Assembly: GCF_015776785.2 (NCBI RefSeq)
Contig: NZ_LFMD02000005.1
Location: 545,465 to 609,464, forward strand
Length of the DNA: 64,000 nucleotides
Direction: 5' to 3'
Source: Kitasatospora sp. SUK 42
GTDB taxonomy: Bacteria; Actinomycetota; Actinomycetes; Streptomycetales; Streptomycetaceae
In this document: positions 1 through 64,000 of the stretch, one piece after another
How positions within the stretch are numbered: position 1 is the stretch's first letter
Layout: each line of letters opens with the position of its first letter
The notes under the pieces: generated by a model
What the model was told of the DNA's origin: nothing
Seen by the model: the letters and a program-made list of their open reading frames with translations, nothing else
Database searches by the model: none
Program-made: the position numbers and the translations under genes

Positions 1-185
1 CCTCGGCGACGCGCGAGGCGAGCGGGGAGGAGGCGAGCGCGTCGAGGTGCCAGCCGCCCCAGCGCGGTGGCCTGGGCGGGCTGCGGCCGCAGCAGGCCGG
101 CGGACAGCGCCTGGTCGAAGGCGTCGACGACGGCCAGGGCCTCGTCGAGGCCGTCGACCGGTGCGGAGAGGAGGTCGGTGCGCAT
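1..185 (-). CDS. Partial gene downstream of the SWIM protein, possible frameshift
   Basis: The ATG at 185-183 overlaps the TGA of the upstream minus-strand gene (TGATG), so the two are translationally coupled. The first ~43 codons read like real protein (MRTDLLSAPVDGLDEALAVV and on). Near positions 45-57 the plausible reading moves to another frame, which continues as WHLDALASSPLASRVAE to the window edge, while the original frame turns into an Arg-rich string. Either there is a 1-base indel (real or sequencing) or the gene is broken. The product is not recognised. SWIM-type proteins like its neighbour often sit with MoxR ATPase and vWA-domain genes in actinomycetes, so a component of that kind is possible, but this is inference. 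Confidence 0.45.
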   Translation of the reverse strand, partial: MRTDLLSAPVDGLDEALAVVDAFDQALSAGLLRPQPAQATALGRLAPRRARLLPARLARRR

Positions 186-694
186 CACGCCACCGCCCCG
201 GCCGTCGGGAACCACTGCATGTCCGGCAGCGGCTCGGTCGTCGCCTCGAACTCCAGGTACTCCAGGTGGTTCAGGAACCGGGCGAACACCGCGGCCGCCG
301 GCGAGGACTCGGCCTTCGCCGGGCGGGCCGCGGTCATGACGCGGCCGATGTCCCCGGCGTCGGGCTCCGCGGCCTCGGTGTCCACCCGCAGGTAGCGGGC
401 GACCCGCGCGCCGCCGAACTGCACCACGCCCTCGGCGATCAGGGCGGTGAGGTGCTTGCAGTAGCCGCCGTGCGCACCGCCGCAGGGGCGGTTGTTGTTG
501 GTGCTGCACGCGAACTCGAAGCCGCCGGCCGCGATCGCCGACACGTACACCCGGCCGATGTCCGAGCCACTGGAGACGACGCCCTGCAGACGTCCGTCGG
601 CCAGCTGCACGAACGGCACCTTGGCGAGCTTGCGCGGCAGGGCGGGTGGGACCACCCGGGCCGTGCTCGATTCCTCCCAGGCAGGCAACAGCAC
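185..694 (-). CDS. SWIM-like zinc-finger protein
   Basis: A 169-aa protein with one clear signature around residues 62-80: a Cys, then CGG-H-GGYCKHL, i.e. spaced Cys/His ligands as in SWIM zinc fingers (CxCx-n-CxH type), which bind DNA or protein partners. The rest has no recognisable enzyme motif. The start is a GTG at 694 with a GAGGAG ribosome site five bases upstream. It is divergent from the aminopeptidase gene, sharing the 169-bp gap 695-863 as promoter region, and overlaps the next minus-strand gene by one base. The zinc-binding call is from motif recognition; the cellular role is unknown. Confidence 0.6.
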   Translation of the reverse strand: MLLPAWEESSTARVVPPALPRKLAKVPFVQLADGRLQGVVSSGSDIGRVYVSAIAAGGFEFACSTNNNRPCGGAHGGYCKHLTALIAEGVVQFGGARVARYLRVDTEAAEPDAGDIGRVMTAARPAKAESSPAAAVFARFLNHLEYLEFEATTEPLPDMQWFPTAGAVA

Positions 695-863
695 ACCAGC
701 TCCTCAGGATGACAGGGGGATTCACGCCGCATCGGAGCGGCGTTCGTGCTGATCAACCTAGTGCCGCCCACTGACAGCGACGCCCGGCGGGTGCCGGGGC
801 GCGCCCGCGGCCGGAGGGCCGCCGCGGAAAAGCGGGTGCCGTTCGCCCGACGGATGGCGCAGC

Positions 864-3362
864 ATGGTCCACATGTCGGATACCTCAGTACTCACCCGCG
901 CCGAGGCCGTCGAGCGCCACCGTCTGCTCGACGTCCGCACCGTCCACGTCGACCTCGACCTGACCCGCGGCCGGGAGGTGTTCGGCTCCACCACGGTGAT
1001 CCGCTTCGGCTGCACGACCCCGGGTGCCGGGACCTACGTGGACGTCAAACCGGCCGGGCTGCGCCGGGTGGTGCTGAACGGCCGCGAACTGGACGTCGCC
1101 GCGCTGCGGGCCGGGCGCTTCCCGCTGACCGGCCTGGCGGCCGACAACGAACTCACCGTCGAGGCCGACATGGCCTACTCGCACACCGGCGAGGGCATGC
1201 ACCGCTTCACCGACCCCGCCGACGGTGAGGACTACGTCTACACCCAGTCCTTCCTCGACGACGGCCCGCGGGTGTTCGCGTCCTTCGACCAGCCCGACCT
1301 CAAGGCGCGGTACACGGTGTCCGTCACCGCCCCGCAGCAGTGGACCGTGGTCGGCAACGGCCTGGGGCGCCAGGTCTCGCCCGGGCGCTGGGAGTTCGCG
1401 CCCACCCCGGCGATCAGCAGCTACCTGGTCTCCGTGGTGGCCGGCCCGCTGCACTCGGTGCGCGCCGAGCACGACGGGATCCCGCTCGGCCTGCACTGCC
1501 GCCGCTCGCTCGCCGCCCACCTGGACGCCGACGCCCCCGAGCTGCTGGAGATCACCCGGCAGGGCTTCGACCACTACCACCGGGTCTTCCGGCAGCGCTA
1601 CCCCTTCGACAGCTACGACCAGTGCTTCGTACCGGAGTTCAACGCCGGTGCGATGGAGAACCCGGGCTGCGTCACGCTGCGCGACGAGTACGTCTTCCGC
1701 TCCGCCGTGGCCGACATCCAGCGCGAGCACCGCGCCCTGACGGTGGTGCACGAGATGGCGCACATGTGGTTCGGCGACCTGGTCACCATGAAGTGGTGGG
1801 ACGACCTGTGGCTGAACGAGTCCTTCGCCGAGTACATGGCCTACAGCGTCACCGCCGCCTCCACCCGCTTCACCAGCGCCTGGACCGGCTTCGCCGCCAA
1901 CCGCAAGGCCTGGGGCTACGACGCCGACCAGCGCCCCTCCACCCACCCGGTGGCACCCGGCACGGTGGACGACACCGCCCAGGCGCTCCAGAACTTCGAC
2001 GGCATCTCCTACGCCAAGGGCGCCGCCGCGCTGCGCCAGCTGGTCGCCTGGCTCGGCGAGGAGGCCTTCCTGGCCGGAGTCAACGACTACTTCGACGAGC
2101 ACGCCTTCGGCAACGCCACCCTCGACGACCTGCTCCGGGCGCTGGCGGCGGCGAGCGGCCGCGACGTCCACGGCTGGGCCGACCGCTGGCTGCGCACCAC
2201 CGGCGTGGACACCCTGCGGCTCACCGACGGCCGGATCGAGCACACCTCGGCCGACGGCGGGACGCGCCCGCACCAGCTGACCGTGGGCCACTACCGGCGC
2301 ACCGCCGAGGGCGCCCTGGAGCTGGCCGACCGGATGCCGCTCGACCTGGCGGCCGACGCCGACGTGGCGCACGCGGCCGCCGCCGAGCTGACCCTGCTCA
2401 ACGACACCGACCTCAGCTTCGTCAAGATCCGCCTCGACCCCGCCTCCTGGCGGACCGTGCGCTCCTCGCTCGGCGCCGTGCCCGAGGAGCTGGCCCGGGC
2501 GGTGCTCTGGAGCGCCGCCCGGGACCAGGTGCGCGACGGGGAGCTGACGCCCGGCGAGTACCTGGAGCTGGTCGCCGCCCACCTGCCCGGCGAGACCTCG
2601 GTGCACCTGGTGGACGCGGTGCTCTCCTTCGCCCGCGAGTTCGTGGTCGACTGCGCGGTGCCGCCGGCCGGGCGGCCCGCGGCACTGGCCGTACTGGCCC
2701 AGGTCTGCCGCACCCTCCTGCGGCGCACCGAGGGCGAGCCGGACCGCACCGGCCTGCGCCTGGTGGCCGCGCGCGGTGTGATCGGCACCGCCGCCGGCGA
2801 GTCGCAGGCCGCCGAGCTGCGCGACTGGCTGGCGGCCGGCACGCTGCCCGGCGGGCCGGTGCTCGACCCGGACCTGCGCTGGCAGCTGCTGCTGCGGCTG
2901 TGCGTGCTCGGCGTGGCGGGTGAGCCGGAGATCGCCGCCGAACTCGCCGCCGACCCGAGCGACACCAGCGAGGAGGGCGCCGCCCGCTGCCGCGCCGCAC
3001 TGCCCGACCCGGACGCCAAGGAGGCCGCCTGGCAGTCGCTGTTCCACGGCGAGCTCTCCAACTACCTGGCCGCCGCCACCGCCAGCGGCCTGTGGCAGCC
3101 CGAGCAGGCCGAGCTGCTGGACGGGCTGACCGCGCGCTACTTCACGGAGCTGGGGCCGGCCGCCGGCCACCGCGGCCCCGCACTGGCCCGGGTGCTCGCC
3201 ACGAAGGCCTTCCCCGCCCACGCCGCCACCGAACGGACGGTCCGCGCGGCCGAGGCCTGCCTGGCCGACCCGGACCTCACCGCGGCGACCCGCCGCGGAC
3301 TGGCGGACCAGCTGGACACGCTGCGCCGCGCGGTCCGGGCGCGGGCGCTGGCCGAGCAGTAG
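864..3362 (+). CDS. pepN: Aminopeptidase N (M1 metallopeptidase)
   Basis: An 832-aa cytosolic M1 aminopeptidase that trims N-terminal residues from peptides. The exopeptidase motif GAMEN lies at about residues 262-266, the zinc motif HEMAH at ~296-300, and the third zinc ligand Glu in NESFAE about 19 residues later. The C-terminal half is the helical ERAP1-like domain of actinomycete PepN, and the length is normal for the family (~850 aa). The start could be the ATG at 864 or the ATG at 873 (MSDTSVL); neither has a strong ribosome site, and most homologues begin near the second. It is monocistronic and convergent with pyrG, with a strong shared terminator between them. Confidence 0.95.
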   Translation: MVHMSDTSVLTRAEAVERHRLLDVRTVHVDLDLTRGREVFGSTTVIRFGCTTPGAGTYVDVKPAGLRRVVLNGRELDVAALRAGRFPLTGLAADNELTVEADMAYSHTGEGMHRFTDPADGEDYVYTQSFLDDGPRVFASFDQPDLKARYTVSVTAPQQWTVVGNGLGRQVSPGRWEFAPTPAISSYLVSVVAGPLHSVRAEHDGIPLGLHCRRSLAAHLDADAPELLEITRQGFDHYHRVFRQRYPFDSYDQCFVPEFNAGAMENPGCVTLRDEYVFRSAVADIQREHRALTVVHEMAHMWFGDLVTMKWWDDLWLNESFAEYMAYSVTAASTRFTSAWTGFAANRKAWGYDADQRPSTHPVAPGTVDDTAQALQNFDGISYAKGAAALRQLVAWLGEEAFLAGVNDYFDEHAFGNATLDDLLRALAAASGRDVHGWADRWLRTTGVDTLRLTDGRIEHTSADGGTRPHQLTVGHYRRTAEGALELADRMPLDLAADADVAHAAAAELTLLNDTDLSFVKIRLDPASWRTVRSSLGAVPEELARAVLWSAARDQVRDGELTPGEYLELVAAHLPGETSVHLVDAVLSFAREFVVDCAVPPAGRPAALAVLAQVCRTLLRRTEGEPDRTGLRLVAARGVIGTAAGESQAAELRDWLAAGTLPGGPVLDPDLRWQLLLRLCVLGVAGEPEIAAELAADPSDTSEEGAARCRAALPDPDAKEAAWQSLFHGELSNYLAAATASGLWQPEQAELLDGLTARYFTELGPAAGHRGPALARVLATKAFPAHAATERTVRAAEACLADPDLTAATRRGLADQLDTLRRAVRARALAEQ

Positions 3363-3373
3363 CACCCGACGGG

Positions 3374-3404
3374 CGGCGGCGCGACCCGGGTGGTCGCGCC
3401 GCCG
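3374..3404. terminator. Bidirectional terminator hairpin, pepN/pyrG
   Basis: A perfect 13-bp inverted repeat (arms 3374-3386 and 3392-3404, loop 3387-3391) lies 11 bases after the pepN stop and before the convergent pyrG stop. There is no T-tract, as is usual for Streptomyces terminators. Confidence 0.8.
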
Positions 3405-3476
3405 CCCCGGCCCGCCTCGGCCCGGACGCCTACGACGTGGTCGTCCGGGTTCCACGCACCGCGCTCGGCGCGGACC

Positions 3477-5162
<1,686 letters not shown>

Positions 5163-5215
5163 GGCCAAGAGGGGGCTCCCGTGGTCGCGGCTGGCTGGAG
5201 GGTGGGCGGGGCTCG

Positions 5216-6220
5216 TCAGGGCGCATCGGTCGCGGCGGAGCCGTGTTCGGAGGCGTGGGTTTCGGAGACGTGGGTGAGGATCTCCGTGTCGCAGTCGAGG
5301 ATGTGCGGTAGCGCTCCGAGCGTGCCGACGATGAAGCCGTACAGGCTGGTCTCGTCCTCGACGCACACGTTGGCCAGGATGTTGTGACACCCCGTCACCG
5401 CGGCGCAGAAGGACACCTCGGGACATCGGGACAGGGCGGCACCGACGGCTTCGATGCCCGCCGGGTGAACCTTCAGCCGTACCCGTGCCTCCACGGGGCG
5501 GCCCAGGACGGCCGGATCGGCGACGGTCCGCAGACGCAGCACCCGGCGCTCCAGGAGGGAGGCCACCCGCCGTCCCGCCGTGGCGGTGGAGAAGCCGAGC
5601 TCCTTGCCGAGGTCGGTGAGGCTGATGCGGGCGTTCCTCGTCAGGACGTCGGCGACGCGCCGGTCGGTGGGCGTGAGGTCGTGTCGGCGGGCGGGTCCGG
5701 GCAGGGGCTGGACCAGGCTTGCCCGCAAGCGCTTCTCCTCCTCCTCGGTCAGGACAGGGGCGTGCCACTCGGCCTCGGTTCGAAACGGGCGCAGTGTGAC
5801 GTGTGCGCTGAGCACCGTGGCGTCGTGGAGGCCGGGCATTTCCTTCAGCGGCTGGGAGGGCAGGCGCGGCCGTCCCTCCGCGAGCAGGTGGCACCAGAGG
5901 AGGCCCGCCCCTCCGCTCACAGCGGCGACGTTAAGCACACCGGGGAGCTTTGCCAATCCTTGAGGGATATTTTCCGGACATCCCATTGCGGTCCGCAGCC
6001 GAAGGTGCACGGAGCGTCCGAGCCCGCTGTACAGGGGGTCGTAGTCGGCCGTGCAGCGGATGGTCCCCGCGCTCAGGAGGCGCTGGACGCGCCGCGCCAC
6101 CATGCGCTCGTGCTCACCGAGGATGCGCCCCACCTCTGCCACTCCGGCCCGGGGGTTGATCTGGATCGCCGCCACGATGCGCTGGTCAAGGCCGTCACAG
6201 GCGTCTGAATCGTTCATCAC
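5216..6220 (-). CDS. Lrp/AsnC-family regulator with two HTH-RAM halves
   Basis: A 334-aa transcription factor, about double the usual 150-170 aa Lrp length. A winged HTH of AsnC type lies at ~10-55 ([20 protein letters not shown]) and a second HTH at ~175-225 ([20 protein letters not shown]), each followed by a ligand-binding RAM/AsnC-like region. Such tandem forms are common in actinomycetes and sense amino acids or other small metabolites. The start is GTG at 6220 or the adjacent ATG at 6217 (GGAG just upstream). It is divergent from the flavin reductase gene across 6221-6368, so it is the natural candidate to control that operon. pyrG follows it on the same strand. Confidence 0.88.
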
Positions 6221-6368
6221 TCCGCAATGATGGCAGGATCTTTGTCAGAAAATCGATGGGTGTTGTCGGGGTCGATCAGCTGAGGCAGACTCGCAGATCC
6301 ATCGCCGAAGTGGCGCCTGGGGAGCTTGTCGTACCCGAACTGCCCGTACGGGCCGAAAGGACAGGGCT

Positions 6369-6887
6369 TTGTTAGGCGAGAGCACCACCGCAGCAGTTCA
6401 GGACCCCGTGGCCTCCAGCGCGTTCCGCTCGGTTCTGGGACGTTTCTGTTCCGGCGTCACCGTCGTCACCGCCATGGGACCCACCGGGCCCGCCGGATTC
6501 ACCTGCCAGGCGTTCTCGTCGCTCTCCCTCGACCCGCCGCGCGTCATCCTGTGTGTCAGCCGCACCTCGACGAGCTGGCCCGTCATCAGGAGTGGTACGT
6601 CCTTCAGCGTCAACGTGCTGGCGCAGAGCCAGCGTTCGCTGTGCGAGCGGTTCGCCCGCTCCGGCGGTGACAAGTTCCAGGGCGTGGCATGGAGCGCGTC
6701 ACCGGACGGGGCGCCGCGCCTGGACGGTGCCACAGCGTGGATCGACTGTCGCGTGCACACCGAGCACGACGGAGGCGACCACCTCGTGGTGATCGGCGAC
6801 GTGCGCCGGGTCGAGGCGCCGGCCGAGTCGCCGCAGCCCCTGCTGTACTACCGCGGCCGGTACGCGCGGATCGCCGACGCCTCCTGA
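6369..6887 (+). CDS. Flavin reductase-like protein (RutF/HpaC type)
   Basis: 172 aa with the flavin reductase domain across most of its length: FRSVLGRFCSGVTVVTA near the N-terminus, the TCQAFSSLSLDPPRVI FMN-binding stretch, and SFSVNVLAQSQ. It should use NAD(P)H to supply reduced FMN/FAD to a partner monooxygenase. The luciferase-like monooxygenase four genes downstream is the obvious partner. The TTG start at 6369 follows GAAAGGA at a suitable distance; the second codon is then TTA (6372-6374), the rare bldA-dependent leucine codon. A GTG at 6408 is an alternative start that would remove the TTA. It is the first gene of the 6.4-11.3 kb run. Confidence 0.85.
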   Translation: MLGESTTAAVQDPVASSAFRSVLGRFCSGVTVVTAMGPTGPAGFTCQAFSSLSLDPPRVILCVSRTSTSWPVIRSGTSFSVNVLAQSQRSLCERFARSGGDKFQGVAWSASPDGAPRLDGATAWIDCRVHTEHDGGDHLVVIGDVRRVEAPAESPQPLLYYRGRYARIADAS

Positions 6888-7049
6888 CCGGGGCGCGGAG
6901 AGGCGCCACTTCGCGCCGCACACCCCTCGCTTTCCTCCTTCCCGCGATGCCGGTATGCCGGCGCCTGCCCGCGTGGCCCGCCGCACCGCACACCGCCGTG
7001 CCCGATTCCGGGCACACCCACCCCGAAACGAACCAGGAGTGAATTCGTC

Positions 7050-7622
7050 ATGGAAACGAAGCCAGGCTCTCGCACCGGAGCGACGTCCGCGCAGAAGTCC
7101 GGCCTGCTCGCTGGGCTCGACGTCTTCGTGGGCGGACCGATCCAGCACGCCATTCTGGAGAACGGATTCGTCGGCCACCTGCAGGACGCGATCACCACGG
7201 CGATCGGCACCGTCCGGGACAACGGAGCGAACGTCTTCTCGGCCCACCTCGTGGAGAAGTTCGGGGCCGAGACGGCGTCGTTCACCCCGGAGCAGGTCTC
7301 CGTGCGCGACCTCCGCTGGATGAAGAAGTGCGACGTCTTCGTGCCCGTCCTGCCGGTGCTGGAGGACGGGACCCTGCGGCGCACGGACGGCACCCACGTC
7401 GAACTCGGCTGGGCCACGGCCCTGGGGCGTCCCATCGTCCTGATCACCAAGCAGCCCTTCGTCGACTCCGCGAGCCACCTCCTGAAGGGCCTGCACCGCG
7501 TCGGGTTCGTCCAGGCCATCGACTTCGACGAGTTCACCGAGAAGCCGGCGCTGCTCATCGACGCCGTGCTCGCCGCCACCGAGCGGCAGCGCGAGGCCAT
7601 CAGCGCGAGCCTCGTCGCCTGA
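7050..7622 (+). CDS. Nucleoside 2-deoxyribosyltransferase-like N-glycosidase
   Basis: 190 aa with a nucleoside 2-deoxyribosyltransferase/N-glycosidase fold. GGPI (residues 28-31) matches the nucleotide-binding start of the family. RDLRWMKKCDVFVPVLP (86 onward) holds conserved Asp residues, and GTHVELGWATALGRP holds the likely catalytic Glu118. Relatives exchange nucleobases between deoxyribosides or, as in BlsM/MilB of blasticidin and mildiomycin pathways, hydrolyse CMP-type nucleotides to release the base. The start is well supported by AGGAG before ATG. It lies inside the flavin enzyme operon, which suggests that the pathway acts on a base released from, or attached to, a sugar. The substrate is not predictable from sequence. 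Confidence 0.75.
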   Translation: METKPGSRTGATSAQKSGLLAGLDVFVGGPIQHAILENGFVGHLQDAITTAIGTVRDNGANVFSAHLVEKFGAETASFTPEQVSVRDLRWMKKCDVFVPVLPVLEDGTLRRTDGTHVELGWATALGRPIVLITKQPFVDSASHLLKGLHRVGFVQAIDFDEFTEKPALLIDAVLAATERQREAISASLVA

Positions 7623-7668
7623 CCGGCGTCCGCCCTCACACCCCTCACCCTCCGGACGGAGCCATCGA

Positions 7669-8562
7669 GTGCCCGACGCGTCGATCCTAGGCCTGCCTCT
7701 GGCCAACCCCGTGATAGTCGGATCCGGACTGCTGACCGACCAGGAGCGCAACATCCGCCGACTCGTCGAGCGGGGCGCTGGAGCCGTCGTCACCAAGACC
7801 ATCCACCCCAACCCGCCGCAGGGCCTCGACGAGCGGATCATCCGTCTGCCCGTCGGGATGCTGAACAGCACCACCTACTCCAAGCGGTCGGTCAACCACT
7901 GGCTGGACGTGCTGCGTTCGTTCGCCGACGACCGGCTGCCCGTCATCGCCTCCCTCCACGCCGACAGCCCGGCCGAACTCGCCGCCCTGGCCAAGGACGT
8001 CGAGACGACCGGCTGCCAGGCCCTGGAACTGGGCATCTCCTGCCTCAACGAGGAGGAGGGGCTGGAGGACGACAACCCCGACCGGGTCTACGCCTACACC
8101 TCCGAGACCCGCGGCAGGACGACGCTGCCGCTCTCCGTCAAGCTGGCGGTCGGCGAGGGCCTCCAGGACCGGGTGCGCGCCGCCATCGCGGGCGGAGCCG
8201 ACGCCATCACCCTCAGCGACACCATCGGCGGCGCGGCCGTGGACCCCGCGACCGGGCGGCTCGAACTGAACGGCGTCTTCGGCTACTCGGGCCCCGGCCT
8301 CAAACCGCTCGTCCTCGCCGCCGTCTGGCAACTGCGCAGAAGGGGCGTCGAGTTGCCCATCATGGGCTGCGGAGGAGTGAGCAGCGGCCGCGACGTGGCC
8401 GACTACCTCAGCGTCGGAGCGAACGTGGCCCAGGTCTACACGGCGCTGCACACCGACATGTACGAGACGCTCGAACGCATCGTGGCGGAGACCCGGGACC
8501 TCACCGGCTCCTCCGCCGGCGCCCCGCTCCCGGCGGAAACACCCCAGGAGGCGGCGATATGA
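7669..8562 (+). CDS. Dihydroorotate dehydrogenase-like flavoprotein
   Basis: 297 aa, a TIM-barrel FMN enzyme of the class 1 dihydroorotate dehydrogenase/dihydropyrimidine dehydrogenase C-terminal type. It opens LGLPLANPVIVGSGLLTDQE, has the loop ELGISCLNEEE (analogue of the NxSCPN substrate loop), PLSVKLAVG with the FMN-contacting Lys, and the phosphate-binding GCGGVSSGRDVADYLSVGA near the C-terminus. The real pyrD is not expected here and the substrate loop differs from true PyrD, so a related pyrimidine-like or other heterocycle is more likely reduced or oxidised. Start GTG at 7669. The stop overlaps the next ATG by four bases (8559-8562), showing tight coupling. Confidence 0.78.
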   Translation: MPDASILGLPLANPVIVGSGLLTDQERNIRRLVERGAGAVVTKTIHPNPPQGLDERIIRLPVGMLNSTTYSKRSVNHWLDVLRSFADDRLPVIASLHADSPAELAALAKDVETTGCQALELGISCLNEEEGLEDDNPDRVYAYTSETRGRTTLPLSVKLAVGEGLQDRVRAAIAGGADAITLSDTIGGAAVDPATGRLELNGVFGYSGPGLKPLVLAAVWQLRRRGVELPIMGCGGVSSGRDVADYLSVGANVAQVYTALHTDMYETLERIVAETRDLTGSSAGAPLPAETPQEAAI

Positions 8563-9407
8563 CCACCCGGCACTCCGGCGCCCCGCTGCTCACCGACCTG
8601 ACCAGCGCCCAGGTCGCCGACGCCGTGCGCGGACGCACCGTCGTGTGGCCCATCGGGGCGATCGAACAGCACGGCCCGCACCTGCCGCTGTCCGTCGACC
8701 TGATCCTCGCGGAGGCGTTCGCCGGCGAGATCGCGAAGGAACTCGACGCGTTCACCCTGCCCGCGCAGGCCGTCGGCGCCCGCTCCCTGCCGCAGAGCGG
8801 CGGCGGGCTCCACTTCCCCGGCACGGTCTACGTGGCCGGCGACACCCTCGTCCGCTTCCTGCGCGAGACGCTCACGGCGCTCGCGGCACTGCCCATGGCC
8901 CGCCTGATCGTGGTCAACGGGCACTACGAGAACGAACCGTTCCTCTTCGAGGCGCTGGACCAGGTGCGGGAGCAGGGGCTGCTGGACGGCACGGAGGTCT
9001 TCGCGTTCAGCTGGTGGAGCCTGGTCCGGGACACCTGGACCGGCTCGGAGATCCCCAGGTTCCCCGGCTGGCACGCCGAGCACGCGGGCGTCACCGAGAC
9101 GAGCCTCATGCTCCACCTGCGCCCCGACCTCGTCACCGACGAGCGCCCCGACCACGACAACCCGCCCCGGGCGGGTGTCTACCTGCACCCCGTCGACGTC
9201 GGACAGACCACCAACCGCGGAATCCTGTCCTCGACCTCCGGCGCCGACGCCGGCCTCGGGGAGAAGCTGCTGCGCCACGTCGTGGACGAGGCGACGGCCA
9301 TGGTGCGCGACGGCGCCGGGCTGCTCCTCGCCCAGGCCCACCCCGACCGCCGCCGCCCGGACCCGCAGCGCCGAACCGCCGCACACCCCGAAGGGAAGCA
9401 GCCGTGA
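8559..9407 (+). CDS. Creatininase-family amidohydrolase
   Basis: 282 aa with creatininase metal-site motifs: PIGAIEQHGPHLPLSVD (Glu36, His38, Asp47), VVNGHYENEP (His122, Glu124) and GWHAEHAGVTETS (His172/His175 and downstream Glu). Members cut cyclic or linear amides: creatininase itself, the Fapy deformylase ArfB, and the mycofactocin peptidase MftE. No mycofactocin precursor or radical SAM gene is nearby, so MftE is unlikely. In this operon it probably opens a ring amide or removes a formyl/acyl group. It overlaps both neighbours by ATGA/GTGA junctions. Confidence 0.82.
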   Translation: MTTRHSGAPLLTDLTSAQVADAVRGRTVVWPIGAIEQHGPHLPLSVDLILAEAFAGEIAKELDAFTLPAQAVGARSLPQSGGGLHFPGTVYVAGDTLVRFLRETLTALAALPMARLIVVNGHYENEPFLFEALDQVREQGLLDGTEVFAFSWWSLVRDTWTGSEIPRFPGWHAEHAGVTETSLMLHLRPDLVTDERPDHDNPPRAGVYLHPVDVGQTTNRGILSSTSGADAGLGEKLLRHVVDEATAMVRDGAGLLLAQAHPDRRRPDPQRRTAAHPEGKQP

Positions 9408-10717
9408 CCCGGAAGTTCCACCTCGCCTGCATCTTCAACTTCACTCCGGACGACTGGCAGGGCCCCTTCGGTACCGGAGGCTCACCCTGGGACGGAAAGT
9501 TCCACACGGAGGTGGCCCAGGCGCTCGAACGGGCCTGCTTCGACTACGTGATCATCGAGGACAAGCTGATGGTCCCGGAGAGCTACGGCGGTTCCACCGA
9601 GCGGGCGCTGCGGCAGGGCATGGTCGTCCCCAAGCACGACCCGGTCCCGCTGGCCGTCGCGATGGGTCTCGCCACGTCCCACCTGGGCATCGTCGCCACG
9701 CTGTCGACCCTGGCCTACCCGCCGTTCATGACCGCGCGCCTCGCCTCGACGATGGACAGCATGCTCGGCGGGCGCTTCGGCTGGAACATCGTCACCAGCG
9801 CCGAGAACCTGGCCGCGCAGAACTTCGGCCTGGACGAGCTGCCGTCACGGGACGTCCGCTACGCCATGGCCGACGAGTACGTCGACGTCGTCCGGCAGCT
9901 CTTCGCCTCCTGGGACGCGGACGCCGTCGTGCTCGACCGGGAGAAGGGGATCTACGCCGACCACACCAAGGTCCGCCCGATCCACTTCAAGGGCGAGCAC
10001 TTCAGCGTGCGGGGCCCGTTGAACACCGTGCCCTCCCCGCAGCACCGGCCCGCGTTCGTCCAGGCCGGGGCCTCGCCCCGGGGCCGGGTCTTCGCCGCGC
10101 GCAACGCCGACTCCGTCATCGCCATCGCCAACGGGGTGGAGGGGATGAAGGAGTTCCGGGACGACGTGCGCAAACACGCCGAGGCGGCCGGCCGCGACCC
10201 CGACGACGTCAAGGTCCTGTTCTGTGTGACGCCCACGCTCGGCGAGACGGAGCAGGAGGCACGGGACAAGCACGAGCGGATGATCTCGTCGCCGCAGTTC
10301 ATCCACGACATCCTCGCCGAGACCTCCGCCCTCACGGAGATCGACTTCGCCCGGTTCGACCTCGACGAGCCCCTGCCGTACCGGCTCCAGACCAACGGCG
10401 AGCAGGGTTCGCTGGACCAGCTCCAGCAGTGGGGCAGCGGCAAGACGCTGCGGGAACTGGTGATGGACGCCGCCGGCGGGCTGGTCTCCTCGGTGGAACT
10501 CGTCGGCACGCCCGACCAGGTGGCGCAGCGGATGGGGGAGGTGATGGAGGAGGTCGGAGGCGACGGCTTCATGCTGACGACCCCGGTCCTGCGGTTGAAC
10601 CGCCACTGGGTCGCCGATGTCACCGACGGACTCGTGCCCGCACTCCAGCGCCGCGGGCTGACCCGGGCCGCGTACACACCCGGCCACACCCTGCGGCAGA
10701 ACCTCACGGAATTCTGA
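9404..10717 (+). CDS. Luciferase-like FMNH2-dependent monooxygenase (NtaA/DszA type)
   Basis: 437 aa, the length of the NtaA/SnaA/DszA branch of the bacterial luciferase superfamily. Typical features are FDYVIIEDKLMVPESYGG, GIVATLSTLAYPPFMTARL, GGRFGWNIVTSAENLAAQNFG, and the sulfur/nitrogen-substrate family stretch KGEHFSVRGPLN. These enzymes use O2 and reduced flavin from a separate reductase, here probably the product of 6369-6887, to cleave C-N or C-S bonds or oxygenate heterocycles; RutA is a more distant relative. GTG start at 9404 overlaps the preceding TGA. The stop is 15 bases before the nitroreductase gene. Confidence 0.87.
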   Translation: MTRKFHLACIFNFTPDDWQGPFGTGGSPWDGKFHTEVAQALERACFDYVIIEDKLMVPESYGGSTERALRQGMVVPKHDPVPLAVAMGLATSHLGIVATLSTLAYPPFMTARLASTMDSMLGGRFGWNIVTSAENLAAQNFGLDELPSRDVRYAMADEYVDVVRQLFASWDADAVVLDREKGIYADHTKVRPIHFKGEHFSVRGPLNTVPSPQHRPAFVQAGASPRGRVFAARNADSVIAIANGVEGMKEFRDDVRKHAEAAGRDPDDVKVLFCVTPTLGETEQEARDKHERMISSPQFIHDILAETSALTEIDFARFDLDEPLPYRLQTNGEQGSLDQLQQWGSGKTLRELVMDAAGGLVSSVELVGTPDQVAQRMGEVMEEVGGDGFMLTTPVLRLNRHWVADVTDGLVPALQRRGLTRAAYTPGHTLRQNLTEF

Positions 10718-10732
10718 GCCCGGCGGCAGACC

Positions 10733-11344
10733 GTGTCGACCTCCACCACGCATCGGTTGCTCCTGGACCCCGCCGCGCAGGACCTGCTGTTCCGGCAGGC
10801 GTACACCGAGGACCGCTTCACCGGCGAGGCGGTCCCCGAGGACGCACTGCGGGCCGTCCACGACCTCGTCCGCAACGGCCCGACCGCCTTCAACCAGCAG
10901 CCGCTCAGGATCCACCTCCTCCGCTCCGCGGCGAGCCGCGGCCGGCTGGCCCGCCATCTCTCGCGGAGTAACCGGGAGAAGACCCTGGCGGCACCGCTGA
11001 CCGCGCTGCTGGCGGTGGACAACGCGTTCCACCTCCGGCTGCCGGAGCTGTTCCCCGCCTTTCCGGGAGCCGCCGCACTCTACGCGGAGGACCCCGGGCT
11101 GCGGGAACGGTCCGCGCTGATGAACGGCTCGCTGCAGGCCGCGTACTTCCTCGTCGGAATCCGCGCCGCCGGACTCGCGGCGGGGCCGGTGAGCGGATTC
11201 GACCAGTCCGGAGTCGACCGGGAGTTCTTCCCGGACGCCGAGCAGTCGGCGCTGCTGGTGGTGAACATCGGCAGACCCGCGGCGACGGGCCCGCGACCAC
11301 GCGCCCCGCGCCTGGCCTACGACGAGGTCCACCGCACCCTGTGA
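10733..11344 (+). CDS. RutE-like nitroreductase-fold reductase
   Basis: 203 aa, FMN-dependent nitroreductase fold of the RutE/malonic-semialdehyde-reductase branch. The N-terminal LLFRQAYTEDRFTGEAVPED, NGPTAFNQQPLRIHLL (flavin-binding Asn-Gln-Gln region), REKTLAAPLTALLAVD and HLRLPELFPAFPGAA follow the RutE pattern closely. RutE reduces the toxic aldehyde left at the end of the Rut pyrimidine pathway. With a RutF-like reductase and an LLM monooxygenase upstream, the three form a Rut-like core without RutB/C/D. The start GTG at 10733 has only a weak ribosome site. Last gene of the run; the HxlR gene faces it 38 bp away. Confidence 0.82.
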   Translation: MSTSTTHRLLLDPAAQDLLFRQAYTEDRFTGEAVPEDALRAVHDLVRNGPTAFNQQPLRIHLLRSAASRGRLARHLSRSNREKTLAAPLTALLAVDNAFHLRLPELFPAFPGAAALYAEDPGLRERSALMNGSLQAAYFLVGIRAAGLAAGPVSGFDQSGVDREFFPDAEQSALLVVNIGRPAATGPRPRAPRLAYDEVHRTL

Positions 11345-11382
11345 GCGCCGTTCGGCCCCGGCAGCCGCCCACCGTGCCACGG

Positions 11383-11748
11383 TCAGGCGGACTCGCCGGG
11401 ACCGGACGGCGCCGCGCGGTGCACCGTGTCGCGGTACCAGCGGCCCCACGTGTCCAGCTGCTCCGTGACGGAGTCCAGCGTGTGGCCGACGTCGGTGAGC
11501 GCGTACTCGACCCGCGGCGGCACCTCCCGGTACACCGTCCGCTCCACCAGCCCGTCCGCCTCCAGCTCCCTGAGCTGGCGGGTCAGCATGCGCTGGGTGA
11601 CACCCGGCAGGGCGCGCCTCAGTTCGCCGAACCGGTGGGTACCCGAGACCAGCTGCTTGAGGATGGCCAGTTTCCAGCGGCCGCCGAGGAGCTCCATGGC
11701 GAACTCGACCGCACAGTGATCCGAGCTTTCCTCGACGTTGGAACGCAC
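11383..11748 (-). CDS. HxlR-family transcriptional regulator
   Basis: 121 aa, single winged-helix HxlR domain: Cys12, then FAMELLGGRWKLAILKQLVSG, HRFGELRRALPGVTQRMLT (recognition helix) and DGLVERTVYREVPPRVEYAL (wing). HxlR proteins commonly respond to aldehydes or redox stress, and an N-terminal Cys before the HTH is typical of the thiol-sensing type. GTG start at 11748 with GGAGG six bases upstream. It is divergent from the MFS exporter and convergent with the RutE-like gene, so it likely controls the exporter and itself. Confidence 0.9.
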   Translation of the reverse strand: MRSNVEESSDHCAVEFAMELLGGRWKLAILKQLVSGTHRFGELRRALPGVTQRMLTRQLRELEADGLVERTVYREVPPRVEYALTDVGHTLDSVTEQLDTWGRWYRDTVHRAAPSGPGESA

Positions 11749-11837
11749 ACCTGACCTCCATTGGTATACAGCGTGGCACTAGGGGACACGAATGACCGTA
11801 CTTGCGGCCCGCGTTGGTACTTCCGGAAGCTGAGACT
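11749..11837. promoter_or_regulatory. Divergent hxlR/MFS control region with TTGGTA direct repeats
   Basis: The 89-bp gap holds two direct TTGGTA copies (11761-11766 and 11814-11819), each followed by an A/T-richer step. Position and symmetry suit an HxlR operator, but the repeats are short. Confidence 0.35.
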
Positions 11838-13445
11838 ATGACAGAGAGCAAGGTGCCCGCCGCGGCCGGACCGGCCGCCGGGAAAGAGCGCGCAGAGCAT
11901 TCGACGGCCTCCGGGCAGCCGGGCGGGCCGGCCCTTCGCGCGCGGCAGCGGTGGCTGGTGCTGGCCGTGGTGTCGGGGAGTCTCTTCCTGTGCGGCATCG
12001 ACCTCACCGTCCTGCACGTCGCGGTGCCGAGCCTGAGCCGGGACCTCGAACCGAGCCCGGCCCAACTGCTGTGGATCGTCGACGTCTACTCACTGACGCT
12101 GGCCGCCCTCCTGGTGACCTGCGGCACCCTCGGCGACCGCATCGGCCGGCGCCGCATGGTGCTCAGCGGCTTCCTCACCTTCGGCCTCGCCTCCGCGGCG
12201 GCCGCCTTCTCGACCTCGACCGCACAACTCATCGCTGCCCGGGCCGCACTGGGCGTCGGCGCGGCGATGATCATGGCGTCCACGGTGGCGATCATCCGGG
12301 TCGTCTTCACCGACGACCGCGAACGCGCCATGGCGATCGGCATCTGGACCTCCGCGCACAGTGTCGGGGCCACGATCGGTCCGCTGGCGGGCGGTCTGGT
12401 CGTCGAGCGGTGGGGCTGGGGAGCGGTGTTCCTCATCAACGTCCCCGTCATCGTCGTCATCCTGGCCGTCGGCGCCCGGGTCATCCCCGAGTCGCGCAAC
12501 CCCGTGCCCCGTCGCTGGGACGTGGCCAGTGTCGCGCTGTCCGTCACCGGCCTGGCCGCCGTGGTCTACGCGCTCAAGCAGGCCGGCGAGCACGCGGGGG
12601 TGAACGCCGTCATCGTCCTCACGGCCCTCGCCGGCAGCGCCCTGCTCTACACCTTCGTACGACGCCAACGGCGCATCCGCGAGCCGTTGTTGGACTTCGC
12701 CCTCTTCCGCGAACGCCGCTTCACCACGGCCACCCTGTGTGTCATCGGCTGCTTCGGCAGCTATGTCGCGCTTCTGTTCTTCCTCACCCAGTGGCTGCAG
12801 CAGGTGGGCGCGTACTCGCCGGTGCTCGCCGGGCTCGCGCTGATGCCGCTGGCCGGGGCCAACGCCCTCGGCGCGATCACGGCCCCCTGGGCGGCGAACC
12901 GGTGGGGCAACCGCTGGGCGCTCACCGGGGCGCTCTCCCTCTTCGCCCTCGCGTACGCCGCCATCGCGGTCGTCGGTGACGCCGCGCACTACGGCGAACT
13001 CCTCCTCCCGCTGCTCGCCGCCGGGTACGGCGCCGGCATCGTCATGACCCTGGGCGCCGACTCCATCATGGCCGCCGCGCAACCCGAGCGGTCCGGAGAG
13101 GCTGCCGCCATCCAGGAGACCTCCTTCGAACTCGGCGCCGGGCTCGGCGTCGCCGTCCTCGGCACCGTCCTGGCCGCCGTGTACCGCACGGGCCTGCCCG
13201 AGGTGCCGGGCCTCTCCGGAGAACAGCAGGCCAGGGCCGGGGAGTCGTTCGCCGCGGCGGAGGACGTCATGGCGCACCTGCCCTCCGGGACCGCCAACGC
13301 GGTGCTGGAGTCGGCACGGCACGCCTACGACCGGGGCTTCACCGCGGTGTCGGTGATCGCGGCGATCGGCCTGGCCGCCACCGCACTCATGGCCTCGGCC
13401 CTGCTGCGCCCCCGCCCGGCCGCGAAGCGGGCCGGCGAGGACTGA
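11838..13445 (+). CDS. 14-TM MFS drug exporter (DHA2/QacA-SmvA type)
   Basis: 535 aa from the ATG at 11838; the frame is open to a TTG at 11802 but lacks family similarity there. After a ~30-aa polar leader come the DHA2 hallmarks: VSGSLFLCGIDLTVLHVAVP (TM1), WIVDVYSLTLAALLVTCGTL, motif A GDRIGRRR, and motif C-like GPLAGGLVVERWGWG. About 14 hydrophobic segments follow. Proton-driven exporters of this class expel cationic or amphipathic drugs and pathway products. It is divergent from hxlR and followed by a strong terminator. It may export the product or a toxic intermediate of the adjacent flavin operon. Confidence 0.9.
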   Translation: MTESKVPAAAGPAAGKERAEHSTASGQPGGPALRARQRWLVLAVVSGSLFLCGIDLTVLHVAVPSLSRDLEPSPAQLLWIVDVYSLTLAALLVTCGTLGDRIGRRRMVLSGFLTFGLASAAAAFSTSTAQLIAARAALGVGAAMIMASTVAIIRVVFTDDRERAMAIGIWTSAHSVGATIGPLAGGLVVERWGWGAVFLINVPVIVVILAVGARVIPESRNPVPRRWDVASVALSVTGLAAVVYALKQAGEHAGVNAVIVLTALAGSALLYTFVRRQRRIREPLLDFALFRERRFTTATLCVIGCFGSYVALLFFLTQWLQQVGAYSPVLAGLALMPLAGANALGAITAPWAANRWGNRWALTGALSLFALAYAAIAVVGDAAHYGELLLPLLAAGYGAGIVMTLGADSIMAAAQPERSGEAAAIQETSFELGAGLGVAVLGTVLAAVYRTGLPEVPGLSGEQQARAGESFAAAEDVMAHLPSGTANAVLESARHAYDRGFTAVSVIAAIGLAATALMASALLRPRPAAKRAGED

Positions 13446-13500
13446 CCGGGCGGGCGCCGGTTCGGCGGTGCCGAGGCGAAGGCCCGCGGCGACGTGTCCA

Positions 13501-13540
13501 CGGGGAACCCGGCCGGGCGGAGGCGGGGCCGGGTTCCCCG
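13501..13540 (+). terminator. Terminator hairpin after the MFS gene
   Basis: Perfect 14-bp inverted repeat, arms 13501-13514 and 13527-13540 with a 12-base loop, lying 56 bases after the MFS stop and ahead of the phosphatase gene. Confidence 0.75.
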
Positions 13541-13600
13541 CCGGGATCGCGGCTGAGGTGAGAGGGGGCGGGGTCGGTGTGAGACTGGGGGAGGGAAGGG

Positions 13601-14818
13601 GTGATCTCGGTGTTGGACCCGCCGCAGGGGTACACCGGGGCCGACGCCGGTTTCGACGAGGGCCTGTTGGAGGAGCTGATCGTCGAGGCGCAGACGGCCC
13701 TGCCGGTCGAACTGCCCGCTCTGGCCAACCGGTGTGCCTCGGCCCTGGGTCTGGAATCGGCGCTGATCTACCTCGTCGACCTGCAGCAACAGCTCCTCAT
13801 CCCGCTGGACGAGACCGCGGTGCCGCTGGCGGTGGACCGCTCGCCGGCCGGCTGGGCCTACCGCACGGTCTTCCCGAGGGTGGACGACGTCGAGGGCGGG
13901 GTGATCGTCTGGATGCCCCTGGTCGACGGTGCCGAGCGGCTGGGCGTGCTGGCGGTCCGGACCGCCTCGCTCGACGGAGTGCGGATGCGCCGCAGCCGGA
14001 TGCTGTCCCACCTCTTCGCCATGCTGATCACCTCCAAGCGCGCCTACAGCGACTGGCTCGCCGGCCTCACCCGCACCGCGGCCATGCGGCTGCCCGCCGA
14101 GATGCTCCGGGCCTTCCTGCCGCCCCACACCGTCGGCAGCGCCCGGTGCGTCTCGACCGCGGTCCTGGAGCCGGCGTACGACGTCGCCGGTGACGCCTTC
14201 GACCACTCGGTGATCAAGGACGTGCTGAACACCATGATCCTCGACTCCATGGGGCACGATCTGGCCGCCGGCCTGACCACGTCGGTCGCCATGGCGGCGG
14301 CGCGGAACGCCCGCCGCGGCGGCGGCAACCTGTCCGACGTGGTCGGCTCCGTCGACCAGGCCCTCACCCAGTGGCTGCCCGACCACTTCTGCACCGGCGT
14401 GCTGTGCCGGCTCGACGCCGTCACCGGGGTGCTGCGCTGGGTCAACTGTGGCCACCCGCCGCCACTGCTGATCCGTGCCGAGCGGGTGCTCGAAGGAGCG
14501 CTGGACAGCCCCCCGCAGCCCCCGATCGGCCTGGCCGACCACCTCGCCACGGAAACCCGGCAGGTCCACGAGACGGTGCTGGAGCCGGGCGACCGCGTCC
14601 TGCTCTACACCGACGGCGTCGTGGAGGCGCGCGACGCGGACGGTGTGGAGTTCGGCCTCGACCAGTTCACCGACTTCATCATCCGCTCCTCCGCCGCCGG
14701 CCAGCGCCCGGCCGAGGTGCTGCGGCTGCTCATCCACGCCGTCCTCGACCGCCAGTGCGACCAGCTGCGGGACGACGCGACCATCCTGCTCTTCGAATGG
14801 CGCCCGCAGCGCCGGTGA
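13601..14818 (+). CDS. GAF-like plus SpoIIE-type PP2C phosphatase
   Basis: 405 aa. The N-terminal ~150 residues look like a degenerate GAF sensor (ANRCASALGLESALIYLVD, then GVIVWMPLVDGAERLGVLAV). The C-terminal domain is a SpoIIE/RsbU Ser/Thr phosphatase: DVAGDAFDHSV, ILDSMGHDLAAGLTTSVA (metal-binding Asp-Gly/His region), LRWVNCGHPPPLLI, and VLLYTDGVVEARD. Such proteins dephosphorylate anti-anti-sigma factors in partner-switching control of sigma factors. Streptomyces have dozens. No anti-sigma partner gene is adjacent. The GTG start follows AGGGAAGGG. It ends 16 bp from the convergent CBS gene. Confidence 0.88.
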   Translation: MISVLDPPQGYTGADAGFDEGLLEELIVEAQTALPVELPALANRCASALGLESALIYLVDLQQQLLIPLDETAVPLAVDRSPAGWAYRTVFPRVDDVEGGVIVWMPLVDGAERLGVLAVRTASLDGVRMRRSRMLSHLFAMLITSKRAYSDWLAGLTRTAAMRLPAEMLRAFLPPHTVGSARCVSTAVLEPAYDVAGDAFDHSVIKDVLNTMILDSMGHDLAAGLTTSVAMAAARNARRGGGNLSDVVGSVDQALTQWLPDHFCTGVLCRLDAVTGVLRWVNCGHPPPLLIRAERVLEGALDSPPQPPIGLADHLATETRQVHETVLEPGDRVLLYTDGVVEARDADGVEFGLDQFTDFIIRSSAAGQRPAEVLRLLIHAVLDRQCDQLRDDATILLFEWRPQRR

Positions 14819-14834
14819 CGCCGTACCGCGCCGG

Positions 14835-15266
14835 TCACTGAAGGACCGGGCGCGGGGAGGAGACGATCTCGACGAACTCGCCGACCTCGTGCCGGTCCAG
14901 GTGCTGTGCGATGTCGGCCTCGCTGATCATGCCGACCAGCCGGTGGGCTTCGGTGACCGGCAGGCGGCGGATCCGGTGCTTCTCCATGAGTTGCAGGACC
15001 TCGGCCTGGTCGGCGCTCGCGTCGATGGTGACCGGCTTGCCCTGGGCGAGTTCGCCGGCGGTCGTGGTCCTGGGGTCGCGGCCCTCGGCGAGGCACTTGA
15101 CCACGATGTCGCGGTCGGTGACGATCCCGTGCAGCCGGTCGTCGGCGCCGCAGATCGGCAGCGCGCCGACGTCCAGTTCGCGCATCCGCCGGGCCGCGGT
15201 CTCCAGCGTTTCGCTCTCCTGAACACAGGTGGCCCCGGCGTGCATGATGTCCCGCGCGGTGCTCAT
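14835..15266 (-). CDS. CBS-pair domain protein
   Basis: 143 aa made almost entirely of two CBS repeats: DIMHAGATCVQESETLETAA to IVTDRDIVV (first), then TIDASADQAEVLQLMEKHRI to GMISEADIAQHL (second). A CBS pair binds adenosyl ligands such as AMP or ATP, and stand-alone pairs in actinobacteria (e.g. Hrp1 of Mycobacterium) are dormancy/hypoxia associated. The ATG at 15266 is chosen because a GAAGGAGG ribosome site lies just upstream, although the frame is open further. The universal stress protein gene lies 222 bp upstream on the same strand, supporting a stress role. Confidence 0.9.
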   Translation of the reverse strand: MSTARDIMHAGATCVQESETLETAARRMRELDVGALPICGADDRLHGIVTDRDIVVKCLAEGRDPRTTTAGELAQGKPVTIDASADQAEVLQLMEKHRIRRLPVTEAHRLVGMISEADIAQHLDRHEVGEFVEIVSSPRPVLQ

Positions 15267-15488
15267 GACTGCCGCCTCCTTCGGGGTACGGGTTTCGGCC
15301 TCCGGACGGGAGCTGTCCCTTCCAGCGTTGTCCCGCCGGTGGAGCCTCCGCATCCCGAGAGCCGGTGGCCGGGAGCCGGGTGACGTGGAAACCGGTGGAC
15401 GGGGTGGTGCTCGGGCTGCCGGCCGGGGAGTGGCGGCGGTGATCCGCGGGGCGCGTGGCGGGCGCCCCCGGACCCCGTCCCCGAGGAC

Positions 15489-16361
15489 TCAGTCGTGCGG
15501 TACGACCGCCACCGGGGCGGTGGAGTGGTGGATCGCCGCGTGGGCGACGGGCCCGAGCCGCATGCCGAGGCGGTGGGACCGCCGACGACGGCCGACGACC
15601 ACGAGGTCCGCGGCGCCGGAGGCGTCCACCACCGCGCCGGCGCCGCCGGCGACCCGGCAGTCCTCGACGACCGTGACCGCGGGGTACTTCTCCCGCCACG
15701 GGGCGAGGGCCTGGGTGAGCAGCCCGGCCTCGACGGCCCGGAACGGCTCCGTCTCGATGCCCGGTCCCACCCATCCCGGGTAGGCCATGACGGGCGGCGG
15801 CGTCCAGCCGTGGACGGCCCGCAGCACGGCCCGGCGCGAGGCGGCCTGTCGGAAGGCGAAGTCCAGCACCTGGTCGGCGGGTGCGCCGGTGTCGACGCCG
15901 ACGACGACCTCCGGGGTGTCGGGGCCGGTGACGCGCTCCTGCTCCCCTGCGCGGACCAGGACGAGCGGCACCTCGCACCTGGCCGCGGCGGCCAGGCCGA
16001 CCGAGCCGACCAGCAGCCCCTCGAAGCCGCCGACGCCCAGTGATCCGACCACCAGCATGTCGGCGTCCTCGGCGGCCGCCATGAGCGCCGCGACCGGATC
16101 GTCCCCGTCGAGGAGGTCGGTGCGCACGTCCAGGTCCGGGTGGGCCGCCCGGACGTCCCGGGCGGCATCGGCGACCATGCGCGCGGTCAGCGTACGGAAC
16201 TCCTCCGACCGGCCCCGATCCGCGTGCAGGCCGTCGAGCCAGGTCTGGGCGTGGACCACCCGGAGGCCGAGCCCCTGGCGGACGGCTTCGTCGGCGGCCC
16301 ACCGGGCTGCCGCCGTGCTCTCCTCGGAACCGTCGACGCCGGTCAGCACATGGGTGTTCAT
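15489..16361 (-). CDS. Tandem universal stress protein (two UspA domains)
   Basis: 290 aa with two UspA domains. The first begins MNTHVLTGVDGSEESTAAAR and ends with DMLVVGSLGVGGFEGLLVGS-VPLVLVRAG (ATP-binding GxxG-9-G(S) pattern). The second starts VVVGVDTGAPADQVLDFAF and ends DLVVVGRRRRSHRLG-VAVVPHD. It is likely an ATP-binding dormancy/stress protein. ATG at 16361 is preceded by GGAGACACG. It lies with the CBS-pair and oleate hydratase genes on one strand, separated by terminator-like sequence. Confidence 0.92.
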   Translation of the reverse strand: MNTHVLTGVDGSEESTAAARWAADEAVRQGLGLRVVHAQTWLDGLHADRGRSEEFRTLTARMVADAARDVRAAHPDLDVRTDLLDGDDPVAALMAAAEDADMLVVGSLGVGGFEGLLVGSVGLAAAARCEVPLVLVRAGEQERVTGPDTPEVVVGVDTGAPADQVLDFAFRQAASRRAVLRAVHGWTPPPVMAYPGWVGPGIETEPFRAVEAGLLTQALAPWREKYPAVTVVEDCRVAGGAGAVVDASGAADLVVVGRRRRSHRLGMRLGPVAHAAIHHSTAPVAVVPHD

Positions 16362-16444
16362 CGTGTCTCCTCCAACTCTCGGGCTTTTCCGTCCCGGCCC
16401 GGCGCCCCGATCGGGCGCGGACGGACGGGGGGTGTGTACGGGGG

Positions 16445-16476
16445 CCGGGCGAGGCGCGGGCACACGCCTCGCCCGG
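16445..16476 (-). terminator. Terminator hairpin after oleate hydratase gene
   Basis: Perfect 12-bp inverted repeat (16445-16456 / 16465-16476, 8-base loop) nine bases past the oleate hydratase stop on the minus strand. Confidence 0.7.
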
Positions 16477-16485
16477 GGCGTCCGG

Positions 16486-18075
16486 TCAGGCGAAGGCGGT
16501 CCTGAGGGCCTGGAGGACGGTGTCGGCGTCGGTCAGGGCGTGGTGGACCGGCGGGACGGGGAAGCCGAGTCCGAGCAGGCGGTACACGGCGTGCATCGCG
16601 CCGCGCACCGAGTACTCGACGGTGAACACGACGTCCTCGGGGATCTCGACGTACTGGCCGAGGAGGGCGAAGTTGCGGGCTCCGTGCGGGATGACCAGGG
16701 GGCGGTCGTGTACGGAGCGGCGGGCGAACTGGCTGGTGATGTACGGCATCATCACCGTGGTGACGGTGGTGGTCGCGCGCACCTCGTCCGCGATGTCGTC
16801 GAAGCCGAGCTGGCCGAGGAGTTCGGTGAGGATCTGCCGTCCGGTGGACCCGGCCATGGTGGTGCCGGTGTGTTCGCCCGGGGTGTCCAGGAACAGGCCG
16901 TAGCCCCAGAGGGTGAAGACGTCCTCGGGCTGGCCGGCGAAGTGCGGCGGGCGGGGGACCACGATCGACATCAGCCAGGGCGAGTCCTTGAAGGTCATCA
17001 GGGCGCCGGTGCCGGGCGCGTTGCCGCTGAACTCCTCGATGCGCTTGAGCAGTGCGGGGCTGCGCATGGTGAGGGTGAAGGACTCCCAGGCGGCTTCGGC
17101 CACGTTGCCGTTGAACACGCCGGGCCGGCCGAAGTCGGACGCCTTGCGGGAGAGGGTCTCCCAGAGGGTCCAGCTGCCGTCGCGCTTGTCCCGGATCAAC
17201 TCCGGCACGGTGTCGTCGCCGCCGAAGGCCGCGTCGGCGGTCATCGAACCGAGCGTGATGAACGCCAGGTCGGGATCGGCGAGTTCGACGGTCTCCGCGC
17301 CGCCGTCCCGGAGGAGGTGGAGACGCTTCGCGCGGCGCACGCCGTCCTGCTCGGTGAAGTCGACATCGGTGACGGTGACGCCGTGCTCGAAGTGCACGCC
17401 GCGCTCCAGCAGCCACTCGGTGAGCGGCCGCACGATGGAGTCGTACTGGTTGAGGCGGGTGCGGCGCACGCCGGCCAGGGTGTGGATGCGCGGGAACTCC
17501 TGGAGGAAGCGCAGGAAGTAGCGCTTGAGTTCGATGGCGCTGTGCCAGTTCTGGAAGGCGAAGGTGGTGCGCCACATCGTCCAGAAGTTCGTGGCGAAGA
17601 AGTGCTCGGAGAAGAACTCGTCGATCCTCCGGGAGCCGATCACCGACTCCGGAAGGACGAGCAGCCGGGCCAGCTCCAGCCGGTCGCGCGCGTCGAGCCC
17701 GAGGCGGGAGGCGTCGAGGACGCGGTGGTCCCGGTCGATCAGCCGGGCCTTGGCGTGGGTGGGCCAGTCCCGGTTGAAGTCGGTGATCTCCTGCCGTACG
17801 GAGACCTGTTCGTCGTCGAGGGTGGGAATCGTCTCCAGCAGGTCCCACAGGCAGGTGTACGCCTCGTCCTCCAGCATCCGCCCGCCCCGGGTGACGTACG
17901 CCTGCTCCGGCGAGCCCTGCCCGTCGAGTGAGCCGCCGGGCAGGGGGAGCCGCTCCAGGACGTGGATGTTCTCGCCGGGGAAGTCGCCGTCGCGGATCAG
18001 GAAGGCCGCGGCGGCCAGTGCCGCTATTCCGCCGCCGACCAGGTAGGCCTTCGTCTCGCGCCCACAGTCGATCAT
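16486..18075 (-). CDS. ohyA: Oleate hydratase (MCRA family)
   Basis: 529 aa FAD protein that adds water to the cis-9 double bond of oleate to give 10-hydroxystearate, a detoxification or membrane-stress reaction. The N-terminal FAD site reads AYLVGGGIAALAAAAFLIRD, followed by NIHVLERLPLPGGSLDGQG and RGGRMLEDEAYTCLWDLL, both strongly conserved in myosin-cross-reactive-antigen proteins. NFWTMWRTTFAFQNWHSAIE and GQYVEIPEDVVFTVEYSVRG are further family hallmarks. Length is at the shorter end of the family. ATG start at 18075. Monocistronic, with its own terminator. Confidence 0.93.
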   Translation of the reverse strand: MIDCGRETKAYLVGGGIAALAAAAFLIRDGDFPGENIHVLERLPLPGGSLDGQGSPEQAYVTRGGRMLEDEAYTCLWDLLETIPTLDDEQVSVRQEITDFNRDWPTHAKARLIDRDHRVLDASRLGLDARDRLELARLLVLPESVIGSRRIDEFFSEHFFATNFWTMWRTTFAFQNWHSAIELKRYFLRFLQEFPRIHTLAGVRRTRLNQYDSIVRPLTEWLLERGVHFEHGVTVTDVDFTEQDGVRRAKRLHLLRDGGAETVELADPDLAFITLGSMTADAAFGGDDTVPELIRDKRDGSWTLWETLSRKASDFGRPGVFNGNVAEAAWESFTLTMRSPALLKRIEEFSGNAPGTGALMTFKDSPWLMSIVVPRPPHFAGQPEDVFTLWGYGLFLDTPGEHTGTTMAGSTGRQILTELLGQLGFDDIADEVRATTTVTTVMMPYITSQFARRSVHDRPLVIPHGARNFALLGQYVEIPEDVVFTVEYSVRGAMHAVYRLLGLGFPVPPVHHALTDADTVLQALRTAFA

Positions 18076-18380
18076 GATCCGTCCATTCGTCGTCCCGCCC
18101 GCGCCCGTGCGGCGCGCCTGCAGCGTTCGGCAGGTGCTGCCAGCCTGCGGCAGGAGCGGCAGCCCCGCGCAGGGGCCGGCAGTCCCCTTTCCGGGGCCGT
18201 ACGTCCCGGTGGCGGGTGGCGGGTGGCGGGTGGTCGCTGGTCGGCGGCGGGCCGGGGCCGTTCGAGCGGGGCCCGGGACGGTCTGCCGGGGCCGACTCGG
18301 AGCAGGGCGTCCTCGCAGGCTATTTGAACGCGTTCAATATTTTCCCTAGAGTGGCCGCGGTCGAGTGAGGGGGGCGTGCC
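18076..18380. other. Intergenic region with short tandem repeats and an operator
   Basis: The 305-bp gap between the divergent oleate hydratase and small membrane protein genes holds a 7-bp GGGTGGC-type tandem repeat (about 18209-18232), several CAGGxGCTGCC-like near-repeats (18121-18170), and the palindrome at 18324-18337. No ORF with a convincing start was seen. Confidence 0.6.
18324..18337. promoter_or_regulatory. TTGAACGCGTTCAA palindromic operator
   Basis: A perfect 14-bp palindrome embedded in an A/T-rich patch (TATT before, TATTTT after) 43 bases upstream of the GTG at 18381. The form, TTGAAC-n-GTTCAA over a promoter, is typical of TetR-family operators in actinomycetes. No TetR gene is adjacent, so the cognate regulator must be encoded elsewhere. 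Confidence 0.7.
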
Positions 18381-18815
18381 GTGGTCGGTGCCGTGGTTCG
18401 ACGAGGTGTTCGGCTGGGGGTCCGCATCGGAGCGGTGCCCGCCGGAGTGGCCGGTTCGTTGTGGTTCGGCGCCGCCGCGGCGCGGCTCCTCAGGGAACCG
18501 CATGCCCTGACGGGGGGTTTGCCGCTCCTTGCCGTCGTGGTCGGTGGAAGCCTGGGTGTCGGCGTCCTGGTCGGCGCGGTCACCGGTGTGGTGCTGGCGC
18601 TGTCACCCGAGTGGTTGGCCGGGCGCGCCTGGCTGCGAGGACCACTCGCCGGGATCGTCGCCGGGACGGCCTGTCTCGGCGAGACCGTCGTCATGGCGGT
18701 GGCGACCGACGGCGGATACGGGCCGATGCTGCTCACCCTCCTCTCCACTCCCGTGGTCGGCGTCGTGGCGGCGGTGCACAGCGGTGACATCCGGGGACGC
18801 GGGCAAGCGGAGTAG
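18381..18815 (+). CDS. Small membrane protein, four predicted TM segments
   Basis: 144 aa and very hydrophobic, with likely helices at about 18-35, 45-70 (LPLLAVVVGGSLGVGVLVGAV), 85-105 (LAGIVAGTACLGETVVMAV) and 112-130 (MLLTLLSTPVVGVVAAV). The short C-terminal tail is polar. I do not recognise the family. The GTG start follows a GAGGGGG ribosome site. The upstream 14-bp palindrome suggests inducible, repressor-controlled expression, as for small drug- or stress-responsive membrane proteins. It is convergent with the choice-of-anchor P gene across a perfect terminator. Confidence 0.65.
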   Translation: MVGAVVRRGVRLGVRIGAVPAGVAGSLWFGAAAARLLREPHALTGGLPLLAVVVGGSLGVGVLVGAVTGVVLALSPEWLAGRAWLRGPLAGIVAGTACLGETVVMAVATDGGYGPMLLTLLSTPVVGVVAAVHSGDIRGRGQAE

Positions 18816-18816
18816 G

Positions 18817-18851
18817 CGCCCGCCCGGTCGCTCGGGGCGACCGGGCGGGCG
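18817..18851. terminator. Bidirectional 15-bp terminator hairpin
   Basis: Perfect inverted repeat (18817-18831 / 18837-18851, loop 18832-18836) between convergent stops at 18815 and 18872, serving both genes. Confidence 0.85.
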
Positions 18852-18871
18852 TCCTTCTCCCTGGCGGTACG

Positions 18872-19624
18872 TCAGGCGGTCGGCGCGGTGGTCCTGGTGT
18901 TGCGGCGGCGGACGTAGACGGTGGCGAGGGCGGCGGCGATCACCGCTCCGCCGGAGGCGCCGGCGACGGTCGGGTTGATCATGGGGACGGAGGCGGCGGG
19001 CTGGGCCCCGCCGCACTGGGCGTGGCCTATGACGAGGTTGGCGCCGTTCAGGGACGGCAGCAGGGTGATGTGGACGGCGTTGACGGTCAGCACGCCGTTG
19101 GCGTCGGTGGTCTGCTCGTTGAGGACGATCGAGCCGACGAGGGGGATGTCGACCTTGGTGTTGGCGGGGGCGTTGGCCTGGAGGTTGGTCGGCAGGACGC
19201 CGACGGTGATCGTCCCGCCCGCGATCAGGCCGCTGCCGGTGGCCCCGGTGGGGGTGGCGGTGCAGGTCGAGTTGACGCCGTTCAGGGAGACCGAGGCGAC
19301 GCCGAGGTTGAGCCCGAGCTTGTCGACCGTCGCCGAGGCCGACGAGGTGCCGGCGGCCGGGTCCCCGGCGGTGGTCGCGGTGAGCACGGAAGTGGTGGCG
19401 ACCGGCCCCACGTTGAGGCCGACGAGGGTCTGCGTGCCGCCGGCCGGGTAGGTCGACTCGGGCGACGGGGCGACGGCGACCAGCCCGGCGAGGGCCTCCG
19501 TGGAGACGACGTAGGCGTCGGCCGTGGGGGCGGGGAGGGCCGCGAACGCCGGGGTGGCCGTGGCCAGGACGCCGGTGGCGAGCGTGGCGCCGGCCAGGAC
19601 ACGGATGCTGGTGCGAATGCTCAC
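18872..19624 (-). CDS. Choice-of-anchor P family surface protein
   Basis: 250 aa with an N-terminal signal peptide (IRTSIRVLAGATLATGVLAT, cleavage near AFA-AL, ~residue 29). The extracellular part is rich in Ala/Gly/Thr/Val, includes a single central Cys (NSTCTAT) and a late HAQCGG, and matches the choice-of-anchor P family in style. The C-terminus is a tripartite sorting-type tail: short Pro/Gly-rich stretch, hydrophobic helix (GGAVIAAALATVYV) and RRRN basic end. The GTG at 19624 is chosen for the signal peptide and the AAAGG site upstream. It lies last in the exosortase-glycosyltransferase operon, which makes it the likely processed or anchored substrate. Confidence 0.75.
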   Translation of the reverse strand: MSIRTSIRVLAGATLATGVLATATPAFAALPAPTADAYVVSTEALAGLVAVAPSPESTYPAGGTQTLVGLNVGPVATTSVLTATTAGDPAAGTSSASATVDKLGLNLGVASVSLNGVNSTCTATPTGATGSGLIAGGTITVGVLPTNLQANAPANTKVDIPLVGSIVLNEQTTDANGVLTVNAVHITLLPSLNGANLVIGHAQCGGAQPAASVPMINPTVAGASGGAVIAAALATVYVRRRNTRTTAPTA

Positions 19625-19727
19625 GTGGTGGGCCTTTCGTGTGTGGCAGGTTGAGGGTTGTGGGTCCACTCCGCCGACGGGCCGTGGCGTTCGGCCGCGG
19701 GCCCCGGCCGCGGAGAAGTCTCATCGG

Positions 19728-21089
19728 TCAGGCGGCGGCGATCTCCTGGGCGGCGGGCAGCGGCTCGGCCGTGCGCGCCGTCTTCTGCCAGGAGCCCTTG
19801 CGCCGCACGATCCGCCAGAAGGCGCGGACCGCGACGATGTAGGTGGTCGCGGCGTAGACCGCGAGCGCCAGGCCGTAGCCGAGCGCGGCCCGGCGGCTGA
19901 TCCCCGGTTCGCTGCGGCGCCGGTAGAGCGGCCCCCAGACGGCGAACTCGGCGACGCCGACGAGGAGGTAGAGCGCGATCAGCAGAGCACCGCCCTGGCG
20001 GAGGAAGGCGAGGACGAACTCCGGGTAGGCGACGATGTTGTAGGCGAAGGCGGCGATCGGAACGGCGTACACGATCAGGCCGATGACCTGGAGCCAGGGC
20101 TGGACCATGAAGTAGAGGACCTCCAGGAAGCCCATCGTGGTGAACTCGCGGGAGCTCCAGATCCGGCGCAGGTAGGGCGCGCACTGCATCGCGCCCTGGG
20201 CCCAGCGGACCCGCTGGGTGATCAACTGCCGTACGTTCCAGAGGGCTTCCTGGTCCACCCAGGCGGTCGTGGTGTAGCCGTTGCGCCAGCCGGCGAGCAT
20301 CATCCGCAGCCCGAGCTCGAAGTCCTCCAGCAGCGCCCTGCCCCACGGTTCGCCGTCGCCCCGCTCGATCGAGCGCAGTGCGCTGAGCCGGTTGGCCTGG
20401 CCGTTGCCGCCCACGTTGACCGTCCCGGTGTGCCGGCGGGTGATCTGGATGGCGGAGATCGGCCCGCGGAACTCGATGTCCTGCATCCGGGCCAGCAGCC
20501 GGGCGAAGCGGTTGGCGAGGCGGCCCCGGCCGGGCAGTGGCACGGCCACGTCGCGGTTGGACATCCGGACCTCGACCTGGACGGCGCCGATGGCCGGGTC
20601 GCCGAAGAACGACGGTCCGGCGAAGCAGTCCAGCATGCCGGGGGAGGGGCGTCCGTCGGCGTCCAGGACGGTCACGACGACCCGGTCGGCGTCGGTGTCC
20701 TCGGGCAGCCAGGCCTGGAGCGCCCGGTAGGCGGTGTTCAGGGCGTCGCCCTTGCCCGTCCGCGCCTGCGGCAGTCGCCGGCTGACGAGGTGGACGGGCC
20801 GGCCGGCGTCCATCCGGGCGCGCACCACCTCGGCCGTCCGGTCCTCGGAGTGGTCGTCGATGACCCAGACGCGGGCGTCGGGGAAGTGCCGGGCGAGGTA
20901 GTCGAGGGTGGTGCCGATCACGGCCTCCTCGTCCCGGCAGGGGACGAAGAAGTGCCAGCTGAACCGGGTCGGGTCGCCCGGGGTGTCCGGGCGGGCCCGC
21001 AGGAAGTTGCGCACGATCACGCCGACGTAGGCGAGGAAGCTGACCCCGAGGACGAAGGACAGGGATATGGAGACGTCGAGCAGGGTCAC
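19728..21089 (-). CDS. Cellulose-synthase-like family 2 glycosyltransferase
   Basis: 453 aa processive-type GT2. A first TM helix (residues 7-27) is followed by the cytosolic GT-A domain with DD at 78-79 (WVIDDHSEDRT), DAD at 143-145 (TVLDADGRP), LLEDFELGLRM (catalytic acid) and QRVRW (product-binding). Four or five C-terminal TM helices follow. It should polymerise a UDP-sugar and extrude the chain. GTG start at 21089 overlaps the exosortase stop (GTGA). Its placement between an exosortase-like gene and a surface protein parallels the exopolysaccharide linkage of exosortase loci in Gram-negatives. Confidence 0.85.
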   Translation of the reverse strand: MTLLDVSISLSFVLGVSFLAYVGVIVRNFLRARPDTPGDPTRFSWHFFVPCRDEEAVIGTTLDYLARHFPDARVWVIDDHSEDRTAEVVRARMDAGRPVHLVSRRLPQARTGKGDALNTAYRALQAWLPEDTDADRVVVTVLDADGRPSPGMLDCFAGPSFFGDPAIGAVQVEVRMSNRDVAVPLPGRGRLANRFARLLARMQDIEFRGPISAIQITRRHTGTVNVGGNGQANRLSALRSIERGDGEPWGRALLEDFELGLRMMLAGWRNGYTTTAWVDQEALWNVRQLITQRVRWAQGAMQCAPYLRRIWSSREFTTMGFLEVLYFMVQPWLQVIGLIVYAVPIAAFAYNIVAYPEFVLAFLRQGGALLIALYLLVGVAEFAVWGPLYRRRSEPGISRRAALGYGLALAVYAATTYIVAVRAFWRIVRRKGSWQKTARTAEPLPAAQEIAAA

Positions 21090-21733
21090 GGCGCACCGAC
21101 CTCCGCGTCGTGGGTGGACGCGTCGCGGGCGGACGTGTCGTGGGTGGACGTTCGGGTGATCAGGAAGAGGAAGAGCAGCAGGGCGATCACGGCGGCGGCC
21201 ATCATCAGCACCGAGCCGAACAGGACGTGCGTCCAGCCGAACCCCTCGTCGCCGTAACGGTTCTGCATGGCGACGATCAGCGTCAGGCGGCCCAGGTTGG
21301 CGGCGACGACCAGACCGGCCGCCAGGACGAAGCCCAGCAGCACCCGGGTCGGCCGGCGCGAGCCGAACAGCAGCAGGACGCCGGACAGCAGGGCGAGCGG
21401 GGCGATCAGCAGGGCGCTGCTGCACCCGGTGGTCAGTGCGATCCCGCGCCCGAACCCGCCGTCGCCGCCGGCGTAGAGCACGGGCGCGTCGGGGGAGGAG
21501 AGCAGCATGGTCCGCAGGCCGAGCGCGTGGGAGACGAACCACTGCGCCCCGGCCATCTCGCGGTAGCGGTAGTAGCGCTCGCCGACGACCAGGAACCCGC
21601 ACAGGCCCAGCAGCAGCGGCCCGGACACCCCGGCGAGCAGTCGGCCGGACAGCGGGGTGCGGCCGTGCTGCGGCAGGTGCGAGCGGGCCGGCCGGGAGGG
21701 CCGGGAGGGTTGCGGGTACACGTCTGCGGTCAC
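21086..21733 (-). CDS. Exosortase/archaeosortase-family membrane cysteine protease
   Basis: 215 aa, multi-TM protein with the exosortase catalytic set in order: Cys104 in ALTTGCSSALL, Arg149 in VVAANLGRLTLI, and His169 in GWTHVLFGSV, each inside or next to a helix. Exosortases cleave and transfer C-terminal sorting-signal proteins, analogous to sortases. The actinobacterial members, which I recall as exosortase P, pair with choice-of-anchor P substrates; the last gene of this operon is such a protein. A cytosolic ~30-aa basic leader and a His/Asp/Thr-rich tail flank the core. The GTG start follows AGGGGGA. Confidence 0.82.
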   Translation of the reverse strand: MTADVYPQPSRPSRPARSHLPQHGRTPLSGRLLAGVSGPLLLGLCGFLVVGERYYRYREMAGAQWFVSHALGLRTMLLSSPDAPVLYAGGDGGFGRGIALTTGCSSALLIAPLALLSGVLLLFGSRRPTRVLLGFVLAAGLVVAANLGRLTLIVAMQNRYGDEGFGWTHVLFGSVLMMAAAVIALLLFLFLITRTSTHDTSARDASTHDAEVGAP

Positions 21734-21883
21734 GAGGAATCCCCCTGGGGAAAGGCGGGTTGGCGGGACGGCGGGCGGCGGTCGGGCCCGTCCGGTCCGC
21801 GTGGTCTGTCAGGTCGTTCCGGTCCGCCCGGTCCGCCCGGACCGGTGGGAGGACCGGTGGGCGGACCGGCGCTCCGGGGCCGG

Positions 21884-22081
21884 CTACGCGTCGTCGCGGC
21901 GCCGGCCGGTCGGCTCGGAGCGGTCGGCGGCGAGCCGGCTGCGCCGGAGCAGGACGGCTCCCAGGACCACCAGGGCCGTCGCGGCCGCCGCCGCGAGGCC
22001 GAGGCCGGGTGAGCCGGTCGAGGCGAGTACACCGCCCCCGGCCGCCGCCGGGGGAAGGCCGCCGCCTATGGGTCCGTACAT
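21884..22081 (-). CDS. 65-aa LAxTG-tailed small surface protein
   Basis: Very short protein: a ~19-aa Gly/Pro/Ala leader (MYGPIGGGLPPAAAGGG), then LASTG at about residues 21-25, a 20-residue hydrophobic helix and an RRSR basic tail with a polar end. That is a complete LAxTG sortase signal, like the tails of Streptomyces long chaplins cut by class E sortases, but with no N-terminal signal peptide and almost no mature domain. The ATG at 22081 has GAGAGGAA upstream. First gene of the exosortase operon; 150 bp of GC-rich inverted-repeat sequence (GGTCCGCCC/GGGCGGACC copies, about 21820-21880) separates it from the exosortase gene. Function unknown. Confidence 0.65.
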   Translation of the reverse strand: MYGPIGGGLPPAAAGGGVLASTGSPGLGLAAAAATALVVLGAVLLRRSRLAADRSEPTGRRRDDA

Positions 22082-22471
22082 GGGCAGGTTCCTCTCGTTG
22101 CGACCGGGTCGTCCCGATCTGCGTTCTGGCAGCCGTATGGTGCTGTGCCGATCGGATGTTCGGATGGGCACGCCGCGCCCATTCGGGTGTAAATCACCCA
22201 TTTGCCTCAATCGGTCGCGCAGGAACGATGATCGGACGGGTGGTCGGCGACGGTGATCGCCGGTCAACCCCGCCTTCGGGAGGCGGGTTTGAGGGTCCGA
22301 AGGGTCGACCGGGTCGGCCGGCGGGTGGTCGCCTGCGGGCCGGACCAGGGCGTATTAGGCCATGAGGGTGACATTGGGTCGATGTATGGATCTTTCTTTC
22401 GAATCCGTCCATATCGTCTGCTGATACTTCCTCGGCACACCCCCTCCACCCCTCGCCCCCTTCGGAGCGTC
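22082..22471. promoter_or_regulatory. Divergent leader/promoter region with two inverted repeats
   Basis: A 390-bp gap between the LAxTG gene (minus) and the epimerase gene (plus). It is locally A/T-richer than its surroundings and carries GGGTG-TAAAT-CACCC (22185-22199) and a TATGGA...TCCATA pair (22385-22390 / 22408-22413) around a pyrimidine-rich TCTTTCTTTCG. Both are suitable as operators or leader hairpins. I could not match the ~180-nt leader of the LAxTG gene to a known riboswitch. Confidence 0.45.
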
Positions 22472-23644
22472 ATGTCCTCGACCGATGTCGCCCTGGTCTT
22501 CGGAACCCGGCCGGAGATCGTCAAACTCGCCGGAGTGGCCCGCCTCCTGGGACCGCAGGCCCGCGTCGTGTGGAGCGGCCAGCACTGGGACCCGGCCCTC
22601 ACCACCACCTTCTTCGCGCAGTACGGCCTGCCCCGCCCGCACCACCTGCTGAAGGGCGTCGGCGGCGAACCGCGCGGCCGGCAGATCGGCCGCATGGTCA
22701 GCGCGCTGAGCGACCACCTCGCGGCCCGCCCGCCGGCCGCCGTCGTCGTCCAGGGCGACACCAACACCGCCGCCGCCGGCGCGCTCGCGGCGCACTGCGC
22801 CGGCATACCCGTCGTCCACGTCGAGGCCGGCCTGCGCTCCTTCGACCCCGACATGCCCGAGGAGGCCAACCGCCGCCTCATCGCCCCCCTCGCCGACCTG
22901 CACTGCGCGCCCACCGCGACCGCGGCGGCGCACCTGCTGCGCGAGGGCGTCGAACCGGAGCGGGTGGTGATCACCGGGAACACCGTCGTCGAGGCGACCC
23001 TGGAGACCCTGCCCGCCGAGGCCGAGGCCCGCCGCATCGTCGCCGGGCACGGCGTCACCCCGGGCGGCTACGTGCTCGCCACCATCCACCGCCCCGAGAA
23101 CACCGACGACGCCGCGCGGCTCGCCCAGATCCTCGACCAACTCGCCGCCCTCGACCTGCCGGTGCTGCTGCCGCTGCACCCCCGGACCCAGGGCGCCGTC
23201 GACGGGTTCGGCCTGCGCGCCTCCGCCGCCCGGCTGCGCCAGATCGAGCCGCTGGACCACGCCGCCTTCCTCGCCCTGGCCCGGCACTGCCGCCTGCTGG
23301 TGTCGGACTCCGGCGGGATCCAGGAGGAGTGCACGGTGCTCAAGCGCCCGCTCGTGGTGGTGCGCAACTCCACCGAGCGCCCTGAGGCGGTCCAGGCCGG
23401 CTTCGCCCGCCTCGCCCGCCCGGGCCACCAACTCGCGCGGGCCCTGCGGGACTTGCTCGACGACCCGGCCGGCGCCGAACGGCTGGCCCGGCTGCCCTCC
23501 CCGTACGGCACCGGGCAGGCGAGCGCCGACATCGTCACCGCCGTGCGCAACCGCTACCTGGCCCGTGAACGGCCCTCCGTTCCGGGGCCCGACCGCGAGC
23601 TCGTGACGCTCGCGGCCGCGGCGGCCGAGCTGAGGCCCGTCTGA
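22472..23644 (+). CDS. wecB: UDP-N-acetylglucosamine 2-epimerase, non-hydrolysing
   Basis: 390 aa, GT-B-like fold converting UDP-GlcNAc to UDP-ManNAc for cell-wall glycopolymers. It begins [20 protein letters not shown] and contains [38 protein letters not shown] (substrate/allosteric region), [11 protein letters not shown], and [20 protein letters not shown] (UDP-binding). The ATG at 22472 follows GGAG at 4-5 bases. It is divergent from the exosortase-glycosyltransferase operon, so it may feed that glycan, but WecB genes also stand alone for teichoic-type polymers. Confidence 0.92.
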
Positions 23645-23739
23645 CGGCTCCCGGCGGCCGCGCGCCCCGGGCTTGCCCCCGGGCCGCCCCCGGGACGAGG
23701 CTGGAGGGAGGACGGAAACGGGCGCGGGAGGCGTCACTC

Positions 23740-24195
23740 GTGGACGGACGCGAGTCCGCGGGCCGGACCGGCAGCGGCCACCGGAGCGTGCCGCACACGG
23801 CGGACCTGCGGGTGGAGGCGTGGGCGCCGACGGCCGAGGGCTGCATCGGCGAGCTGGTGCACGCCGTCGTCGGCAGCTTCGCCGAACTCGGCGGCGCCCG
23901 GATCGTCGGCGAACGCGCCTGCACCGTGCTCGCGGTGAGCGACCCGGACCTGCTGGCCGGGGTGCTGGAGGAGGTCATCTACCGGATGGACGCCGACGGC
24001 GAACTGCCCGCCGCGCTCGCCCTCGGCCCGATCCGCGGCCTGGACGGCGCCCGGAGCATCGAGGTGCGCTTCCGGATGGCCGACGCCGCCACCGCCGCGC
24101 TGGTCGGCGCCGTCCCGAAGGCCGTCTCCCTGCAGGGCCTGGAGCTGGCCGCCGGGCCGGACGGCTGGACCTGCGCGGCCACCGTGGACGTCTGA
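23740..24195 (+). CDS. Archease, RtcB activator
   Basis: 151 aa archease: [20 protein letters not shown] with the conserved His-Thr-Ala-Asp at the N-terminus, a central acidic [12 protein letters not shown] segment and a C-terminal aspartate (TVDV), the positions that bind metal in this family. Archease speeds guanylylation of RtcB and lets it turn over. The gene is 35 bp upstream of rtcB on the same strand, confirming the partnership. GTG start with GGAGG seven bases upstream. A short Ser/Gly leader precedes the core. Confidence 0.9.
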
Positions 24196-24230
24196 GCCGT
24201 GGACCTTCGAGCGCGCGCGACGGGAGCGGG

Positions 24231-25667
24231 GTGAGCGAGGTGGAGATCGCACTGACCGAGGCGGGCCGTCACCGCTGGCGGATCGAGCCGCACCCGCCGA
24301 TGCGGGTGCCGGGCGTGGTCTTCGCGAACGACGCGCTGCTGCCGCAGGCCGCCGGGGACCGCGCGCTGGAGCAGGTGGCGAACGTGGCGACGCTGCCCGG
24401 GATCGTCCGGGCCTCGTACGCGATGCCCGACGTGCACTGGGGCTACGGCTTCCCGATCGGCGGGGTCGCCGCCACCGACGTCGAACAGGGCGGGGTGGTC
24501 TCGCCCGGCGGCGTCGGCTTCGACATCTCCTGCGGGGTCCGGCTGCTGGCCGCCGGGGTCGGCCGGGACGAACTCGACGCCGAACGCCTGCGCCGGCTGA
24601 TGGACCTGCTGGACCGCACCGTCCCGCGCGGTCTCGGCCGCGGCGGACTGTGGCACCTCGCCGGGCCGGAGGAGCTGGACGACCTGCTGCTCGGCGGCGC
24701 CCGCTACGCCGTCGAGCACGGTCACGGCGTGCCGCGCGACCTCGAACGCTGCGAGGACCGGGGCGTCCTGGCGGGCGCGGCCCCCGGAGAGGTGAGCACC
24801 CGGGCCGTCGAACGCGGACTGCAGCAGGTCGGCAGCCTCGGCTCGGCCAACCACTTCCTGGAGGTGCAGGCCGTCGACCGGGTGCACGACCCGGAGACGG
24901 CGGCCGCCTTCGGCCTGCGGCCCGGCCAGGTCTGCGTCATGATCCACTGCGGCTCGCGCGGCCTCGGCCACCAGATCTGCACCGACCACGTTCGCGCCAT
25001 GGACCGCGAGCTGCACCGCTACCGGATCGAGCTCCCGGACCGCCAGCTCGCCTGCACCCCGGTGGACTCCCCGCGCGGCCGCGCCTACCTGGGTGCCATG
25101 ACCGCCGCCGCCAACTACGGGCGGGCCAACCGGCAGCTGCTCTCCGAAGCCGCCCGCCGGGCCTTCGCCACCGCCCTCGGCGTCGGGCTGGAGCTGGTCT
25201 ACGACGTGTCGCACAACCTCGCCAAGCTGGAGACCCACGAGGTGGACGGCGTGGCCCGGAGGCTGTGCGTCCACCGCAAGGGCGCCACCCGGGCCCTGCC
25301 GCCCGGCGACCCCGACCTGCCCGCCGACCTCGCCGAGGCCGGGCAGCCGGTGCTGGTGCCGGGCACGATGGGCACCGCCTCGTACGTCATGGTCGGGCTG
25401 CCCGGCAACGAGGCGTTCAGCTCCGCCTGCCACGGCGCCGGGCGGGTCTGGAGCCGCCACCAGGCACTGCGGATGGTGCGCGGCGAGCGGCTCAGGGCCG
25501 AGCTGGAGGCGCACGGCATCGCCGTCCGCCCCGCCTCGATGCGGGCCCTGGCCGAGGAGACGCCCCAGGCGTACAAGGACGTGGACGCGGTGGCCGCCGT
25601 CACCGAGGCCGCCGGCCTGGCCCGGCAGGTCGCCCGGCTGGTGCCGCTGGGCGTGTGCAAGGGGTGA
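24231..25667 (+). CDS. rtcB: RNA-splicing ligase RtcB
   Basis: 478 aa; joins RNA 3'-phosphate or 2',3'-cyclic phosphate ends to 5'-OH ends using GTP and Mn2+. Metal and nucleotide ligands are visible: [25 protein letters not shown] (metal Cys ~101), [29 protein letters not shown] and the guanylylated His in [13 protein letters not shown]. The GTG at 24231 (or 24240) starts the family region. In bacteria RtcB-archease repairs tRNA or rRNA after ribonuclease or stress cleavage. No regulator such as RtcR or toxin gene is adjacent. Confidence 0.95.
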
Positions 25668-25757
25668 GCCGGCCCGGCCCGCCGGATGGCCTCGGGGCTG
25701 TGGGCTCGGCGGAATCGGGCGCTTCGAGAAGGCGGTGCCGCGCCGCAGCTCCTGAGG

Positions 25758-25789
25758 TTCCGGGCCGCTCCCGTTCCGGGCCGCTCCCG
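25758..25789. repeat. Two perfect tandem 16-bp copies
   Basis: TTCCGGGCCGCTCCCG occurs at 25758-25773 and immediately again at 25774-25789, in the gap between the convergent rtcB and carboxylesterase genes. Probably replication slippage. Confidence 0.8.
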
Positions 25790-25798
25790 CCGCCTGCG

Positions 25799-27289
25799 TC
25801 ACACGAGGTCGAAGGCGGCGGGGGTGCGCCCCGTCCAGATCCGGCGGGAGGCCTGCTCGGGGTAGCGGACGGTCTCCGAGCGGGCGTCGAACACCCGGGT
25901 GAGCTGCCGGTCCGGCTCGAAGGCGGCCCACCCGGGGTCGCCGGTGGCGACGAACCGGATCCAGGCCTGTTGCAGCTCGGCGGAGACCTGGACGGCCTCC
26001 GGGCCGGGCGGGTCGCCGAGGAAGTGCCGGGCCATCGGGCTGTCCAGGGTGCCGAAGGCCAGCGGAACGTCCAGGCCGTGGCAGGCGCCGAACACCCCGC
26101 CCGCGGCGGGGGCCGGGAAGGCCAGCTCGAAGAGGTGGGAGGTGCCGCCGGCGGCGGTGTTGCCCTCGGCCAGGTGGAGCGAGGGCATCCGGAACAGGGC
26201 GTCGGAGCCGACCGCTTCGAGCAGTTCCCCGGGCGTGGCGCCGGGGAGGGCGGCGCGGTAGGCGTCCGGGCCGTCCGGTCGCGGGGCGAGCTGGTCCAGG
26301 GCGGTGCGGGCCTCCTCCTCCGTGAAGGTGCCGTGCCGGCCGCTGAGCACGCTGAACAGCCGGAACTCGTCGCGGGTGTGGCCGACGAGCAGGGCGGTCC
26401 CGGCGGCCCGGCCGGCGGCCAGGGCGGCCCAGGGCTCCTCGGTCAGCACCTCGCCGTCGACGACCGGAACGGTGGCGACGCCGGTCTGGGCGAGCCGCCC
26501 CCAGCGCTCCAGGTGCTCCGGGAGTGCGGTGCCGAGGTCGGTGACCGCGGCCGCCAGGCGCCAGGGGTCCACCTCGGCGAGGGCGGTGGTGGTGGGGGCC
26601 GTGCCGAGCCGCTTCGCCAGCTCGGCGGTGACCTCGGCGGCCAGTGCGGGGGTGCAGAGGTTGCCCCCGACGGTGTGGGCGATGGCACGGTGGAACAGGC
26701 CGCGTGCCCGGTCCATGGTCAACAGCGCGGCGACCGATGCGGCGCCGGCGGACTGGCCGGCGACGGTCACCCGGTCGGGGTCGCCGCCGAAGCCGGTGAT
26801 GTTGTGCCGCACCCACTCCAGGGCCGCGATCTGGTCGAGGAAGGCGCGGTTGGCGGGGGCGCCGGGGAGCAACGCGAAACCCTCCGCGCCGACCCGGTAG
26901 TTGACGCTCACCACGACCATCCCGGCCCGGGCCAGCCCGACCGGGTCGTACAGCGGGTCGCCCGCGGTGCCCGAGATGAACGCGCCGCCGTGGATCCAGA
27001 CCAGCACCGGCAGTCCGGCCGCGCCCGGATCCGGGGTGCAGACGTTGAGGGTGAGCCAGTCGGTGCCCTGGGTCGGCTCGGCGGGCAGCGGCCCGGACTG
27101 CGGGACGACGGGGCCGAACTCGAAGGCCTCGCGGACGCCGTCCCAGGGCTCGGGCGGGGCGGGGGCGGCGAAGCGGAGCGCTCCGACCGGCGGTCGGCCG
27201 TACGGGATGCCGCGGAACACCGCGAGTCCCCGGTCCAGGAAGCCGCGGACGGTTCCCTCGGTGGTGGGGGCGACGGGCTGGACGAGCAT
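25799..27289 (-). CDS. Type-B carboxylesterase
   Basis: 496 aa alpha/beta-hydrolase of the carboxylesterase/para-nitrobenzyl esterase family. Family marks are FRGIPYGRPPVGALRF, DWLTLNVCTPD, the oxyanion hole PVLVWIHGGAFISGT, the nucleophile elbow VTVAGQSAGAASV, and the late His in GACHGLDVPLAFG. The catalytic Glu is probably in VGHTRDEFRLF. No signal peptide, so cytosolic. It is divergent from a TetR gene across 100 bp (27290-27389), which suggests substrate-inducible control of ester hydrolysis. Confidence 0.92.
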   Translation of the reverse strand: MLVQPVAPTTEGTVRGFLDRGLAVFRGIPYGRPPVGALRFAAPAPPEPWDGVREAFEFGPVVPQSGPLPAEPTQGTDWLTLNVCTPDPGAAGLPVLVWIHGGAFISGTAGDPLYDPVGLARAGMVVVSVNYRVGAEGFALLPGAPANRAFLDQIAALEWVRHNITGFGGDPDRVTVAGQSAGAASVAALLTMDRARGLFHRAIAHTVGGNLCTPALAAEVTAELAKRLGTAPTTTALAEVDPWRLAAAVTDLGTALPEHLERWGRLAQTGVATVPVVDGEVLTEEPWAALAAGRAAGTALLVGHTRDEFRLFSVLSGRHGTFTEEEARTALDQLAPRPDGPDAYRAALPGATPGELLEAVGSDALFRMPSLHLAEGNTAAGGTSHLFELAFPAPAAGGVFGACHGLDVPLAFGTLDSPMARHFLGDPPGPEAVQVSAELQQAWIRFVATGDPGWAAFEPDRQLTRVFDARSETVRYPEQASRRIWTGRTPAAFDLV

Positions 27290-27389
27290 GTGGACACTCC
27301 CTCCCTCGGAATGCCATCAGCGTTATCGGTCAGCTGTATTATGTCAAGCGTATGGGAAAGGTTCGAGGAGTCTTCGAGGAGCGCCGGGC

Positions 27390-28031
27390 ATGCCCAAGCA
27401 GGTGGACCACCAGGAGCGCCGCGAGACCATCGCCCGGGCGCTGTGGCGGGTGGTGGAGCAGCGCGGCACCACGCACCTGACCCTGCGCGAGGTCGCCCGG
27501 GAGGCGGGCATCTCGCTCGGGCAGTTGCAGCACTACTTCGGCTCCCGGGCGGAGCTGCTCGGCTTCGCCACGGACCTCGCCGGGGAGCAGAGCGCGCTGC
27601 GGGTCGGCCGGGCGCTGGCGGGGCTCGGCGAGCGGCCGCACCCGCGCGCGGTGCTGCGGGCGATGCTCGTCGAGCTGCTGCCGCTGCACGTCGACTCCCG
27701 CACCACCAGCCGGATGAGCGCCGCCTACGTGCTGGAGGCGCTGCACGACGAGGAGGTCCGCGAGCGGGCACGGGGGGCGCTGTCGCGGGGGCGGGCGATG
27801 GTGGAGCAGGTCGTCCGGCAGGCGAGCGCCGACGGGCTGATCGCGGCCGACCGCGACCCGGTGGTGGAGACCGACCTGCTGCTCGCGCTCACCGGGTTCA
27901 CCACGCTGCTGGAGCTGGGCGTGGTCGAGCCGGCCGCCGCGCTCACGGCCGTCGACCGGCACCTGGACCGGCTGTTCGAGGTGGCGGGCCGGTCTGCGGG
28001 TGAGGCGGAGGGCGGGTCCTCGGGCCGGTGA
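27390..28031 (+). CDS. TetR-family regulator
   Basis: 213 aa. The HTH is at residues ~8-55: RRETIARALWRVVEQRG, LTLREVAREAGISLGQLQHYF. The C-terminal ligand domain resembles the TetR_C_6 type (BetI-like). ATG at 27390 is chosen over a far upstream open frame that is antisense to the esterase gene. A/T-rich sequence in the shared 27290-27389 gap (TTATCGGTCAGCTGTATTATG) is a plausible operator-promoter. It probably represses the divergent carboxylesterase gene. Confidence 0.88.
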   Translation: MPKQVDHQERRETIARALWRVVEQRGTTHLTLREVAREAGISLGQLQHYFGSRAELLGFATDLAGEQSALRVGRALAGLGERPHPRAVLRAMLVELLPLHVDSRTTSRMSAAYVLEALHDEEVRERARGALSRGRAMVEQVVRQASADGLIAADRDPVVETDLLLALTGFTTLLELGVVEPAAALTAVDRHLDRLFEVAGRSAGEAEGGSSGR

Positions 28032-28092
28032 CGGCGTGGCAGGCTGACCGGGTAGCACCGCAGCCCGCGACCAGGAGTACCAGGAGCACCAC

Positions 28093-29139
28093 GTGGACCG
28101 ACCCGCCGCCCTCCGCCTCGACGCCACCGCCTCCGGGCACCCGGCGGGCATCCTCGACGCCGCCGAGCGGGCCGAACGCCGGGGCATGGACCGGCTGGTG
28201 GTCGCCGAGACCGCCTACGACCCGTTCCTCCAGCTCGCCCGGGCCGCCGACCGCACCGAGTCGATCGAACTGGCCACCGGCATCGCGGTGGCCTTCGCCC
28301 GTACCCCCATGACGCTCGCCTACCAGGCCTGGGGGCTGCACGCGGCCTCTGGCGGACGGGCCGTCATCGGGCTGGGCTCGCAGGTCAAGCCGCACATCGA
28401 GAAGCGCTTCGGGATGCCCTGGGACCGTCCGGCCGCCCGGATGCGCGAGTACGTGCACGCGGTGCGGGCGATCTGGAACAGCTGGCAGACCGGTGAACGG
28501 CTGCGCTTCCGGGGCGAGTTCTACACCCACACGGTGATGACGCCGGTCTTCTCGCCGGACCCGGTCCCGGCCGGGGTACCGCGGATCCTGCTGGCGGGCG
28601 TCGGGCCGCTGATGACCCGCACCGCCGGGGCGGTGGCCGACGGCTTCCTCAGCCACCCCTTCTCCTCCACCGCCTACCTGACCGAGCAGGTGCTGCCCGG
28701 GCTGACCGGGGAACGGGCGCGGGCCGAGGCGGAGGGCGCCGCGTGGACGGGGCGGCCGTTCGAGATCGTCGGGAACGTGCTCACCGCCACCGGCCGTACC
28801 GAGGAGGAGCTGGCGGCCAACCGGGCCGGGGTGCGCGAACGGCTCGCCTTCTACGCCTCCACCCCGGCCTACCGGCCGGTGCTGGCGCAGCACGGCTGGG
28901 AGGGCCTGCAGGAGGAGCTGCACACCCACTCGGTGCGGGGGCGCTGGGCGGAGATGGCCGCGCTGATCGACGACGAGGTGTTCGACACCTTCGCGGTGTC
29001 CGGTTCGGTCGAGGAGGTCGCGCGGGAGATCCACCGCCGGTACGCGGGGCTGGTCACCCGGCTGTCCGTCAGCCTGCCGGAGGACGCGGACCCGGAGCTC
29101 GGACTCGACGTGCTGGCGGCGGTGCGCGCGCTGGGGTGA
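28093..29139 (+). CDS. LLM class F420-dependent oxidoreductase
   Basis: 348 aa luciferase-like TIM barrel resembling the actinobacterial TIGR03617-type F420 family: AAERAERRGMDRLVVAETAYDPFLQLARAA, ELATGIAVAFARTPMTLAYQAW, GRAVIGLGSQVKPHIEKRFG (conserved, often F420-type), and PRILLAGVGPLMTRTAGAVADGF. It likely uses F420 to reduce or oxidise an unknown small molecule. GTG start with AGGAG upstream (two near-identical ACCAGGAG stretches precede it). It follows the TetR gene by 61 bp and may be co-transcribed. Confidence 0.85.
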   Translation: MDRPAALRLDATASGHPAGILDAAERAERRGMDRLVVAETAYDPFLQLARAADRTESIELATGIAVAFARTPMTLAYQAWGLHAASGGRAVIGLGSQVKPHIEKRFGMPWDRPAARMREYVHAVRAIWNSWQTGERLRFRGEFYTHTVMTPVFSPDPVPAGVPRILLAGVGPLMTRTAGAVADGFLSHPFSSTAYLTEQVLPGLTGERARAEAEGAAWTGRPFEIVGNVLTATGRTEEELAANRAGVRERLAFYASTPAYRPVLAQHGWEGLQEELHTHSVRGRWAEMAALIDDEVFDTFAVSGSVEEVAREIHRRYAGLVTRLSVSLPEDADPELGLDVLAAVRALG

Positions 29140-29417
29140 GCGGTGCGCCGGCCGGGGGGAGCGGTGCGTCTGTCGGGGGGAGGCGTCTGCTGGGGTGAGG
29201 CGTCTGCCGGGGTGAGCGGAATCTGACGCCGGGCGGTCGGGGAGTGGCATCGATCGATCGGGAGCCGGCCAAGAACGGGCACATTCGGGCAAGCGGTTTC
29301 CGGTGGCACGGACGGGCGGCAGGATCGCGCTGAAGTCGGACAGGACGGGCCGCGCGGCCGGGACGGCGCGCTCCGGTCGGGTCCTGACCGCCCGTTGCCG
29401 ATCGTGGGGGTGCCCGC
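29140..29417. other. Intergenic region with imperfect tandem repeats
   Basis: The first ~90 bp (to about 29225) carry GGGGTGAGGCGTCTGCCG-like units repeated about three times with drift. The remainder (29240-29417) shows ATCGATCGATCGGG and otherwise unremarkable sequence, probably the promoter of the next operon. No gene seen. Confidence 0.6.
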
Positions 29418-29858
29418 GTGTCCGTGTCCGACGATCGCACCACCGCCCAGGGCCCGTACGGGCCCCGCCGCGAGAGCGGGGACCAGGGCGAGGGGGGCGA
29501 ACACGCCGAGAGCTGGGAGTACGCCGAGAGCGAGGAGTTCGTCGAGGCCGACGAACTGGCCGAGCTCGACGAGTTCCTGCGCGTCTGCGCCGAACTGACC
29601 GGCTTCGACGTGGCCGAACTGCGCGCCACCGGCATGGCGCAGGAGCACCACCGCACCGCCCTGGCCCACCCGGCCCGCGACGAGCACGCCCTCGTCCACC
29701 TCTGGTACGTCGGCGCCTGGCCCGGCGAGGCGCCCACCTCCGCCCGCGCCCACGACCAGGGGCTGGTCTGGCGGACCTTCCACGGCAGCCCGCCCGGCAC
29801 CGCATCCCCCGGCCACGGCAGCTGGGCCCTGGCGCCCCGCGGGGGTGAGGAGCGGTGA
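29418..29858 (+). CDS. Small acidic subunit for GMC dehydrogenase
   Basis: 146 aa, strongly acidic in the first 50 residues (EGGEHAESWEY, SEEFVEADELAELDEF). The later FLRVCAELTGFDVAELRATGMAQ and HALVHLWYVGAWPG segments resemble the small subunit of FAD-dependent sorbitol/sugar dehydrogenases, which end in a W-Y-x-G motif. No Tat or Sec signal is visible, unlike periplasmic versions. It overlaps the GMC flavoprotein start by four bases, so the two are probably made in equal amounts and form a complex. Family assignment is moderate. Confidence 0.6.
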   Translation: MSVSDDRTTAQGPYGPRRESGDQGEGGEHAESWEYAESEEFVEADELAELDEFLRVCAELTGFDVAELRATGMAQEHHRTALAHPARDEHALVHLWYVGAWPGEAPTSARAHDQGLVWRTFHGSPPGTASPGHGSWALAPRGGEER

Positions 29859-31669
29859 CCGCCCGCTGGGACGCCATCGTCGTCGGCGCCGGCTTCGCCG
29901 GGAGCCTGGTCGCCCACCGGCTCGGCGCACACGGCTGGCGGGTCCTCGTCCTGGAGGCCGGACGGGCCGCGCCCGGCGCCGCCGAGACCGCCACCGCCCA
30001 CCGCGCCGCCGGCGGCGGCCCGCCCACCGCGCCCTACCCGCACAGCCCCGACGCGCCGTCACCCGACGTCACCGACCTCACCGGACGCCCGGACGGCGGA
30101 TTCACCGCCACCGGGCACCTCCGGCAGCACGGACCGCTGCCCTACGCCAGCGGCTACCTGCGCGCCAACGGTGGCACCGGGCTGCTCTGGACCGGTCTCA
30201 CCCCGCGCATGCACCCCGAGGACTTCCGCACCGGCGACCTCGGCCACGGCCGCAACTGGCCGATCGGCTACCACGACCTGGAGCCGTACTACCGCGAGGC
30301 CGAGCAGGAGCTCGGCGTCGCCGCCGACGCCGAGGAGCAGCGCCGCGCCGTCGGACTGCCCCTCCCGGACGGCTACGCCTACCCGATGCGGGCCATCCCC
30401 GCCAGCTACCTCGACCGGCAGCTCGCCCGCGCGCTCGACGGCCGGAGCGTCCGCGACCCCGCCATGGCCGACCCGGCCCGGCTCGCCGTCACCGGCACCC
30501 CGCACGCCCGCAACGGCCGGCCCGGCCGGCCGGGCAGCCGCGTCGGACCGCTCTGCGAGGGCAGCGCGAGCTGCGTCCCGGCCTGCCCGACCGGCGCCAA
30601 GTACACCCCGCTGCGCACCCAGGCCCGCTGGGCGTCCGGCGTCGAACTGCGCACCGAGGCGGTGGTCGGCCGGGTGGTCGCCGACCCGGTGACCGGACGG
30701 GCCACCGGCGTCGAGTACCTGGCGGGCGGCACCACCCACCGGGTCGACGCCGACCTCGTGGTGCTCGCCGCGCACGCGATCGAGAACGCCCGGCTGCTGC
30801 TCCTGTCCGGCCTGGCCAACCGCAGCGACCAGGTCGGCCGGAACCTGATGGACCACCCGGCGCTGCTCACCTGGGGCCTGATGCCCCGACCGGTCGGCCC
30901 GTACCGGGGGCCCGGCTCCACCAGCGGACTGGAGGCCTTCCGCTTCGGCCCGTCCCGGCGCCACCGGGCGCCGTTCCGGATCGAGATCGGCAACTGGGGC
31001 TGGTCCTGGGCCGGCGGCACCCCCGAGGCCGAGGCCGCCGACCTGCTCGCCGCCGGACTGCGCGGCAAGGAGCTGCGCGAGCGCCTCGGCGACCGGCTCG
31101 GCCGCCAGTTCTCGCTCCAGTTCGAACTGGAGCAGCCCGCCGACCCGGCCAACCGGGTCACCCTCGACCCGGACCGGCGCGACCCGCTCGGCCTGCCCGC
31201 ACCGGCGATCCACTACGACCTCTCCGAGTACGTCCGCGAGGGCATGGCCTCAGCCCGGGCCGTCTCCGACCAGCTGTTCGCCCTGCTGGGCGCCGAGGAC
31301 CACACCGCCTACCCGGCCGTCCGGTGGCCCGGCCGGCTCGAACACCGGGGCGCCGTCCACGGCTACCGGGGCGCGGGCCACGCGGGCGGCACCCACCTGA
31401 TGGGCGACGCGCCCGGCACTTCCGTGGTCGACCACTGGCAGCGCAGCTGGGACCACCCCAACCTGTACGCCGTCGGCTGCGGCTCGATGCCCTCGCTCGG
31501 CACCTCCAACCCCTCGCTCACCATGGCCGCCCTCGCACTGCGCAGCTCCGACCGGATGCACCGGGAGCTGCTGGAGCTGAACCGGCCGGTGGCCATCCCC
31601 GCCGCCCGCACGACCGCGCCCCCTCCTCCCCGTACGCCCGCACCCCCTTCCTCCTCGGAGCCCGTATGA
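29855..31669 (+). CDS. GMC-family FAD oxidoreductase, catalytic subunit
   Basis: 604 aa. The N-terminal FAD site is WDAIVVGAGFAGSLVAHRLG with VLVLEAGRA. SGYLRANGGTGLLWTGLTPRM and LGHGRNWPIGYHDLEPYYREAE are typical of the gluconate/sorbitol dehydrogenase branch. A Cys cluster, CEGSASCVPACPTGAKYTP, matches the Cys-rich loop of those large subunits. The C-terminus has GGTHLMGDAPGTSVVDHW and NLYAVGCGSMPSLGTSNPSLT, with the conserved His and Asn positions of GMC enzymes. The tail after ~580 is Pro-rich. The substrate is an alcohol or sugar not defined by sequence. It overlaps both neighbours. Confidence 0.85.
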   Translation: MTARWDAIVVGAGFAGSLVAHRLGAHGWRVLVLEAGRAAPGAAETATAHRAAGGGPPTAPYPHSPDAPSPDVTDLTGRPDGGFTATGHLRQHGPLPYASGYLRANGGTGLLWTGLTPRMHPEDFRTGDLGHGRNWPIGYHDLEPYYREAEQELGVAADAEEQRRAVGLPLPDGYAYPMRAIPASYLDRQLARALDGRSVRDPAMADPARLAVTGTPHARNGRPGRPGSRVGPLCEGSASCVPACPTGAKYTPLRTQARWASGVELRTEAVVGRVVADPVTGRATGVEYLAGGTTHRVDADLVVLAAHAIENARLLLLSGLANRSDQVGRNLMDHPALLTWGLMPRPVGPYRGPGSTSGLEAFRFGPSRRHRAPFRIEIGNWGWSWAGGTPEAEAADLLAAGLRGKELRERLGDRLGRQFSLQFELEQPADPANRVTLDPDRRDPLGLPAPAIHYDLSEYVREGMASARAVSDQLFALLGAEDHTAYPAVRWPGRLEHRGAVHGYRGAGHAGGTHLMGDAPGTSVVDHWQRSWDHPNLYAVGCGSMPSLGTSNPSLTMAALALRSSDRMHRELLELNRPVAIPAARTTAPPPPRTPAPPSSSEPV

Positions 31670-32508
31670 CCGGCCTGCCGCTGCCGCCCGTTCCGGAGCC
31701 GTACCACCTGCCCTTCCACTACGGAGCCCTGCACAACATCGGTGTCGACTACCTGGTCGAGCCCGAGCGGGCCCGCCGACTGCTCGCCAAGCGCCACCCG
31801 GGGCTGGCCGTCGCCGCCTTCGACGGCGGGGCCTGCGTGTCGCTCAACTACCAGCTGTACTTCGCCCAGTATCCGAACGGCGGCGGCATCACCCAGGAGG
31901 TGGAGATCAACCTGATCGCCCACCCGCTCTTCGCCGAGGAGCGCATTCCGGCGGTCAACTACGGGCAGTACGCCCGGGGTTACGACCAGACCAAGCTGCT
32001 CGGCATCGCCCGGCTGCACGTGCTGTGCGACAACCCGCTCGCCATCGACGCCGGGCGGCGGCTGTACGCCGAACCCAAGCGGCCCGGCTGGTTCGAGACC
32101 ACCCTGCCCTCGCTCAACGCGCCCGCCGTGCGCGAGCGGTGGACCGTCTCCTGCCGCCGCGCCACCCTCGGCGCGGACGGGCTGCGCCGCCACGAGGACG
32201 AGATCCTCGCCCTCGACGTCGACCTGATCGGGCTCACCCCCGAGCCGGTCAACAACACCCCGATCACCGGCTACGGCACCGACGACGAGGGCAAGCTGCT
32301 CGCCGGACCGCTCAACGTCCACCAGCCGTACCGCTACTACGCCCTGGACGACCGCACCGCCGACCGCGTCCGGCTCGACCTCGGCAACCCGGCCGAGGAG
32401 CCCGCCCGGGACCTCGCCCGGCTGATCGCCGACGCCCAGGCCGCCGGGGTCTGGACCTACCAGTCCCCGCCGGTCGCCGCCCACAACCGCGCCTACTACA
32501 TCCGGTGA
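31666..32508 (+). CDS. Acetoacetate decarboxylase-like protein
   Basis: 280 aa. The segment LCDNPLAIDAGRRLYAEPKRPGWFETTLPSLN matches the acetoacetate decarboxylase superfamily pattern, in which the Lys of an EPK/FPK motif forms the Schiff base. YNQ-type early strands (SLNYQLYFAQYPNGGGITQEVE) also fit. True ADC is shorter and has EEFPKK, so this may be one of the many members with lyase, hydratase or unknown chemistry. ATG overlaps the GMC stop (ATGA), and its own stop overlaps the DUF402 gene (GTGA), giving a four-gene coupled cassette. Confidence 0.55.
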   Translation: MTGLPLPPVPEPYHLPFHYGALHNIGVDYLVEPERARRLLAKRHPGLAVAAFDGGACVSLNYQLYFAQYPNGGGITQEVEINLIAHPLFAEERIPAVNYGQYARGYDQTKLLGIARLHVLCDNPLAIDAGRRLYAEPKRPGWFETTLPSLNAPAVRERWTVSCRRATLGADGLRRHEDEILALDVDLIGLTPEPVNNTPITGYGTDDEGKLLAGPLNVHQPYRYYALDDRTADRVRLDLGNPAEEPARDLARLIADAQAAGVWTYQSPPVAAHNRAYYIR

Positions 32509-33197
32509 CGGCCCGAACGCCCTCCTCCGAGGGCCTCCCGCCGTTCGTTCCGGGTAGGACCGCCGTCCGCCGGGACATCGCGCGTGGCCGGGTCTGGTCG
32601 GCCATGCCGTACACCGTGCTCGCGGACGACGGCGCCACCCTGACCCTGGCCGCCCGCCCCGGTATCGAGAGCCTGGTGCCCGACAGCTGGACCACCGCGC
32701 AGCGCACCGGGAACGCCGCCGACCGCATGCGCGGCATCGACGGCCTCGCCGCCGGACACTGGGAGCTCGACAGCTGGACCTGGCGCGACACGGTGACGCT
32801 CGGCCACTTCACCGCCGGGGAGCCGTTCAGCGTCCACCGCTTCCTGACCCCCGAGGGCCGGCCGTTGCGCTGGTACGTCAACTTCGAGCTCCCGTACCGG
32901 CGGACCGCCATCGGCATCGACACCCTCGACCTCTACCTGGACCTGGTGATCGCCCCCGATCTGTCGACACACACCTGGAAGGACGAGGACGAGTACGCCC
33001 AGGCCCGGCGCCTCGGCCTGATCGACGAGACGACCCACCGGCAGGTGGACCTCGCCCGCGACCGCGCCCTCGCCCAACTCCGCGACCGCACCGGCCCGTT
33101 CGCTCCCGACCCGGCCGCCTGGACGCTGCCGCCGCCCGGCCCGCTGCCCGTCCTGCCGGCCACCACCCTCAGCACCCCTGCGGCCACCTGGGCCTGA
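32505..33197 (+). CDS. DUF402-family protein
   Basis: 230 aa. FVPGRTAVRRDIARGRVWSAMPYTVLADDG and RWYVNFELPYRRTAIGIDTLDLYLDLVIAPDLS with KDEDEYAQARRLGLID match DUF402, the FomD-like domain. FomD hydrolyses cytidylylated phosphonate in fosfomycin synthesis, and other members are nucleoside-diphosphate or similar phosphatases. The conserved Asp/Lys/Glu set (DLYLDLVI, WKDEDEY) is the metal site. Coupled by GTGA overlap to the ADC-like gene, so it is part of the same unit. Confidence 0.8.
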   Translation: MTARTPSSEGLPPFVPGRTAVRRDIARGRVWSAMPYTVLADDGATLTLAARPGIESLVPDSWTTAQRTGNAADRMRGIDGLAAGHWELDSWTWRDTVTLGHFTAGEPFSVHRFLTPEGRPLRWYVNFELPYRRTAIGIDTLDLYLDLVIAPDLSTHTWKDEDEYAQARRLGLIDETTHRQVDLARDRALAQLRDRTGPFAPDPAAWTLPPPGPLPVLPATTLSTPAATWA

Positions 33198-33229
33198 CGG
33201 CCGGCCGCCTGCTAGCCTGGCGCGCCGAC

Positions 33230-33748
33230 ATGGACGAGAGCAGCGAGAACGGCGAGAGCAGCGAGAGCGGTGAGCCTCGCGGGACCGGTCGGACCGGTGC
33301 GACGGGCGACGCCGAGGCGCTCAGGCACCTGCACGACGGCGGAGACTACCGGCGGCTGGCCGAGCGGACGGCCGACCCGGACGTGCTGCGCCAACTGGCC
33401 CGGGCCGAATACCCGTTCGTCTGGCACGCGATCGCCCGGAACCCCGCCACGCCCGCCGAGGTGCTCGCCGCGCTGTCCACCCGGCGCCACAGCACCTGGA
33501 ACGACAACCGGCTGCTGGAACTGCTCGCCGCGCACCCCGCCCTCACCGGTGCGGCCCTGAACGCACTGGTCGACCTGGTGGCCGTACGGCTGCGGGCGGA
33601 GGACCGCCCGTACGCCGCGGTGCTGGAGCTGGCCCGGCGGTCGGAGGTGACGGTCGAGCGGCTGCACTGGTTGGGGCATCTGCCGGGCGCCTCCGCCTGG
33701 TTGCGGCGGGGGATCACCCGGGCGTTGGCGGCGCGGGCCGATCGGTGA
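33230..33748 (+). CDS. Leucine-rich-repeat-variant-like protein
   Basis: 172 aa. A repetitive Ser/Glu/Gly leader (SSENGESSESGE) is followed by helical repeats such as VWHAIARNPATPAEVLAALS and LLELLAAHPALTGAALNAL, resembling leucine-rich-repeat-variant (LRV) units. Probably a protein-binding module; no enzyme motif seen. Its last 35 bp overlap the 3' end of the convergent transporter gene. Confidence 0.55.
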   Translation: MDESSENGESSESGEPRGTGRTGATGDAEALRHLHDGGDYRRLAERTADPDVLRQLARAEYPFVWHAIARNPATPAEVLAALSTRRHSTWNDNRLLELLAAHPALTGAALNALVDLVAVRLRAEDRPYAAVLELARRSEVTVERLHWLGHLPGASAWLRRGITRALAARADR

Positions 33749-34754
33749 GCGCGGCCCGGGCCCGAACGCCGGGCGAGCCTGTGGCGGGTGCCCGGGCCCA
33801 GTGCGCGGCGAGGGCGGTGCCGACGAGCAGTTGGAGCTGGTGGTAGGCCATCAGCGGCAGCACCATCGCCCCCGCCTCCGGCCCGAACAGCACGGTGGCC
33901 ATCGGCAGACCGCTGGCCAGGCTCTTCTGCGAGCCGCACAGCATCGCCGCGACCGCGGCCGGCCGGTCGAGCCCCAGCAGCCGGGCGCCGAGGCGGGTGG
34001 CCGCCAGGACCGTGGCGAGCAGGGCGAGCAGCACCGCGAGCAGCCCGAGCAGGGCCGGCAAGGTCGCCTGGCTCCAGACGCCCTGGGCCGTCGCCGCGCT
34101 GAACGCGGTGTAGACGACCAGCAGGATCGAGCCGCGGTCCACCGGGGCCAGCACCCGTCTGTGCCGGGTCAGGAGGGCGCCGAGCCAGGGCCGCAGCGCC
34201 TGCCCGAGCAGGAACGGAGCGAGCAGCTGCGCCCCGATCCGCAGCAGCCCGTCGGCGGACGGCCCGGTGTGCGAGCCCAGCACTCCGGCCGCCAGCAGCG
34301 GGGTGAGGAGCAGCCCGGCGAGGCTGGAGTACGTCCCCGCGCAGATCGCCCCCGGGACGTCGCCTCCGGCGGCCCCGGTGAGCGCCACCGAGGACTGCAC
34401 CGTCGACGGCACCAGGCAGAGGAACAGCACCCCGGCCTGCAACGGCCCCGTGAGCGGGACGGGCGTGAGCAGCGCGGTGGCCAGGCCGAGCAGCGGGAAG
34501 AGACCGAAGGTGGCGGCGAGCACCAGCCCGTGCAACCGCAGGTGACGCAGCCCCGCCAGCGTCTCGCGGGTGGAGAGGCGGGCGCCGTAGAGGAGGAACA
34601 GCAGCGCCACCGCGAGGTCGCAGGCCGTTCCGGCGAACCGGGCCGAGGGGCCGGAGGCCGGGAACAGGGCGGCCAGGGCGACCGCCCCGGCCAGGGCCGG
34701 CAGGTACGGGTCGAGCCGGCGCGGACGGGCGGTGCGGGTGGGGTGGTCGGTCAT
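33714..34754 (-). CDS. SBF-like (bile acid:sodium symporter fold) transporter
   Basis: 346 aa with about 10 hydrophobic segments. DLAVALLFLLYGARLSTRET, FLCLVPSTVQSSVALTGAAGGDVPGAICA (the broken-helix crossover typical of the CPA/SBF fold) and MLCGSQKSLASGLPMATVLF are hallmarks of the PF13593 group. It likely imports an organic anion with Na+. ATG at 34754 has GGAGGTGCCCG upstream. Its substrate is unknown. It overlaps the convergent LRV gene at its end, and a possible small gene ends with ATGA over its start. Confidence 0.85.
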   Translation of the reverse strand: MTDHPTRTARPRRLDPYLPALAGAVALAALFPASGPSARFAGTACDLAVALLFLLYGARLSTRETLAGLRHLRLHGLVLAATFGLFPLLGLATALLTPVPLTGPLQAGVLFLCLVPSTVQSSVALTGAAGGDVPGAICAGTYSSLAGLLLTPLLAAGVLGSHTGPSADGLLRIGAQLLAPFLLGQALRPWLGALLTRHRRVLAPVDRGSILLVVYTAFSAATAQGVWSQATLPALLGLLAVLLALLATVLAATRLGARLLGLDRPAAVAAMLCGSQKSLASGLPMATVLFGPEAGAMVLPLMAYHQLQLLVGTALAAHWARAPATGSPGVRARAALTDRPAPPTPG

Positions 34755-34984
34755 CGGGCACCTCCGCGCAGCAGACCTCCGGTCGGCGACCCGGCACCCG
34801 CGTGGTCGCCGGCTGCCGAGCCGCTGCCGCTCTGGAGGCCGGCTGCCCGGTCGACCTCCAGCCAGGAGTCGGCGTTCGAGGTGTCGATGACGGTGATCAG
34901 GGCGCCACCCGCGGCGGCCGGGGCAGCCCCGACGACGAGCACGGTGCAAGCCCCGGCCGGCGCCAGCGCGGTGGCCCTCGGCAC
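34751..34984 (-). CDS. Possible 77-aa small gene upstream of the SBF transporter
   Basis: An in-frame GTG at 34984 opens a 77-aa reading with an Ala/Gly-rich hydrophobic start (AGACTVLVVGAAPAAAGGAL), then ITVIDTSNADSWLEVDRAAG and a Gly/Ser tail, ending TGA inside the transporter ATG (ATGA). Codon third positions are mostly G/C, and the overlap is typical of coupled genes. There is no good ribosome site and no recognised family, so it may be noncoding. The frame stays open further upstream, inside the neighbouring gene. Confidence 0.25.
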   Translation of the reverse strand: MPRATALAPAGACTVLVVGAAPAAAGGALITVIDTSNADSWLEVDRAAGLQSGSGSAAGDHAGAGSPTGGLLRGGAR

Positions 34985-35025
34985 GGTGCGCGGGGAGGGC
35001 GGCGCGGGCCCGCGCGGGCGGGCCC

Positions 35026-35910
35026 TCACCCGGACACCGCCAGGAGGGCGCGGGAGCGGGTGAGGTTCCGCTCCAACAGCTCGGTGGACTCCCGCACCCC
35101 GACCCGTCGGCCCTCGGCGGCCGTGGCGGGCAATCGCCCGTCGGAGACCTTCAGCCCGGCCAGCGCCTCCGCCATCGCCCGGTGCGCGGCGAACAGGCAC
35201 GGCGTGCTGTAGATGGCCACGTCCACCCCGAGCCCGGCCAGCTCGGAGAGCGAGAGCCTGGGGGACTTGCCGCCCTCGATCTGGTTGAACAGCAGCGGCC
35301 TGTCGCCGACCACGCGGCGGATCCGGCGGATCGACTCCTCGCTGCGCACGCCGTCCACCAGCACCACGTCGGCCTCCGTCTCGGCGAGGGCGCGGGCGCG
35401 GCGCAGGATCTCCGGCTCCTCGGTGGCGTCGGTGCGGGCGACCACCAGGAGGTCGGTGCGGTTGGCGAGCACGGCGTCGAGCTTGGCGAGGTACTCGTCC
35501 AGCGGGAGGACCTGCTTGCCGTCGGCGTGGCCGCAGCGGCGGGGGCGCTTCTGGTCCTCCAGGACCACGCCCGAGGCGCCGATGCGCTCCAGCCTGCGCA
35601 CGACGTGGCAGGCGACCTCGGGATCGACGTAGCCGTCGTCGATGTCGACCAGCAGGTGGTGCCGGGGGAAGGCGCAGCGCAGCCGTTCGACGAAGCCGAC
35701 CATGTCGGGCCAGGCGATGAAGCCGATGTCCGGCAGGCCGTAGTAGGAGGCGGCGAAGCCGAAGCCGGAGACGAACATGCCGTCGTAGTGCTCGGCCGCG
35801 ATGGAGGCCGAGTACATGTCGTGGACGCCGATCAGCGGCGTGGTGCCGGGGCTCGCGATCGCCGCGCGCAGCCGCCGACCGGGACCGGCCGTGGTGGAAC
35901 CGTGGAACAA
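35026..35910 (-). CDS. Isocitrate lyase/PEP mutase superfamily protein
   Basis: 294 aa TIM-barrel enzyme. FVSGFGFAASYYGLPDIGF, LLVDIDDGYVDPEVACHVV (Mg-binding Asp pair), GVVLEDQKRPRRCGHADGKQ and LVVARTDATEEPEIL follow the family. The RRCGH motif carries the catalytic Cys loop of the lyases (isocitrate/methylisocitrate lyase KxCGH), whereas PEP mutase has an Asn-Ser there. So a C-C lyase on a 2-hydroxy or oxo-acid is more likely than phosphonate formation. TTG start at 35910 after GAGGAGAG. Confidence 0.82.
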   Translation of the reverse strand: MFHGSTTAGPGRRLRAAIASPGTTPLIGVHDMYSASIAAEHYDGMFVSGFGFAASYYGLPDIGFIAWPDMVGFVERLRCAFPRHHLLVDIDDGYVDPEVACHVVRRLERIGASGVVLEDQKRPRRCGHADGKQVLPLDEYLAKLDAVLANRTDLLVVARTDATEEPEILRRARALAETEADVVLVDGVRSEESIRRIRRVVGDRPLLFNQIEGGKSPRLSLSELAGLGVDVAIYSTPCLFAAHRAMAEALAGLKVSDGRLPATAAEGRRVGVRESTELLERNLTRSRALLAVSG

Positions 35911-36189
35911 GGGACTCTCCTCACCTGCGGTGATTTTGCCTGAACTTGGCCTTGCCTAGACCAAACTGAGGTGTCATCACTGTGCGCCCTTTAATGTTCC
36001 GTGGGCAAATCTTTAAAGGAGATTCCCTCGTGTGAGTGAAGGGTGGGCGTGAATGTATGTCAGGAATATGAGATGGAAAATAAAGTCCGGGCATGCCTGA
36101 CCGCCCGGCCGACCAGGGCCGTTGCGTTCCGGGGGGAGTGGACGGGGCTGCGGGTCGGGCCGTGCGGCGAGGCTGTGCGGTGCCGCGCG
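35911..36189. promoter_or_regulatory. A/T-rich intergenic region with an inverted repeat
   Basis: A 279-bp gap between the lyase gene start and the methyltransferase stop. Positions about 35930-36100 are clearly lower in GC than the surroundings. It contains CCTTTAA/TTAAAGG arms (35988-35994 / 36013-36019), then GGAGATTCCCTCGTG, which looks like a ribosome site plus start, but the following codons stop at once or run antisense into the methyltransferase gene. It probably holds the lyase promoter. Confidence 0.5.
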
Positions 36190-37038
36190 TCAGATGGTGC
36201 GGCGCTCGCGCAGCGTCCGCAGCACGCGGCGGGTCGCGCGGGTGGCGACCGGCGGCAGCAGGTCCAGCGCCAGGCGGCGCGAGGTGGAGCGCACCGGAGC
36301 CTTGACCTGGTAGTTGAGTCGCAGCACGCGCCGCCCGGCGATGGTGTCCTCGTCCACGGTGTAGCCCGCGGCCCGCCAGTCGTGCTCCAGCAGGGACTGC
36401 CGGACGGCCCCGGTGTCGCCCCAGGTGCCGTAGAACTTCATCGGGGTGAACAGCACCGGGTGCAGGCCGCCGGTGAAGACCGCCTCCCAGACCGCGGCCG
36501 AGACACCGGGGGTGTGCTCGGAGCGGTAGTCGTCCAGCGCGACCAGGCCGTGCGCGGAGAGCGCCCCGCGCGCCACCGCGATGTCCCCGGCGACGTGCTC
36601 GTAGAGGTGCGAGGCGTCGACGTGGACGAACCGGCAGCTGCCCGCCCGGATGCGGCCGTCGGCCAGCGCCGAGGTGGGCGCCTGCACGATCTCGGGCAGT
36701 TCGTCGTGGAAGGCGAGGTAGTTGGACTCGAAGGCGCTGCGGGTGAGGGTCTTGCGGTAGGACATCGCCATCTCGGCCGCGTTGTCGGCGTCGCCCGCCT
36801 CGGAGTCGAACAGGTCGCAGACGGTCAGCCGCTCGCCCGGCCGCAGGTGGTCGCCGAGCAGGACGGCGCTGCGGCCCAGGTAGCTGCCCAGCTCCAGGAT
36901 GTCGCCGGTGATCCCGGCCGCGCTCTGGGTGGAGAGCAGGTGCCCGAAGGCGGCCCGGTCCAGGCCGAAGAACCAGCCCGGGATGTCGTCCCGCTTCAGC
37001 GGCGCGGGGTGGACGGCGACGGTCTCGTCAGTGGGCAC
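36190..37038 (-). CDS. Class I SAM-dependent methyltransferase
   Basis: 282 aa. Motif I is GDILELGSYLGRSAVLLGDHL, followed by LTVCDLFDSEAGD (acidic motif II), then RAGSCRFVHVDASHLYEHV and GALSAHGLVALDDYRSEHTPGV, the layout of Methyltransf_24/TylF-like sugar or peptide O-methyltransferases. The C-terminal ~60 residues are basic. GTG at 37038 is chosen over an upstream ATG because GGAGG lies five bases before it and the extra leader is Pro/Arg junk. The substrate is unknown; it is single, 169 bp from padR. Confidence 0.8.
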   Translation of the reverse strand: MPTDETVAVHPAPLKRDDIPGWFFGLDRAAFGHLLSTQSAAGITGDILELGSYLGRSAVLLGDHLRPGERLTVCDLFDSEAGDADNAAEMAMSYRKTLTRSAFESNYLAFHDELPEIVQAPTSALADGRIRAGSCRFVHVDASHLYEHVAGDIAVARGALSAHGLVALDDYRSEHTPGVSAAVWEAVFTGGLHPVLFTPMKFYGTWGDTGAVRQSLLEHDWRAAGYTVDEDTIAGRRVLRLNYQVKAPVRSTSRRLALDLLPPVATRATRRVLRTLRERRTI

Positions 37039-37206
37039 GGCGGCCTCCAGGGGACGGGCGGGGCGCGGCGGAGGGGCACGCCGCGGAGGGGGCGCCGTGG
37101 GCGTGTGGCAGGTCATCATAGCGACGCACGGGCCTGGTGTGACCTGGTCCGGAACCGCAGGGTTTCCGCCCCGCGACCTGCCGTTCGGCAGGGGCCGCGC
37201 CGCGCC

Positions 37207-37743
37207 CTACGCGCCCTGGCGTTCCAGGCCTGCGACGGTCTCGGCCAGCCAGGCCCGCTCGGCCGTGGTGGAGGCCCGGGCGACGAGCAGCATTCCGCGC
37301 CGGAACGGGTTCGGCTCCCGCTCGGCGGTGACCGGTGAGCCGTCCCCGTCGTGGAAGAAGCTGCTCGGCGCCTCCAGGAAGGCCAGCCGGCGGCGGAGCA
37401 CGGCGGCCTGCCGGGACGGGTCGGCCAGGTGGTGCAGGAAGGCGGCGAGCGCGAAGAAGCGCATCTGGTCGGTGATCTCGCCCTGTTCGGGGTCGGCCAG
37501 TCGCCGCAGCAGCTCCGCCCGGCCCTGTTCGGTCAGCTCCAGCGTCTGGCGCGGCGCCGCCCCGCTGCCCGGCTCGCTGCGGCGCTCCAGCAGCCCGGAC
37601 TTCTCCAGCCGGGTGATCGCGGGGTAGAGCGCACCGTCGCTCACCGGCCGGACGTGACCGGTCAGGCCGGTGATCCGGGACTTGAGCTCGTAGCCGTGCA
37701 ACGGCTGGTCGTAGAGGAACCCGAGGATCGCGAGCGTCAGCAC
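37207..37743 (-). CDS. PadR-family regulator
   Basis: 178 aa. The winged HTH is VLTLAILGFLYDQPLHGYEL and PVSDGALYPAITRLEKSGLL; LELTEQGRAELLRRL leads into the helical dimerisation domain (PadR C-terminal, AphA-like type). The GTG at 37743 fits family starts and has GAAAGG eight bases upstream; an ATG at 37770 in the same frame is possible. It is divergent from the MATE exporter with a large palindrome in the gap, so it most likely represses the exporter and itself until a substrate binds. Confidence 0.88.
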   Translation of the reverse strand: MLTLAILGFLYDQPLHGYELKSRITGLTGHVRPVSDGALYPAITRLEKSGLLERRSEPGSGAAPRQTLELTEQGRAELLRRLADPEQGEITDQMRFFALAAFLHHLADPSRQAAVLRRRLAFLEAPSSFFHDGDGSPVTAEREPNPFRRGMLLVARASTTAERAWLAETVAGLERQGA

Positions 37744-37788
37744 GATCGAAGCCCTTTCATCGGCGTGCATCCCATGACGCGGCCATGC

Positions 37789-37837
37789 TACCTCTTGTCG
37801 AGATACATCGAACCGAGGTATCTCTATTCGAGGCAAG
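37789..37837. promoter_or_regulatory. PadR operator, nested inverted repeats
   Basis: TACCTC (37789-37794) pairs with GAGGTA (37815-37820), and GAGATAC (37800-37806) pairs with GTATCTC (37818-37824). Looser outer arms CTTG/CAAG (37794-37797 / 37834-37837) extend the symmetry. It sits between divergent padR and the MATE gene in an A/T-rich promoter stretch, and contains the ATCGA/TCGAG steps seen in many PadR sites. Confidence 0.7.
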
Positions 37838-37902
37838 CGCCGGGCCGCATCGGCCGAACAAGGCCGAACGAGCCGAACAGGAACGAGGAACAGGGGGGAA
37901 CC

Positions 37903-39252
37903 ATGCGCGGGCACCTGCCCCGCCTGGCCGCATCGGCCGGACCGATCTACGTGGAACTGCTGTCGGGCGTGATCGCCTCGGTGATCGGCACCTTCTGGGT
38001 GGCCGGCCTCGGCGGGGCCGCCGTCGCCGCCGTCACCCTGGCCGGCACCGTCGAGAACCTGCTGCTGGGACTCGTCCTGGTGGTCTCCTCCGGCACCAGC
38101 GTGCGGCTCTCCCGCGCCCTCGGCGCCGGTGACCACGACGACGCCGCCCGGACCACCCGCGCCGCCTGGCGCCTGTGCGCCGTCGGTGCCTCGGCCCTCG
38201 CCGTTCCCGGCTTCCTGCTGCGCGACAGGATCGCGGCCGCCTTCCTCGACGGCGAGGCCGCGACCCGGGCCGGGGAGTACTTCGCCGTCGCCTTCCCGGC
38301 GTTCGCGCTGTTCTTCGCCCAACGCGTCGCCGACGAACTCTTCAAGGGCGCGGGCGACACCCGCACCCCGATGCGGATCGCGCTGCTCGGCAACGCACTG
38401 CTGCTGGTGCTCGATCCCCTGCTCGTCCTCGGCGCCGGCCCGGTGCCGGCCCTCGGCGTGCCGGGTGCGGCCCTCGCCCTGGCGCTCTCCCGGGCGATCG
38501 CCTTCGCCGTCACCCTGCGCCTGCGCTCGCGCCCGCGGTCAGAGCCCAGGCCGCAGCCGCGAGCCGGGGGCGGAGTACGGGGCGTGGGCCCGGCGGCCCT
38601 TCGCATCCTGCGTGCCGGTGCACCCTTCGGGCTGGACTTCACGGCCCGGATGGCCGTCGGCACGGCCCAACTCGCCCTGGTCGCAGGCTTCGGCGTCGGG
38701 GCGGTGGCCGGGTACGGAATCGGCTACCGGCTCCTCCTCGTCGCCACCATGGCCTTCTACGCGCTGCGCCAGGCCGCCGCCATCCGTGCCGCCCGCCTCG
38801 CCGGCGGCGGCGCGACCGCCGCGCTGCGCGACCTCCGCCGAGCCGCCGTCCGTCTGGCCGTCCTGCTCGGCGCCGCGGCGGCCCTGATGTCGGTGGCCCT
38901 CTCCGGTCCGCTCACCGCCCTCTTCACCGACGACCGGTCCGTGGCCGTCCAGTCCGTCGGCTTCCTGCGCGCGGCGGCCCTCTACCTCCCCCCTTACGCC
39001 CTGGTGGTCGTCCTCGGCGGCGTCCACCAGGCGACGGGCGCCGGCCGGGCGCTCGTCCTGTCCGCCCTCCTCGGCCTCGGCGCCCAACTCGCCGCCTCGG
39101 CAGTCCTGTCGGGGGTGCTCGGGGTGACCGGCGTCTGGCTGGGCCAGGCGGTGGGGGCGCTGGTCCAGCTCGGCCTGGTGCTCGTCCTCACCCGTCGCGG
39201 GGCCGTTCCGGTGGCGGGCCGTCGGGCGCGGAGCCTCCATGCCGTCGAGTGA
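37903..39252 (+). CDS. MATE-family multidrug efflux protein
   Basis: 449 aa with about 12 TM helices. Typical marks: VELLSGVIASVIGTFWVAGLG, GLVLVVSSGTSVRLSRALGAGD (N-lobe), VADELFKGAGDTRTPM with PVPALGVPGAALALALSRAI, and in the C-lobe GAPFGLDFTARMAVGTAQ. A Pro/Arg-rich cytosolic linker (residues ~205-225) joins the lobes. It exports cationic compounds using Na+ or H+. ATG at 37903 follows AGGGGGG. PadR-controlled, divergent. Confidence 0.9.
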   Translation: MRGHLPRLAASAGPIYVELLSGVIASVIGTFWVAGLGGAAVAAVTLAGTVENLLLGLVLVVSSGTSVRLSRALGAGDHDDAARTTRAAWRLCAVGASALAVPGFLLRDRIAAAFLDGEAATRAGEYFAVAFPAFALFFAQRVADELFKGAGDTRTPMRIALLGNALLLVLDPLLVLGAGPVPALGVPGAALALALSRAIAFAVTLRLRSRPRSEPRPQPRAGGGVRGVGPAALRILRAGAPFGLDFTARMAVGTAQLALVAGFGVGAVAGYGIGYRLLLVATMAFYALRQAAAIRAARLAGGGATAALRDLRRAAVRLAVLLGAAAALMSVALSGPLTALFTDDRSVAVQSVGFLRAAALYLPPYALVVVLGGVHQATGAGRALVLSALLGLGAQLAASAVLSGVLGVTGVWLGQAVGALVQLGLVLVLTRRGAVPVAGRRARSLHAVE

Positions 39253-39674
39253 CGGGGCCGAGGCGCGATCGAACCGGTGCGGCCGCCCGCGGTACGAACC
39301 CCGGATGCTCCGGGGCGCGGCAAGGTGACGGTGGGTCGGTGCGGCGGCGCGAGGGCGCCAGTGGCGGGAGTCCGCCCGGTCAAGCCTCGGTCATGGGGTT
39401 CACCGCGAGCTTGTCGGCCCGTTGGTGCTTCGCTACCTTTCTGGCGCTGACGTCCAGCAGGCGCAGCACCACCTCCTTGGCATGCCCGGATCATTCCAGC
39501 TCCCGGCCGGACCGCCGTCATCCCTGAGCGATCGACGCCCCGTACCCGCCGGACCTTCCGGGCGCCGTCTGCACGGGCGCGACTTCCCCCACCCCCGGGC
39601 CGGTGCGCCGGCCGGAAGCAGGACTTCGGCGCGCCGTGTGCCCGGGGCGACAACCCCCATCAGGGAGGCGCAAG
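39253..39674. other. Intergenic region with a terminator and probable promoter
   Basis: 422 bp without a supported gene. A 7-bp hairpin with a 3-base loop (39299-39305 / 39309-39315) can end the MATE transcript. Around 39420-39445, TTGGTG and TACCTT-like boxes could form the promoter of the secreted peptidase, leaving a ~230-nt leader. Confidence 0.45.
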
Positions 39675-40955
39675 TTGCACAGCCTCATCCGCTCGGCCCT
39701 GCGGCGCGGCGGACTCCGCGCCACGACCGCGTCCCTCGCGGTCGGTGCCGTGGTCGCCGCCGGGCTCGCCGTGGCGGCGCCCGCCGGCGCCACCGCCGCG
39801 ACCGGCACCAGCCAGGCCGACGCCCATCGGGCCGGCACCAGGCACGTCTGTGCCCGGCCGACCCAGCCCCACCAGATGGCCTGCCTGGCCTTGGTGCGCA
39901 CCGACGCCGTCCAGCCGCACGCCTTCTCGCTCGGCGCCGTGTCCGCGGACGCGACGCCCTCCGGCTACGGGCCGGGCGACCTGCAGAGCGCGTACGGCCT
40001 GCCGGCCAACGGCGGCGCCGGGCAGACCATCGCCATCGTCGACGCCCAGGACGACCCCAACGCGGAGTCCGACCTGGCCACCTACCGGGCGCAGTACGGC
40101 CTGCCGGCGTGCACCACCGCCAACGGCTGCTTCCAGAAGATCGACCAGAACGGCGGCTCCAACTACCCGACCCCCGACACCGGTTGGGCGGGCGAGATAT
40201 CGCTCGACGTCGACATGGTCTCCGCCGTCGCCCCGAACGCCCACATCCTGCTGGTCGAGGCCAGCTCGGCGAACATGTCCGACCTCGGCGCCGCGGTCAA
40301 CCAGGCCGTCGCCCAGGGCGCGAAGTTCGTCTCCAACAGCTACGGCGGCCCCGAGGACGCCACCGACACCACCTCGGACAGCCAGTACTTCAACCACCCC
40401 GGCGTCGCCATCACCGTCTCCTCGGGCGACTCCGGCTACGGCACCGAGTACCCGGCCGCCTCCCAGTACGTCACCGCGGTCGGCGGCACCTCGCTCACCC
40501 CTGACTCCAGCTCCCGCGGCTGGAGCGAGAGCGTCTGGGGCTCCAGCTTCGGCGGCAACGGGGCCGGCTCCGGCTGCTCCTCCTACGACCCCAAGCCGAG
40601 CTGGCAGACCGACAGCGGCTGCTCCGCCCGCACCGTCGCGGACGTGTCGGCGGTCGCCGACCCGGCCACCGGCGTCGCGGTCTACCAGACCTACGGCGGC
40701 AGCGGCTGGGCCGTCTACGGCGGCACCAGCGCCTCCTCGCCGATCATCGCGGGCGTCTACGCCGACGCGGGCACCCCGGGCGCGAGCGACTACCCGGCCC
40801 GGTACCCGTACGCGCACACCGGCGCGCTCAACGACGTCACCAGCGGCGCCAACGGCACCTGCTCGCCGTCCTACCTCTGCACCGCGGGCCCCGGCTACGA
40901 CGGCCCGACCGGCCTCGGGACCCCCAACGGCCTGACCGCCTTCACCGCCTCCTGA
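39675..40955 (+). CDS. Secreted S53/sedolisin-like serine peptidase
   Basis: 426 aa. Sec signal peptide of ~43 residues (GLRATTASLAVGAVVAAGLA, cut near AGA-TAA). Sedolisin catalytic residues in order: Glu174 and Asp178 in GWAGEISLDVDM, Asp252 in VSSGDSGYG (oxyanion), and Ser352 in YGGTSASSPII. Paired Cys residues suggest disulfides. Typical sedolisins have a ~200-aa propeptide; here only ~50 residues separate the signal from the catalytic start (SGYGPGDLQSAYGLP), so maturation differs. TTG start at 39675 is supported by GGGAGG. A strong terminator follows. Confidence 0.87.
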   Translation: MHSLIRSALRRGGLRATTASLAVGAVVAAGLAVAAPAGATAATGTSQADAHRAGTRHVCARPTQPHQMACLALVRTDAVQPHAFSLGAVSADATPSGYGPGDLQSAYGLPANGGAGQTIAIVDAQDDPNAESDLATYRAQYGLPACTTANGCFQKIDQNGGSNYPTPDTGWAGEISLDVDMVSAVAPNAHILLVEASSANMSDLGAAVNQAVAQGAKFVSNSYGGPEDATDTTSDSQYFNHPGVAITVSSGDSGYGTEYPAASQYVTAVGGTSLTPDSSSRGWSESVWGSSFGGNGAGSGCSSYDPKPSWQTDSGCSARTVADVSAVADPATGVAVYQTYGGSGWAVYGGTSASSPIIAGVYADAGTPGASDYPARYPYAHTGALNDVTSGANGTCSPSYLCTAGPGYDGPTGLGTPNGLTAFTAS

Positions 40956-41008
40956 TCCGACCGATCCGACCGATCCAACCGATCCAACTGGATCCGACCG
41001 ATCCGAGC
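40954..41008. repeat. Short tandem repeat, GATCCGACC units
   Basis: About six drifting copies of a 9-bp unit (GATCCGACC/GATCCAACC) run from the peptidase stop codon region to the terminator. Confidence 0.8.
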
Positions 41009-41016
41009 CGAACCAC

Positions 41017-41050
41017 CCGGTGGGGCCGCGGCGTACCGCGGCCCCACCGG
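41017..41050 (+). terminator. Perfect 15-bp terminator hairpin
   Basis: Arms 41017-41031 and 41036-41050 are perfectly complementary with a 4-base loop (CGTA), 61 bases after the peptidase stop. It insulates the NRPS cluster from upstream transcription. Confidence 0.9.
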
Positions 41051-41507
41051 CATGTCCGGCCGCTCCGGACACCGGAGGCCCTCCGCGCACTCCACGTCAC
41101 ATCCGCACCGGGCCCCCGTCGTATTCATCCGCGCCGCTTCCGGTCCTTCCGGTCGCATTCCGGAACAGCCGCCCCAGGTGTCAGCGGAATCACTCGGCCA
41201 TTCCTGCGAAAACCTGGTGACGGGCCGTCCGCATCCGGAAGCGATGGTTTCGGCCAAAGAATTCACATCCGCCAGCAGGCGTTCCGGGTGCGGCCGGGAG
41301 TCGCACCAGGGATTTTGCGGATCAGATTCTGATGAGAGTCGCTTTCCGTTCAATCTCAAGGGGTTGCGAGCGGGTGACCGGCCGTGAAGACTGTTCCGCG
41401 TTCGTCGATCCGAGTGTTCGGGCCGACGAGGATTGCGCGGCTCTCGCGGCCGGTGCGGAGGCTTCCGTACGGCGGTCGCGGGGAGAGGGATCGCAAGGGG
41501 GATGGGT

Positions 41508-41597
41508 ATGCCGAGTGCGGCGATCACGCAGGTCAGGGCCGTAGCGGTGACCGGACGGAACGTCCGGGAATCCCGTCCGGGCCAGCCGGCGGGGTGA
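41508..41597 (+). CDS. Candidate 29-aa small ORF
   Basis: ATG preceded by AAGGGGG at a good distance; encodes MPSAAITQVRAVAVTGRNVR and nine more residues. No family. Could be a leader peptide or chance. Confidence 0.2.
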   Translation: MPSAAITQVRAVAVTGRNVRESRPGQPAG

Positions 41598-41822
41598 AGG
41601 CATTCGACTGTTCGCCGTTCCCTCGTGCGGCTCGGAATTCCGGTCGCATTCGCACCGTCCGCTCGGGGAGCGCCGAAGCGGTCCGGAACGACTGCGCGCG
41701 GGCGGGTTCGACGCCGTGCCGGCAAGGCGCCGGGTGATTCCCGTTCATGCTCCGCCGACGGTCGCCGGCAGGGCTTCCGCGCATTCCCGTCGTTCCCGCG
41801 AGTCCTGAGGCAAGGAGCGCAG

Positions 41823-41867
41823 ATGACGGGAAAATGCGCAGGGCGCTCCCCGCTAATCAGAAATTAA
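41823..41867 (+). CDS. Candidate 14-aa leader peptide before the NRPS operon
   Basis: AAGGAG seven bases before ATG; encodes [14 protein letters not shown] and stops at TAA 57 bases before the thioesterase ATG. The strong ribosome site and position suggest a leader, but the length makes this weak. Confidence 0.25.
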
Positions 41868-41924
41868 TCCGCGGACGCCCAGCCGGGTCCGTACCCGAGA
41901 ACCAGTCAACGGGAGCTTCCGTCC

Positions 41925-43274
41925 ATGCCGTACCGCACCTCCGCGCCGGTTCGCGAGCGCGCGCCGTACCTCTTACGCCGCGAACTACAGCACCGGCTCG
42001 ACACCCTCGCGCACACCCACCGGGTACCCGGCGCCCAGCTGGTCCTGGACACCGGGTCAGAGGTCCTCGCGCTGCACACCGGTGTGGCCGACGCCGCCAC
42101 CGGCACCCCGTTCACCGGGGAGACCGCCGTCCCGGTGGGGTCGCTCACCAAGCCCTACACGGCCGCCCTGGTGCTGCTCCTCGCCGACGACGGCGACCTC
42201 GACCCCGACGACCCGATCGCCGACCACCTTCCCGAGCTGCGGGGAATGCCAGAAGTAACGATTCGCCAGCTGCTCAGCCACACCGGGGGACTGCCCACCG
42301 GGCCGGACTCCGACGCGGCCGCCCGCACCACCCCGGCCCGCTACCTGTCCGCCGTGTGCGCCGCCGGGGAGGAACTGTTCCCACCCGGGGCCGACTTCTC
42401 CTACTCCAACGCCGGCTACGTCGCCGCCGGACGCCTGGTGGAGGCCGTGACCGGCATGCCGTGGCACGAGGCCGTGCGCACCCTGCTGCTCGAACCGCTC
42501 GGCACCGTGCCCCAGTTCCTCGACCCGGCCGCACCCGCCCGCCCGGTCGCCGTCGGCCACGCGCTCAACGCCGCCACCGGCCTCGCCCGGCCCGTCCGGC
42601 AGAACCTGGCGCCGCTGGAGGCGCCGGCCGGAGCCCTGCTGGCCAGCGCCCTGGACCTCGCCGCGCTCGGCAGCGCCCTGACCGGCCGGCACAAGGCCCT
42701 GCCCGCCGCCGTCGCCGAGGAGCTGCGCCGCCCGCAGCCCGGCGCCCGGCCCGGGGCGCTCGCGGACGGCTGGGGGCCGGGCGCGGCCCTCTACCGGCAG
42801 GACGACCGGCTCTGGTGCGGCCACGACGGCAACGCCATGGGCACCTCCTGCCACCTGAGGGCCGAACCGGACAGCGGCGTGGTCGTCGCCTTCACCGGCA
42901 ACTCCGGCACCGCCACCGCGCTCTGGCACGAGCTCGCCGCCGAGCTGGCCGAGCTGGCCGACGTACGGGTGCCCGCCGCGATCGCGCCGTTCGGCTCGGG
43001 CGAGCACGTCGACCTGCCCGGGTGCACGGGCACCTACGTCAACGGCGGGATCCGCTACCGGATCGAGCCGGGCCGGGACGGATCGCCCACGCTCTCCGTG
43101 GACGGCGACCTCCCGATCCCGCTGCGCTGTTCCGCCGACCTCTCGTACGACCTGGTCGCCCCGGACACCGGCCGCCCCGAGCCAGGCGGGCGCTTCCACC
43201 GGGATCCCGCCACCGGCGTGATCGACCGGGTGCAGGTGTCCGGGCGCACGGCCCGCCGCGCCGACCCCGCCTGA
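41925..43274 (+). CDS. Penicillin-binding-protein-type thioesterase (trans-acting peptide cyclase)
   Basis: 449 aa beta-lactamase/PBP4*-fold protein. Serine-hydrolase motifs: SxxK as Ser73-Leu-Thr-Lys76 in [10 protein letters not shown], YxN as Tyr160-Ser-Asn162 in FSYSNAGY, and HxGx as His300-Asp-Gly-Asn in [10 protein letters not shown]-terminal ~95-residue beta domain ([18 protein letters not shown]) is lipocalin-like. Length, architecture and position next to an NRPS match SurE-type enzymes that release and cyclise peptides of the surugamide, desotamide and mannopeptimycin kind. No signal peptide, so it works in the cytosol and not on cell wall. Codon 17 is TTA (41973-41975). GGGAG precedes the ATG. 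A D-aminopeptidase or resistance esterase is the main alternative. Confidence 0.8.
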
Positions 43275-43441
43275 GCGGCCCACCGCAGGCCCCGCCGACG
43301 CGGCCCACCCCGCAGGCCCCGCCCGAGCGGCTCACCCCGCCGGCCCGTACCGCGGCCACCGCCGCCACACCCGTCCCCACGGAGCTCCCGCCCGCCCCCG
43401 GTGCGCGCGTCGCCCCCTCCCGTCCGGAAGGACCTCCCGCC
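43275..43441. repeat. Degenerate direct repeats between thioesterase and NRPS genes
   Basis: From about 43275 to 43345 a ~27-bp unit (CGGCCCACCCCGCAGGCCCCGCCCGAG-like) recurs roughly 2.5 times. The NRPS ribosome site GAAGGA lies further on, before 43442. No terminator seen, so the two genes are probably co-transcribed. Confidence 0.6.
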
Positions 43442-46400
43442 ATGGCCGACTGGCCTGCCCAGCCCGTGCGTACGCCCGTTCCGCCGCAGGCCGGCGACGC
43501 CCCCGGCGCACCGGGGAACGACGCGGCCCCGGCGCACCGGACGCTCGACGCGCTGTTCGCCGCCCGGGCGGCCGACACGCCGGACGCGCCCGCGCTGACC
43601 GACGGTCGGCGCACCTGGACCTACCGGGAACTCGCCGACCGGGTCGAGCGCCTGGCCCGCGACCTCGGCCACCGGGGCGCCGGGCCGGACCGGACGGTGG
43701 CGCTGGTCCTGCCGCGCTCGATGGAGCTGGTCGCGGCGGAGCTGGCCGTCGTACGGACCGGCGCCGCCTTCCTGCCCGTGGACCCGGGCTACCCGGCCGA
43801 GCGGCGGGCGCTGATGCTCGCCGACGCCGCCCCCGCGGTGGTCCTGGACGACCCGGCCGCGGTCCGCGCGGCACTGGAGTCGGAGGCCGGCGCCGCCGAT
43901 GCCGAAGACCCGCCCCGCCCGACCGGCACCGACCACCCCGCGTACGTGATCTACACCTCGGGCTCCACCGGCACGCCCAAGGGCGTGGTCGTCACCCACC
44001 GGGGGATCGCCGGGTTCGCCGAGGCCGCCGCCGAGCACTACGCCGTACGCCCCGGCGACCGGGTGCTCCAGTTCTCCTCGCCCAGCTTCGACGCCTCCGT
44101 CCTCGAACTTCTCAGCTCCGTCCTGGCCGGCGCCACGCTGGTGATCCCCCCGAACGGTCCGTGGCTGGGCGAGGAACTCGCCGCCGTGCTCGACGAGCAC
44201 CGGATCACCCACGCCCTCATCCCACCCGCGGCGCTGGCCACCGTGCCCGCCGGCGCGGGCCGCCACCTGCGCACCCTGATCGTCGGGGCCGAGGCCTGCC
44301 CCGCCGCACTGGTCGACCGCTGGGCGCCCGGCCGACGCATGATCAACTCCTACGGCCCGACCGAGGCCACCATCGTCGCCACCTGGACCGGGCCGCTCAC
44401 CGCCGGCACCGGCACGCCCACCATCGGCGGCGCGCTGCCGCACACCCGGGCGTACGTGCTGGACGCGGCCATGCGACCCCAGCCGCCGGGCACCGACGGC
44501 GAGTTGTACGTCGGCGGGGAGGGCGTGGCCCGCGGCTACCTCGGCCGCCCCGGCCTGACCGCCGCGCGCTTCGTCGCCGACCCCTTCGGCCCGCCCGGCT
44601 CCCGGCTCTACCGCACCGGCGACCGCGCCCGGTGGACCGCCGACGGGGAGCTGGAGTTCCTCGGTCGGCTCGACCGGCAGGTGAAGCTCCGCGGCTTCCG
44701 CATCGAGCCGGGGGAGATCGAGGCCGCGCTGCTGGCGCACCCCGCCGTCGACCAGGCCGTCGTCGTGGTCCGGGAGGACGAACCCGGCCGGGAGCGCCTG
44801 GTCGGCTACGTCACGCCCGCCGAACCGGACGACGCCCCGGACCCCGCGGAGCTGCGCACGGCCCTGGCCGCCGCCCTGCCGGCCCACCTGGTGCCCGCCG
44901 CCGTCGTCGTCCTGGCCGCGCTGCCGCTCACCCCGCAGCACAAGATCGACCAGAGGGCACTGCCCGCACCCGCGCACCCGGCCACCACGGCCGGACACCT
45001 CGAACCGCGCACCGAGGACGAACGCACCCTGGCCGCCGTCTGGGCCGAGGTGCTCGGCGTCGACGCCGTCGGGGCGACCGACGACTTCTTCGACCTGGGC
45101 GGCGACTCGATCCTCGCCGCCCGCACCCTGGCCCGGGTCGCCGAGCGCCTGGGCGCACGGCTCACCCTCCGGGACGTCTTCACCGCGCGCACCGTCGCCG
45201 CCCTCGCCCCGCTGCTCGGCGAACGGCAGACCGCCGCCCCACCGGAGCCGATCCCGCTCGCCCCGCGCACCGGGCCGCTGCCGCTGTCCAGCGCCCAACG
45301 GCGGCTGTGGTTCCTCGACGACCTCAGCGCCGGCGGCACCGAGTACAACACCGGCGTCGCCCTGCGGCTGCACGGACCGCTCGACCCCGAGGCCCTGCGC
45401 CGGGCCCTGCGCCGGCTCGCCGCCCGCCACGACTCGCTGCGCACCACCGTCACCAGCGTCGACGGGCACCTCGTGCAGCGCGTCGCCGAGGAGCCCGTCC
45501 TGCCGCTGCGCACCGCGGACCTCGGCGAACTGCCCGCCGGCGAGCGCGCCGAGACGGCCGAGCGGCTGCTCACCGAGGAGCTGGGCCGCCGCTACGACCT
45601 GACGGACGGCCCGCTCACCCGGGCGCTGCTGATCCGGCTCACCGCCGAGGAGCACCTGCTGCTGCTCGGACAGCACCACATCGTCACCGACGGCTGGTCG
45701 GTGGGCGTCCTCACCCGCGAACTGTCCGCGCTCTACCGGGCGGAGGCCTCCGGCGAACCGCACGGGCTGCCCGCCCCCGCCCTGCAGTACCCCGACTTCG
45801 CGCACTGGGAACAGCGACGGCCGGACGCCGGGGACGCCCGCGACCTCGCGTACTGGAAGCGCTGCCTGGCGGACCTGCAACCCCTGCAACTGCCCACCGA
45901 CCGGCCCCGCCCCGCCCAGCGCACCGTGAACGGCGCCGCCCACCGCCACCACCTCCCGGCGGAGCTGGTGGTCCGGCTGCGGCACCTCGCGGCGGGCCGC
46001 GGCACCACCGCGTTCACCCTGTTCGCCGGGGCGTCCGCGCTGCTGTTCTCGCGCTACTCCGGCCAGCGGGACGTGGCCTTCGGCACCGTGACGAACGGAC
46101 GCGACCGCCGGGAGCTGGAGGAGGTGACCGGCTTCTTCGTCAACACCGTCGTGCTGCGCGGCGAGGTGGACGAACGGGCCACCGTCGACCGGTTCGTGGA
46201 GGGCGTGCGCACCACCCTGCTGGACGCCTTCGCCCACGCGGGGGTGCCCTTCGACCGGGTGGTCGAGGAACTCGCCCCGCCCCGGGACCCGAGCCGGACC
46301 CCGCTGGTCCAGGTCCTGGTCGTCCAGCAGACCCCCACCACACCGCCGCCCGCCGGAGGGCTGCGCTTCGAGGACCACCCGCTGCCGCGCCCGGCCGCCC

Positions 46401-49400
46401 GCTTCGACCTGGTGCTGGAGTTCACCCCGGAGGACACCGGCGGCTGCGCGCTGACGGTGGAGTACAACACCGACCTGTTCGACGCGCGGACGGTCGCCCG
46501 GATGGCGCGTCACCTGCACCGCCTGCTGGTCGGCATGGCGGACGGACCGCAGCGCACCCTCGCCGAACTGCCGATGCTCTCCGCCGAGGAGCAGCGCACC
46601 CTGCTCGACTCCTGGAACCCGCCCGCCGACGACGGACGGGACCTCCCGGACACCGTGCTGCCCGTGCTGTTCGAGGCGCGGGCGGCCGCCGGCCCCGAGC
46701 GGACCGCCGTGCTCTGCGGCCCGGACCGGCTGGACTACGCGGAGCTGAACCGGAGCGCCAACCGGCTGGCCCGGCTGCTGATCGCACGCGGCGCGGGCCC
46801 CGAGCGGCTGGTCGCGCTCTGCCTGCCGCGCACCGCCGAACTGCCCGCGGCGCTGTGGGCGGTGCTGAAGTCGGGCGCGGCGTACCTGCCGGTGGACCCG
46901 GGGTACCCGGCCGAGCGGATCCGCTTCATGCTGGCCGACGCCGAGCCCGCGCTGGTCCTCGCCACCCGGGAGACCGCCGCCGCCCTGCCCGAGGGGTGCC
47001 CGGTGCTGTTGCTGGAGGACTGCGGTGCCCACCTGCCCGACAGCGATCCGACCGACGCCGACCGGCTCGGCCCGCTGCTGCCGGAGCACCCCGCCTACGT
47101 CATCTACACCTCCGGATCGACCGGCCGGCCCAAGGGCGTCGTGGTCACCCACCGCAGCGTCGTCGCCCTCGCCCGGTGGGCGGCGGAGCGCTTCGGGCCC
47201 GACGGGCTGGACCACGTGCTCGCCGCCACCTCGCTCAACTTCGACGTGTCGGTCTTCGAACTGCTCTGCCCGCTGCTGGCGGGCGGAAGCGTCGAGCTGG
47301 TCGCCGACCTCCCCGCGCTCGCCGAACTCCCGGCCCCCGCCGAGGAGTCGGCCCCGCGACGCGTCGGGCTGCTCAGCGGCGTGCCCTCGGTGATCTCCCG
47401 GCTGATCGCCGGCGGCACCGTCCCGGTCGCCCCGGACACCGTCGTGCTGGCCGGCGAGGCCCTCTCCGCCCAGGCGGTGCGCGACCTCCGGCAGGCCCTG
47501 CCCGGCAGTGCCATCGCCAACATCTACGGCCCCACCGAGGCCACCGTGTACGCCACCGCCTGGCACGCCGACGGCCGGGCGCCGGAGCAGGCGCCGCCGA
47601 TCGGCCGACCGCTGGCACTCACCAGGGCCTACGTCCTCGACTACGCGCTGCGCCCGCAACCCCCGGGCGTGGTCGGTGAGTTGTACCTCGGGGGCGGCGG
47701 CCTGGCACGCGGCTACCTCGGCCGCCCCGGGCTGACCTCGGCCCGGTTCGTGGCCGACCCGTACGGCGTGCCGGGGGAGCGGATGTACCGCACCGGGGAC
47801 CTGGTGCGGTGGAACGCCGACGGGGAGCTGGAGTACCTCGGGCGGATCGACCAGCAGGTCAAGGTCCGCGGCTTCCGGATCGAACTCGGCGAGGTGGAGG
47901 AGGCGCTGCGGCGCTGCGAGGGCGTCGCGGAGGCGGCCGCCGCCGTCATCGAGGGCGACGGCGGCCGGCGTCTGGTCGGCTACGTGGTGCCCGCCCCGGA
48001 CGCCCGGGTGGAGCCCGAGGCCGTGCGCCGCGCGCTCGGGCTGTCCCTGCCCGACTACCTCGTCCCCTCGGTCGTCGTGCCGCTGCCCGCCCTGCCGCTC
48101 AACCCCAACGGCAAACTCGACCGGAGCCGGCTCCCCGACCCGGGGCCGGCCGTGCGGGCCGTCCGCCACGTCGACCCCCGCACCCCCACCGAACGGGAGC
48201 TGGCCGCCATCTGGGCGGAGGTCCTGCGGCTGGAACGGGTCGGCGCGGACGACAACTTCTTCGACCTGGGCGGGGACTCCATCCTCGGCATCCAGGTGGT
48301 GGCCCGGTCCCGGCAGGCGGGCCTGCCGGTGACCTCCCGGGACCTCTACCGGCACCAGACGGTCGCCGCGCTGGCCCGGTGCGCGGACGACGCCGAACGG
48401 CCCGCCGCGCCCGCCCGGGTGCCCGCCACCGGATCCGGCGTGCTGACGCCGATCCAGCGCTGGTGGTTCGACCGGGCCGCCGGCCGCGCCGGCCACTTCA
48501 ACCAGGCGCTCTCGCTGCTGCTGCCCGGCGACGTGGACCCGGCGGCGCTGGAGGACGCCCTCAACGACCTGATCGCCCACCACGACGCCCTGCGCTCGGC
48601 CTTCGCCGAGGGCGGGGACGGCGGCGCCGGCGGCGACGGGGCCGCCGGGGTGCGGTGGCGGATCGAGGACCGGACGCCCCGCCTCCGCCTGGCCCGGCAC
48701 ACCGGCCCCGAGGACGACACCCCCCACTTCGGCCCCTTCGACCTGAGCGCCGGGCCGCTGCTGCGCGCGGTGCTGCACCAGCGCGGCGGGGAACTGCCGC
48801 CGGTGCTGCACCTGGCCGTCCACCACCTGGTGGTCGACGGGGTCTCCTGGCGGGTGCTGCTGGAGGACCTCGACACCGCCTACCGCGCCCGCCGCGAGGG
48901 CCGGGACGGGGCGGGCGCGCTGCCGGCGAAGTCCTCGCCGCTGCGGCAGTGGGCCCAGCGCCTCGGTGCGTACGCGGCCGGGGGCGGCTTCGAGGACGAG
49001 GCGGAGTACTGGGCGCGGGCTCTCCCCGATCGGGCCGAGGCCGAGGGGCCCGCCGCCGAGCCGTTCCCGGCCGACCTCGCGGGCGCCGACGGCTACGCCT
49101 CGGCCCGCGCCGTGACCGTCCGGCTCGGCCCCGCCGACACCGCCGCCCTGCTGCGCACCCTGCCCGACACCTACCGCACCCAGGCCAACGACGTGCTGCT
49201 GAGCGCCCTCGGCCGGGCCCTGTGCGCGGCGAGCGGGCAGCGGCGGGTCGTGGTGGACGTCGAGGGGCACGGGCGGGAGGAGCTCTTCGCCGACCTCGAC
49301 CTGAGCCGTACGGTCGGCTGGTTCACCACCCGGCACCCCGTCGCGCTGGAGGTCCCCGCCCAGGGCGACTGGGACGGCGTGCTCAAGCTGGTCAAGGAGC

Positions 49401-52400
49401 AGCTGCGCGCCGTCCCCCGGCGCGGCCTCGGCTTCGACGCCCTGCGCCACCTCGGCCGCCCCGGGACGGCGCCCGCCGCCCCGGCCGCGCGGATCAGCTT
49501 CAACTACCTCGGCAGGATGGCCCTCCCGGACGACCCGGACGGCCTCTACCGGGGCACCTTCCGCAGCCTGGAACTGGACGCCGACCCGCGCGCCGAGCGC
49601 CCGCACGCCCTGGAGGTGGTCGGCCAACTCAACGGCGAGTCACTGGAGTTCACCTGGTTCTACGCCGAGACGGTGCACCGGCGCGACACCGTCGAGGCGC
49701 TGGCCCGGCGGTTCGCCGAGGAGCTGGCCGACCTCGCGCGCCACGCGGTGCGCCCGGGCGCCGCCGGGCGCACCCCGTCCGACTTCCCGCTGGCCCGGCT
49801 CGACCAGGCCGCCGTGGACCGGATCACCGGCGACGACCCGGCCGCGGTGGAGGACGTCCTCCCGCTCACGCCGACCCAGTCCGGCATGCTCTTCCACGGC
49901 CTCGCCGAGGAGGACAGCGGCGCCTACTTCCAGCAGCTGGACTTCGTCCTGGACGGCGTGCCCGACCCCGGGCGGCTGGCCGCCGCCTGGCAGTGGGTGA
50001 CCGACCGCACCGCGGTGCTGCGCGCCGACGTCCGCTGGCAGGACGTGCCCGAGCCGCTGCTGGTGGTGCGGCGCCGGGCCGCCGTGCCGGTCACCCACCT
50101 GGACTGGCGCGAGGTGCCCGAGCCCGAGCGGCGGGACCGGCTCGCCGAGCTGCTGGACCGCGACCGGGCCCGCGGCCTCGACCTGGGCCGGGCCCCGCTC
50201 CAGCGCCTGCTGCTGATCCGGCTCTCCGACGACCGGGTGCGGGTGCTGTGGTCCTTCCACCACCTGGTCCTGGACGGCTGGAGCCTCTTCCAGGTGCTGT
50301 CGGACGTCTTCGCCGCGCACGCCGCTCTGGCCAGTTCCGGGCTGAACGGCGATGTCCAGGACGGCGATGCCGAGGACGGCGACGCCCCGTACGGAGACGT
50401 CCCGTACGGCACCGTGCCGGAGCGCCGCCCCTACCGCGACTACGTCGCCTGGCTGGGCGAGCGCGACCCGGCCGAGGCGGAGCGGCACTGGCGGGGCCGC
50501 CTGGCCGGACTGTCCGAGGCCACGCCGCTGCCCTACGACCGCGAGCCGCGCCAGAGCCACCGCGCGGAGTCCACCCGGGCCGTGCCCTTCACGCTGCCCG
50601 CCGCCGCGACCCGGGCCCTGGAGGAGCTCGCCCGCACCTCCGGGCTCACCCTGAACACCCTGGTCCAGGGTGCGTGGGCGATCCTGCTGGCCCGTCAGGC
50701 GGGCCGCGATGAGGTGGTGTTCGGTGCCACCTCCTCCGGGCGGCCGCCCGAGCTGCCCGGGGTCGAGACCATGACCGGCCTGTTCATCACCACCCTGCCC
50801 ACCCGCACGACGGTGCCCGCCGACGGCACCCTGCTCGACTGGCTGCGCGCGCTGCAACGCGAGCAGAGCGAGGACCGCCGCCACGGCCACCTCCCGCTCC
50901 CCAGGCTGCGGGCCGCCACCGAACTGCCCGAGCGCACCGCCCTGTTCGACAGCATCGTGGTCTTCGAGAACTACCCGGTCGACGCCGACGCGGCCGCCGC
51001 CCACGGCCTGCGGCTGCGCGACCTGGACGGGATCGAGACCACCAACTACCCGCTCGCCCTGCTCGCCCAGCCCGGCCCGGAGCTGGCCCTGCGGCTCTGC
51101 TACGACCCGCGGCTGTTCGACGCCCGCACCGTCCGGCGGCTGGCCGGGCAGCTCACCGCCGCGCTCACGGCCATGCCCGAGGGGGCGGGGCGCCCGCCCG
51201 CGCGCCTGCCGCTGCTGACCGCCGAGGAGCGCCGGCGGATCCTCGTCGACTGGAACGACACCGCCGTCGGCCGGCCCGGGCGCACCGTCGCCGAGCTCTT
51301 CGCCGAGCAGGTGCGCCGCACCCCCGGGGCCGTCGCCCTGGAGGCCGGCGGCGAGCGCCTCGACTACCGCGAACTCGACGCCCGCGCCGCCGCGTTGGCC
51401 GGGCGGCTGGCCGCGCTCGGGGTCCGGCCCGAGCGTCCGGTCGGCGTGCTGATGAATCGTTCCGTCGCCCTGGTCGTCGCCCAGCTGGCCCTGGTCCGCA
51501 CCGGCGGGGTCCACGTGCCGCTGGACGGCCGGGCGCCGCGCGAACGGCTGCGCCGGATGCTGGCCGAGGCCGGCGCCGAGCTGCTGCTCACCGACGCCGA
51601 ATGGGAGGAGTCGGCGCGCGAACTGCTGCCCGCCGACCGGGTGTTGAACCTGAGCGATCCGGGCCCTGACGAGCCCGCGCCCACCGCCACCCCCGAGGTC
51701 CACCCCGACAACGTCCAGTACCTGATGTTCACCTCGGGCTCCACCGGCACCCCCAAGGGCGTCGCCGTGCGCCAGCGCGACGTCGCCGCCCTCGCGCTGG
51801 ACCGGGCCTTCGCCGGCCACGACCGGGTCCTGGTGCACTCCCCGCACGCCTTCGACGCCTCCACCTACGAGCTGTGGGTGCCGCTGCTGCGCGGCGGCAC
51901 CGCCGTGCTGGCCCCGCCCGGGGACCTGGACGCCGCCGCCGTCCGCCACGCCGTCACCGAGCGGGGCGTGCGCTGCCTGTGGCTGACCGCCGGCCTGTTC
52001 CGGCTGCTCGCCCAGGAGGACCCGGGCTGCCTGCGCGGCGCCCGGGAGGTGTGGACCGGCGGCGAGGCGGTGCCGGGCGCGGTCGTGCGGCGCGTCCTGG
52101 AGGCCTGCCCCGACCTCACCGTGGTCGACGGCTACGGCCCCACCGAGACCACCACCTTCGCCACCCGCCGGGCCTTCCGCGCCGGCGACCCGCTGCCCGC
52201 CACCCTGCCGATCGGGCGCCCCCTGGACGACACCCGGGCGTATGTGCTGGACGGCGCGCTCCAGCCGCAACCCCCGGGCATCACGGGGGAGTTGTACATC
52301 GCTGGCGCCGGGGTGGCCCGGGGCTACGCGGGCCGGCCCGGCGCGACCGCCGCCCGCTACCTCGCCGATCCCTACGGCCCGCCCGGGGCCCGGATGTACC

Positions 52401-55400
52401 GCACCGGCGACACCGTCCGGTGGAGCGAGGACGGCGAACTGCACTTCGTGGGCCGGGCGGACGACCAGATCAAGCTCCGCGGCTTCCGCCTCGAACCCGC
52501 CGAGATCGAGGCCCGGCTCACCGCCCACCCGGCCGTCGCCGAGGCCGTCGTCTCGCTGCGCGAGGACGCGGGCCGCAGGCGGCTGGTCGCCCACCTGGTG
52601 CCCGCCGGGGGAGCCGAACCGCCCTCCGCCGCCGAACTGCGCGCCCACCTGGCGGCCGAACTGCCCGACTACATGGTGCCCGCCGCCTTCGTCGCCCTGC
52701 CCGCACTGCCGCTGACGGCCAACGGCAAGGTGGACCGCCGACGCCTGCCCGCACCCGACCCGGCGGCGGCCGGCGACCGCGCCCACCGCGCCCCGGGCAC
52801 CGACGCCGAACGCACCCTCGCCGCGATCTGGGCGGAGCTGCTCGGGGTGGCCGAGGTCGGCGTCGACGACGACTTCTTCCTGCTCGGCGGCGACTCGATC
52901 CTCAGCATCCAGGTCGTCTCCCGCGCCCGGGCCGCGGGCCTCGCACTCTCCCCCCGTGACCTGTTCCGGAACCCCACCGTCGCCGCGCTGGCCGCCAACG
53001 CCGGCACCGCCACCACCATCGCGGGCACCGAACCGGTCGAGGGCGAGGTCGCCCTGACGCCCGTCCAGCACTGGTTCCTCGACCCGCACCCGCCGTACGC
53101 CGGGTACTTCAACCAGTCCCTGGTGGTGGAGTCGCCGGGCGAGGTCGACCCGCGGGCCCTGCGCCGCGCCCTGACCGCCCTGTGGACCCACCACGACGCC
53201 CTGCGCACCACCTTCAGCACCGGGCCGGACGGCACCTGGCGGCAGTACTGCGCCCCCGCCGACGCCCCCGCCCCCGAGCTGCTGGAGGTCCGCGAGCCGG
53301 GCACCGAGGAGCAGGCCCAGGCCGCGTTCCGGCTGGACACCGGCCCGCTGCTCACCGCCCGCCTGCTGCCGGCCGACGCCACCCGCCCCGCCCGGCTGCT
53401 GCTGGACGTCCACCACCTGGTGGTCGACGGCGTCTCCTGGCGGGTGCTGCTGGAGGACCTGGAGACCGCCTACCGGCAGGCCGTGGAGGGCCGGCCGCTG
53501 CGCCTGCCCGCCCGCACCAGCTCCCTGCGGGAGTGGACCCGCCGGCTGAGCGTGCACACCGCGGCCGGAGGCTTCGCGGACCAGCGCGCCCACTGGGCGC
53601 AGGTCGCCCGGCACAGCGCGGCCCCCCTGCCGGTGGACGGCGACGGCGGCAACACCGCCGCCGACCTGCGCGCGGTGACCGTCCGGCTGGACCGCGAGCG
53701 CACCGACGCCCTGCTGCGCCAGGTCCCCGGGGTCTACCGCACCAGGATCGACGACGTGCTGCTCACCGCCCTGGGCCGGGTGCTCGCCGAGTGGACCGGG
53801 CGGCGCACCGTCGCGATCGGCCTGGAGGGCCACGGCCGCGAGGACCGGCTGTTCGACGGCGTCGACCTCTCCCGCACGGTCGGCTGGTTCACCTCGCTCT
53901 TCCCCGTCGCCCTCGACGTCCCGGACGTTTCCGACGGCGACTGGGGCACCGCGCTGAAGTCCGTCAAGGAACAGCTGCGGGCTGTGCCCGACCGCGGCCT
54001 CGGGTACGGCGCGCTGCGCCACCTCGCCCGGGACGAGCGGTTCGCCGCCGCCCCGGAGCCCGGCATCAGCTTCAACTACCTGGGCCGGTTCGACTGGTCG
54101 GACGACGCCGCCGCCCTGGTCCGCGCCGTCCTCGGCGGCCTCGGCGGCGCGGAGGCGCCCGGCACCGAGCGCCCGTACCTGCTGGACGTGATCGCCCGCG
54201 TGGAGGACGGCAGGCTGGAGATCGGCTGGTACTACAGCAGCGGACTGCACCGCGAACCGACCGTCACCGCCCTCGCGGACGCCATGCTGCGCGCGCTGGA
54301 GGAGATCGTCGCCCACTGCGCCGAGCCCGGCGCCGGCGGCCGCACCCCCGCCGACTTCCCGCTCGCCCGCCTCGACCAGGCGGCGGTGGACCGGATCGCC
54401 GGGGACGGCCGCTCCGTCGAGGACGTGTACCCGCTGACGCCGATGCAGGCGGGCATGCTCTTCCACAGCCTGCTGGACCCGGACGGCGGCACCTACGTCA
54501 ACCAGGTCCAGCTCGTGCTGACCGGCGTCACCGACCCGCACGCCCTGGCCGAGGCCTGGCAGCAGACCGTGGACGCCAACCCGGCGCTGCGCACCCGGCT
54601 CAGCTGGCAGGACACCGCCGAGCCGGTGCAGGTCGTCCAGCGGCGGGCCGCCGTGCCGGTCGCCCACCACGACTGGACGGGCCGGCCCGCCGAGCGGATC
54701 GAGCGGGACACCGCCCGGCTGCTCGCCGAGGACCGCGAGGCGGGCCTGGACCTGGGCGCCGCGCCGCTGATGCGGCTGTCCCTGGTCCGGCTGTCGCCCA
54801 CCCGGGTGCGGATGGTGTGGACGTTCCACCACGTCCTGCTGGACGGGTGGAGCGCGGCCCAGGTCTTCGACGAGGTGTGCGAGCGCTACGCCGCCCTGAC
54901 CGCCGGGCGCCGCCCCGAGCCGGCCGAGCGCGCACCCTTCGGCGCGTACCTGCGCTGGCTGTCCGAACAGGACCAGGCGCGGGCCGAACGGTACTGGCGC
55001 ACGGCCCTGGCCGGATTCCCCGCCCCCACCGAACTGCCCCGGGACCGCCGCCCCGCCGGGGCCCACAACGACTCCTCCTCGGCGAAGGTGCGGGTGACCC
55101 TCGGCGGCGAGCTGTCGGAGCGGCTGCGCGACACCGCCCGGCAGGCCGGGCTGACCGTCAACACCGTGCTGCAGGGCGCCTGGGCGCTGCTGCTCTCCCG
55201 CTACGGCGGCGGCGAGGACGTGCTGTTCGGCACGATCGTCTCCGGCCGGCCCGCCGAACTCCCGGGCGTCACCTCGATGGTGGGGCTGTTCATCAACGCC
55301 CTGCCCACCCGGGTGCGGATCGACGCCCGGCGCCCGCTGCGGGAGTGGCTGCGGGAGCTCCAGGACGCCCAGTCGGAGGCCCGCCGGTACGACGCCGTCT

Positions 55401-58400
55401 CCCTCGCGCAGCTCCAGGGATGGAGCGAACTTCCGGGCGGGACGGGCCTGTTCGACAGCATCGTGGTCTTCGAGAACTACCCGTTCGACGCGCGGTCGCT
55501 GACCAGGCACGGCCTGGGCGTGGAGACCGAACGCGTCCTGGAGCCCACCAACTACCCGCTCAGCGTGGTGGTGGCCCCCGGCGAGGCCATCGAGGTCGAC
55601 CTCGACTACGACCCGGCCGCCTTCGACCCCGCGACCGTCGAAGGCCTCGGGGCGAGCCTGCGCACCCTGCTCGCGGGGCTGGCGGGCGGCCTCGACCGGG
55701 CGGCGGCCGAGCTGCCGCTGCTGGACCCGGCCGGGGCGCGCGAACTCGTCGAACGGTTCGGCGGCGCGGCGCTCGACGCCCCACGGCGCACCCTGCCCGA
55801 GGCCTTCGCCCGGCAGGCCGCCCGCACGCCCGACGCCCCGGCCGTCCGCTCCGGCGACGTCCAGCTGACCTACCGGGAGCTCGACGAGCGCTCCAACCGG
55901 CTGGCCCGGCTGCTGATCGAGTCGGGCGCCGGCCCCGAGCGCTTCGTCGCGCTCGCGCTGCCCCGCACCGCCGACCTGGTCGTGGCCCTGCTGGCGGTGC
56001 TCAAGAGCGGCGCCGGCTACCTGCCGGTGGACCCGGGGTACCCGGCCGAGCGGATCGCGTTCCTGTTCGACGACGTGCGGCCGGACGCCGTGGTCACCGA
56101 CACCGGGACGGCAGGGCGGCTGCCGCAGGGCCCGTACGCCCGGATCCTGCTCGACGACCCGGCCTGCGCCGCCCGGCTCGCGGCCGCCCGCAGCGACGGC
56201 GTGGCCGAGCGGGAACGATCCGGCGCCCTGCTGCCCGAGCACCCCGCCTACGTCATCCACACCTCCGGCTCCACCGGCCGCCCCAAGGGCGTCGTGGTCG
56301 CCCACGCCTCGGTGCTCGCGCTGACCGACTGGGCCGCCGAGGAGTTCACCGGCCGGGGCCTCGCCCACGTGGTGGCCGCCACCTCGCTCAACTTCGACGT
56401 GTCGGTGTTCGAGCTCTTCGCGCCCCTGCTGTCCGGCGGCCTCGTCGAACTCGTCCGGGACCTGCTGGCCCTGGCCGAACGCCCCGGGCCGTGGCGGGCC
56501 GGACTGCTCAGCGCCGTCCCCTCCGCCCTCGGCGGACTGCTCGCCGACGGCGCCGTGCGAGTCGACGCGGACACCGTCGTCCTGGCCGGTGAGGGGCTGC
56601 CCGCCCGCACCGTGCGCCAGGTGCGGGAGGCCGTTCCCGGCTGCCGGGTGATGAACATCTACGGCCCCACCGAGGCCACCGTCTACGCCACCGCCTTCAC
56701 CTGCGAGCCCGCCGAGCCCGCCGACCCCGCCGACCCCGACCGGGACCCGCCGATCGGCCGCCCCGTCGGCGGCGCCCGCGCCTACGTCCTGGACGAGCGG
56801 CTGCGCCCGGTGCCCGTCGGCGCGCCGGGGGAGCTGTACCTGGCCGGCACCGGCGTGGCACGTGGCTACCTGCGCCGCCCCGGGCTGACCGCCGCCCGCT
56901 TCCTGCCCGACCCCTTCGGCCCGGCCGGGCGCCGGATGTACCGCACCGGCGACCGGGTGCGCTGGACGGCCGACGGCGACCTCGTCTACCTCGGCCGCGC
57001 CGACGACCAGGTCAAGGTGCGCGGCTTCCGGATCGAACTCGGCGAGGTCGAGGCCGCATTGGCCCGCCACCCGCAGGTGGCGGCCGCCGCCGCCCGGGTG
57101 GTGGACCACGACGGCCACCGGCGCCTGGTCGGCTACGCGGTGCCCCGCGCGGGCGGGCTGCCGGAGGCCGCCGAGTGGCGCGACTTCCTCGGCCGCACGC
57201 TCCCCGACCACCTGGTGCCCGCGCTGGTGGTGCCGCTGGAGCGGCTGCCGCTCGGCGCCACCGGCAAACTCGACCGGCGCGCCCTGCCCGAACCGTCCTG
57301 GACCACCCAGGCCACCACCGTTGCCCGCCGGCCCCGTACCGAGGCGGAACGCACCCTTGCCGCGATCTGGCGCGAGGTCCTCGGCGTGCCCGAAGTCGGC
57401 GCGGACGACAACTACTTCGCGCTCGGCGGCGACTCGATCCTCGGCATCCGGATCGTCTCGGCGGCCCGCCGGGCCGGGCTCGCGCTCACCCCCCGGCACC
57501 TGTTCGCCCACCAGACGCTGGCCGAACTCGCCCTCGCCGCCCAGGAGTCACCCCGCCCGGCCGTCCTCGCCGAACAGGGCGCCGTGGTCGGCGAGGCCCC
57601 GCTCACCCCCGTCCAGCACTGGCTGCTGGACACCCTCGACGGAGACCCCGCCCGCTTCACCCAGTCCGTCTCCTTCCGCCTCGCCCCCGACACCGACCCG
57701 GCCCTGCTGCGCGCCGCACTGGCCGCCGTCCTGGACCGGCACGACGCGCTGCGGCTGCGCTTCCGGCCCCTCGCCGACGGCCGGTGGCGCCAGTACGGCA
57801 CCCCGCCCGGCGAGGCGCCCGACCTGCGGACGTACGACCTGCCCGCCGCCGCACCGCGGTTGGAGGAGGTGGCGCGCGAGCTGGCCGAGGGCTTCGACCT
57901 GGCCGACGGGCCGCTGCTGCGGGCCGCGCTCTGCCGCGTCGAGGGCGAAGCCCACCCCGTCCTGCTGCTGGCCGCGCACCACCTGGTGGTGGACGCGGTG
58001 TCCTGGCGGATCATCCTGGAGGACCTCGAAGGCGCCCACCGCGCCCTGCGCGCCGGAGAGCGGCCCGACCTGGGCCCCAAGAGCACCTCCTTCCGGGCCT
58101 GGGCGGAACGGCTCGCCGCCCACACCGCGGCCGGCGGCTTCGACGGGGAACACGCCCACTGGCTGGACCAGGGCCGCGAGGCCGCGACCGCCCTGCCGAC
58201 CGACCGCGACGGCGCCAACACCGCCGCCGTCGAGGAGTCGCTGACCCTCGGCCTGGACGCCGAGTCCACCCGGCGGCTGCTCCAGGACGTCCCCGAGACC
58301 TACCGCACCCGCGTCAACGACGTCCTGCTCTGCGCCCTGGGCCGGGTCCTGGCCCGCTGGACCGGACGGGACCGGGTGGCCGTCGCCCTGGAGGGCCACG

Positions 58401-61400
58401 GCCGTGAGGAACTGTTCGACGACGTCGACCTGAGCCGCACCGTCGGCTGGTTCACCGCCCTGCACCCCGTCGCCCTCGACGTCCCCCGGGGCGCCGACAC
58501 CGGCACCGTCCTCAAGGCCGTCAAGGAGAACCTGCGCGCCGTCCCGCACGGCGGCCTCGGCCACGGCGCGCTGCGCCACCTCACGCCCGCCCCCGACCCC
58601 CGGCTGCCGGAGCCGCCGCAACTCGCCTTCAACTACCTGGGCCGGCAGGACTGGACCGCCACCCCCGGCGGCCTGCTGCACTCCCCGTACGGCCCGCTCG
58701 CCGGCGGCATGGACCGGACGGCCCGGCGGCCGCACCTGCTGGACGTGCTCGGGCGGGTGAGCGAGGGCCGGCTGGACTTCACCTGGTCCTACTCCCGCGA
58801 GGTGCACCACCGCGAGACGATCGCCCGGCTGGCCGCCGAACTGCTCGACGAACTGCGGGAGATCGTCCGCCACTGCGCCGAACCCGGCGCGGGCGGCCGC
58901 ACCCCCTCCGACTTCCCGCTCGCCCCCCTCGACCAGGCCGCCGTCGACCGGCTGGCCGGCACCGGACGGGACGTCACGGACATCCAGCCGCTCACCCCCA
59001 CCCAGACCGGCATGGTGGTGCACGGCCTCGACGAGGCGGAACACGGCCTGTACGTCGAGCGGATCACCTTCGTCCTGGACGGCGCCCGCGACCCCCGGCT
59101 GCTCGCCGCCGCCTGGCAGCACGTCATCGACCGCACCCCCGTGCTGCGCACCGCCGTCGCCCTGCACGACGTGCCCGTACCCCTCCAGGTGGTCCACCGG
59201 CAGGCGCCGCTGCCGGTCACCGACCACGACTGGAGCGACCTGGCCGAGGCCGAGCGCGAAGCCCGGCTGGAACGGCTGCTCGCCGAACGGCGGGCCCGCC
59301 CGCTCGCCCTGGACCGGGCCCCGCTGCTGCGCCTCGACCTGATCCGGCTCGGGCCGGACGCGGTACGGGTGGTGTGGACGTTCCACCACGTGCTGCTGGA
59401 CGGCTGGAGCGTCTTCCACGTCCTGTCCGACGTCCTGGCCGCCCACGCCGCGCTCGCCCGCGGCGAACAGCCCGGCCTGCCCGAGCGCCGGCCCTTCGCG
59501 GACTACGTCGGCTGGCTCGCCGCCCGCGACACCGCCCCCGCCGAGGCGCACTGGCGCGGCGTCCTGGCCGACCTCGCCACGCCCACCGCGATGCCCTACG
59601 ACCGCAGGCCCGCCCCCGGCGCCACCGCCCGCTCCGACTCCTGGCTCTCGCACCGGCTGGACGAGGCCGCGACCGACCGGCTCCAGGAGTTCGCCCGCCG
59701 CCACCGCCTCACCCTCAACACCCTGGTGCAGGGCGCCTGGGCGCTGCTGCTGTCGCGCTGGAGCGGGGAGCGGCGGGTCTGCTTCGGCACCACCGTCTCC
59801 GGGCGGCCCACCGACCTGGCCGGCTCCGACGACATCGTCGGCCTGTTCATCACCACCCTGCCCGCCCGCGTCACCGTCGACGGCGCCCAGCCCTGCGCGG
59901 CCTGGCTGCGCGCACTCCAGGAGGACCGGGCCGAGGACCGCCGCTTCGACCACCTGCCGCTCGCCGGGATGCACGGGCTGAGCGCACTGCCGCCCGGCAC
60001 GGCGCTCTTCGACAGCCTGGTGGTCTTCGAGAACTACCCGGTCGGCGACGCCACGGCCGGCGCGCACGGCCTGCTGATCCGCGAACTGGACGCCAGGGAG
60101 GCCACCAACTACCCGCTCACCGTGGTGGTCTCGCCCGGCGAGCGGCTCGCCGTCGAACTCGGCCACGACCCCCGGTACGTCGACCGGGCCACCGCCGAAC
60201 AGCTCGCCGCCCACCTGCTGCACACCCTGACCGCGCTGGCCGGCTCGGACGGCACCACCCGCCTGGACGACCTCGACCCGCTGCCGCCCGCGGAGTACGA
60301 GCGGCTGCTGCGCCCGCCCGCGCGCCCGGCGCTCGGCCCGGTGCCTCCGGAGGCCCTGCCCGCCCTGGTCGAGGCCGCCGTGGACCGGTGGTCGCAGGCC
60401 CCCGCGCTGAGCGCCCCCGGCCTGGAGCTGTCCTTCGCCGAGGTGGAGGCGCACGCCAACCGGCTGGCCCATCGGCTCATCGCACGCGGCGCGGGGCCGG
60501 GCGAGGTCGTCGCCCTCCTGCTGCCGCGCTCGGCGGACATGGTGCTCGCCCAGCTCGCGGTGGCGAAGACCGGCGCCGCGTTCCTGCCCGTCGACCCCCA
60601 CTACCCCGAGGCGCGGATCGAGCTGATGCTGCGTGACGCCGCGCCCGCGCTGACCCTGGACGCCAAGGAGACCGCCGCGCTGCTGGCCGCCCCACCGGAC
60701 GGCGCCCCCGGCCACCGCCCCACCGACCGCGACCGGACCCGCCCGCTCGACCTGGACGACCCCGCCTACGTCATCTACACCTCCGGCTCCACCGGCACCC
60801 CGAAGGGCGTGGTGCTCACCCACCGCGGGCTCGCGGCCTTCGCCGCCGCCGAGGCCGACCACTACCGGGTGGCGCCGGGGGACCGGGTGCTGGCCTTCGC
60901 CACCCCCAGCTTCGACGCCTCCGTCCTGGAACTGTGCATGTCCCTGCCGCACGGCGCCCGACTGGTGGTGCCCGCCCCCGGACCGCTGCTCGGCGCCCCG
61001 CTGGCCGAGGTCCTGCGGGCGGAGCGGATCACCCACACCCTGCTCCCGCCGGCCGCCCTCGCCACCCTGCCCGCCGACACCCCCGGCACCCTGCCCGCGC
61101 TCAGGACCCTGGTGGTCGGCGCCGAGGCGTGCGGCCCCGACCTCGTCGCCCGCTGGGCCCCGCACCACCGCATGGTCAACTCCTACGGCCCCACCGAGGC
61201 CACCGTCGTCGCCACCTGGTCCGCCCCGCTGGCCCCCGACGGCGCCGCGCCGCCGATCGGCCGCCCCCGGCCCGGCACCGGCGCCTACGTGCTCGACGTC
61301 CGGCTGCGCCCGGTGCCCGAGGGCGTCCCCGGCGAACTGTGGCTGAGCGGACCGGCCCTGGCCCGCGGCTACCTCGGCCGCCCCGGACTGACCGCCGCCC

Positions 61401-62164
61401 GCTTCACCGCCGACCCGTACGGCCCGCCCGGCACCCGGATGTACCGCACCGGCGACCTGGTGCGCCGCGACCGCCGGGGCGAACTGCACTACCTGGGCCG
61501 CACCGACCACCAGCTCAAACTGCGCGGCCACCGGATCGAGGCGGGCGAGGTCGAGGCCGTCCTGGCCCGCCACCCCGCCGTGCTGGACGCCGTGGTGAGC
61601 GTGCGGGAGGACGAACCCGGGCTGCCCCGCCTGGTCGCCCACCTGCTGGCCGCCCCCGGCACCGAACCGCCGACCGGCGCCGAACTGCGCGCGCTGGCCG
61701 CCCGCTCGCTGCCCGGACACATGGTCCCCTCGGCCTTCGCCGTCCTCGACCGCTTCCCGCTCACCGAGAGCGGCAAGACCGACCGCGCCGCGCTGCCCGC
61801 CCCCGAACCGGCCGAGGAGGAGCCCGCCGAACGGGTCGCCCCCCGCACGCCCACCGAGGAGGCCGTCGCGGAGATCTGGACCGAGACCCTGCGGACGGCC
61901 GTGGGCGTCACCGACGACTTCTTCCAGCTGGGCGGCGACTCGATGCGGGCCCTGCTGATCGCCTCCCGCGCCAACGATGCCTTCGGCGTCACGCTCACCC
62001 CCCGCGACGTCCTGGTCTCCCGCACCGTGGCCGCCCTGGCGGACCTGGTCGAGGAGCAGGTGCTGAGCGAACTCGAAGCCGCCGCCGGTGGCCTCGACGA
62101 AGCGGCCTTCGACGGCCCCGACGAAGCCGCCGCCTCCGACGGCCCCCACGATGACGAACGGTGA
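43442..62164 (+). CDS. Five-module nonribosomal peptide synthetase, 6,240 aa
   Basis: Domain order with approximate residues: A1 (35-540), T1 (Ser ~556); C2 LCL-type (610-1050), A2 (1060-1580), T2 (~1613), E2 (1665-2110); C3 DCL-type (2138-2590), A3 (2600-3120), T3 (~3152), E3 (3200-3630); C4 DCL (3660-4090), A4 (4110-4630), T4 (~4665), E4 (4715-5150); C5 DCL (5179-5610), A5 (5630-6140), T5 (~6168). All C and E domains keep HHxxxD; E4 has HHLVVDAVS instead of DG. All T domains have GGDS and all A domains the TSGSTG loop and C-terminal Lys. There is no starter C domain, so A1 starts the peptide. The acidic C-terminal tail is a likely docking donor. Predicted chirality L-D-D-D-L. ATG at 43442 with GAAGGA. 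Confidence 0.93.
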
Positions 62165-62177
62165 GGATCCGACGACC

Positions 62178-64000
62178 ATGACGCCTTCGAAGCGAGACCG
62201 CGCCGCCGCCCTGCCCGCCGACCTGCGCGAAGCGCTGCGGCTCCGGCTCGCCGGACGCTCCGGCGGTGCCGAGGCCGCCGCCGAGCGGGCCATCCCGCGC
62301 GCCGACCGCGGCCGACCGCTGCCGCCCTCCTTCGTCCAGCAGCGCCTGTGGTTCCTGGACCGGCTGCGGCCCGGCGATCCGCGCTACAACAGCGCGATCG
62401 CCGTCCGCCTCACCGGGCCGCTGGACCGCACCGCGCTCGCCGGGGCGCTGGCCGCCGTCGTGGCACGGCACGAGGGGCTGCGCACCGTGTTCGAGGAGGC
62501 CGACGGCCGGCCGGTGCAGACCGTCCGGCCCGCCGGGCCGGTGCCGCTGCCGCTGAAGGAGCCCGCCGACACGCGGGCGCTCGACGCGCAGGCCCTCGAC
62601 GCGATCCTGCTCCAGGAGTACTCCCGCCCCTTCGACCTCCGCGAGGGGCCGCTGCTGCGCGCCCTGCTGGTGCGCGAGTCGGACACCGCGCACGTCCTCC
62701 AGCTGACCGCGCACCACATCGTCACCGACGGCTGGTCGATGGGCGTCGTCCTGGACGAGCTGTGCACCGCCTACGACGCCCTCGCCCGGGGCGCCGAACC
62801 GGAGCTGCCCGAGGTGGCCGCCCAGTACCCGGACTTCGCCGTGTGGCAGCGCGAGCAGCTCTCCGGGGATCGCCTGGAGAGGCAACTCGGCCACTGGAAG
62901 GAGAAGTTGACCGGGGCGGTGGCGCCGGAGCTCCCGCTGGACCACCCGCGGCGCGGCGAGGAGGCCGGCCCCGGAGCCGTCCACACCTTCACCGTCCCCG
63001 CGCCGCTCACCGCCCGGCTGCGCGAACTCGCCACCGAACGGCACGGCACCCTGCACACCGCCCTGGTCGCCGCCACCCAGGCGCTGCTGGCCCGCTGGTC
63101 CGGCCGGCAGGACGTCACCGTCGGCTCCCTGACGCCCGGGCGCACCCGCACCGAGCTGGAACGCGCCGTCGGCTGCTTCGTCAACACCGTGGTCCTGCGC
63201 ACCCGGGTGGAGCCCTCCGACTCCTTCCGCGCCCTGCTGGCAGCCGCCACCGAGACGGGCAACGACGCGCTCGCCCACGGCGACACGCCCTTCGAGCGGA
63301 TCGTCGAGGCGGCTGGCGCGCCCCGCGAGGCGGGCCGAAACCCGCTGTTCGACGTCCTCGTCCTGCTGCACCCCGCGCCCCCCGAGGCCCGGGCCCCGCA
63401 CGGGCTCGCGCTCTCCCCGGTCGCCGTGCCCCGGCAGGCCGCCACCTTCGACCTCAGCGTGGAGTTCGTCCCCGACGGCGAGGCGCTCACCGGCCTGCTG
63501 GAGTACCGCGCCGACCTCTTCGACGCGCCCACCGCGCAGCGGATGGCCGAGCAGCTGCTGCGACTGCTGGAGGGCGCCGCCGCCGAACCGGACCGCCCGC
63601 TCGGCACCCTGCCGCTGCTCTCGGAGCGGGAGACCCGGCAGGTGACCTCGGACTGGAACGCCACCGCGCTGCCCGTCGAGGAGACCACCTACCCCGAGCT
63701 GTTCCGGCGCCGCGCCGCCCTCACCCCGCACGCCCCGGCCCTGCTCGCCGGGGACGAGCAGCTGGACTACGCGGCCCTCGACGCCCGCGCCGACCGGCTC
63801 GCCCACCACCTCGCCGCCCTCGGCGCCGGCCCCGAACGGCTGGTCGCGCTGCGGCTGCCGCGCACCGCCGACCTGGTCGCGGCGATCCTCGCCGTCTGGA
63901 AGACGGGCGCCGGATACCTGCCGCTGGACCCGGCACTGCCGGACGAACGCGTCCGGTACCTGCTGGAGGACGCCCGCCCGGCCCTCGTCCTGGACGAGGA
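62178..64000 (+). CDS. Second NRPS, C-A start, cut by window edge
   Basis: At least 607 aa are visible. A ~50-residue charged N-terminus (PSKRDRAAALPADLREALRL) could be a docking acceptor. A C domain of LCL type follows (LPPSFVQQRLWFLDRLRPGD, then [14 protein letters not shown]), and an A domain begins at about residue 500 (YPELFRRRAALTPHAPALLA). The LCL type agrees with the preceding module having no E domain, so module 6 accepts an L-residue from T5. ATG 13 bases after the first NRPS stop, with a GAGGA ribosome site. The amino acid specificity and the release mode lie beyond the window. Confidence 0.9.
   Translation, partial: MTPSKRDRAAALPADLREALRLRLAGRSGGAEAAAERAIPRADRGRPLPPSFVQQRLWFLDRLRPGDPRYNSAIAVRLTGPLDRTALAGALAAVVARHEGLRTVFEEADGRPVQTVRPAGPVPLPLKEPADTRALDAQALDAILLQEYSRPFDLREGPLLRALLVRESDTAHVLQLTAHHIVTDGWSMGVVLDELCTAYDALARGAEPELPEVAAQYPDFAVWQREQLSGDRLERQLGHWKEKLTGAVAPELPLDHPRRGEEAGPGAVHTFTVPAPLTARLRELATERHGTLHTALVAATQALLARWSGRQDVTVGSLTPGRTRTELERAVGCFVNTVVLRTRVEPSDSFRALLAAATETGNDALAHGDTPFERIVEAAGAPREAGRNPLFDVLVLLHPAPPEARAPHGLALSPVAVPRQAATFDLSVEFVPDGEALTGLLEYRADLFDAPTAQRMAEQLLRLLEGAAAEPDRPLGTLPLLSERETRQVTSDWNATALPVEETTYPELFRRRAALTPHAPALLAGDEQLDYAALDARADRLAHHLAALGAGPERLVALRLPRTADLVAAILAVWKTGAGYLPLDPALPDERVRYLLEDARPALVLDE

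Follow-up and report, generated by a model that had tools for sequence, protein, structure and literature searches.

A pyrrolamide-type, probably amidine-forming gene triad with an FMN monooxygenase and a second CTP synthase gene in a compact gene cluster of Kitasatospora sp. SUK 42

Ten genes (positions 3477 to 13445) were scanned in the window, that is, the whole 64,000-nucleotide stretch of Kitasatospora sp. SUK 42 DNA that was analyzed. On the minus strand, a complete CTP synthase gene (pyrG; 3477 to 5162), the second of two in the genome, adjoins and lies downstream of a gene for an AsnC/Lrp-type regulator with two HTH regions (5216 to 6220; PF13404 and PF01037). The CTP synthase has both domains (PF06418 and PF00117) and scores 823 bits against NF003792 (cut-off, 308) and 751.5 bits against the PyrG equivalog TIGR00337 (cut-off, 462.75). 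A run of six plus-strand genes follows, encoding a flavin reductase (6369 to 6887; PF01613), an NDT-family N-glycosidase (7050 to 7622), a dihydroorotate dehydrogenase (DHOD)-like flavoprotein (7669 to 8562; PF01180), a creatininase-like hydrolase (8559 to 9407), an NtaA/DmoA-family FMN-dependent monooxygenase (9404 to 10717), and a RutE/malonic semialdehyde reductase-family enzyme (10733 to 11344). Genes for an HxlR-type regulator (11383 to 11748, minus strand; PF01638), whose position is conserved, and an MFS exporter (11802 to 13445, plus strand) are separate from this run. A first-pass annotation had described the Lrp, flavin reductase, NDT, DHOD, creatininase, LLM, RutE-type, HxlR, and exporter genes, all of which are present and correctly placed. 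Its span (6217 to 13445) begins inside the regulator gene and omits the CTP synthase twin beside it, a member of the conserved block. Its coupling of the genes by ATGA/GTGA overlaps holds at two of the five junctions in the six-gene run (ATGA at 8559 to 8562 and GTGA at 9404 to 9407), while the other junctions have gaps of ~162, 46, and 15 bp.

The NDT-like, DHOD-like, and creatininase-like genes (NDT-DHO-Crn, here called the triad) are the diagnostic part of the cluster and can be read as three consecutive steps. The best PDB matches of the NDT-like protein were BlsM (5vto, 1.3e-13), a CMP N-glycosidase (4jen, 1e-12), and MilB (4ohr, 4.6e-11). The CMP N-glycosidases BlsM (blasticidin) and MilB (mildiomycin) are its nearest solved relatives and have the GTHVE catalytic motif in common with it, but where MilB has GGPFRQ this protein has GGPIQH, and its loop preceding GTHVE is longer. 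This relationship points to a probable CMP (pyrimidine nucleotide) hydrolase and agrees with the earlier proposal that an operon of linked genes frees the base of a nucleotide. The DHOD-like protein belongs to the fold family of dihydroorotate dehydrogenase B and PreA and retains the active-site Cys (ISC), but it scores below the cut-offs of both (96.6 bits against the PreA equivalog NF006183; cut-off, 335). The Asn residues of PyrDB are replaced family-wide (LNISCPN by LGISCLN and INT by SDT), giving Gly and Asp in place of the Asn of LNISC and INT, and, unlike dihydroorotate dehydrogenase B, the operon has no PyrK-like partner. It is probably a cytosine-to-dihydrocytosine reductase. The creatininase-like protein strongly matches solved creatininases (1q3k, 9.2e-40) while remaining below the equivalog cut-off (TIGR04448, 200.6 bits versus 235), and it would probably open the dihydrocytosine ring. 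The CMP-glycosidase homology, the DHOD with altered Asn residues, and the creatininase homology together fit these three steps, and the ring redox by a DHOD fold followed by hydrolysis by a creatininase relative that had been suggested before is supported.

The triad order is kept across Streptomyces, Amycolatopsis, Longimycelium, Dactylosporangium, and Paraburkholderia, and Agrobacterium plasmids carry the same three genes in a different order. The triad also occurs in ectoine-synthase/ATP-grasp-like clusters and in pyrrolamide (congocidine/distamycin-type) clusters. The latter subset of triad loci has free-standing condensation domains, a carrier protein, an amidohydrolase, a methyltransferase, and sugar genes, matching the published composition of the congocidine cluster; pyrrolamide products share 3-aminopropionamidine as a precursor (PMC4047045). 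The pyrrolamide clusters (congocidine/netropsin cgc and distamycin pya) have the triad in an order identical to that of the cluster described here. The NRPS condensation/carrier domains, sugar-derived pyrrole genes, methyltransferase, and ABC pumps of the pyrrolamide clusters are absent here, and the present cluster has an FMN oxygenase, a flavin reductase, a RutE-like enzyme, a CTP synthase, and an MFS pump instead. No free-standing condensation/carrier domains, sugar genes, or amidohydrolase were found among the scanned genes here, and the amidine cassette itself is present. Juguet 2009 and later work reportedly placed the triad genes in the aminopropionamidine branch of congocidine, an assignment that is partly by elimination. 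Since the triad is the pyrrolamide cassette, the expected intermediate is an amidine rather than a modified nucleobase or ureidoacrylate, and we consider it very probable that the triad makes 3-aminopropionamidine. The first-pass annotation had left degradation or synthesis of a modified nucleobase as its two options; synthesis is favored, with an amidine expected in place of the nucleobase.

The first-pass annotation had offered a search for its six-gene order in other genomes as its own refutation test, and the order is kept in ~20 genomes, far beyond chance. Close oxygenase orthologues were present in 10 of 297 Streptomycetaceae genomes, all 10 of them inside triad clusters; orthologues with ≥81% identity all adjoin the triad, and the next relatives in the 297 genomes drop to 60%. 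The closest of these other relatives (in genome G213) lies in a transport-rich locus that gives no substrate hint. A DHO homologue at E ≤1e-50 was found in 2 of 396 phylum genomes. The conserved gene block, variable flanks, and sparse distribution are those of a specialized-metabolite cluster. The creatininase-like gene is retained in all clusters aligned and is very conserved, while no RutE-family match was found in clusters L012, L013, L020, and L022. In L119, a DeoR-type gene occupies the place of the Lrp-type regulator, and in a variant cluster (L120) the oxygenase is accompanied by a condensation domain. The cassette, which would supply the amidine end of minor-groove binders, appears portable, its three genes being reused in several other settings. 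One of these is a compact cluster, equipped with the oxygenase and an exporter, that recurs in Streptomycetaceae and whose product was not found in the literature searched. The same search returned no work on this cluster, on a CTP synthase/creatininase/CMP hydrolase cluster, on noformycin, or on aminopropionamidine from cytosine.

Taken together, the locus is probably a specialized-metabolite cluster that makes and exports an oxidized cytosine-derived amidine. The individual steps, the end product, and the purpose of the extra pyrG are inferred as follows. The PyrG twin would raise CTP, which turns over to CMP, and the NDT-like enzyme would split CMP into cytosine and ribose-5-phosphate. The DHOD-like flavoprotein would reduce cytosine to 5,6-dihydrocytosine, and the creatininase-like enzyme would hydrolyze its acyl-amidine C2-N3 bond, the same type of bond that creatininase cuts in creatinine. 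The resulting carbamate would lose CO2 to give 3-aminopropionamidine. The FMN monooxygenase, likely supplied with FMNH2 by the flavin reductase, might then oxidize the amine end; this role in the cluster is a guess from family chemistry. Where present, the RutE-like enzyme would reduce the aldehyde. The MFS exporter scored 374 bits against LfrA (NF033896), 345 against SmvA (NF011571), and 267 against QacA/B, each below the model's own cut-off; it is related to cationic-drug pumps and probably exports the product, which would be cationic. An apparent Rut-like puzzle becomes, on this reading, a testable prediction.

The Rut pathway (RutA-G) has an LLM oxygenase, a flavin reductase, and a RutE-family reductase in common with the cluster, and the Lrp-type regulator would also suit a catabolic operon drawing N or C from cytosine or CMP in the manner of Rut or reductive pyrimidine breakdown. 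The RutE likeness noted earlier stands (NF003768, 227.4 bits; cut-off, 152). The RutA and RutF likenesses, however, are family-level only. The monooxygenase exceeds the cut-off of TIGR03860 (NtaA/DmoA; 403 bits versus 279.7), has DmoA (6ak1, 5.5e-77) and DszA (5tlc, 2.5e-72) as PDB matches, and reaches only 79.4 bits against the RutA equivalog (TIGR03612; cut-off, 498.3). The flavin reductase, for which HsaB and FerA are the nearest NCBIfam models (both below cut-off) and RutF is more distant, scores 97.5 bits against the RutF equivalog (TIGR03615; cut-off, 254.75). The scan of the ten genes detected no RutB, RutC, RutD, or RutG and no match to the dihydropyrimidinase family, and the cluster adds three enzymes to those of Rut. 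We therefore rejected membership in Rut and, given the PreA score and the lack of a dihydropyrimidinase match, reductive pyrimidine catabolism; the oxygenative, Rut-like ring cleavage proposed in the first-pass annotation was not upheld. An efflux-type MFS protein, a CTP-making enzyme in the block, the triad shared with antibiotic clusters, and the sparse distribution likewise argue against catabolism, which we regard as very unlikely.

Genetically, the CTP synthase twin points to either a drain on a precursor or a target. An extra pyrG was present in 8 of the 10 genomes with a close oxygenase orthologue versus 1 of the 287 other Streptomycetaceae genomes, and L004, L009, L010, L014, G292, and G148 each have the twin next to this operon. 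Counting twins that adjoin the cluster together with those deduced from fragmented assemblies gives 13 of 20 oxygenase-type versus 0 of 10 other triad genomes examined (P ~0.001, a statistic that ignores phylogeny). The seven oxygenase-type genomes (of ~20) with a single pyrG indicate that the twin is not essential, and a pure CTP-supply reading is weakened by the other triad clusters, which have the same precursor and no twin. The association with the oxygenase, together with the exporter, would fit a modified pyrimidine base, with cytosine or dihydrocytosine as the substrate of the oxygenase, either ahead of ring opening or in its place (e.g., N-hydroxylation), and the extra CTP synthase giving dosage protection against a salvaged base analogue that inhibits CTP synthase. 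However, the retention of the creatininase-like gene predicts ring opening, and the oxygenase and condensation domain of L120 are easier to reconcile with a building block (amine or hydroxyl) than with a free base, making such a product unlikely. Somewhat less doubtful, but still only tentative, is the possibility that a small oxidized amidine or amidine-type cytosine mimic acts on the metabolism of pyrimidine nucleotides, where CTP synthase would be the target or bottleneck, the producers being protected through dosage by a gene-converted wild-type twin.

Target-replacement resistance, in which the twin would be a CTP synthase insensitive to the cluster product, could draw on the second pyrG in those ~13 genomes and on the few core residues that set older cluster copies apart from 30 housekeeping copies; a coarse comparison of these paralogue-specific residues with CTP feedback sites revealed nothing obvious. 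In several genomes, however, long tracts of the twin match the housekeeping gene at 99 to 100% identity inside diverged flanks, and an insensitive variant should escape overwriting by the sensitive gene. The two copies are identical over 1,600 bp in G148, 98.7% identical in G292, with amino acid differences only near the ends, and 99 to 100% identical over about 900 bp in G302. This conversion speaks against the usual insensitive-target explanation, which we disfavor as highly improbable. The same tracts suggest an old cluster copy repeatedly gene-converted by the housekeeping gene, as well as a dosage role for the twin (CTP supply or dosage-type self-protection). Several independent duplications, as suggested by the tree, were given up because the G292 copy has flanks orthologous to those of the window's copy and a core matching its own housekeeping gene. 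The G148 pair may instead reflect a recent duplication.

All genes named in the first-pass annotation are present at the positions it assigned, as judged from gene calls and family profiles, in a Streptomycetaceae-type source genome of 6.57 Mb. The coupling it described for the six-gene run through ATGA/GTGA overlaps applies to two junctions with 4-base overlaps (ATGA at 8559 and GTGA at 9404), but the other gaps are ~162, 46, and 15 bp. The HxlR gene is oriented convergently to this run and divergently to the MFS gene. The proposed extent of the unit left out a full-length CTP synthase gene (pyrG, 3477 to 5162), the second of the genome, which lies immediately left of the Lrp-type regulator gene on the same strand. 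At ~6221 to 6260 in the window, a conserved stretch, GCAGGATCTTTATC, immediately precedes the Lrp-type gene; it occupies this position in most loci that carry Lrp and is a possible operator of that gene.

With the NDT-like protein as the query, 36 related loci were recovered from one public collection, with names that include Streptomyces. The expectation that the six genes stay together in relatives was borne out. In Streptomyces-type genomes, the order pyrG, Lrp, flavin reductase, NDT-like N-glycosidase (NDT), dihydroorotate dehydrogenase-like flavoprotein (DHO), creatininase-like hydrolase (Crn), oxygenase, RutE-family reductase, HxlR, MFS recurs while the flanks vary, which marks pyrG and MFS as the ends of the block. 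RutE, Lrp, flavin reductase, or pyrG is missing from some members, and an Amycolatopsis copy is reduced to MFS, NDT, DHO, Crn, and the oxygenase. Oxygenase orthologs (≥81% identity) occur in 10 of the 297 family genomes, with the next relatives falling to 60%, and all 10 lie within ~3 kb of a triad (NDT-DHO-Crn) NDT gene. In a phylum-wide sample of 396 genomes, 2 had a DHO homolog with an E value of 1e-50 or better.

The homologies of the three triad enzymes fit the steps that we infer for the synthesis of 3-aminopropionamidine from CMP. The closest solved relatives of the NDT-like protein are CMP hydrolases. In DHO, the Asn residues of the PyrDB ISC and INT motifs are replaced family-wide by Gly and Asp, which would suit an amino-bearing base. 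Crn is similar to true creatininase, which cleaves an acyl-amidine type of bond; in dihydrocytosine, Crn would cleave the equivalent C2-N3 bond to leave a carbamate. Since this carbamate should lose CO2, three enzymes would be enough for the route.

The Rut-like nature claimed for the operon stood only for RutE (227 bits; cutoff, 152). Unlike in the Rut pathway, the oxygenase and flavin reductase miss the RutA (79 bits; cutoff, 498) and RutF (97.5 bits; cutoff, 255) models. The oxygenase instead matches TIGR03860 NtaA/DmoA (403 bits; cutoff, 280), with DmoA and DszA as its closest solved relatives. Flavin enzymes of this family typically oxidize positions adjacent to N or S and cleave C-N or C-S bonds. 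Acting on 3-aminopropionamidine, the oxygenase would yield an aldehyde reducible by the RutE-type enzyme or, alternatively, an N-oxygenated amine. In variant cluster L120, the oxygenase occurs together with a condensation domain, suggesting that the product can be used as a building block. The MFS exporter is most similar to the LfrA, SmvA, and QacA pumps (all scores below their cutoffs), which transport cationic drugs; an amidine is cationic. Locus L151 (3906 to 15288; G213, contig C69) carries four NtaA/DmoA-type oxygenases in 12 kb, 46 to 60% identical to that of the window, with transporter genes and without the triad.

Across actinobacterial loci, NDT, DHO, and Crn are adjacent and in this order, and the triad occurs without the oxygenase in four further settings: pyrrolamide-like, ectoine-synthase, NRPS, and Agrobacterium plasmid. 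The window cluster would operate in the manner of the pyrrolamide amidine branch and, because assembly genes are absent, is not itself a pyrrolamide cluster. Three cgc genes of the triad families are reportedly assigned to 3-aminopropionamidine synthesis from cytosine. The pyrrolamide-like loci encode free-standing condensation domains, a carrier protein, an amidohydrolase, a methyltransferase, a UDP-sugar dehydrogenase, an epimerase, an aminotransferase, and two ABC transporters (some identified from sequence by eye). This is the composition described for congocidine clusters, with free-standing carrier protein Cgc19, condensation domains Cgc2 and Cgc16, and amidohydrolase Cgc14; 3-aminopropionamidine is common to pyrrolamide compounds (PMC4047045).

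In the second setting, the triad accompanies an ectoine-synthase-family protein (PF06339) and an ATP-grasp-like protein. Loci L021 (4976 to 10644; PF06339 match checked) and L023 (2186 to 7866), found in S. samsunensis and a Paraburkholderia symbiont, have NDT-DHO-Crn followed by these two genes and an MFS or MATE-type exporter. Ectoine synthase is able to cyclize glutamine, making both loci candidate noformycin-type clusters. NRPS loci L016, L019, and L123 contain the triad with thioesterases, a penicillin-amidase homolog, and a P450-like gene; their triad has its closest match in oxygenase-type clusters, which suggests recent transfer of the cassette. Agrobacterium tumefaciens plasmid loci L099 and L100 (~6253 to 15974) carry DHO, creatininase, NDT, ATP-grasp-like, 2OG oxygenase, diaminopimelate-decarboxylase-like, and MATE exporter genes adjoining LuxI/LuxR-type quorum-sensing genes, possibly a quorum-controlled amidine cluster.

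A concatenated-triad tree placed oxygenase-type loci together, apart from pyrrolamide loci, with two exceptions: the NRPS-type triad (L016 and L019) nested within oxygenase-type loci, and the Amycolatopsis oxygenase locus fell beside a long-branched Paraburkholderia locus. By this tree, the triad cassette has moved between cluster types. No published description of this cluster was found, which is weak evidence, as most subscription papers lay outside the search.

At least two PF06418 hits were found in 7 of the 297 genomes, including cluster carriers G000, G129, G148, G211, and G292; in G189, the multiple hits resemble one broken gene. Cluster genomes G056, G162, and G172 have pyrG split across contigs with two distinct ends and were counted with a twin, since this is expected if near-identical copies collapse in assembly. 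A pyrG twin thus occurs in 8 of 10 oxygenase-cluster genomes (all except G100 and G202) versus 1 of 287 others (P ~3e-13, a statistic that ignores shared ancestry), and its position adjoining the cluster was observed directly in G292 and G148. By locus, the twin was counted for 13 of 20 oxygenase-type loci (for some, on the basis of fragmented assemblies) versus 0 of 10 other triad genomes (P ~0.001, again ignoring shared ancestry).

In the pyrG tree, the G148 and G292 copies group with their own housekeeping genes because their DNA is nearly identical to them (100% over 1600 bp and 98.7%, respectively). The G302 pair is 99 to 100% identical over 900 bp and then 78 to 93%, identity is patchy along the gene in the window and G297 pairs, and the flanks of the G292 copy are similar to the Lrp-pyrG region of the window. 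Together, these features match the pattern expected of gene conversion. A twin kept identical to the normal enzyme would act by amount, not by insensitivity. Its amount may refill CTP drained through CMP cleavage, which is favored by enzyme logic, or may outlast inhibition by the cluster product, which is favored by the restriction of the twin to oxygenase-type clusters.

A real second pyrG is also present in G077 (L117, contig C34, 46500 to 66000; pyrG at 8484 to 10178). It matches the other copy of that genome with 99.9% identity over 1618 bp and lies in an unrelated cluster of ATP-grasp-like, dimethylargininase-like, and MFS genes without the triad. Contig ends fall inside pyrG in loci L005 and L011 as well, and a broken pyrG in cluster carriers can mimic the absence of CTP synthase.

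Follow-up and report, generated by a model that had tools for sequence, protein, structure and literature searches.

A ten-module NRPS with a SurE/Ulm16-type stand-alone cyclase: a predicted cyclic decapeptide, and recurrent loss of one of two same-code A domains among relatives

What might be made by an NRPS that begins without a C domain, and how would its product be released? We considered this question for a window of 64,000 nt (NZ_LFMD02000005.1, 545,465-609,464), the whole stretch of DNA that was analysed, and we also read the sequence beyond its end. We propose that the locus encodes a decapeptide line whose product would be cyclised by a PBP-type enzyme, and that in relatives which have lost A2 or A4 the other of the two serves both modules; to this proposal as a whole we give a probability of roughly 0.85. 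The features, in window numbering, are as follows.

41925..43274, + strand: putative stand-alone PBP-type thioesterase/peptide cyclase (SurE/Ulm16-like), 449 aa, with S73-x-x-K76, Y160-S-N and H300-D-G
43442..62164, + strand: NRPS1, modules 1-5, A1-P1 / C2-A2-P2-E2 / C3-A3-P3-E3 / C4-A4-P4-E4 / C5-A5-P5
43538..44980, + strand: A1, code DALLIGSIV, tentatively hydrophobic/aromatic
45260..46546, + strand: C2, LCL-type, clusters with C6, C8 and C10
46658..48151, + strand: A2, code DVFSVAIVY, decayed or deleted in 5/65 orthologous clusters
48158..49732, + strand: P2 and E2
49829..54307, + strand: module 3, C3 (DCL)-A3 (DAYWWGGTF, Val)-P3-E3
54392..55690, + strand: C4, DCL-type
55787..57298, + strand: A4, code DVFSVAIVY as in A2, cleanly deleted in 5/65 orthologous clusters
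57311..58864, + strand: P4 and E4
58949..62032, + strand: module 5, C5 (DCL)-A5 (DALLVGSVV)-P5
62178..64000, + strand: part of NRPS2 inside the window (C6 and the first part of A6)
62178-82073, + strand: whole NRPS2 (L009/L010), C6A6P6E6 / C7A7P7 / C8A8P8E8 / C9A9P9 / C10A10P10E10
82101-82322: MbtH gene, 3' of NRPS2
82420-82932: GNAT gene, after MbtH

As read from its domains, the full line is one of ten modules, carried on two proteins of five modules each. Searched with models derived from the window's own domains, NRPS1 showed no C domain in module 1, in agreement with the five-module NRPS and C-less first module described in the earlier note. That note had also predicted that the line would end in an E domain without a cis-TE, and this was borne out when we read past position 64000: the same kind of search over the full NRPS2 found an E domain at the C-terminus and no TE domain. 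The start of NRPS1, at about 43442, was placed at the start codon favoured by a purine-rich stretch upstream. Beyond the MbtH gene lie two GNAT acetyltransferase genes (82420-83560; L010:4884-6024), the first of which stands beside the cluster in five of the eight congeners compared and is the only flanking gene conserved in most of them; MbtH was left unscored in this comparison, being too short for the gene caller. No dedicated transporter conserved with the cluster was found among the eight congeners. Upstream, window positions 35026-39252 hold a PEP-mutase/isocitrate-lyase-family gene, a SAM methyltransferase and a MatE/MurJ-like transporter, which are not conserved beside the cluster in relatives. 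Rfam gave no match in the window.

The order of L and D residues can be read from two sets of domains. The nine C domains form two blocks, C2/C6/C8/C10 (LCL) and C3/C4/C5/C7/C9 (DCL), with identities of about 50% within blocks and about 30% between them, and E domains are present in modules 2, 3, 4, 6, 8 and 10. Because the LCL/DCL split matches exactly what the E positions demand, we deduced the self-consistent configuration L-D-D-D-L-D-L-D-L-D, in which an L N-terminus meets a D C-terminus. The L-first chirality put forward earlier is thus upheld, and D-last now follows from the same domain logic.

The A codes are DALLIGSIV, DVFSVAIVY, DAYWWGGTF, DVFSVAIVY and DALLVGSVV for A1-A5, and DTEDMGYVD, DFWNVGMVH, DTENLGVVD, DAFWWGGTF and DALLVGSVV for A6-A10. 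A full-text literature search for these codes returned a sole match, DAYWWGGTF (Val); PMC9113097 assigns Val to this code and Thr to DFWNVGMVH. Residues 3 and 9 are predicted to be Val and residue 7 Thr, with residues 2 and 4 predicted to be the same as each other. Since DALLxGSxV resembles the aromatic code D-A-L-V-M-G-A-V (PMC7565604), aromatic or other hydrophobic residues are probable at positions 1, 5 and 10, and the acidic residues in the pockets of A6 and A8 point to basic residues at positions 6 and 8. Piperazate was considered for residues 2 and 4 and not assigned: DVFSVAIVY starts in the same way as piperazate-type codes such as DVFSVAAYA and DVFSVASYA (PMC9866976), the only codes that its first letters matched, but differs from them at the last two or three positions, and no piperazate-pathway gene was present among the flanking genes scanned.

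How widespread is such a line? A scan of named genomes and another of the family revealed orthologous clusters in Streptomyces, Kitasatospora-like strains, Streptantibioticus, Streptacidiphilus and Catenulispora, and a close relative of the cyclase in 42 of the 395 family genomes sampled. We annotated 65 clusters, namely that of the window and 64 orthologous ones. All of them share the cyclase and both NRPSs, unlike most of the other flanking genes compared. The A codes are nearly invariant across the set. In the open literature searched, including that on the strain group, we found no named product and no named decapeptide for this cluster, and to that extent the earlier suggestion that the peptide may be new stands. 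The cluster family itself is common and probably lies already within published networks of SurE-linked NRPSs; one such network, of lines with 4-10 modules (PMC7459860), may include it. That the cluster is an uncharacterised member of the cyclic peptide kind made with PBP-type TEs is well supported. In some Streptomyces orthologues (L070, L073, L075, L076, L080, L081, L083 and L089), the match to the A1 model breaks off close to the C-terminus of the model, which points to an insertion. The genus of the window's strain also has other PBP-TE/NRPS clusters with different codes (G036:C1:4130443, G044:C390:33212, G051:C1:1341615, G047:C629:33781, G032:C3:108767 and G019:C2:450753); that of G036 is a six-module line, and one such family is common to G044, G051 and G047.

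Comparison of the 65 clusters revealed a pattern of loss confined to two domains. Ten clusters are without exactly one of A2 and A4, by deletion or decay, and none has lost both. No other A domain was found to be lost in the 26 clusters covered over all ten modules or in modules 1-7 of the others, draft-assembly breaks aside. A2 persists as a remnant of 86 aa in G038, 176 in G059, 196 in G080 (Catenulispora) and 100 in G167, and no A domain is recognisable at this position in G068. A4 is cleanly gone from G050, G060, G061, G066 and G155, where a linker of about 50-60 residues remains. Streptomyces sp. CB02056 is one of the strains without A2, and S. tateyamensis ATCC 21389 one of those without A4. 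Parsimony on a tree built from modules 3 and 5 requires eight losses, five of A2 and three of A4, and strongly supported branches force four and two of these, respectively. Under blind loss, the chance that all six forced events would strike two of the ten A domains is about 6e-5, in a test made post hoc. All the losses lie within one clade, in an inner group of which (n = 13) both copies are kept only by the window's strain and three others. The NRPS of the window retains all ten A domains, with intact motifs in A2 and A4. These two are old duplicates with the same code, in separate ancient clades at about 60% identity, a finding that rules out gene conversion as the process keeping them alike. 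Every A4 checked in the loss clade (55787-57298 and orthologues) has His where Tyr is usual in its A3 motif, [11 protein letters not shown], while the motif in A2 is still [11 protein letters not shown].

How, then, are the modules without an A domain charged? The C, PCP and E active-site motifs checked in these modules are all intact, and their dN/dS is similar to that of other modules; these modules therefore seem to be in use. Because A2 and A4 have the same code and only one of the two is ever lost, one A domain probably charges modules 2 and 4, and in relatives without A2 or A4 the retained partner most likely charges both PCP2 and PCP4. These relatives fit the trans-iterative pattern, having an A-less module with intact C and PCP and a same-code A domain elsewhere (10/65 clusters). 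The A-less genomes contain no relocated A2 or A4; what comes closest in them, at about 60%, is the partner that was kept or an A domain from a large NRPS of many modules. The regions read around the clusters showed no stand-alone trans A or A-T protein, and convergence between PCP2 and PCP4 in the loss clade was not found. An alternative is that the line passes over the A-less modules and makes nonapeptides, or that some other A domain charges them, such as A3 or that of an unlinked NRPS, and some genomes, for example G155, do hold unlinked A domains at about 60% identity. We consider this unlikely, because the losses have hit only two same-code domains and never both, because a skipped module would have no need to keep its C, PCP and E motifs and its dN/dS, and because trans-iterative A domains have been shown in capreomycin biosynthesis (PMC12400406).

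We speculate, at even odds, that the non-adjacent, same-specificity domains A2 and A4 became interchangeable in one clade, so that whichever survives charges both carriers, and that the window represents the still-redundant form. The window's NRPS has no A-less module, and sharing or interchangeability in its own enzyme is a prediction: loss of A2 alone or of A4 alone would not abolish the product, and loss of both would. In an octamodular sister PBP-TE NRPS (L117:11301-21221 with L171, in G107, and L118, in Actinosynnema), whose cyclase is about 45% identical, module 2 is A-less, the next module has the related code DVFSVAAVY, and three modules have basic codes.

The remaining step is release. 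The serine hydrolase noted earlier directly upstream of the NRPS carries the SLTK (S73-K76), YSN (160-162) and HDGN (300-303) motifs claimed for it, and 20 relatives all have S73, K76, Y160, S161, N162, H300, D301 and G302 unchanged. In a PDB sequence search, SurE (6KSU, E 3e-61) and Ulm16 (8FEK, E 1e-49) aligned with it over the full length; the next matches, at 1e-23 or weaker, were an esterase, DD-peptidases (1e-21) and D-amidases (1e-16), and the other matches listed end at about residue 331 or before, short of the lipocalin-like C-terminal part. An AF2 model (mean pLDDT 79) has a PBP-fold domain and a lipocalin-like C-terminal domain, with eight strands beyond residue 368, and SurE (1.8e-34) and then Ulm16 (2e-28) were its best folds over the whole length, the fold alignment with SurE giving about 36% identity. 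In a tree the enzyme groups with SurE, Ulm16 and NRPS-linked relatives, apart from the R61 DD-peptidase, with moderate support (65/97) at the node uniting all PBP-TEs. NCBIfam gave only sub-threshold beta-lactamase matches for it. The family assignment proposed in the earlier note, SurE-type and not D-aminopeptidase, has thus held in both search and phylogeny, and the enzyme is confirmed as a putative SurE/Ulm16-type stand-alone cyclase.

PBP-type TEs connect an L N-terminus with a D C-terminus (PMC11735501). By this route, the ten modules would yield a linear L-D-D-D-L-D-L-D-L-D decapeptidyl thioester, the chain would pass from the last carrier domain to Ser73 of the PBP-type thioesterase, and the amine of L-residue 1 would attack the acyl ester of D-residue 10 to give a head-to-tail cyclic decapeptide. 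The sequence itself shows the architecture, the terminal E, the lack of a cis-TE, the family of the cyclase and a self-consistent stereochemistry; cyclisation, ring size and the identities of the residues are what we infer. The characterised products of PBP-type TEs are mostly of 5-8 residues, which counts against a ten-residue ring. It is also conceivable that the enzyme mainly hydrolyses the chain to a linear decapeptide. Surugamide F is made by ten modules, the last ending in E, together with SurE, and was obtained as a linear decapeptide; in one study SurE yielded cyclosurugamide F, in another mostly linear product (PMC7459860). We regard the linear outcome as improbable here, given the full-length similarity of the enzyme to two in vitro cyclases and the L-first and D-last termini that PBP-type TEs require.

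Two further alternatives seem barely credible. For an ordinary D-amidase or DD-peptidase-like role of the hydrolase, with no part in release, speaks its membership of the same Pfam family (PF00144) and fold superfamily; this reading is opposed by SurE and Ulm16 heading both the sequence and the fold searches, by the adjacency of its gene to the NRPS in all clusters examined, and by an assembly line with no other release domain. That the missing A2 and A4 domains are assembly artefacts of repetitive NRPS genes could be argued from their being paralogous repeats and from the draft state of several genomes, but a repeat collapse would also take out the region between A2 and A4, and the deletions are in frame, occur in assemblies of 1-4 contigs (G059, G155, G167, G061, G060 and G050), are common to diverged species (G050/G060/G066), and are accompanied in some clusters by diverged A remnants.

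A probably cyclic decapeptide, for which the literature searched gave no named product, makes the cluster well worth isolation work; if the predicted cyclisation holds, it would also supply a cyclase for rings of ten residues. What specialists would find new is the natural loss series in the relatives. Repeated, reciprocal loss of A2 and A4 amounts to a natural experiment on the reach of A domains and their sharing between modules, which is an engineering question, and natural strains with and without each copy make A-domain sharing between distant modules directly testable.

Among known systems, that of surugamide (SurABCD with SurE) likewise has a stand-alone PBP-type cyclase, a terminal E, no cis-TE, and L-first and D-last termini, and surugamide F has ten residues, as predicted here. 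Surugamides A-E are octapeptides, and surugamide F/cyclosurugamide F is a decapeptide. Unlike that system, the present one has different A codes, no inferred beta-amino acid module and a single peptide line per cluster. Ulleungmycin (Ulm16), desotamide/wollamide, pentaminomycin (PenA), cyclofaulknamycin (FlkO) and mannopeptimycin (MppK) share the PBP-type TE design and the L-first and D-last termini; their products have about 5-6 residues, in contrast to the ten modules here. The desotamide family members listed in PMC7459860, with characterised structures, are hexa- and octapeptides and the linear decapeptide surugamide F; the present line has ten modules with different A codes, and its product is a predicted one.

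With regard to the A-less modules, one A domain has been shown experimentally to charge another module in capreomycin biosynthesis (PMC12400406), and in mannopeptimycin, itself a PBP-TE system, one A domain has been described as serving two T domains (PMC8949500). Capreomycin, viomycin and mannopeptimycin thus resemble what we propose for the relatives, in that a single A domain loads the carrier of a different module, which has no A domain. In capreomycin, CmnA-A1 charges CmnI, and viomycin is likewise trans-iterative. Ramoplanin, enduracidin, rotihibin and WS9326A are also like what we propose for the relatives in having an A-less module charged from outside, in their case by a stand-alone trans A or A-T protein. 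Unlike the capreomycin type, the pair in the relatives belongs to a single protein, in modules 2 and 4, which are separated by module 3, and the lost copy is A2 or A4 according to lineage, with intermediates in decay and with both copies kept in forms such as the window.
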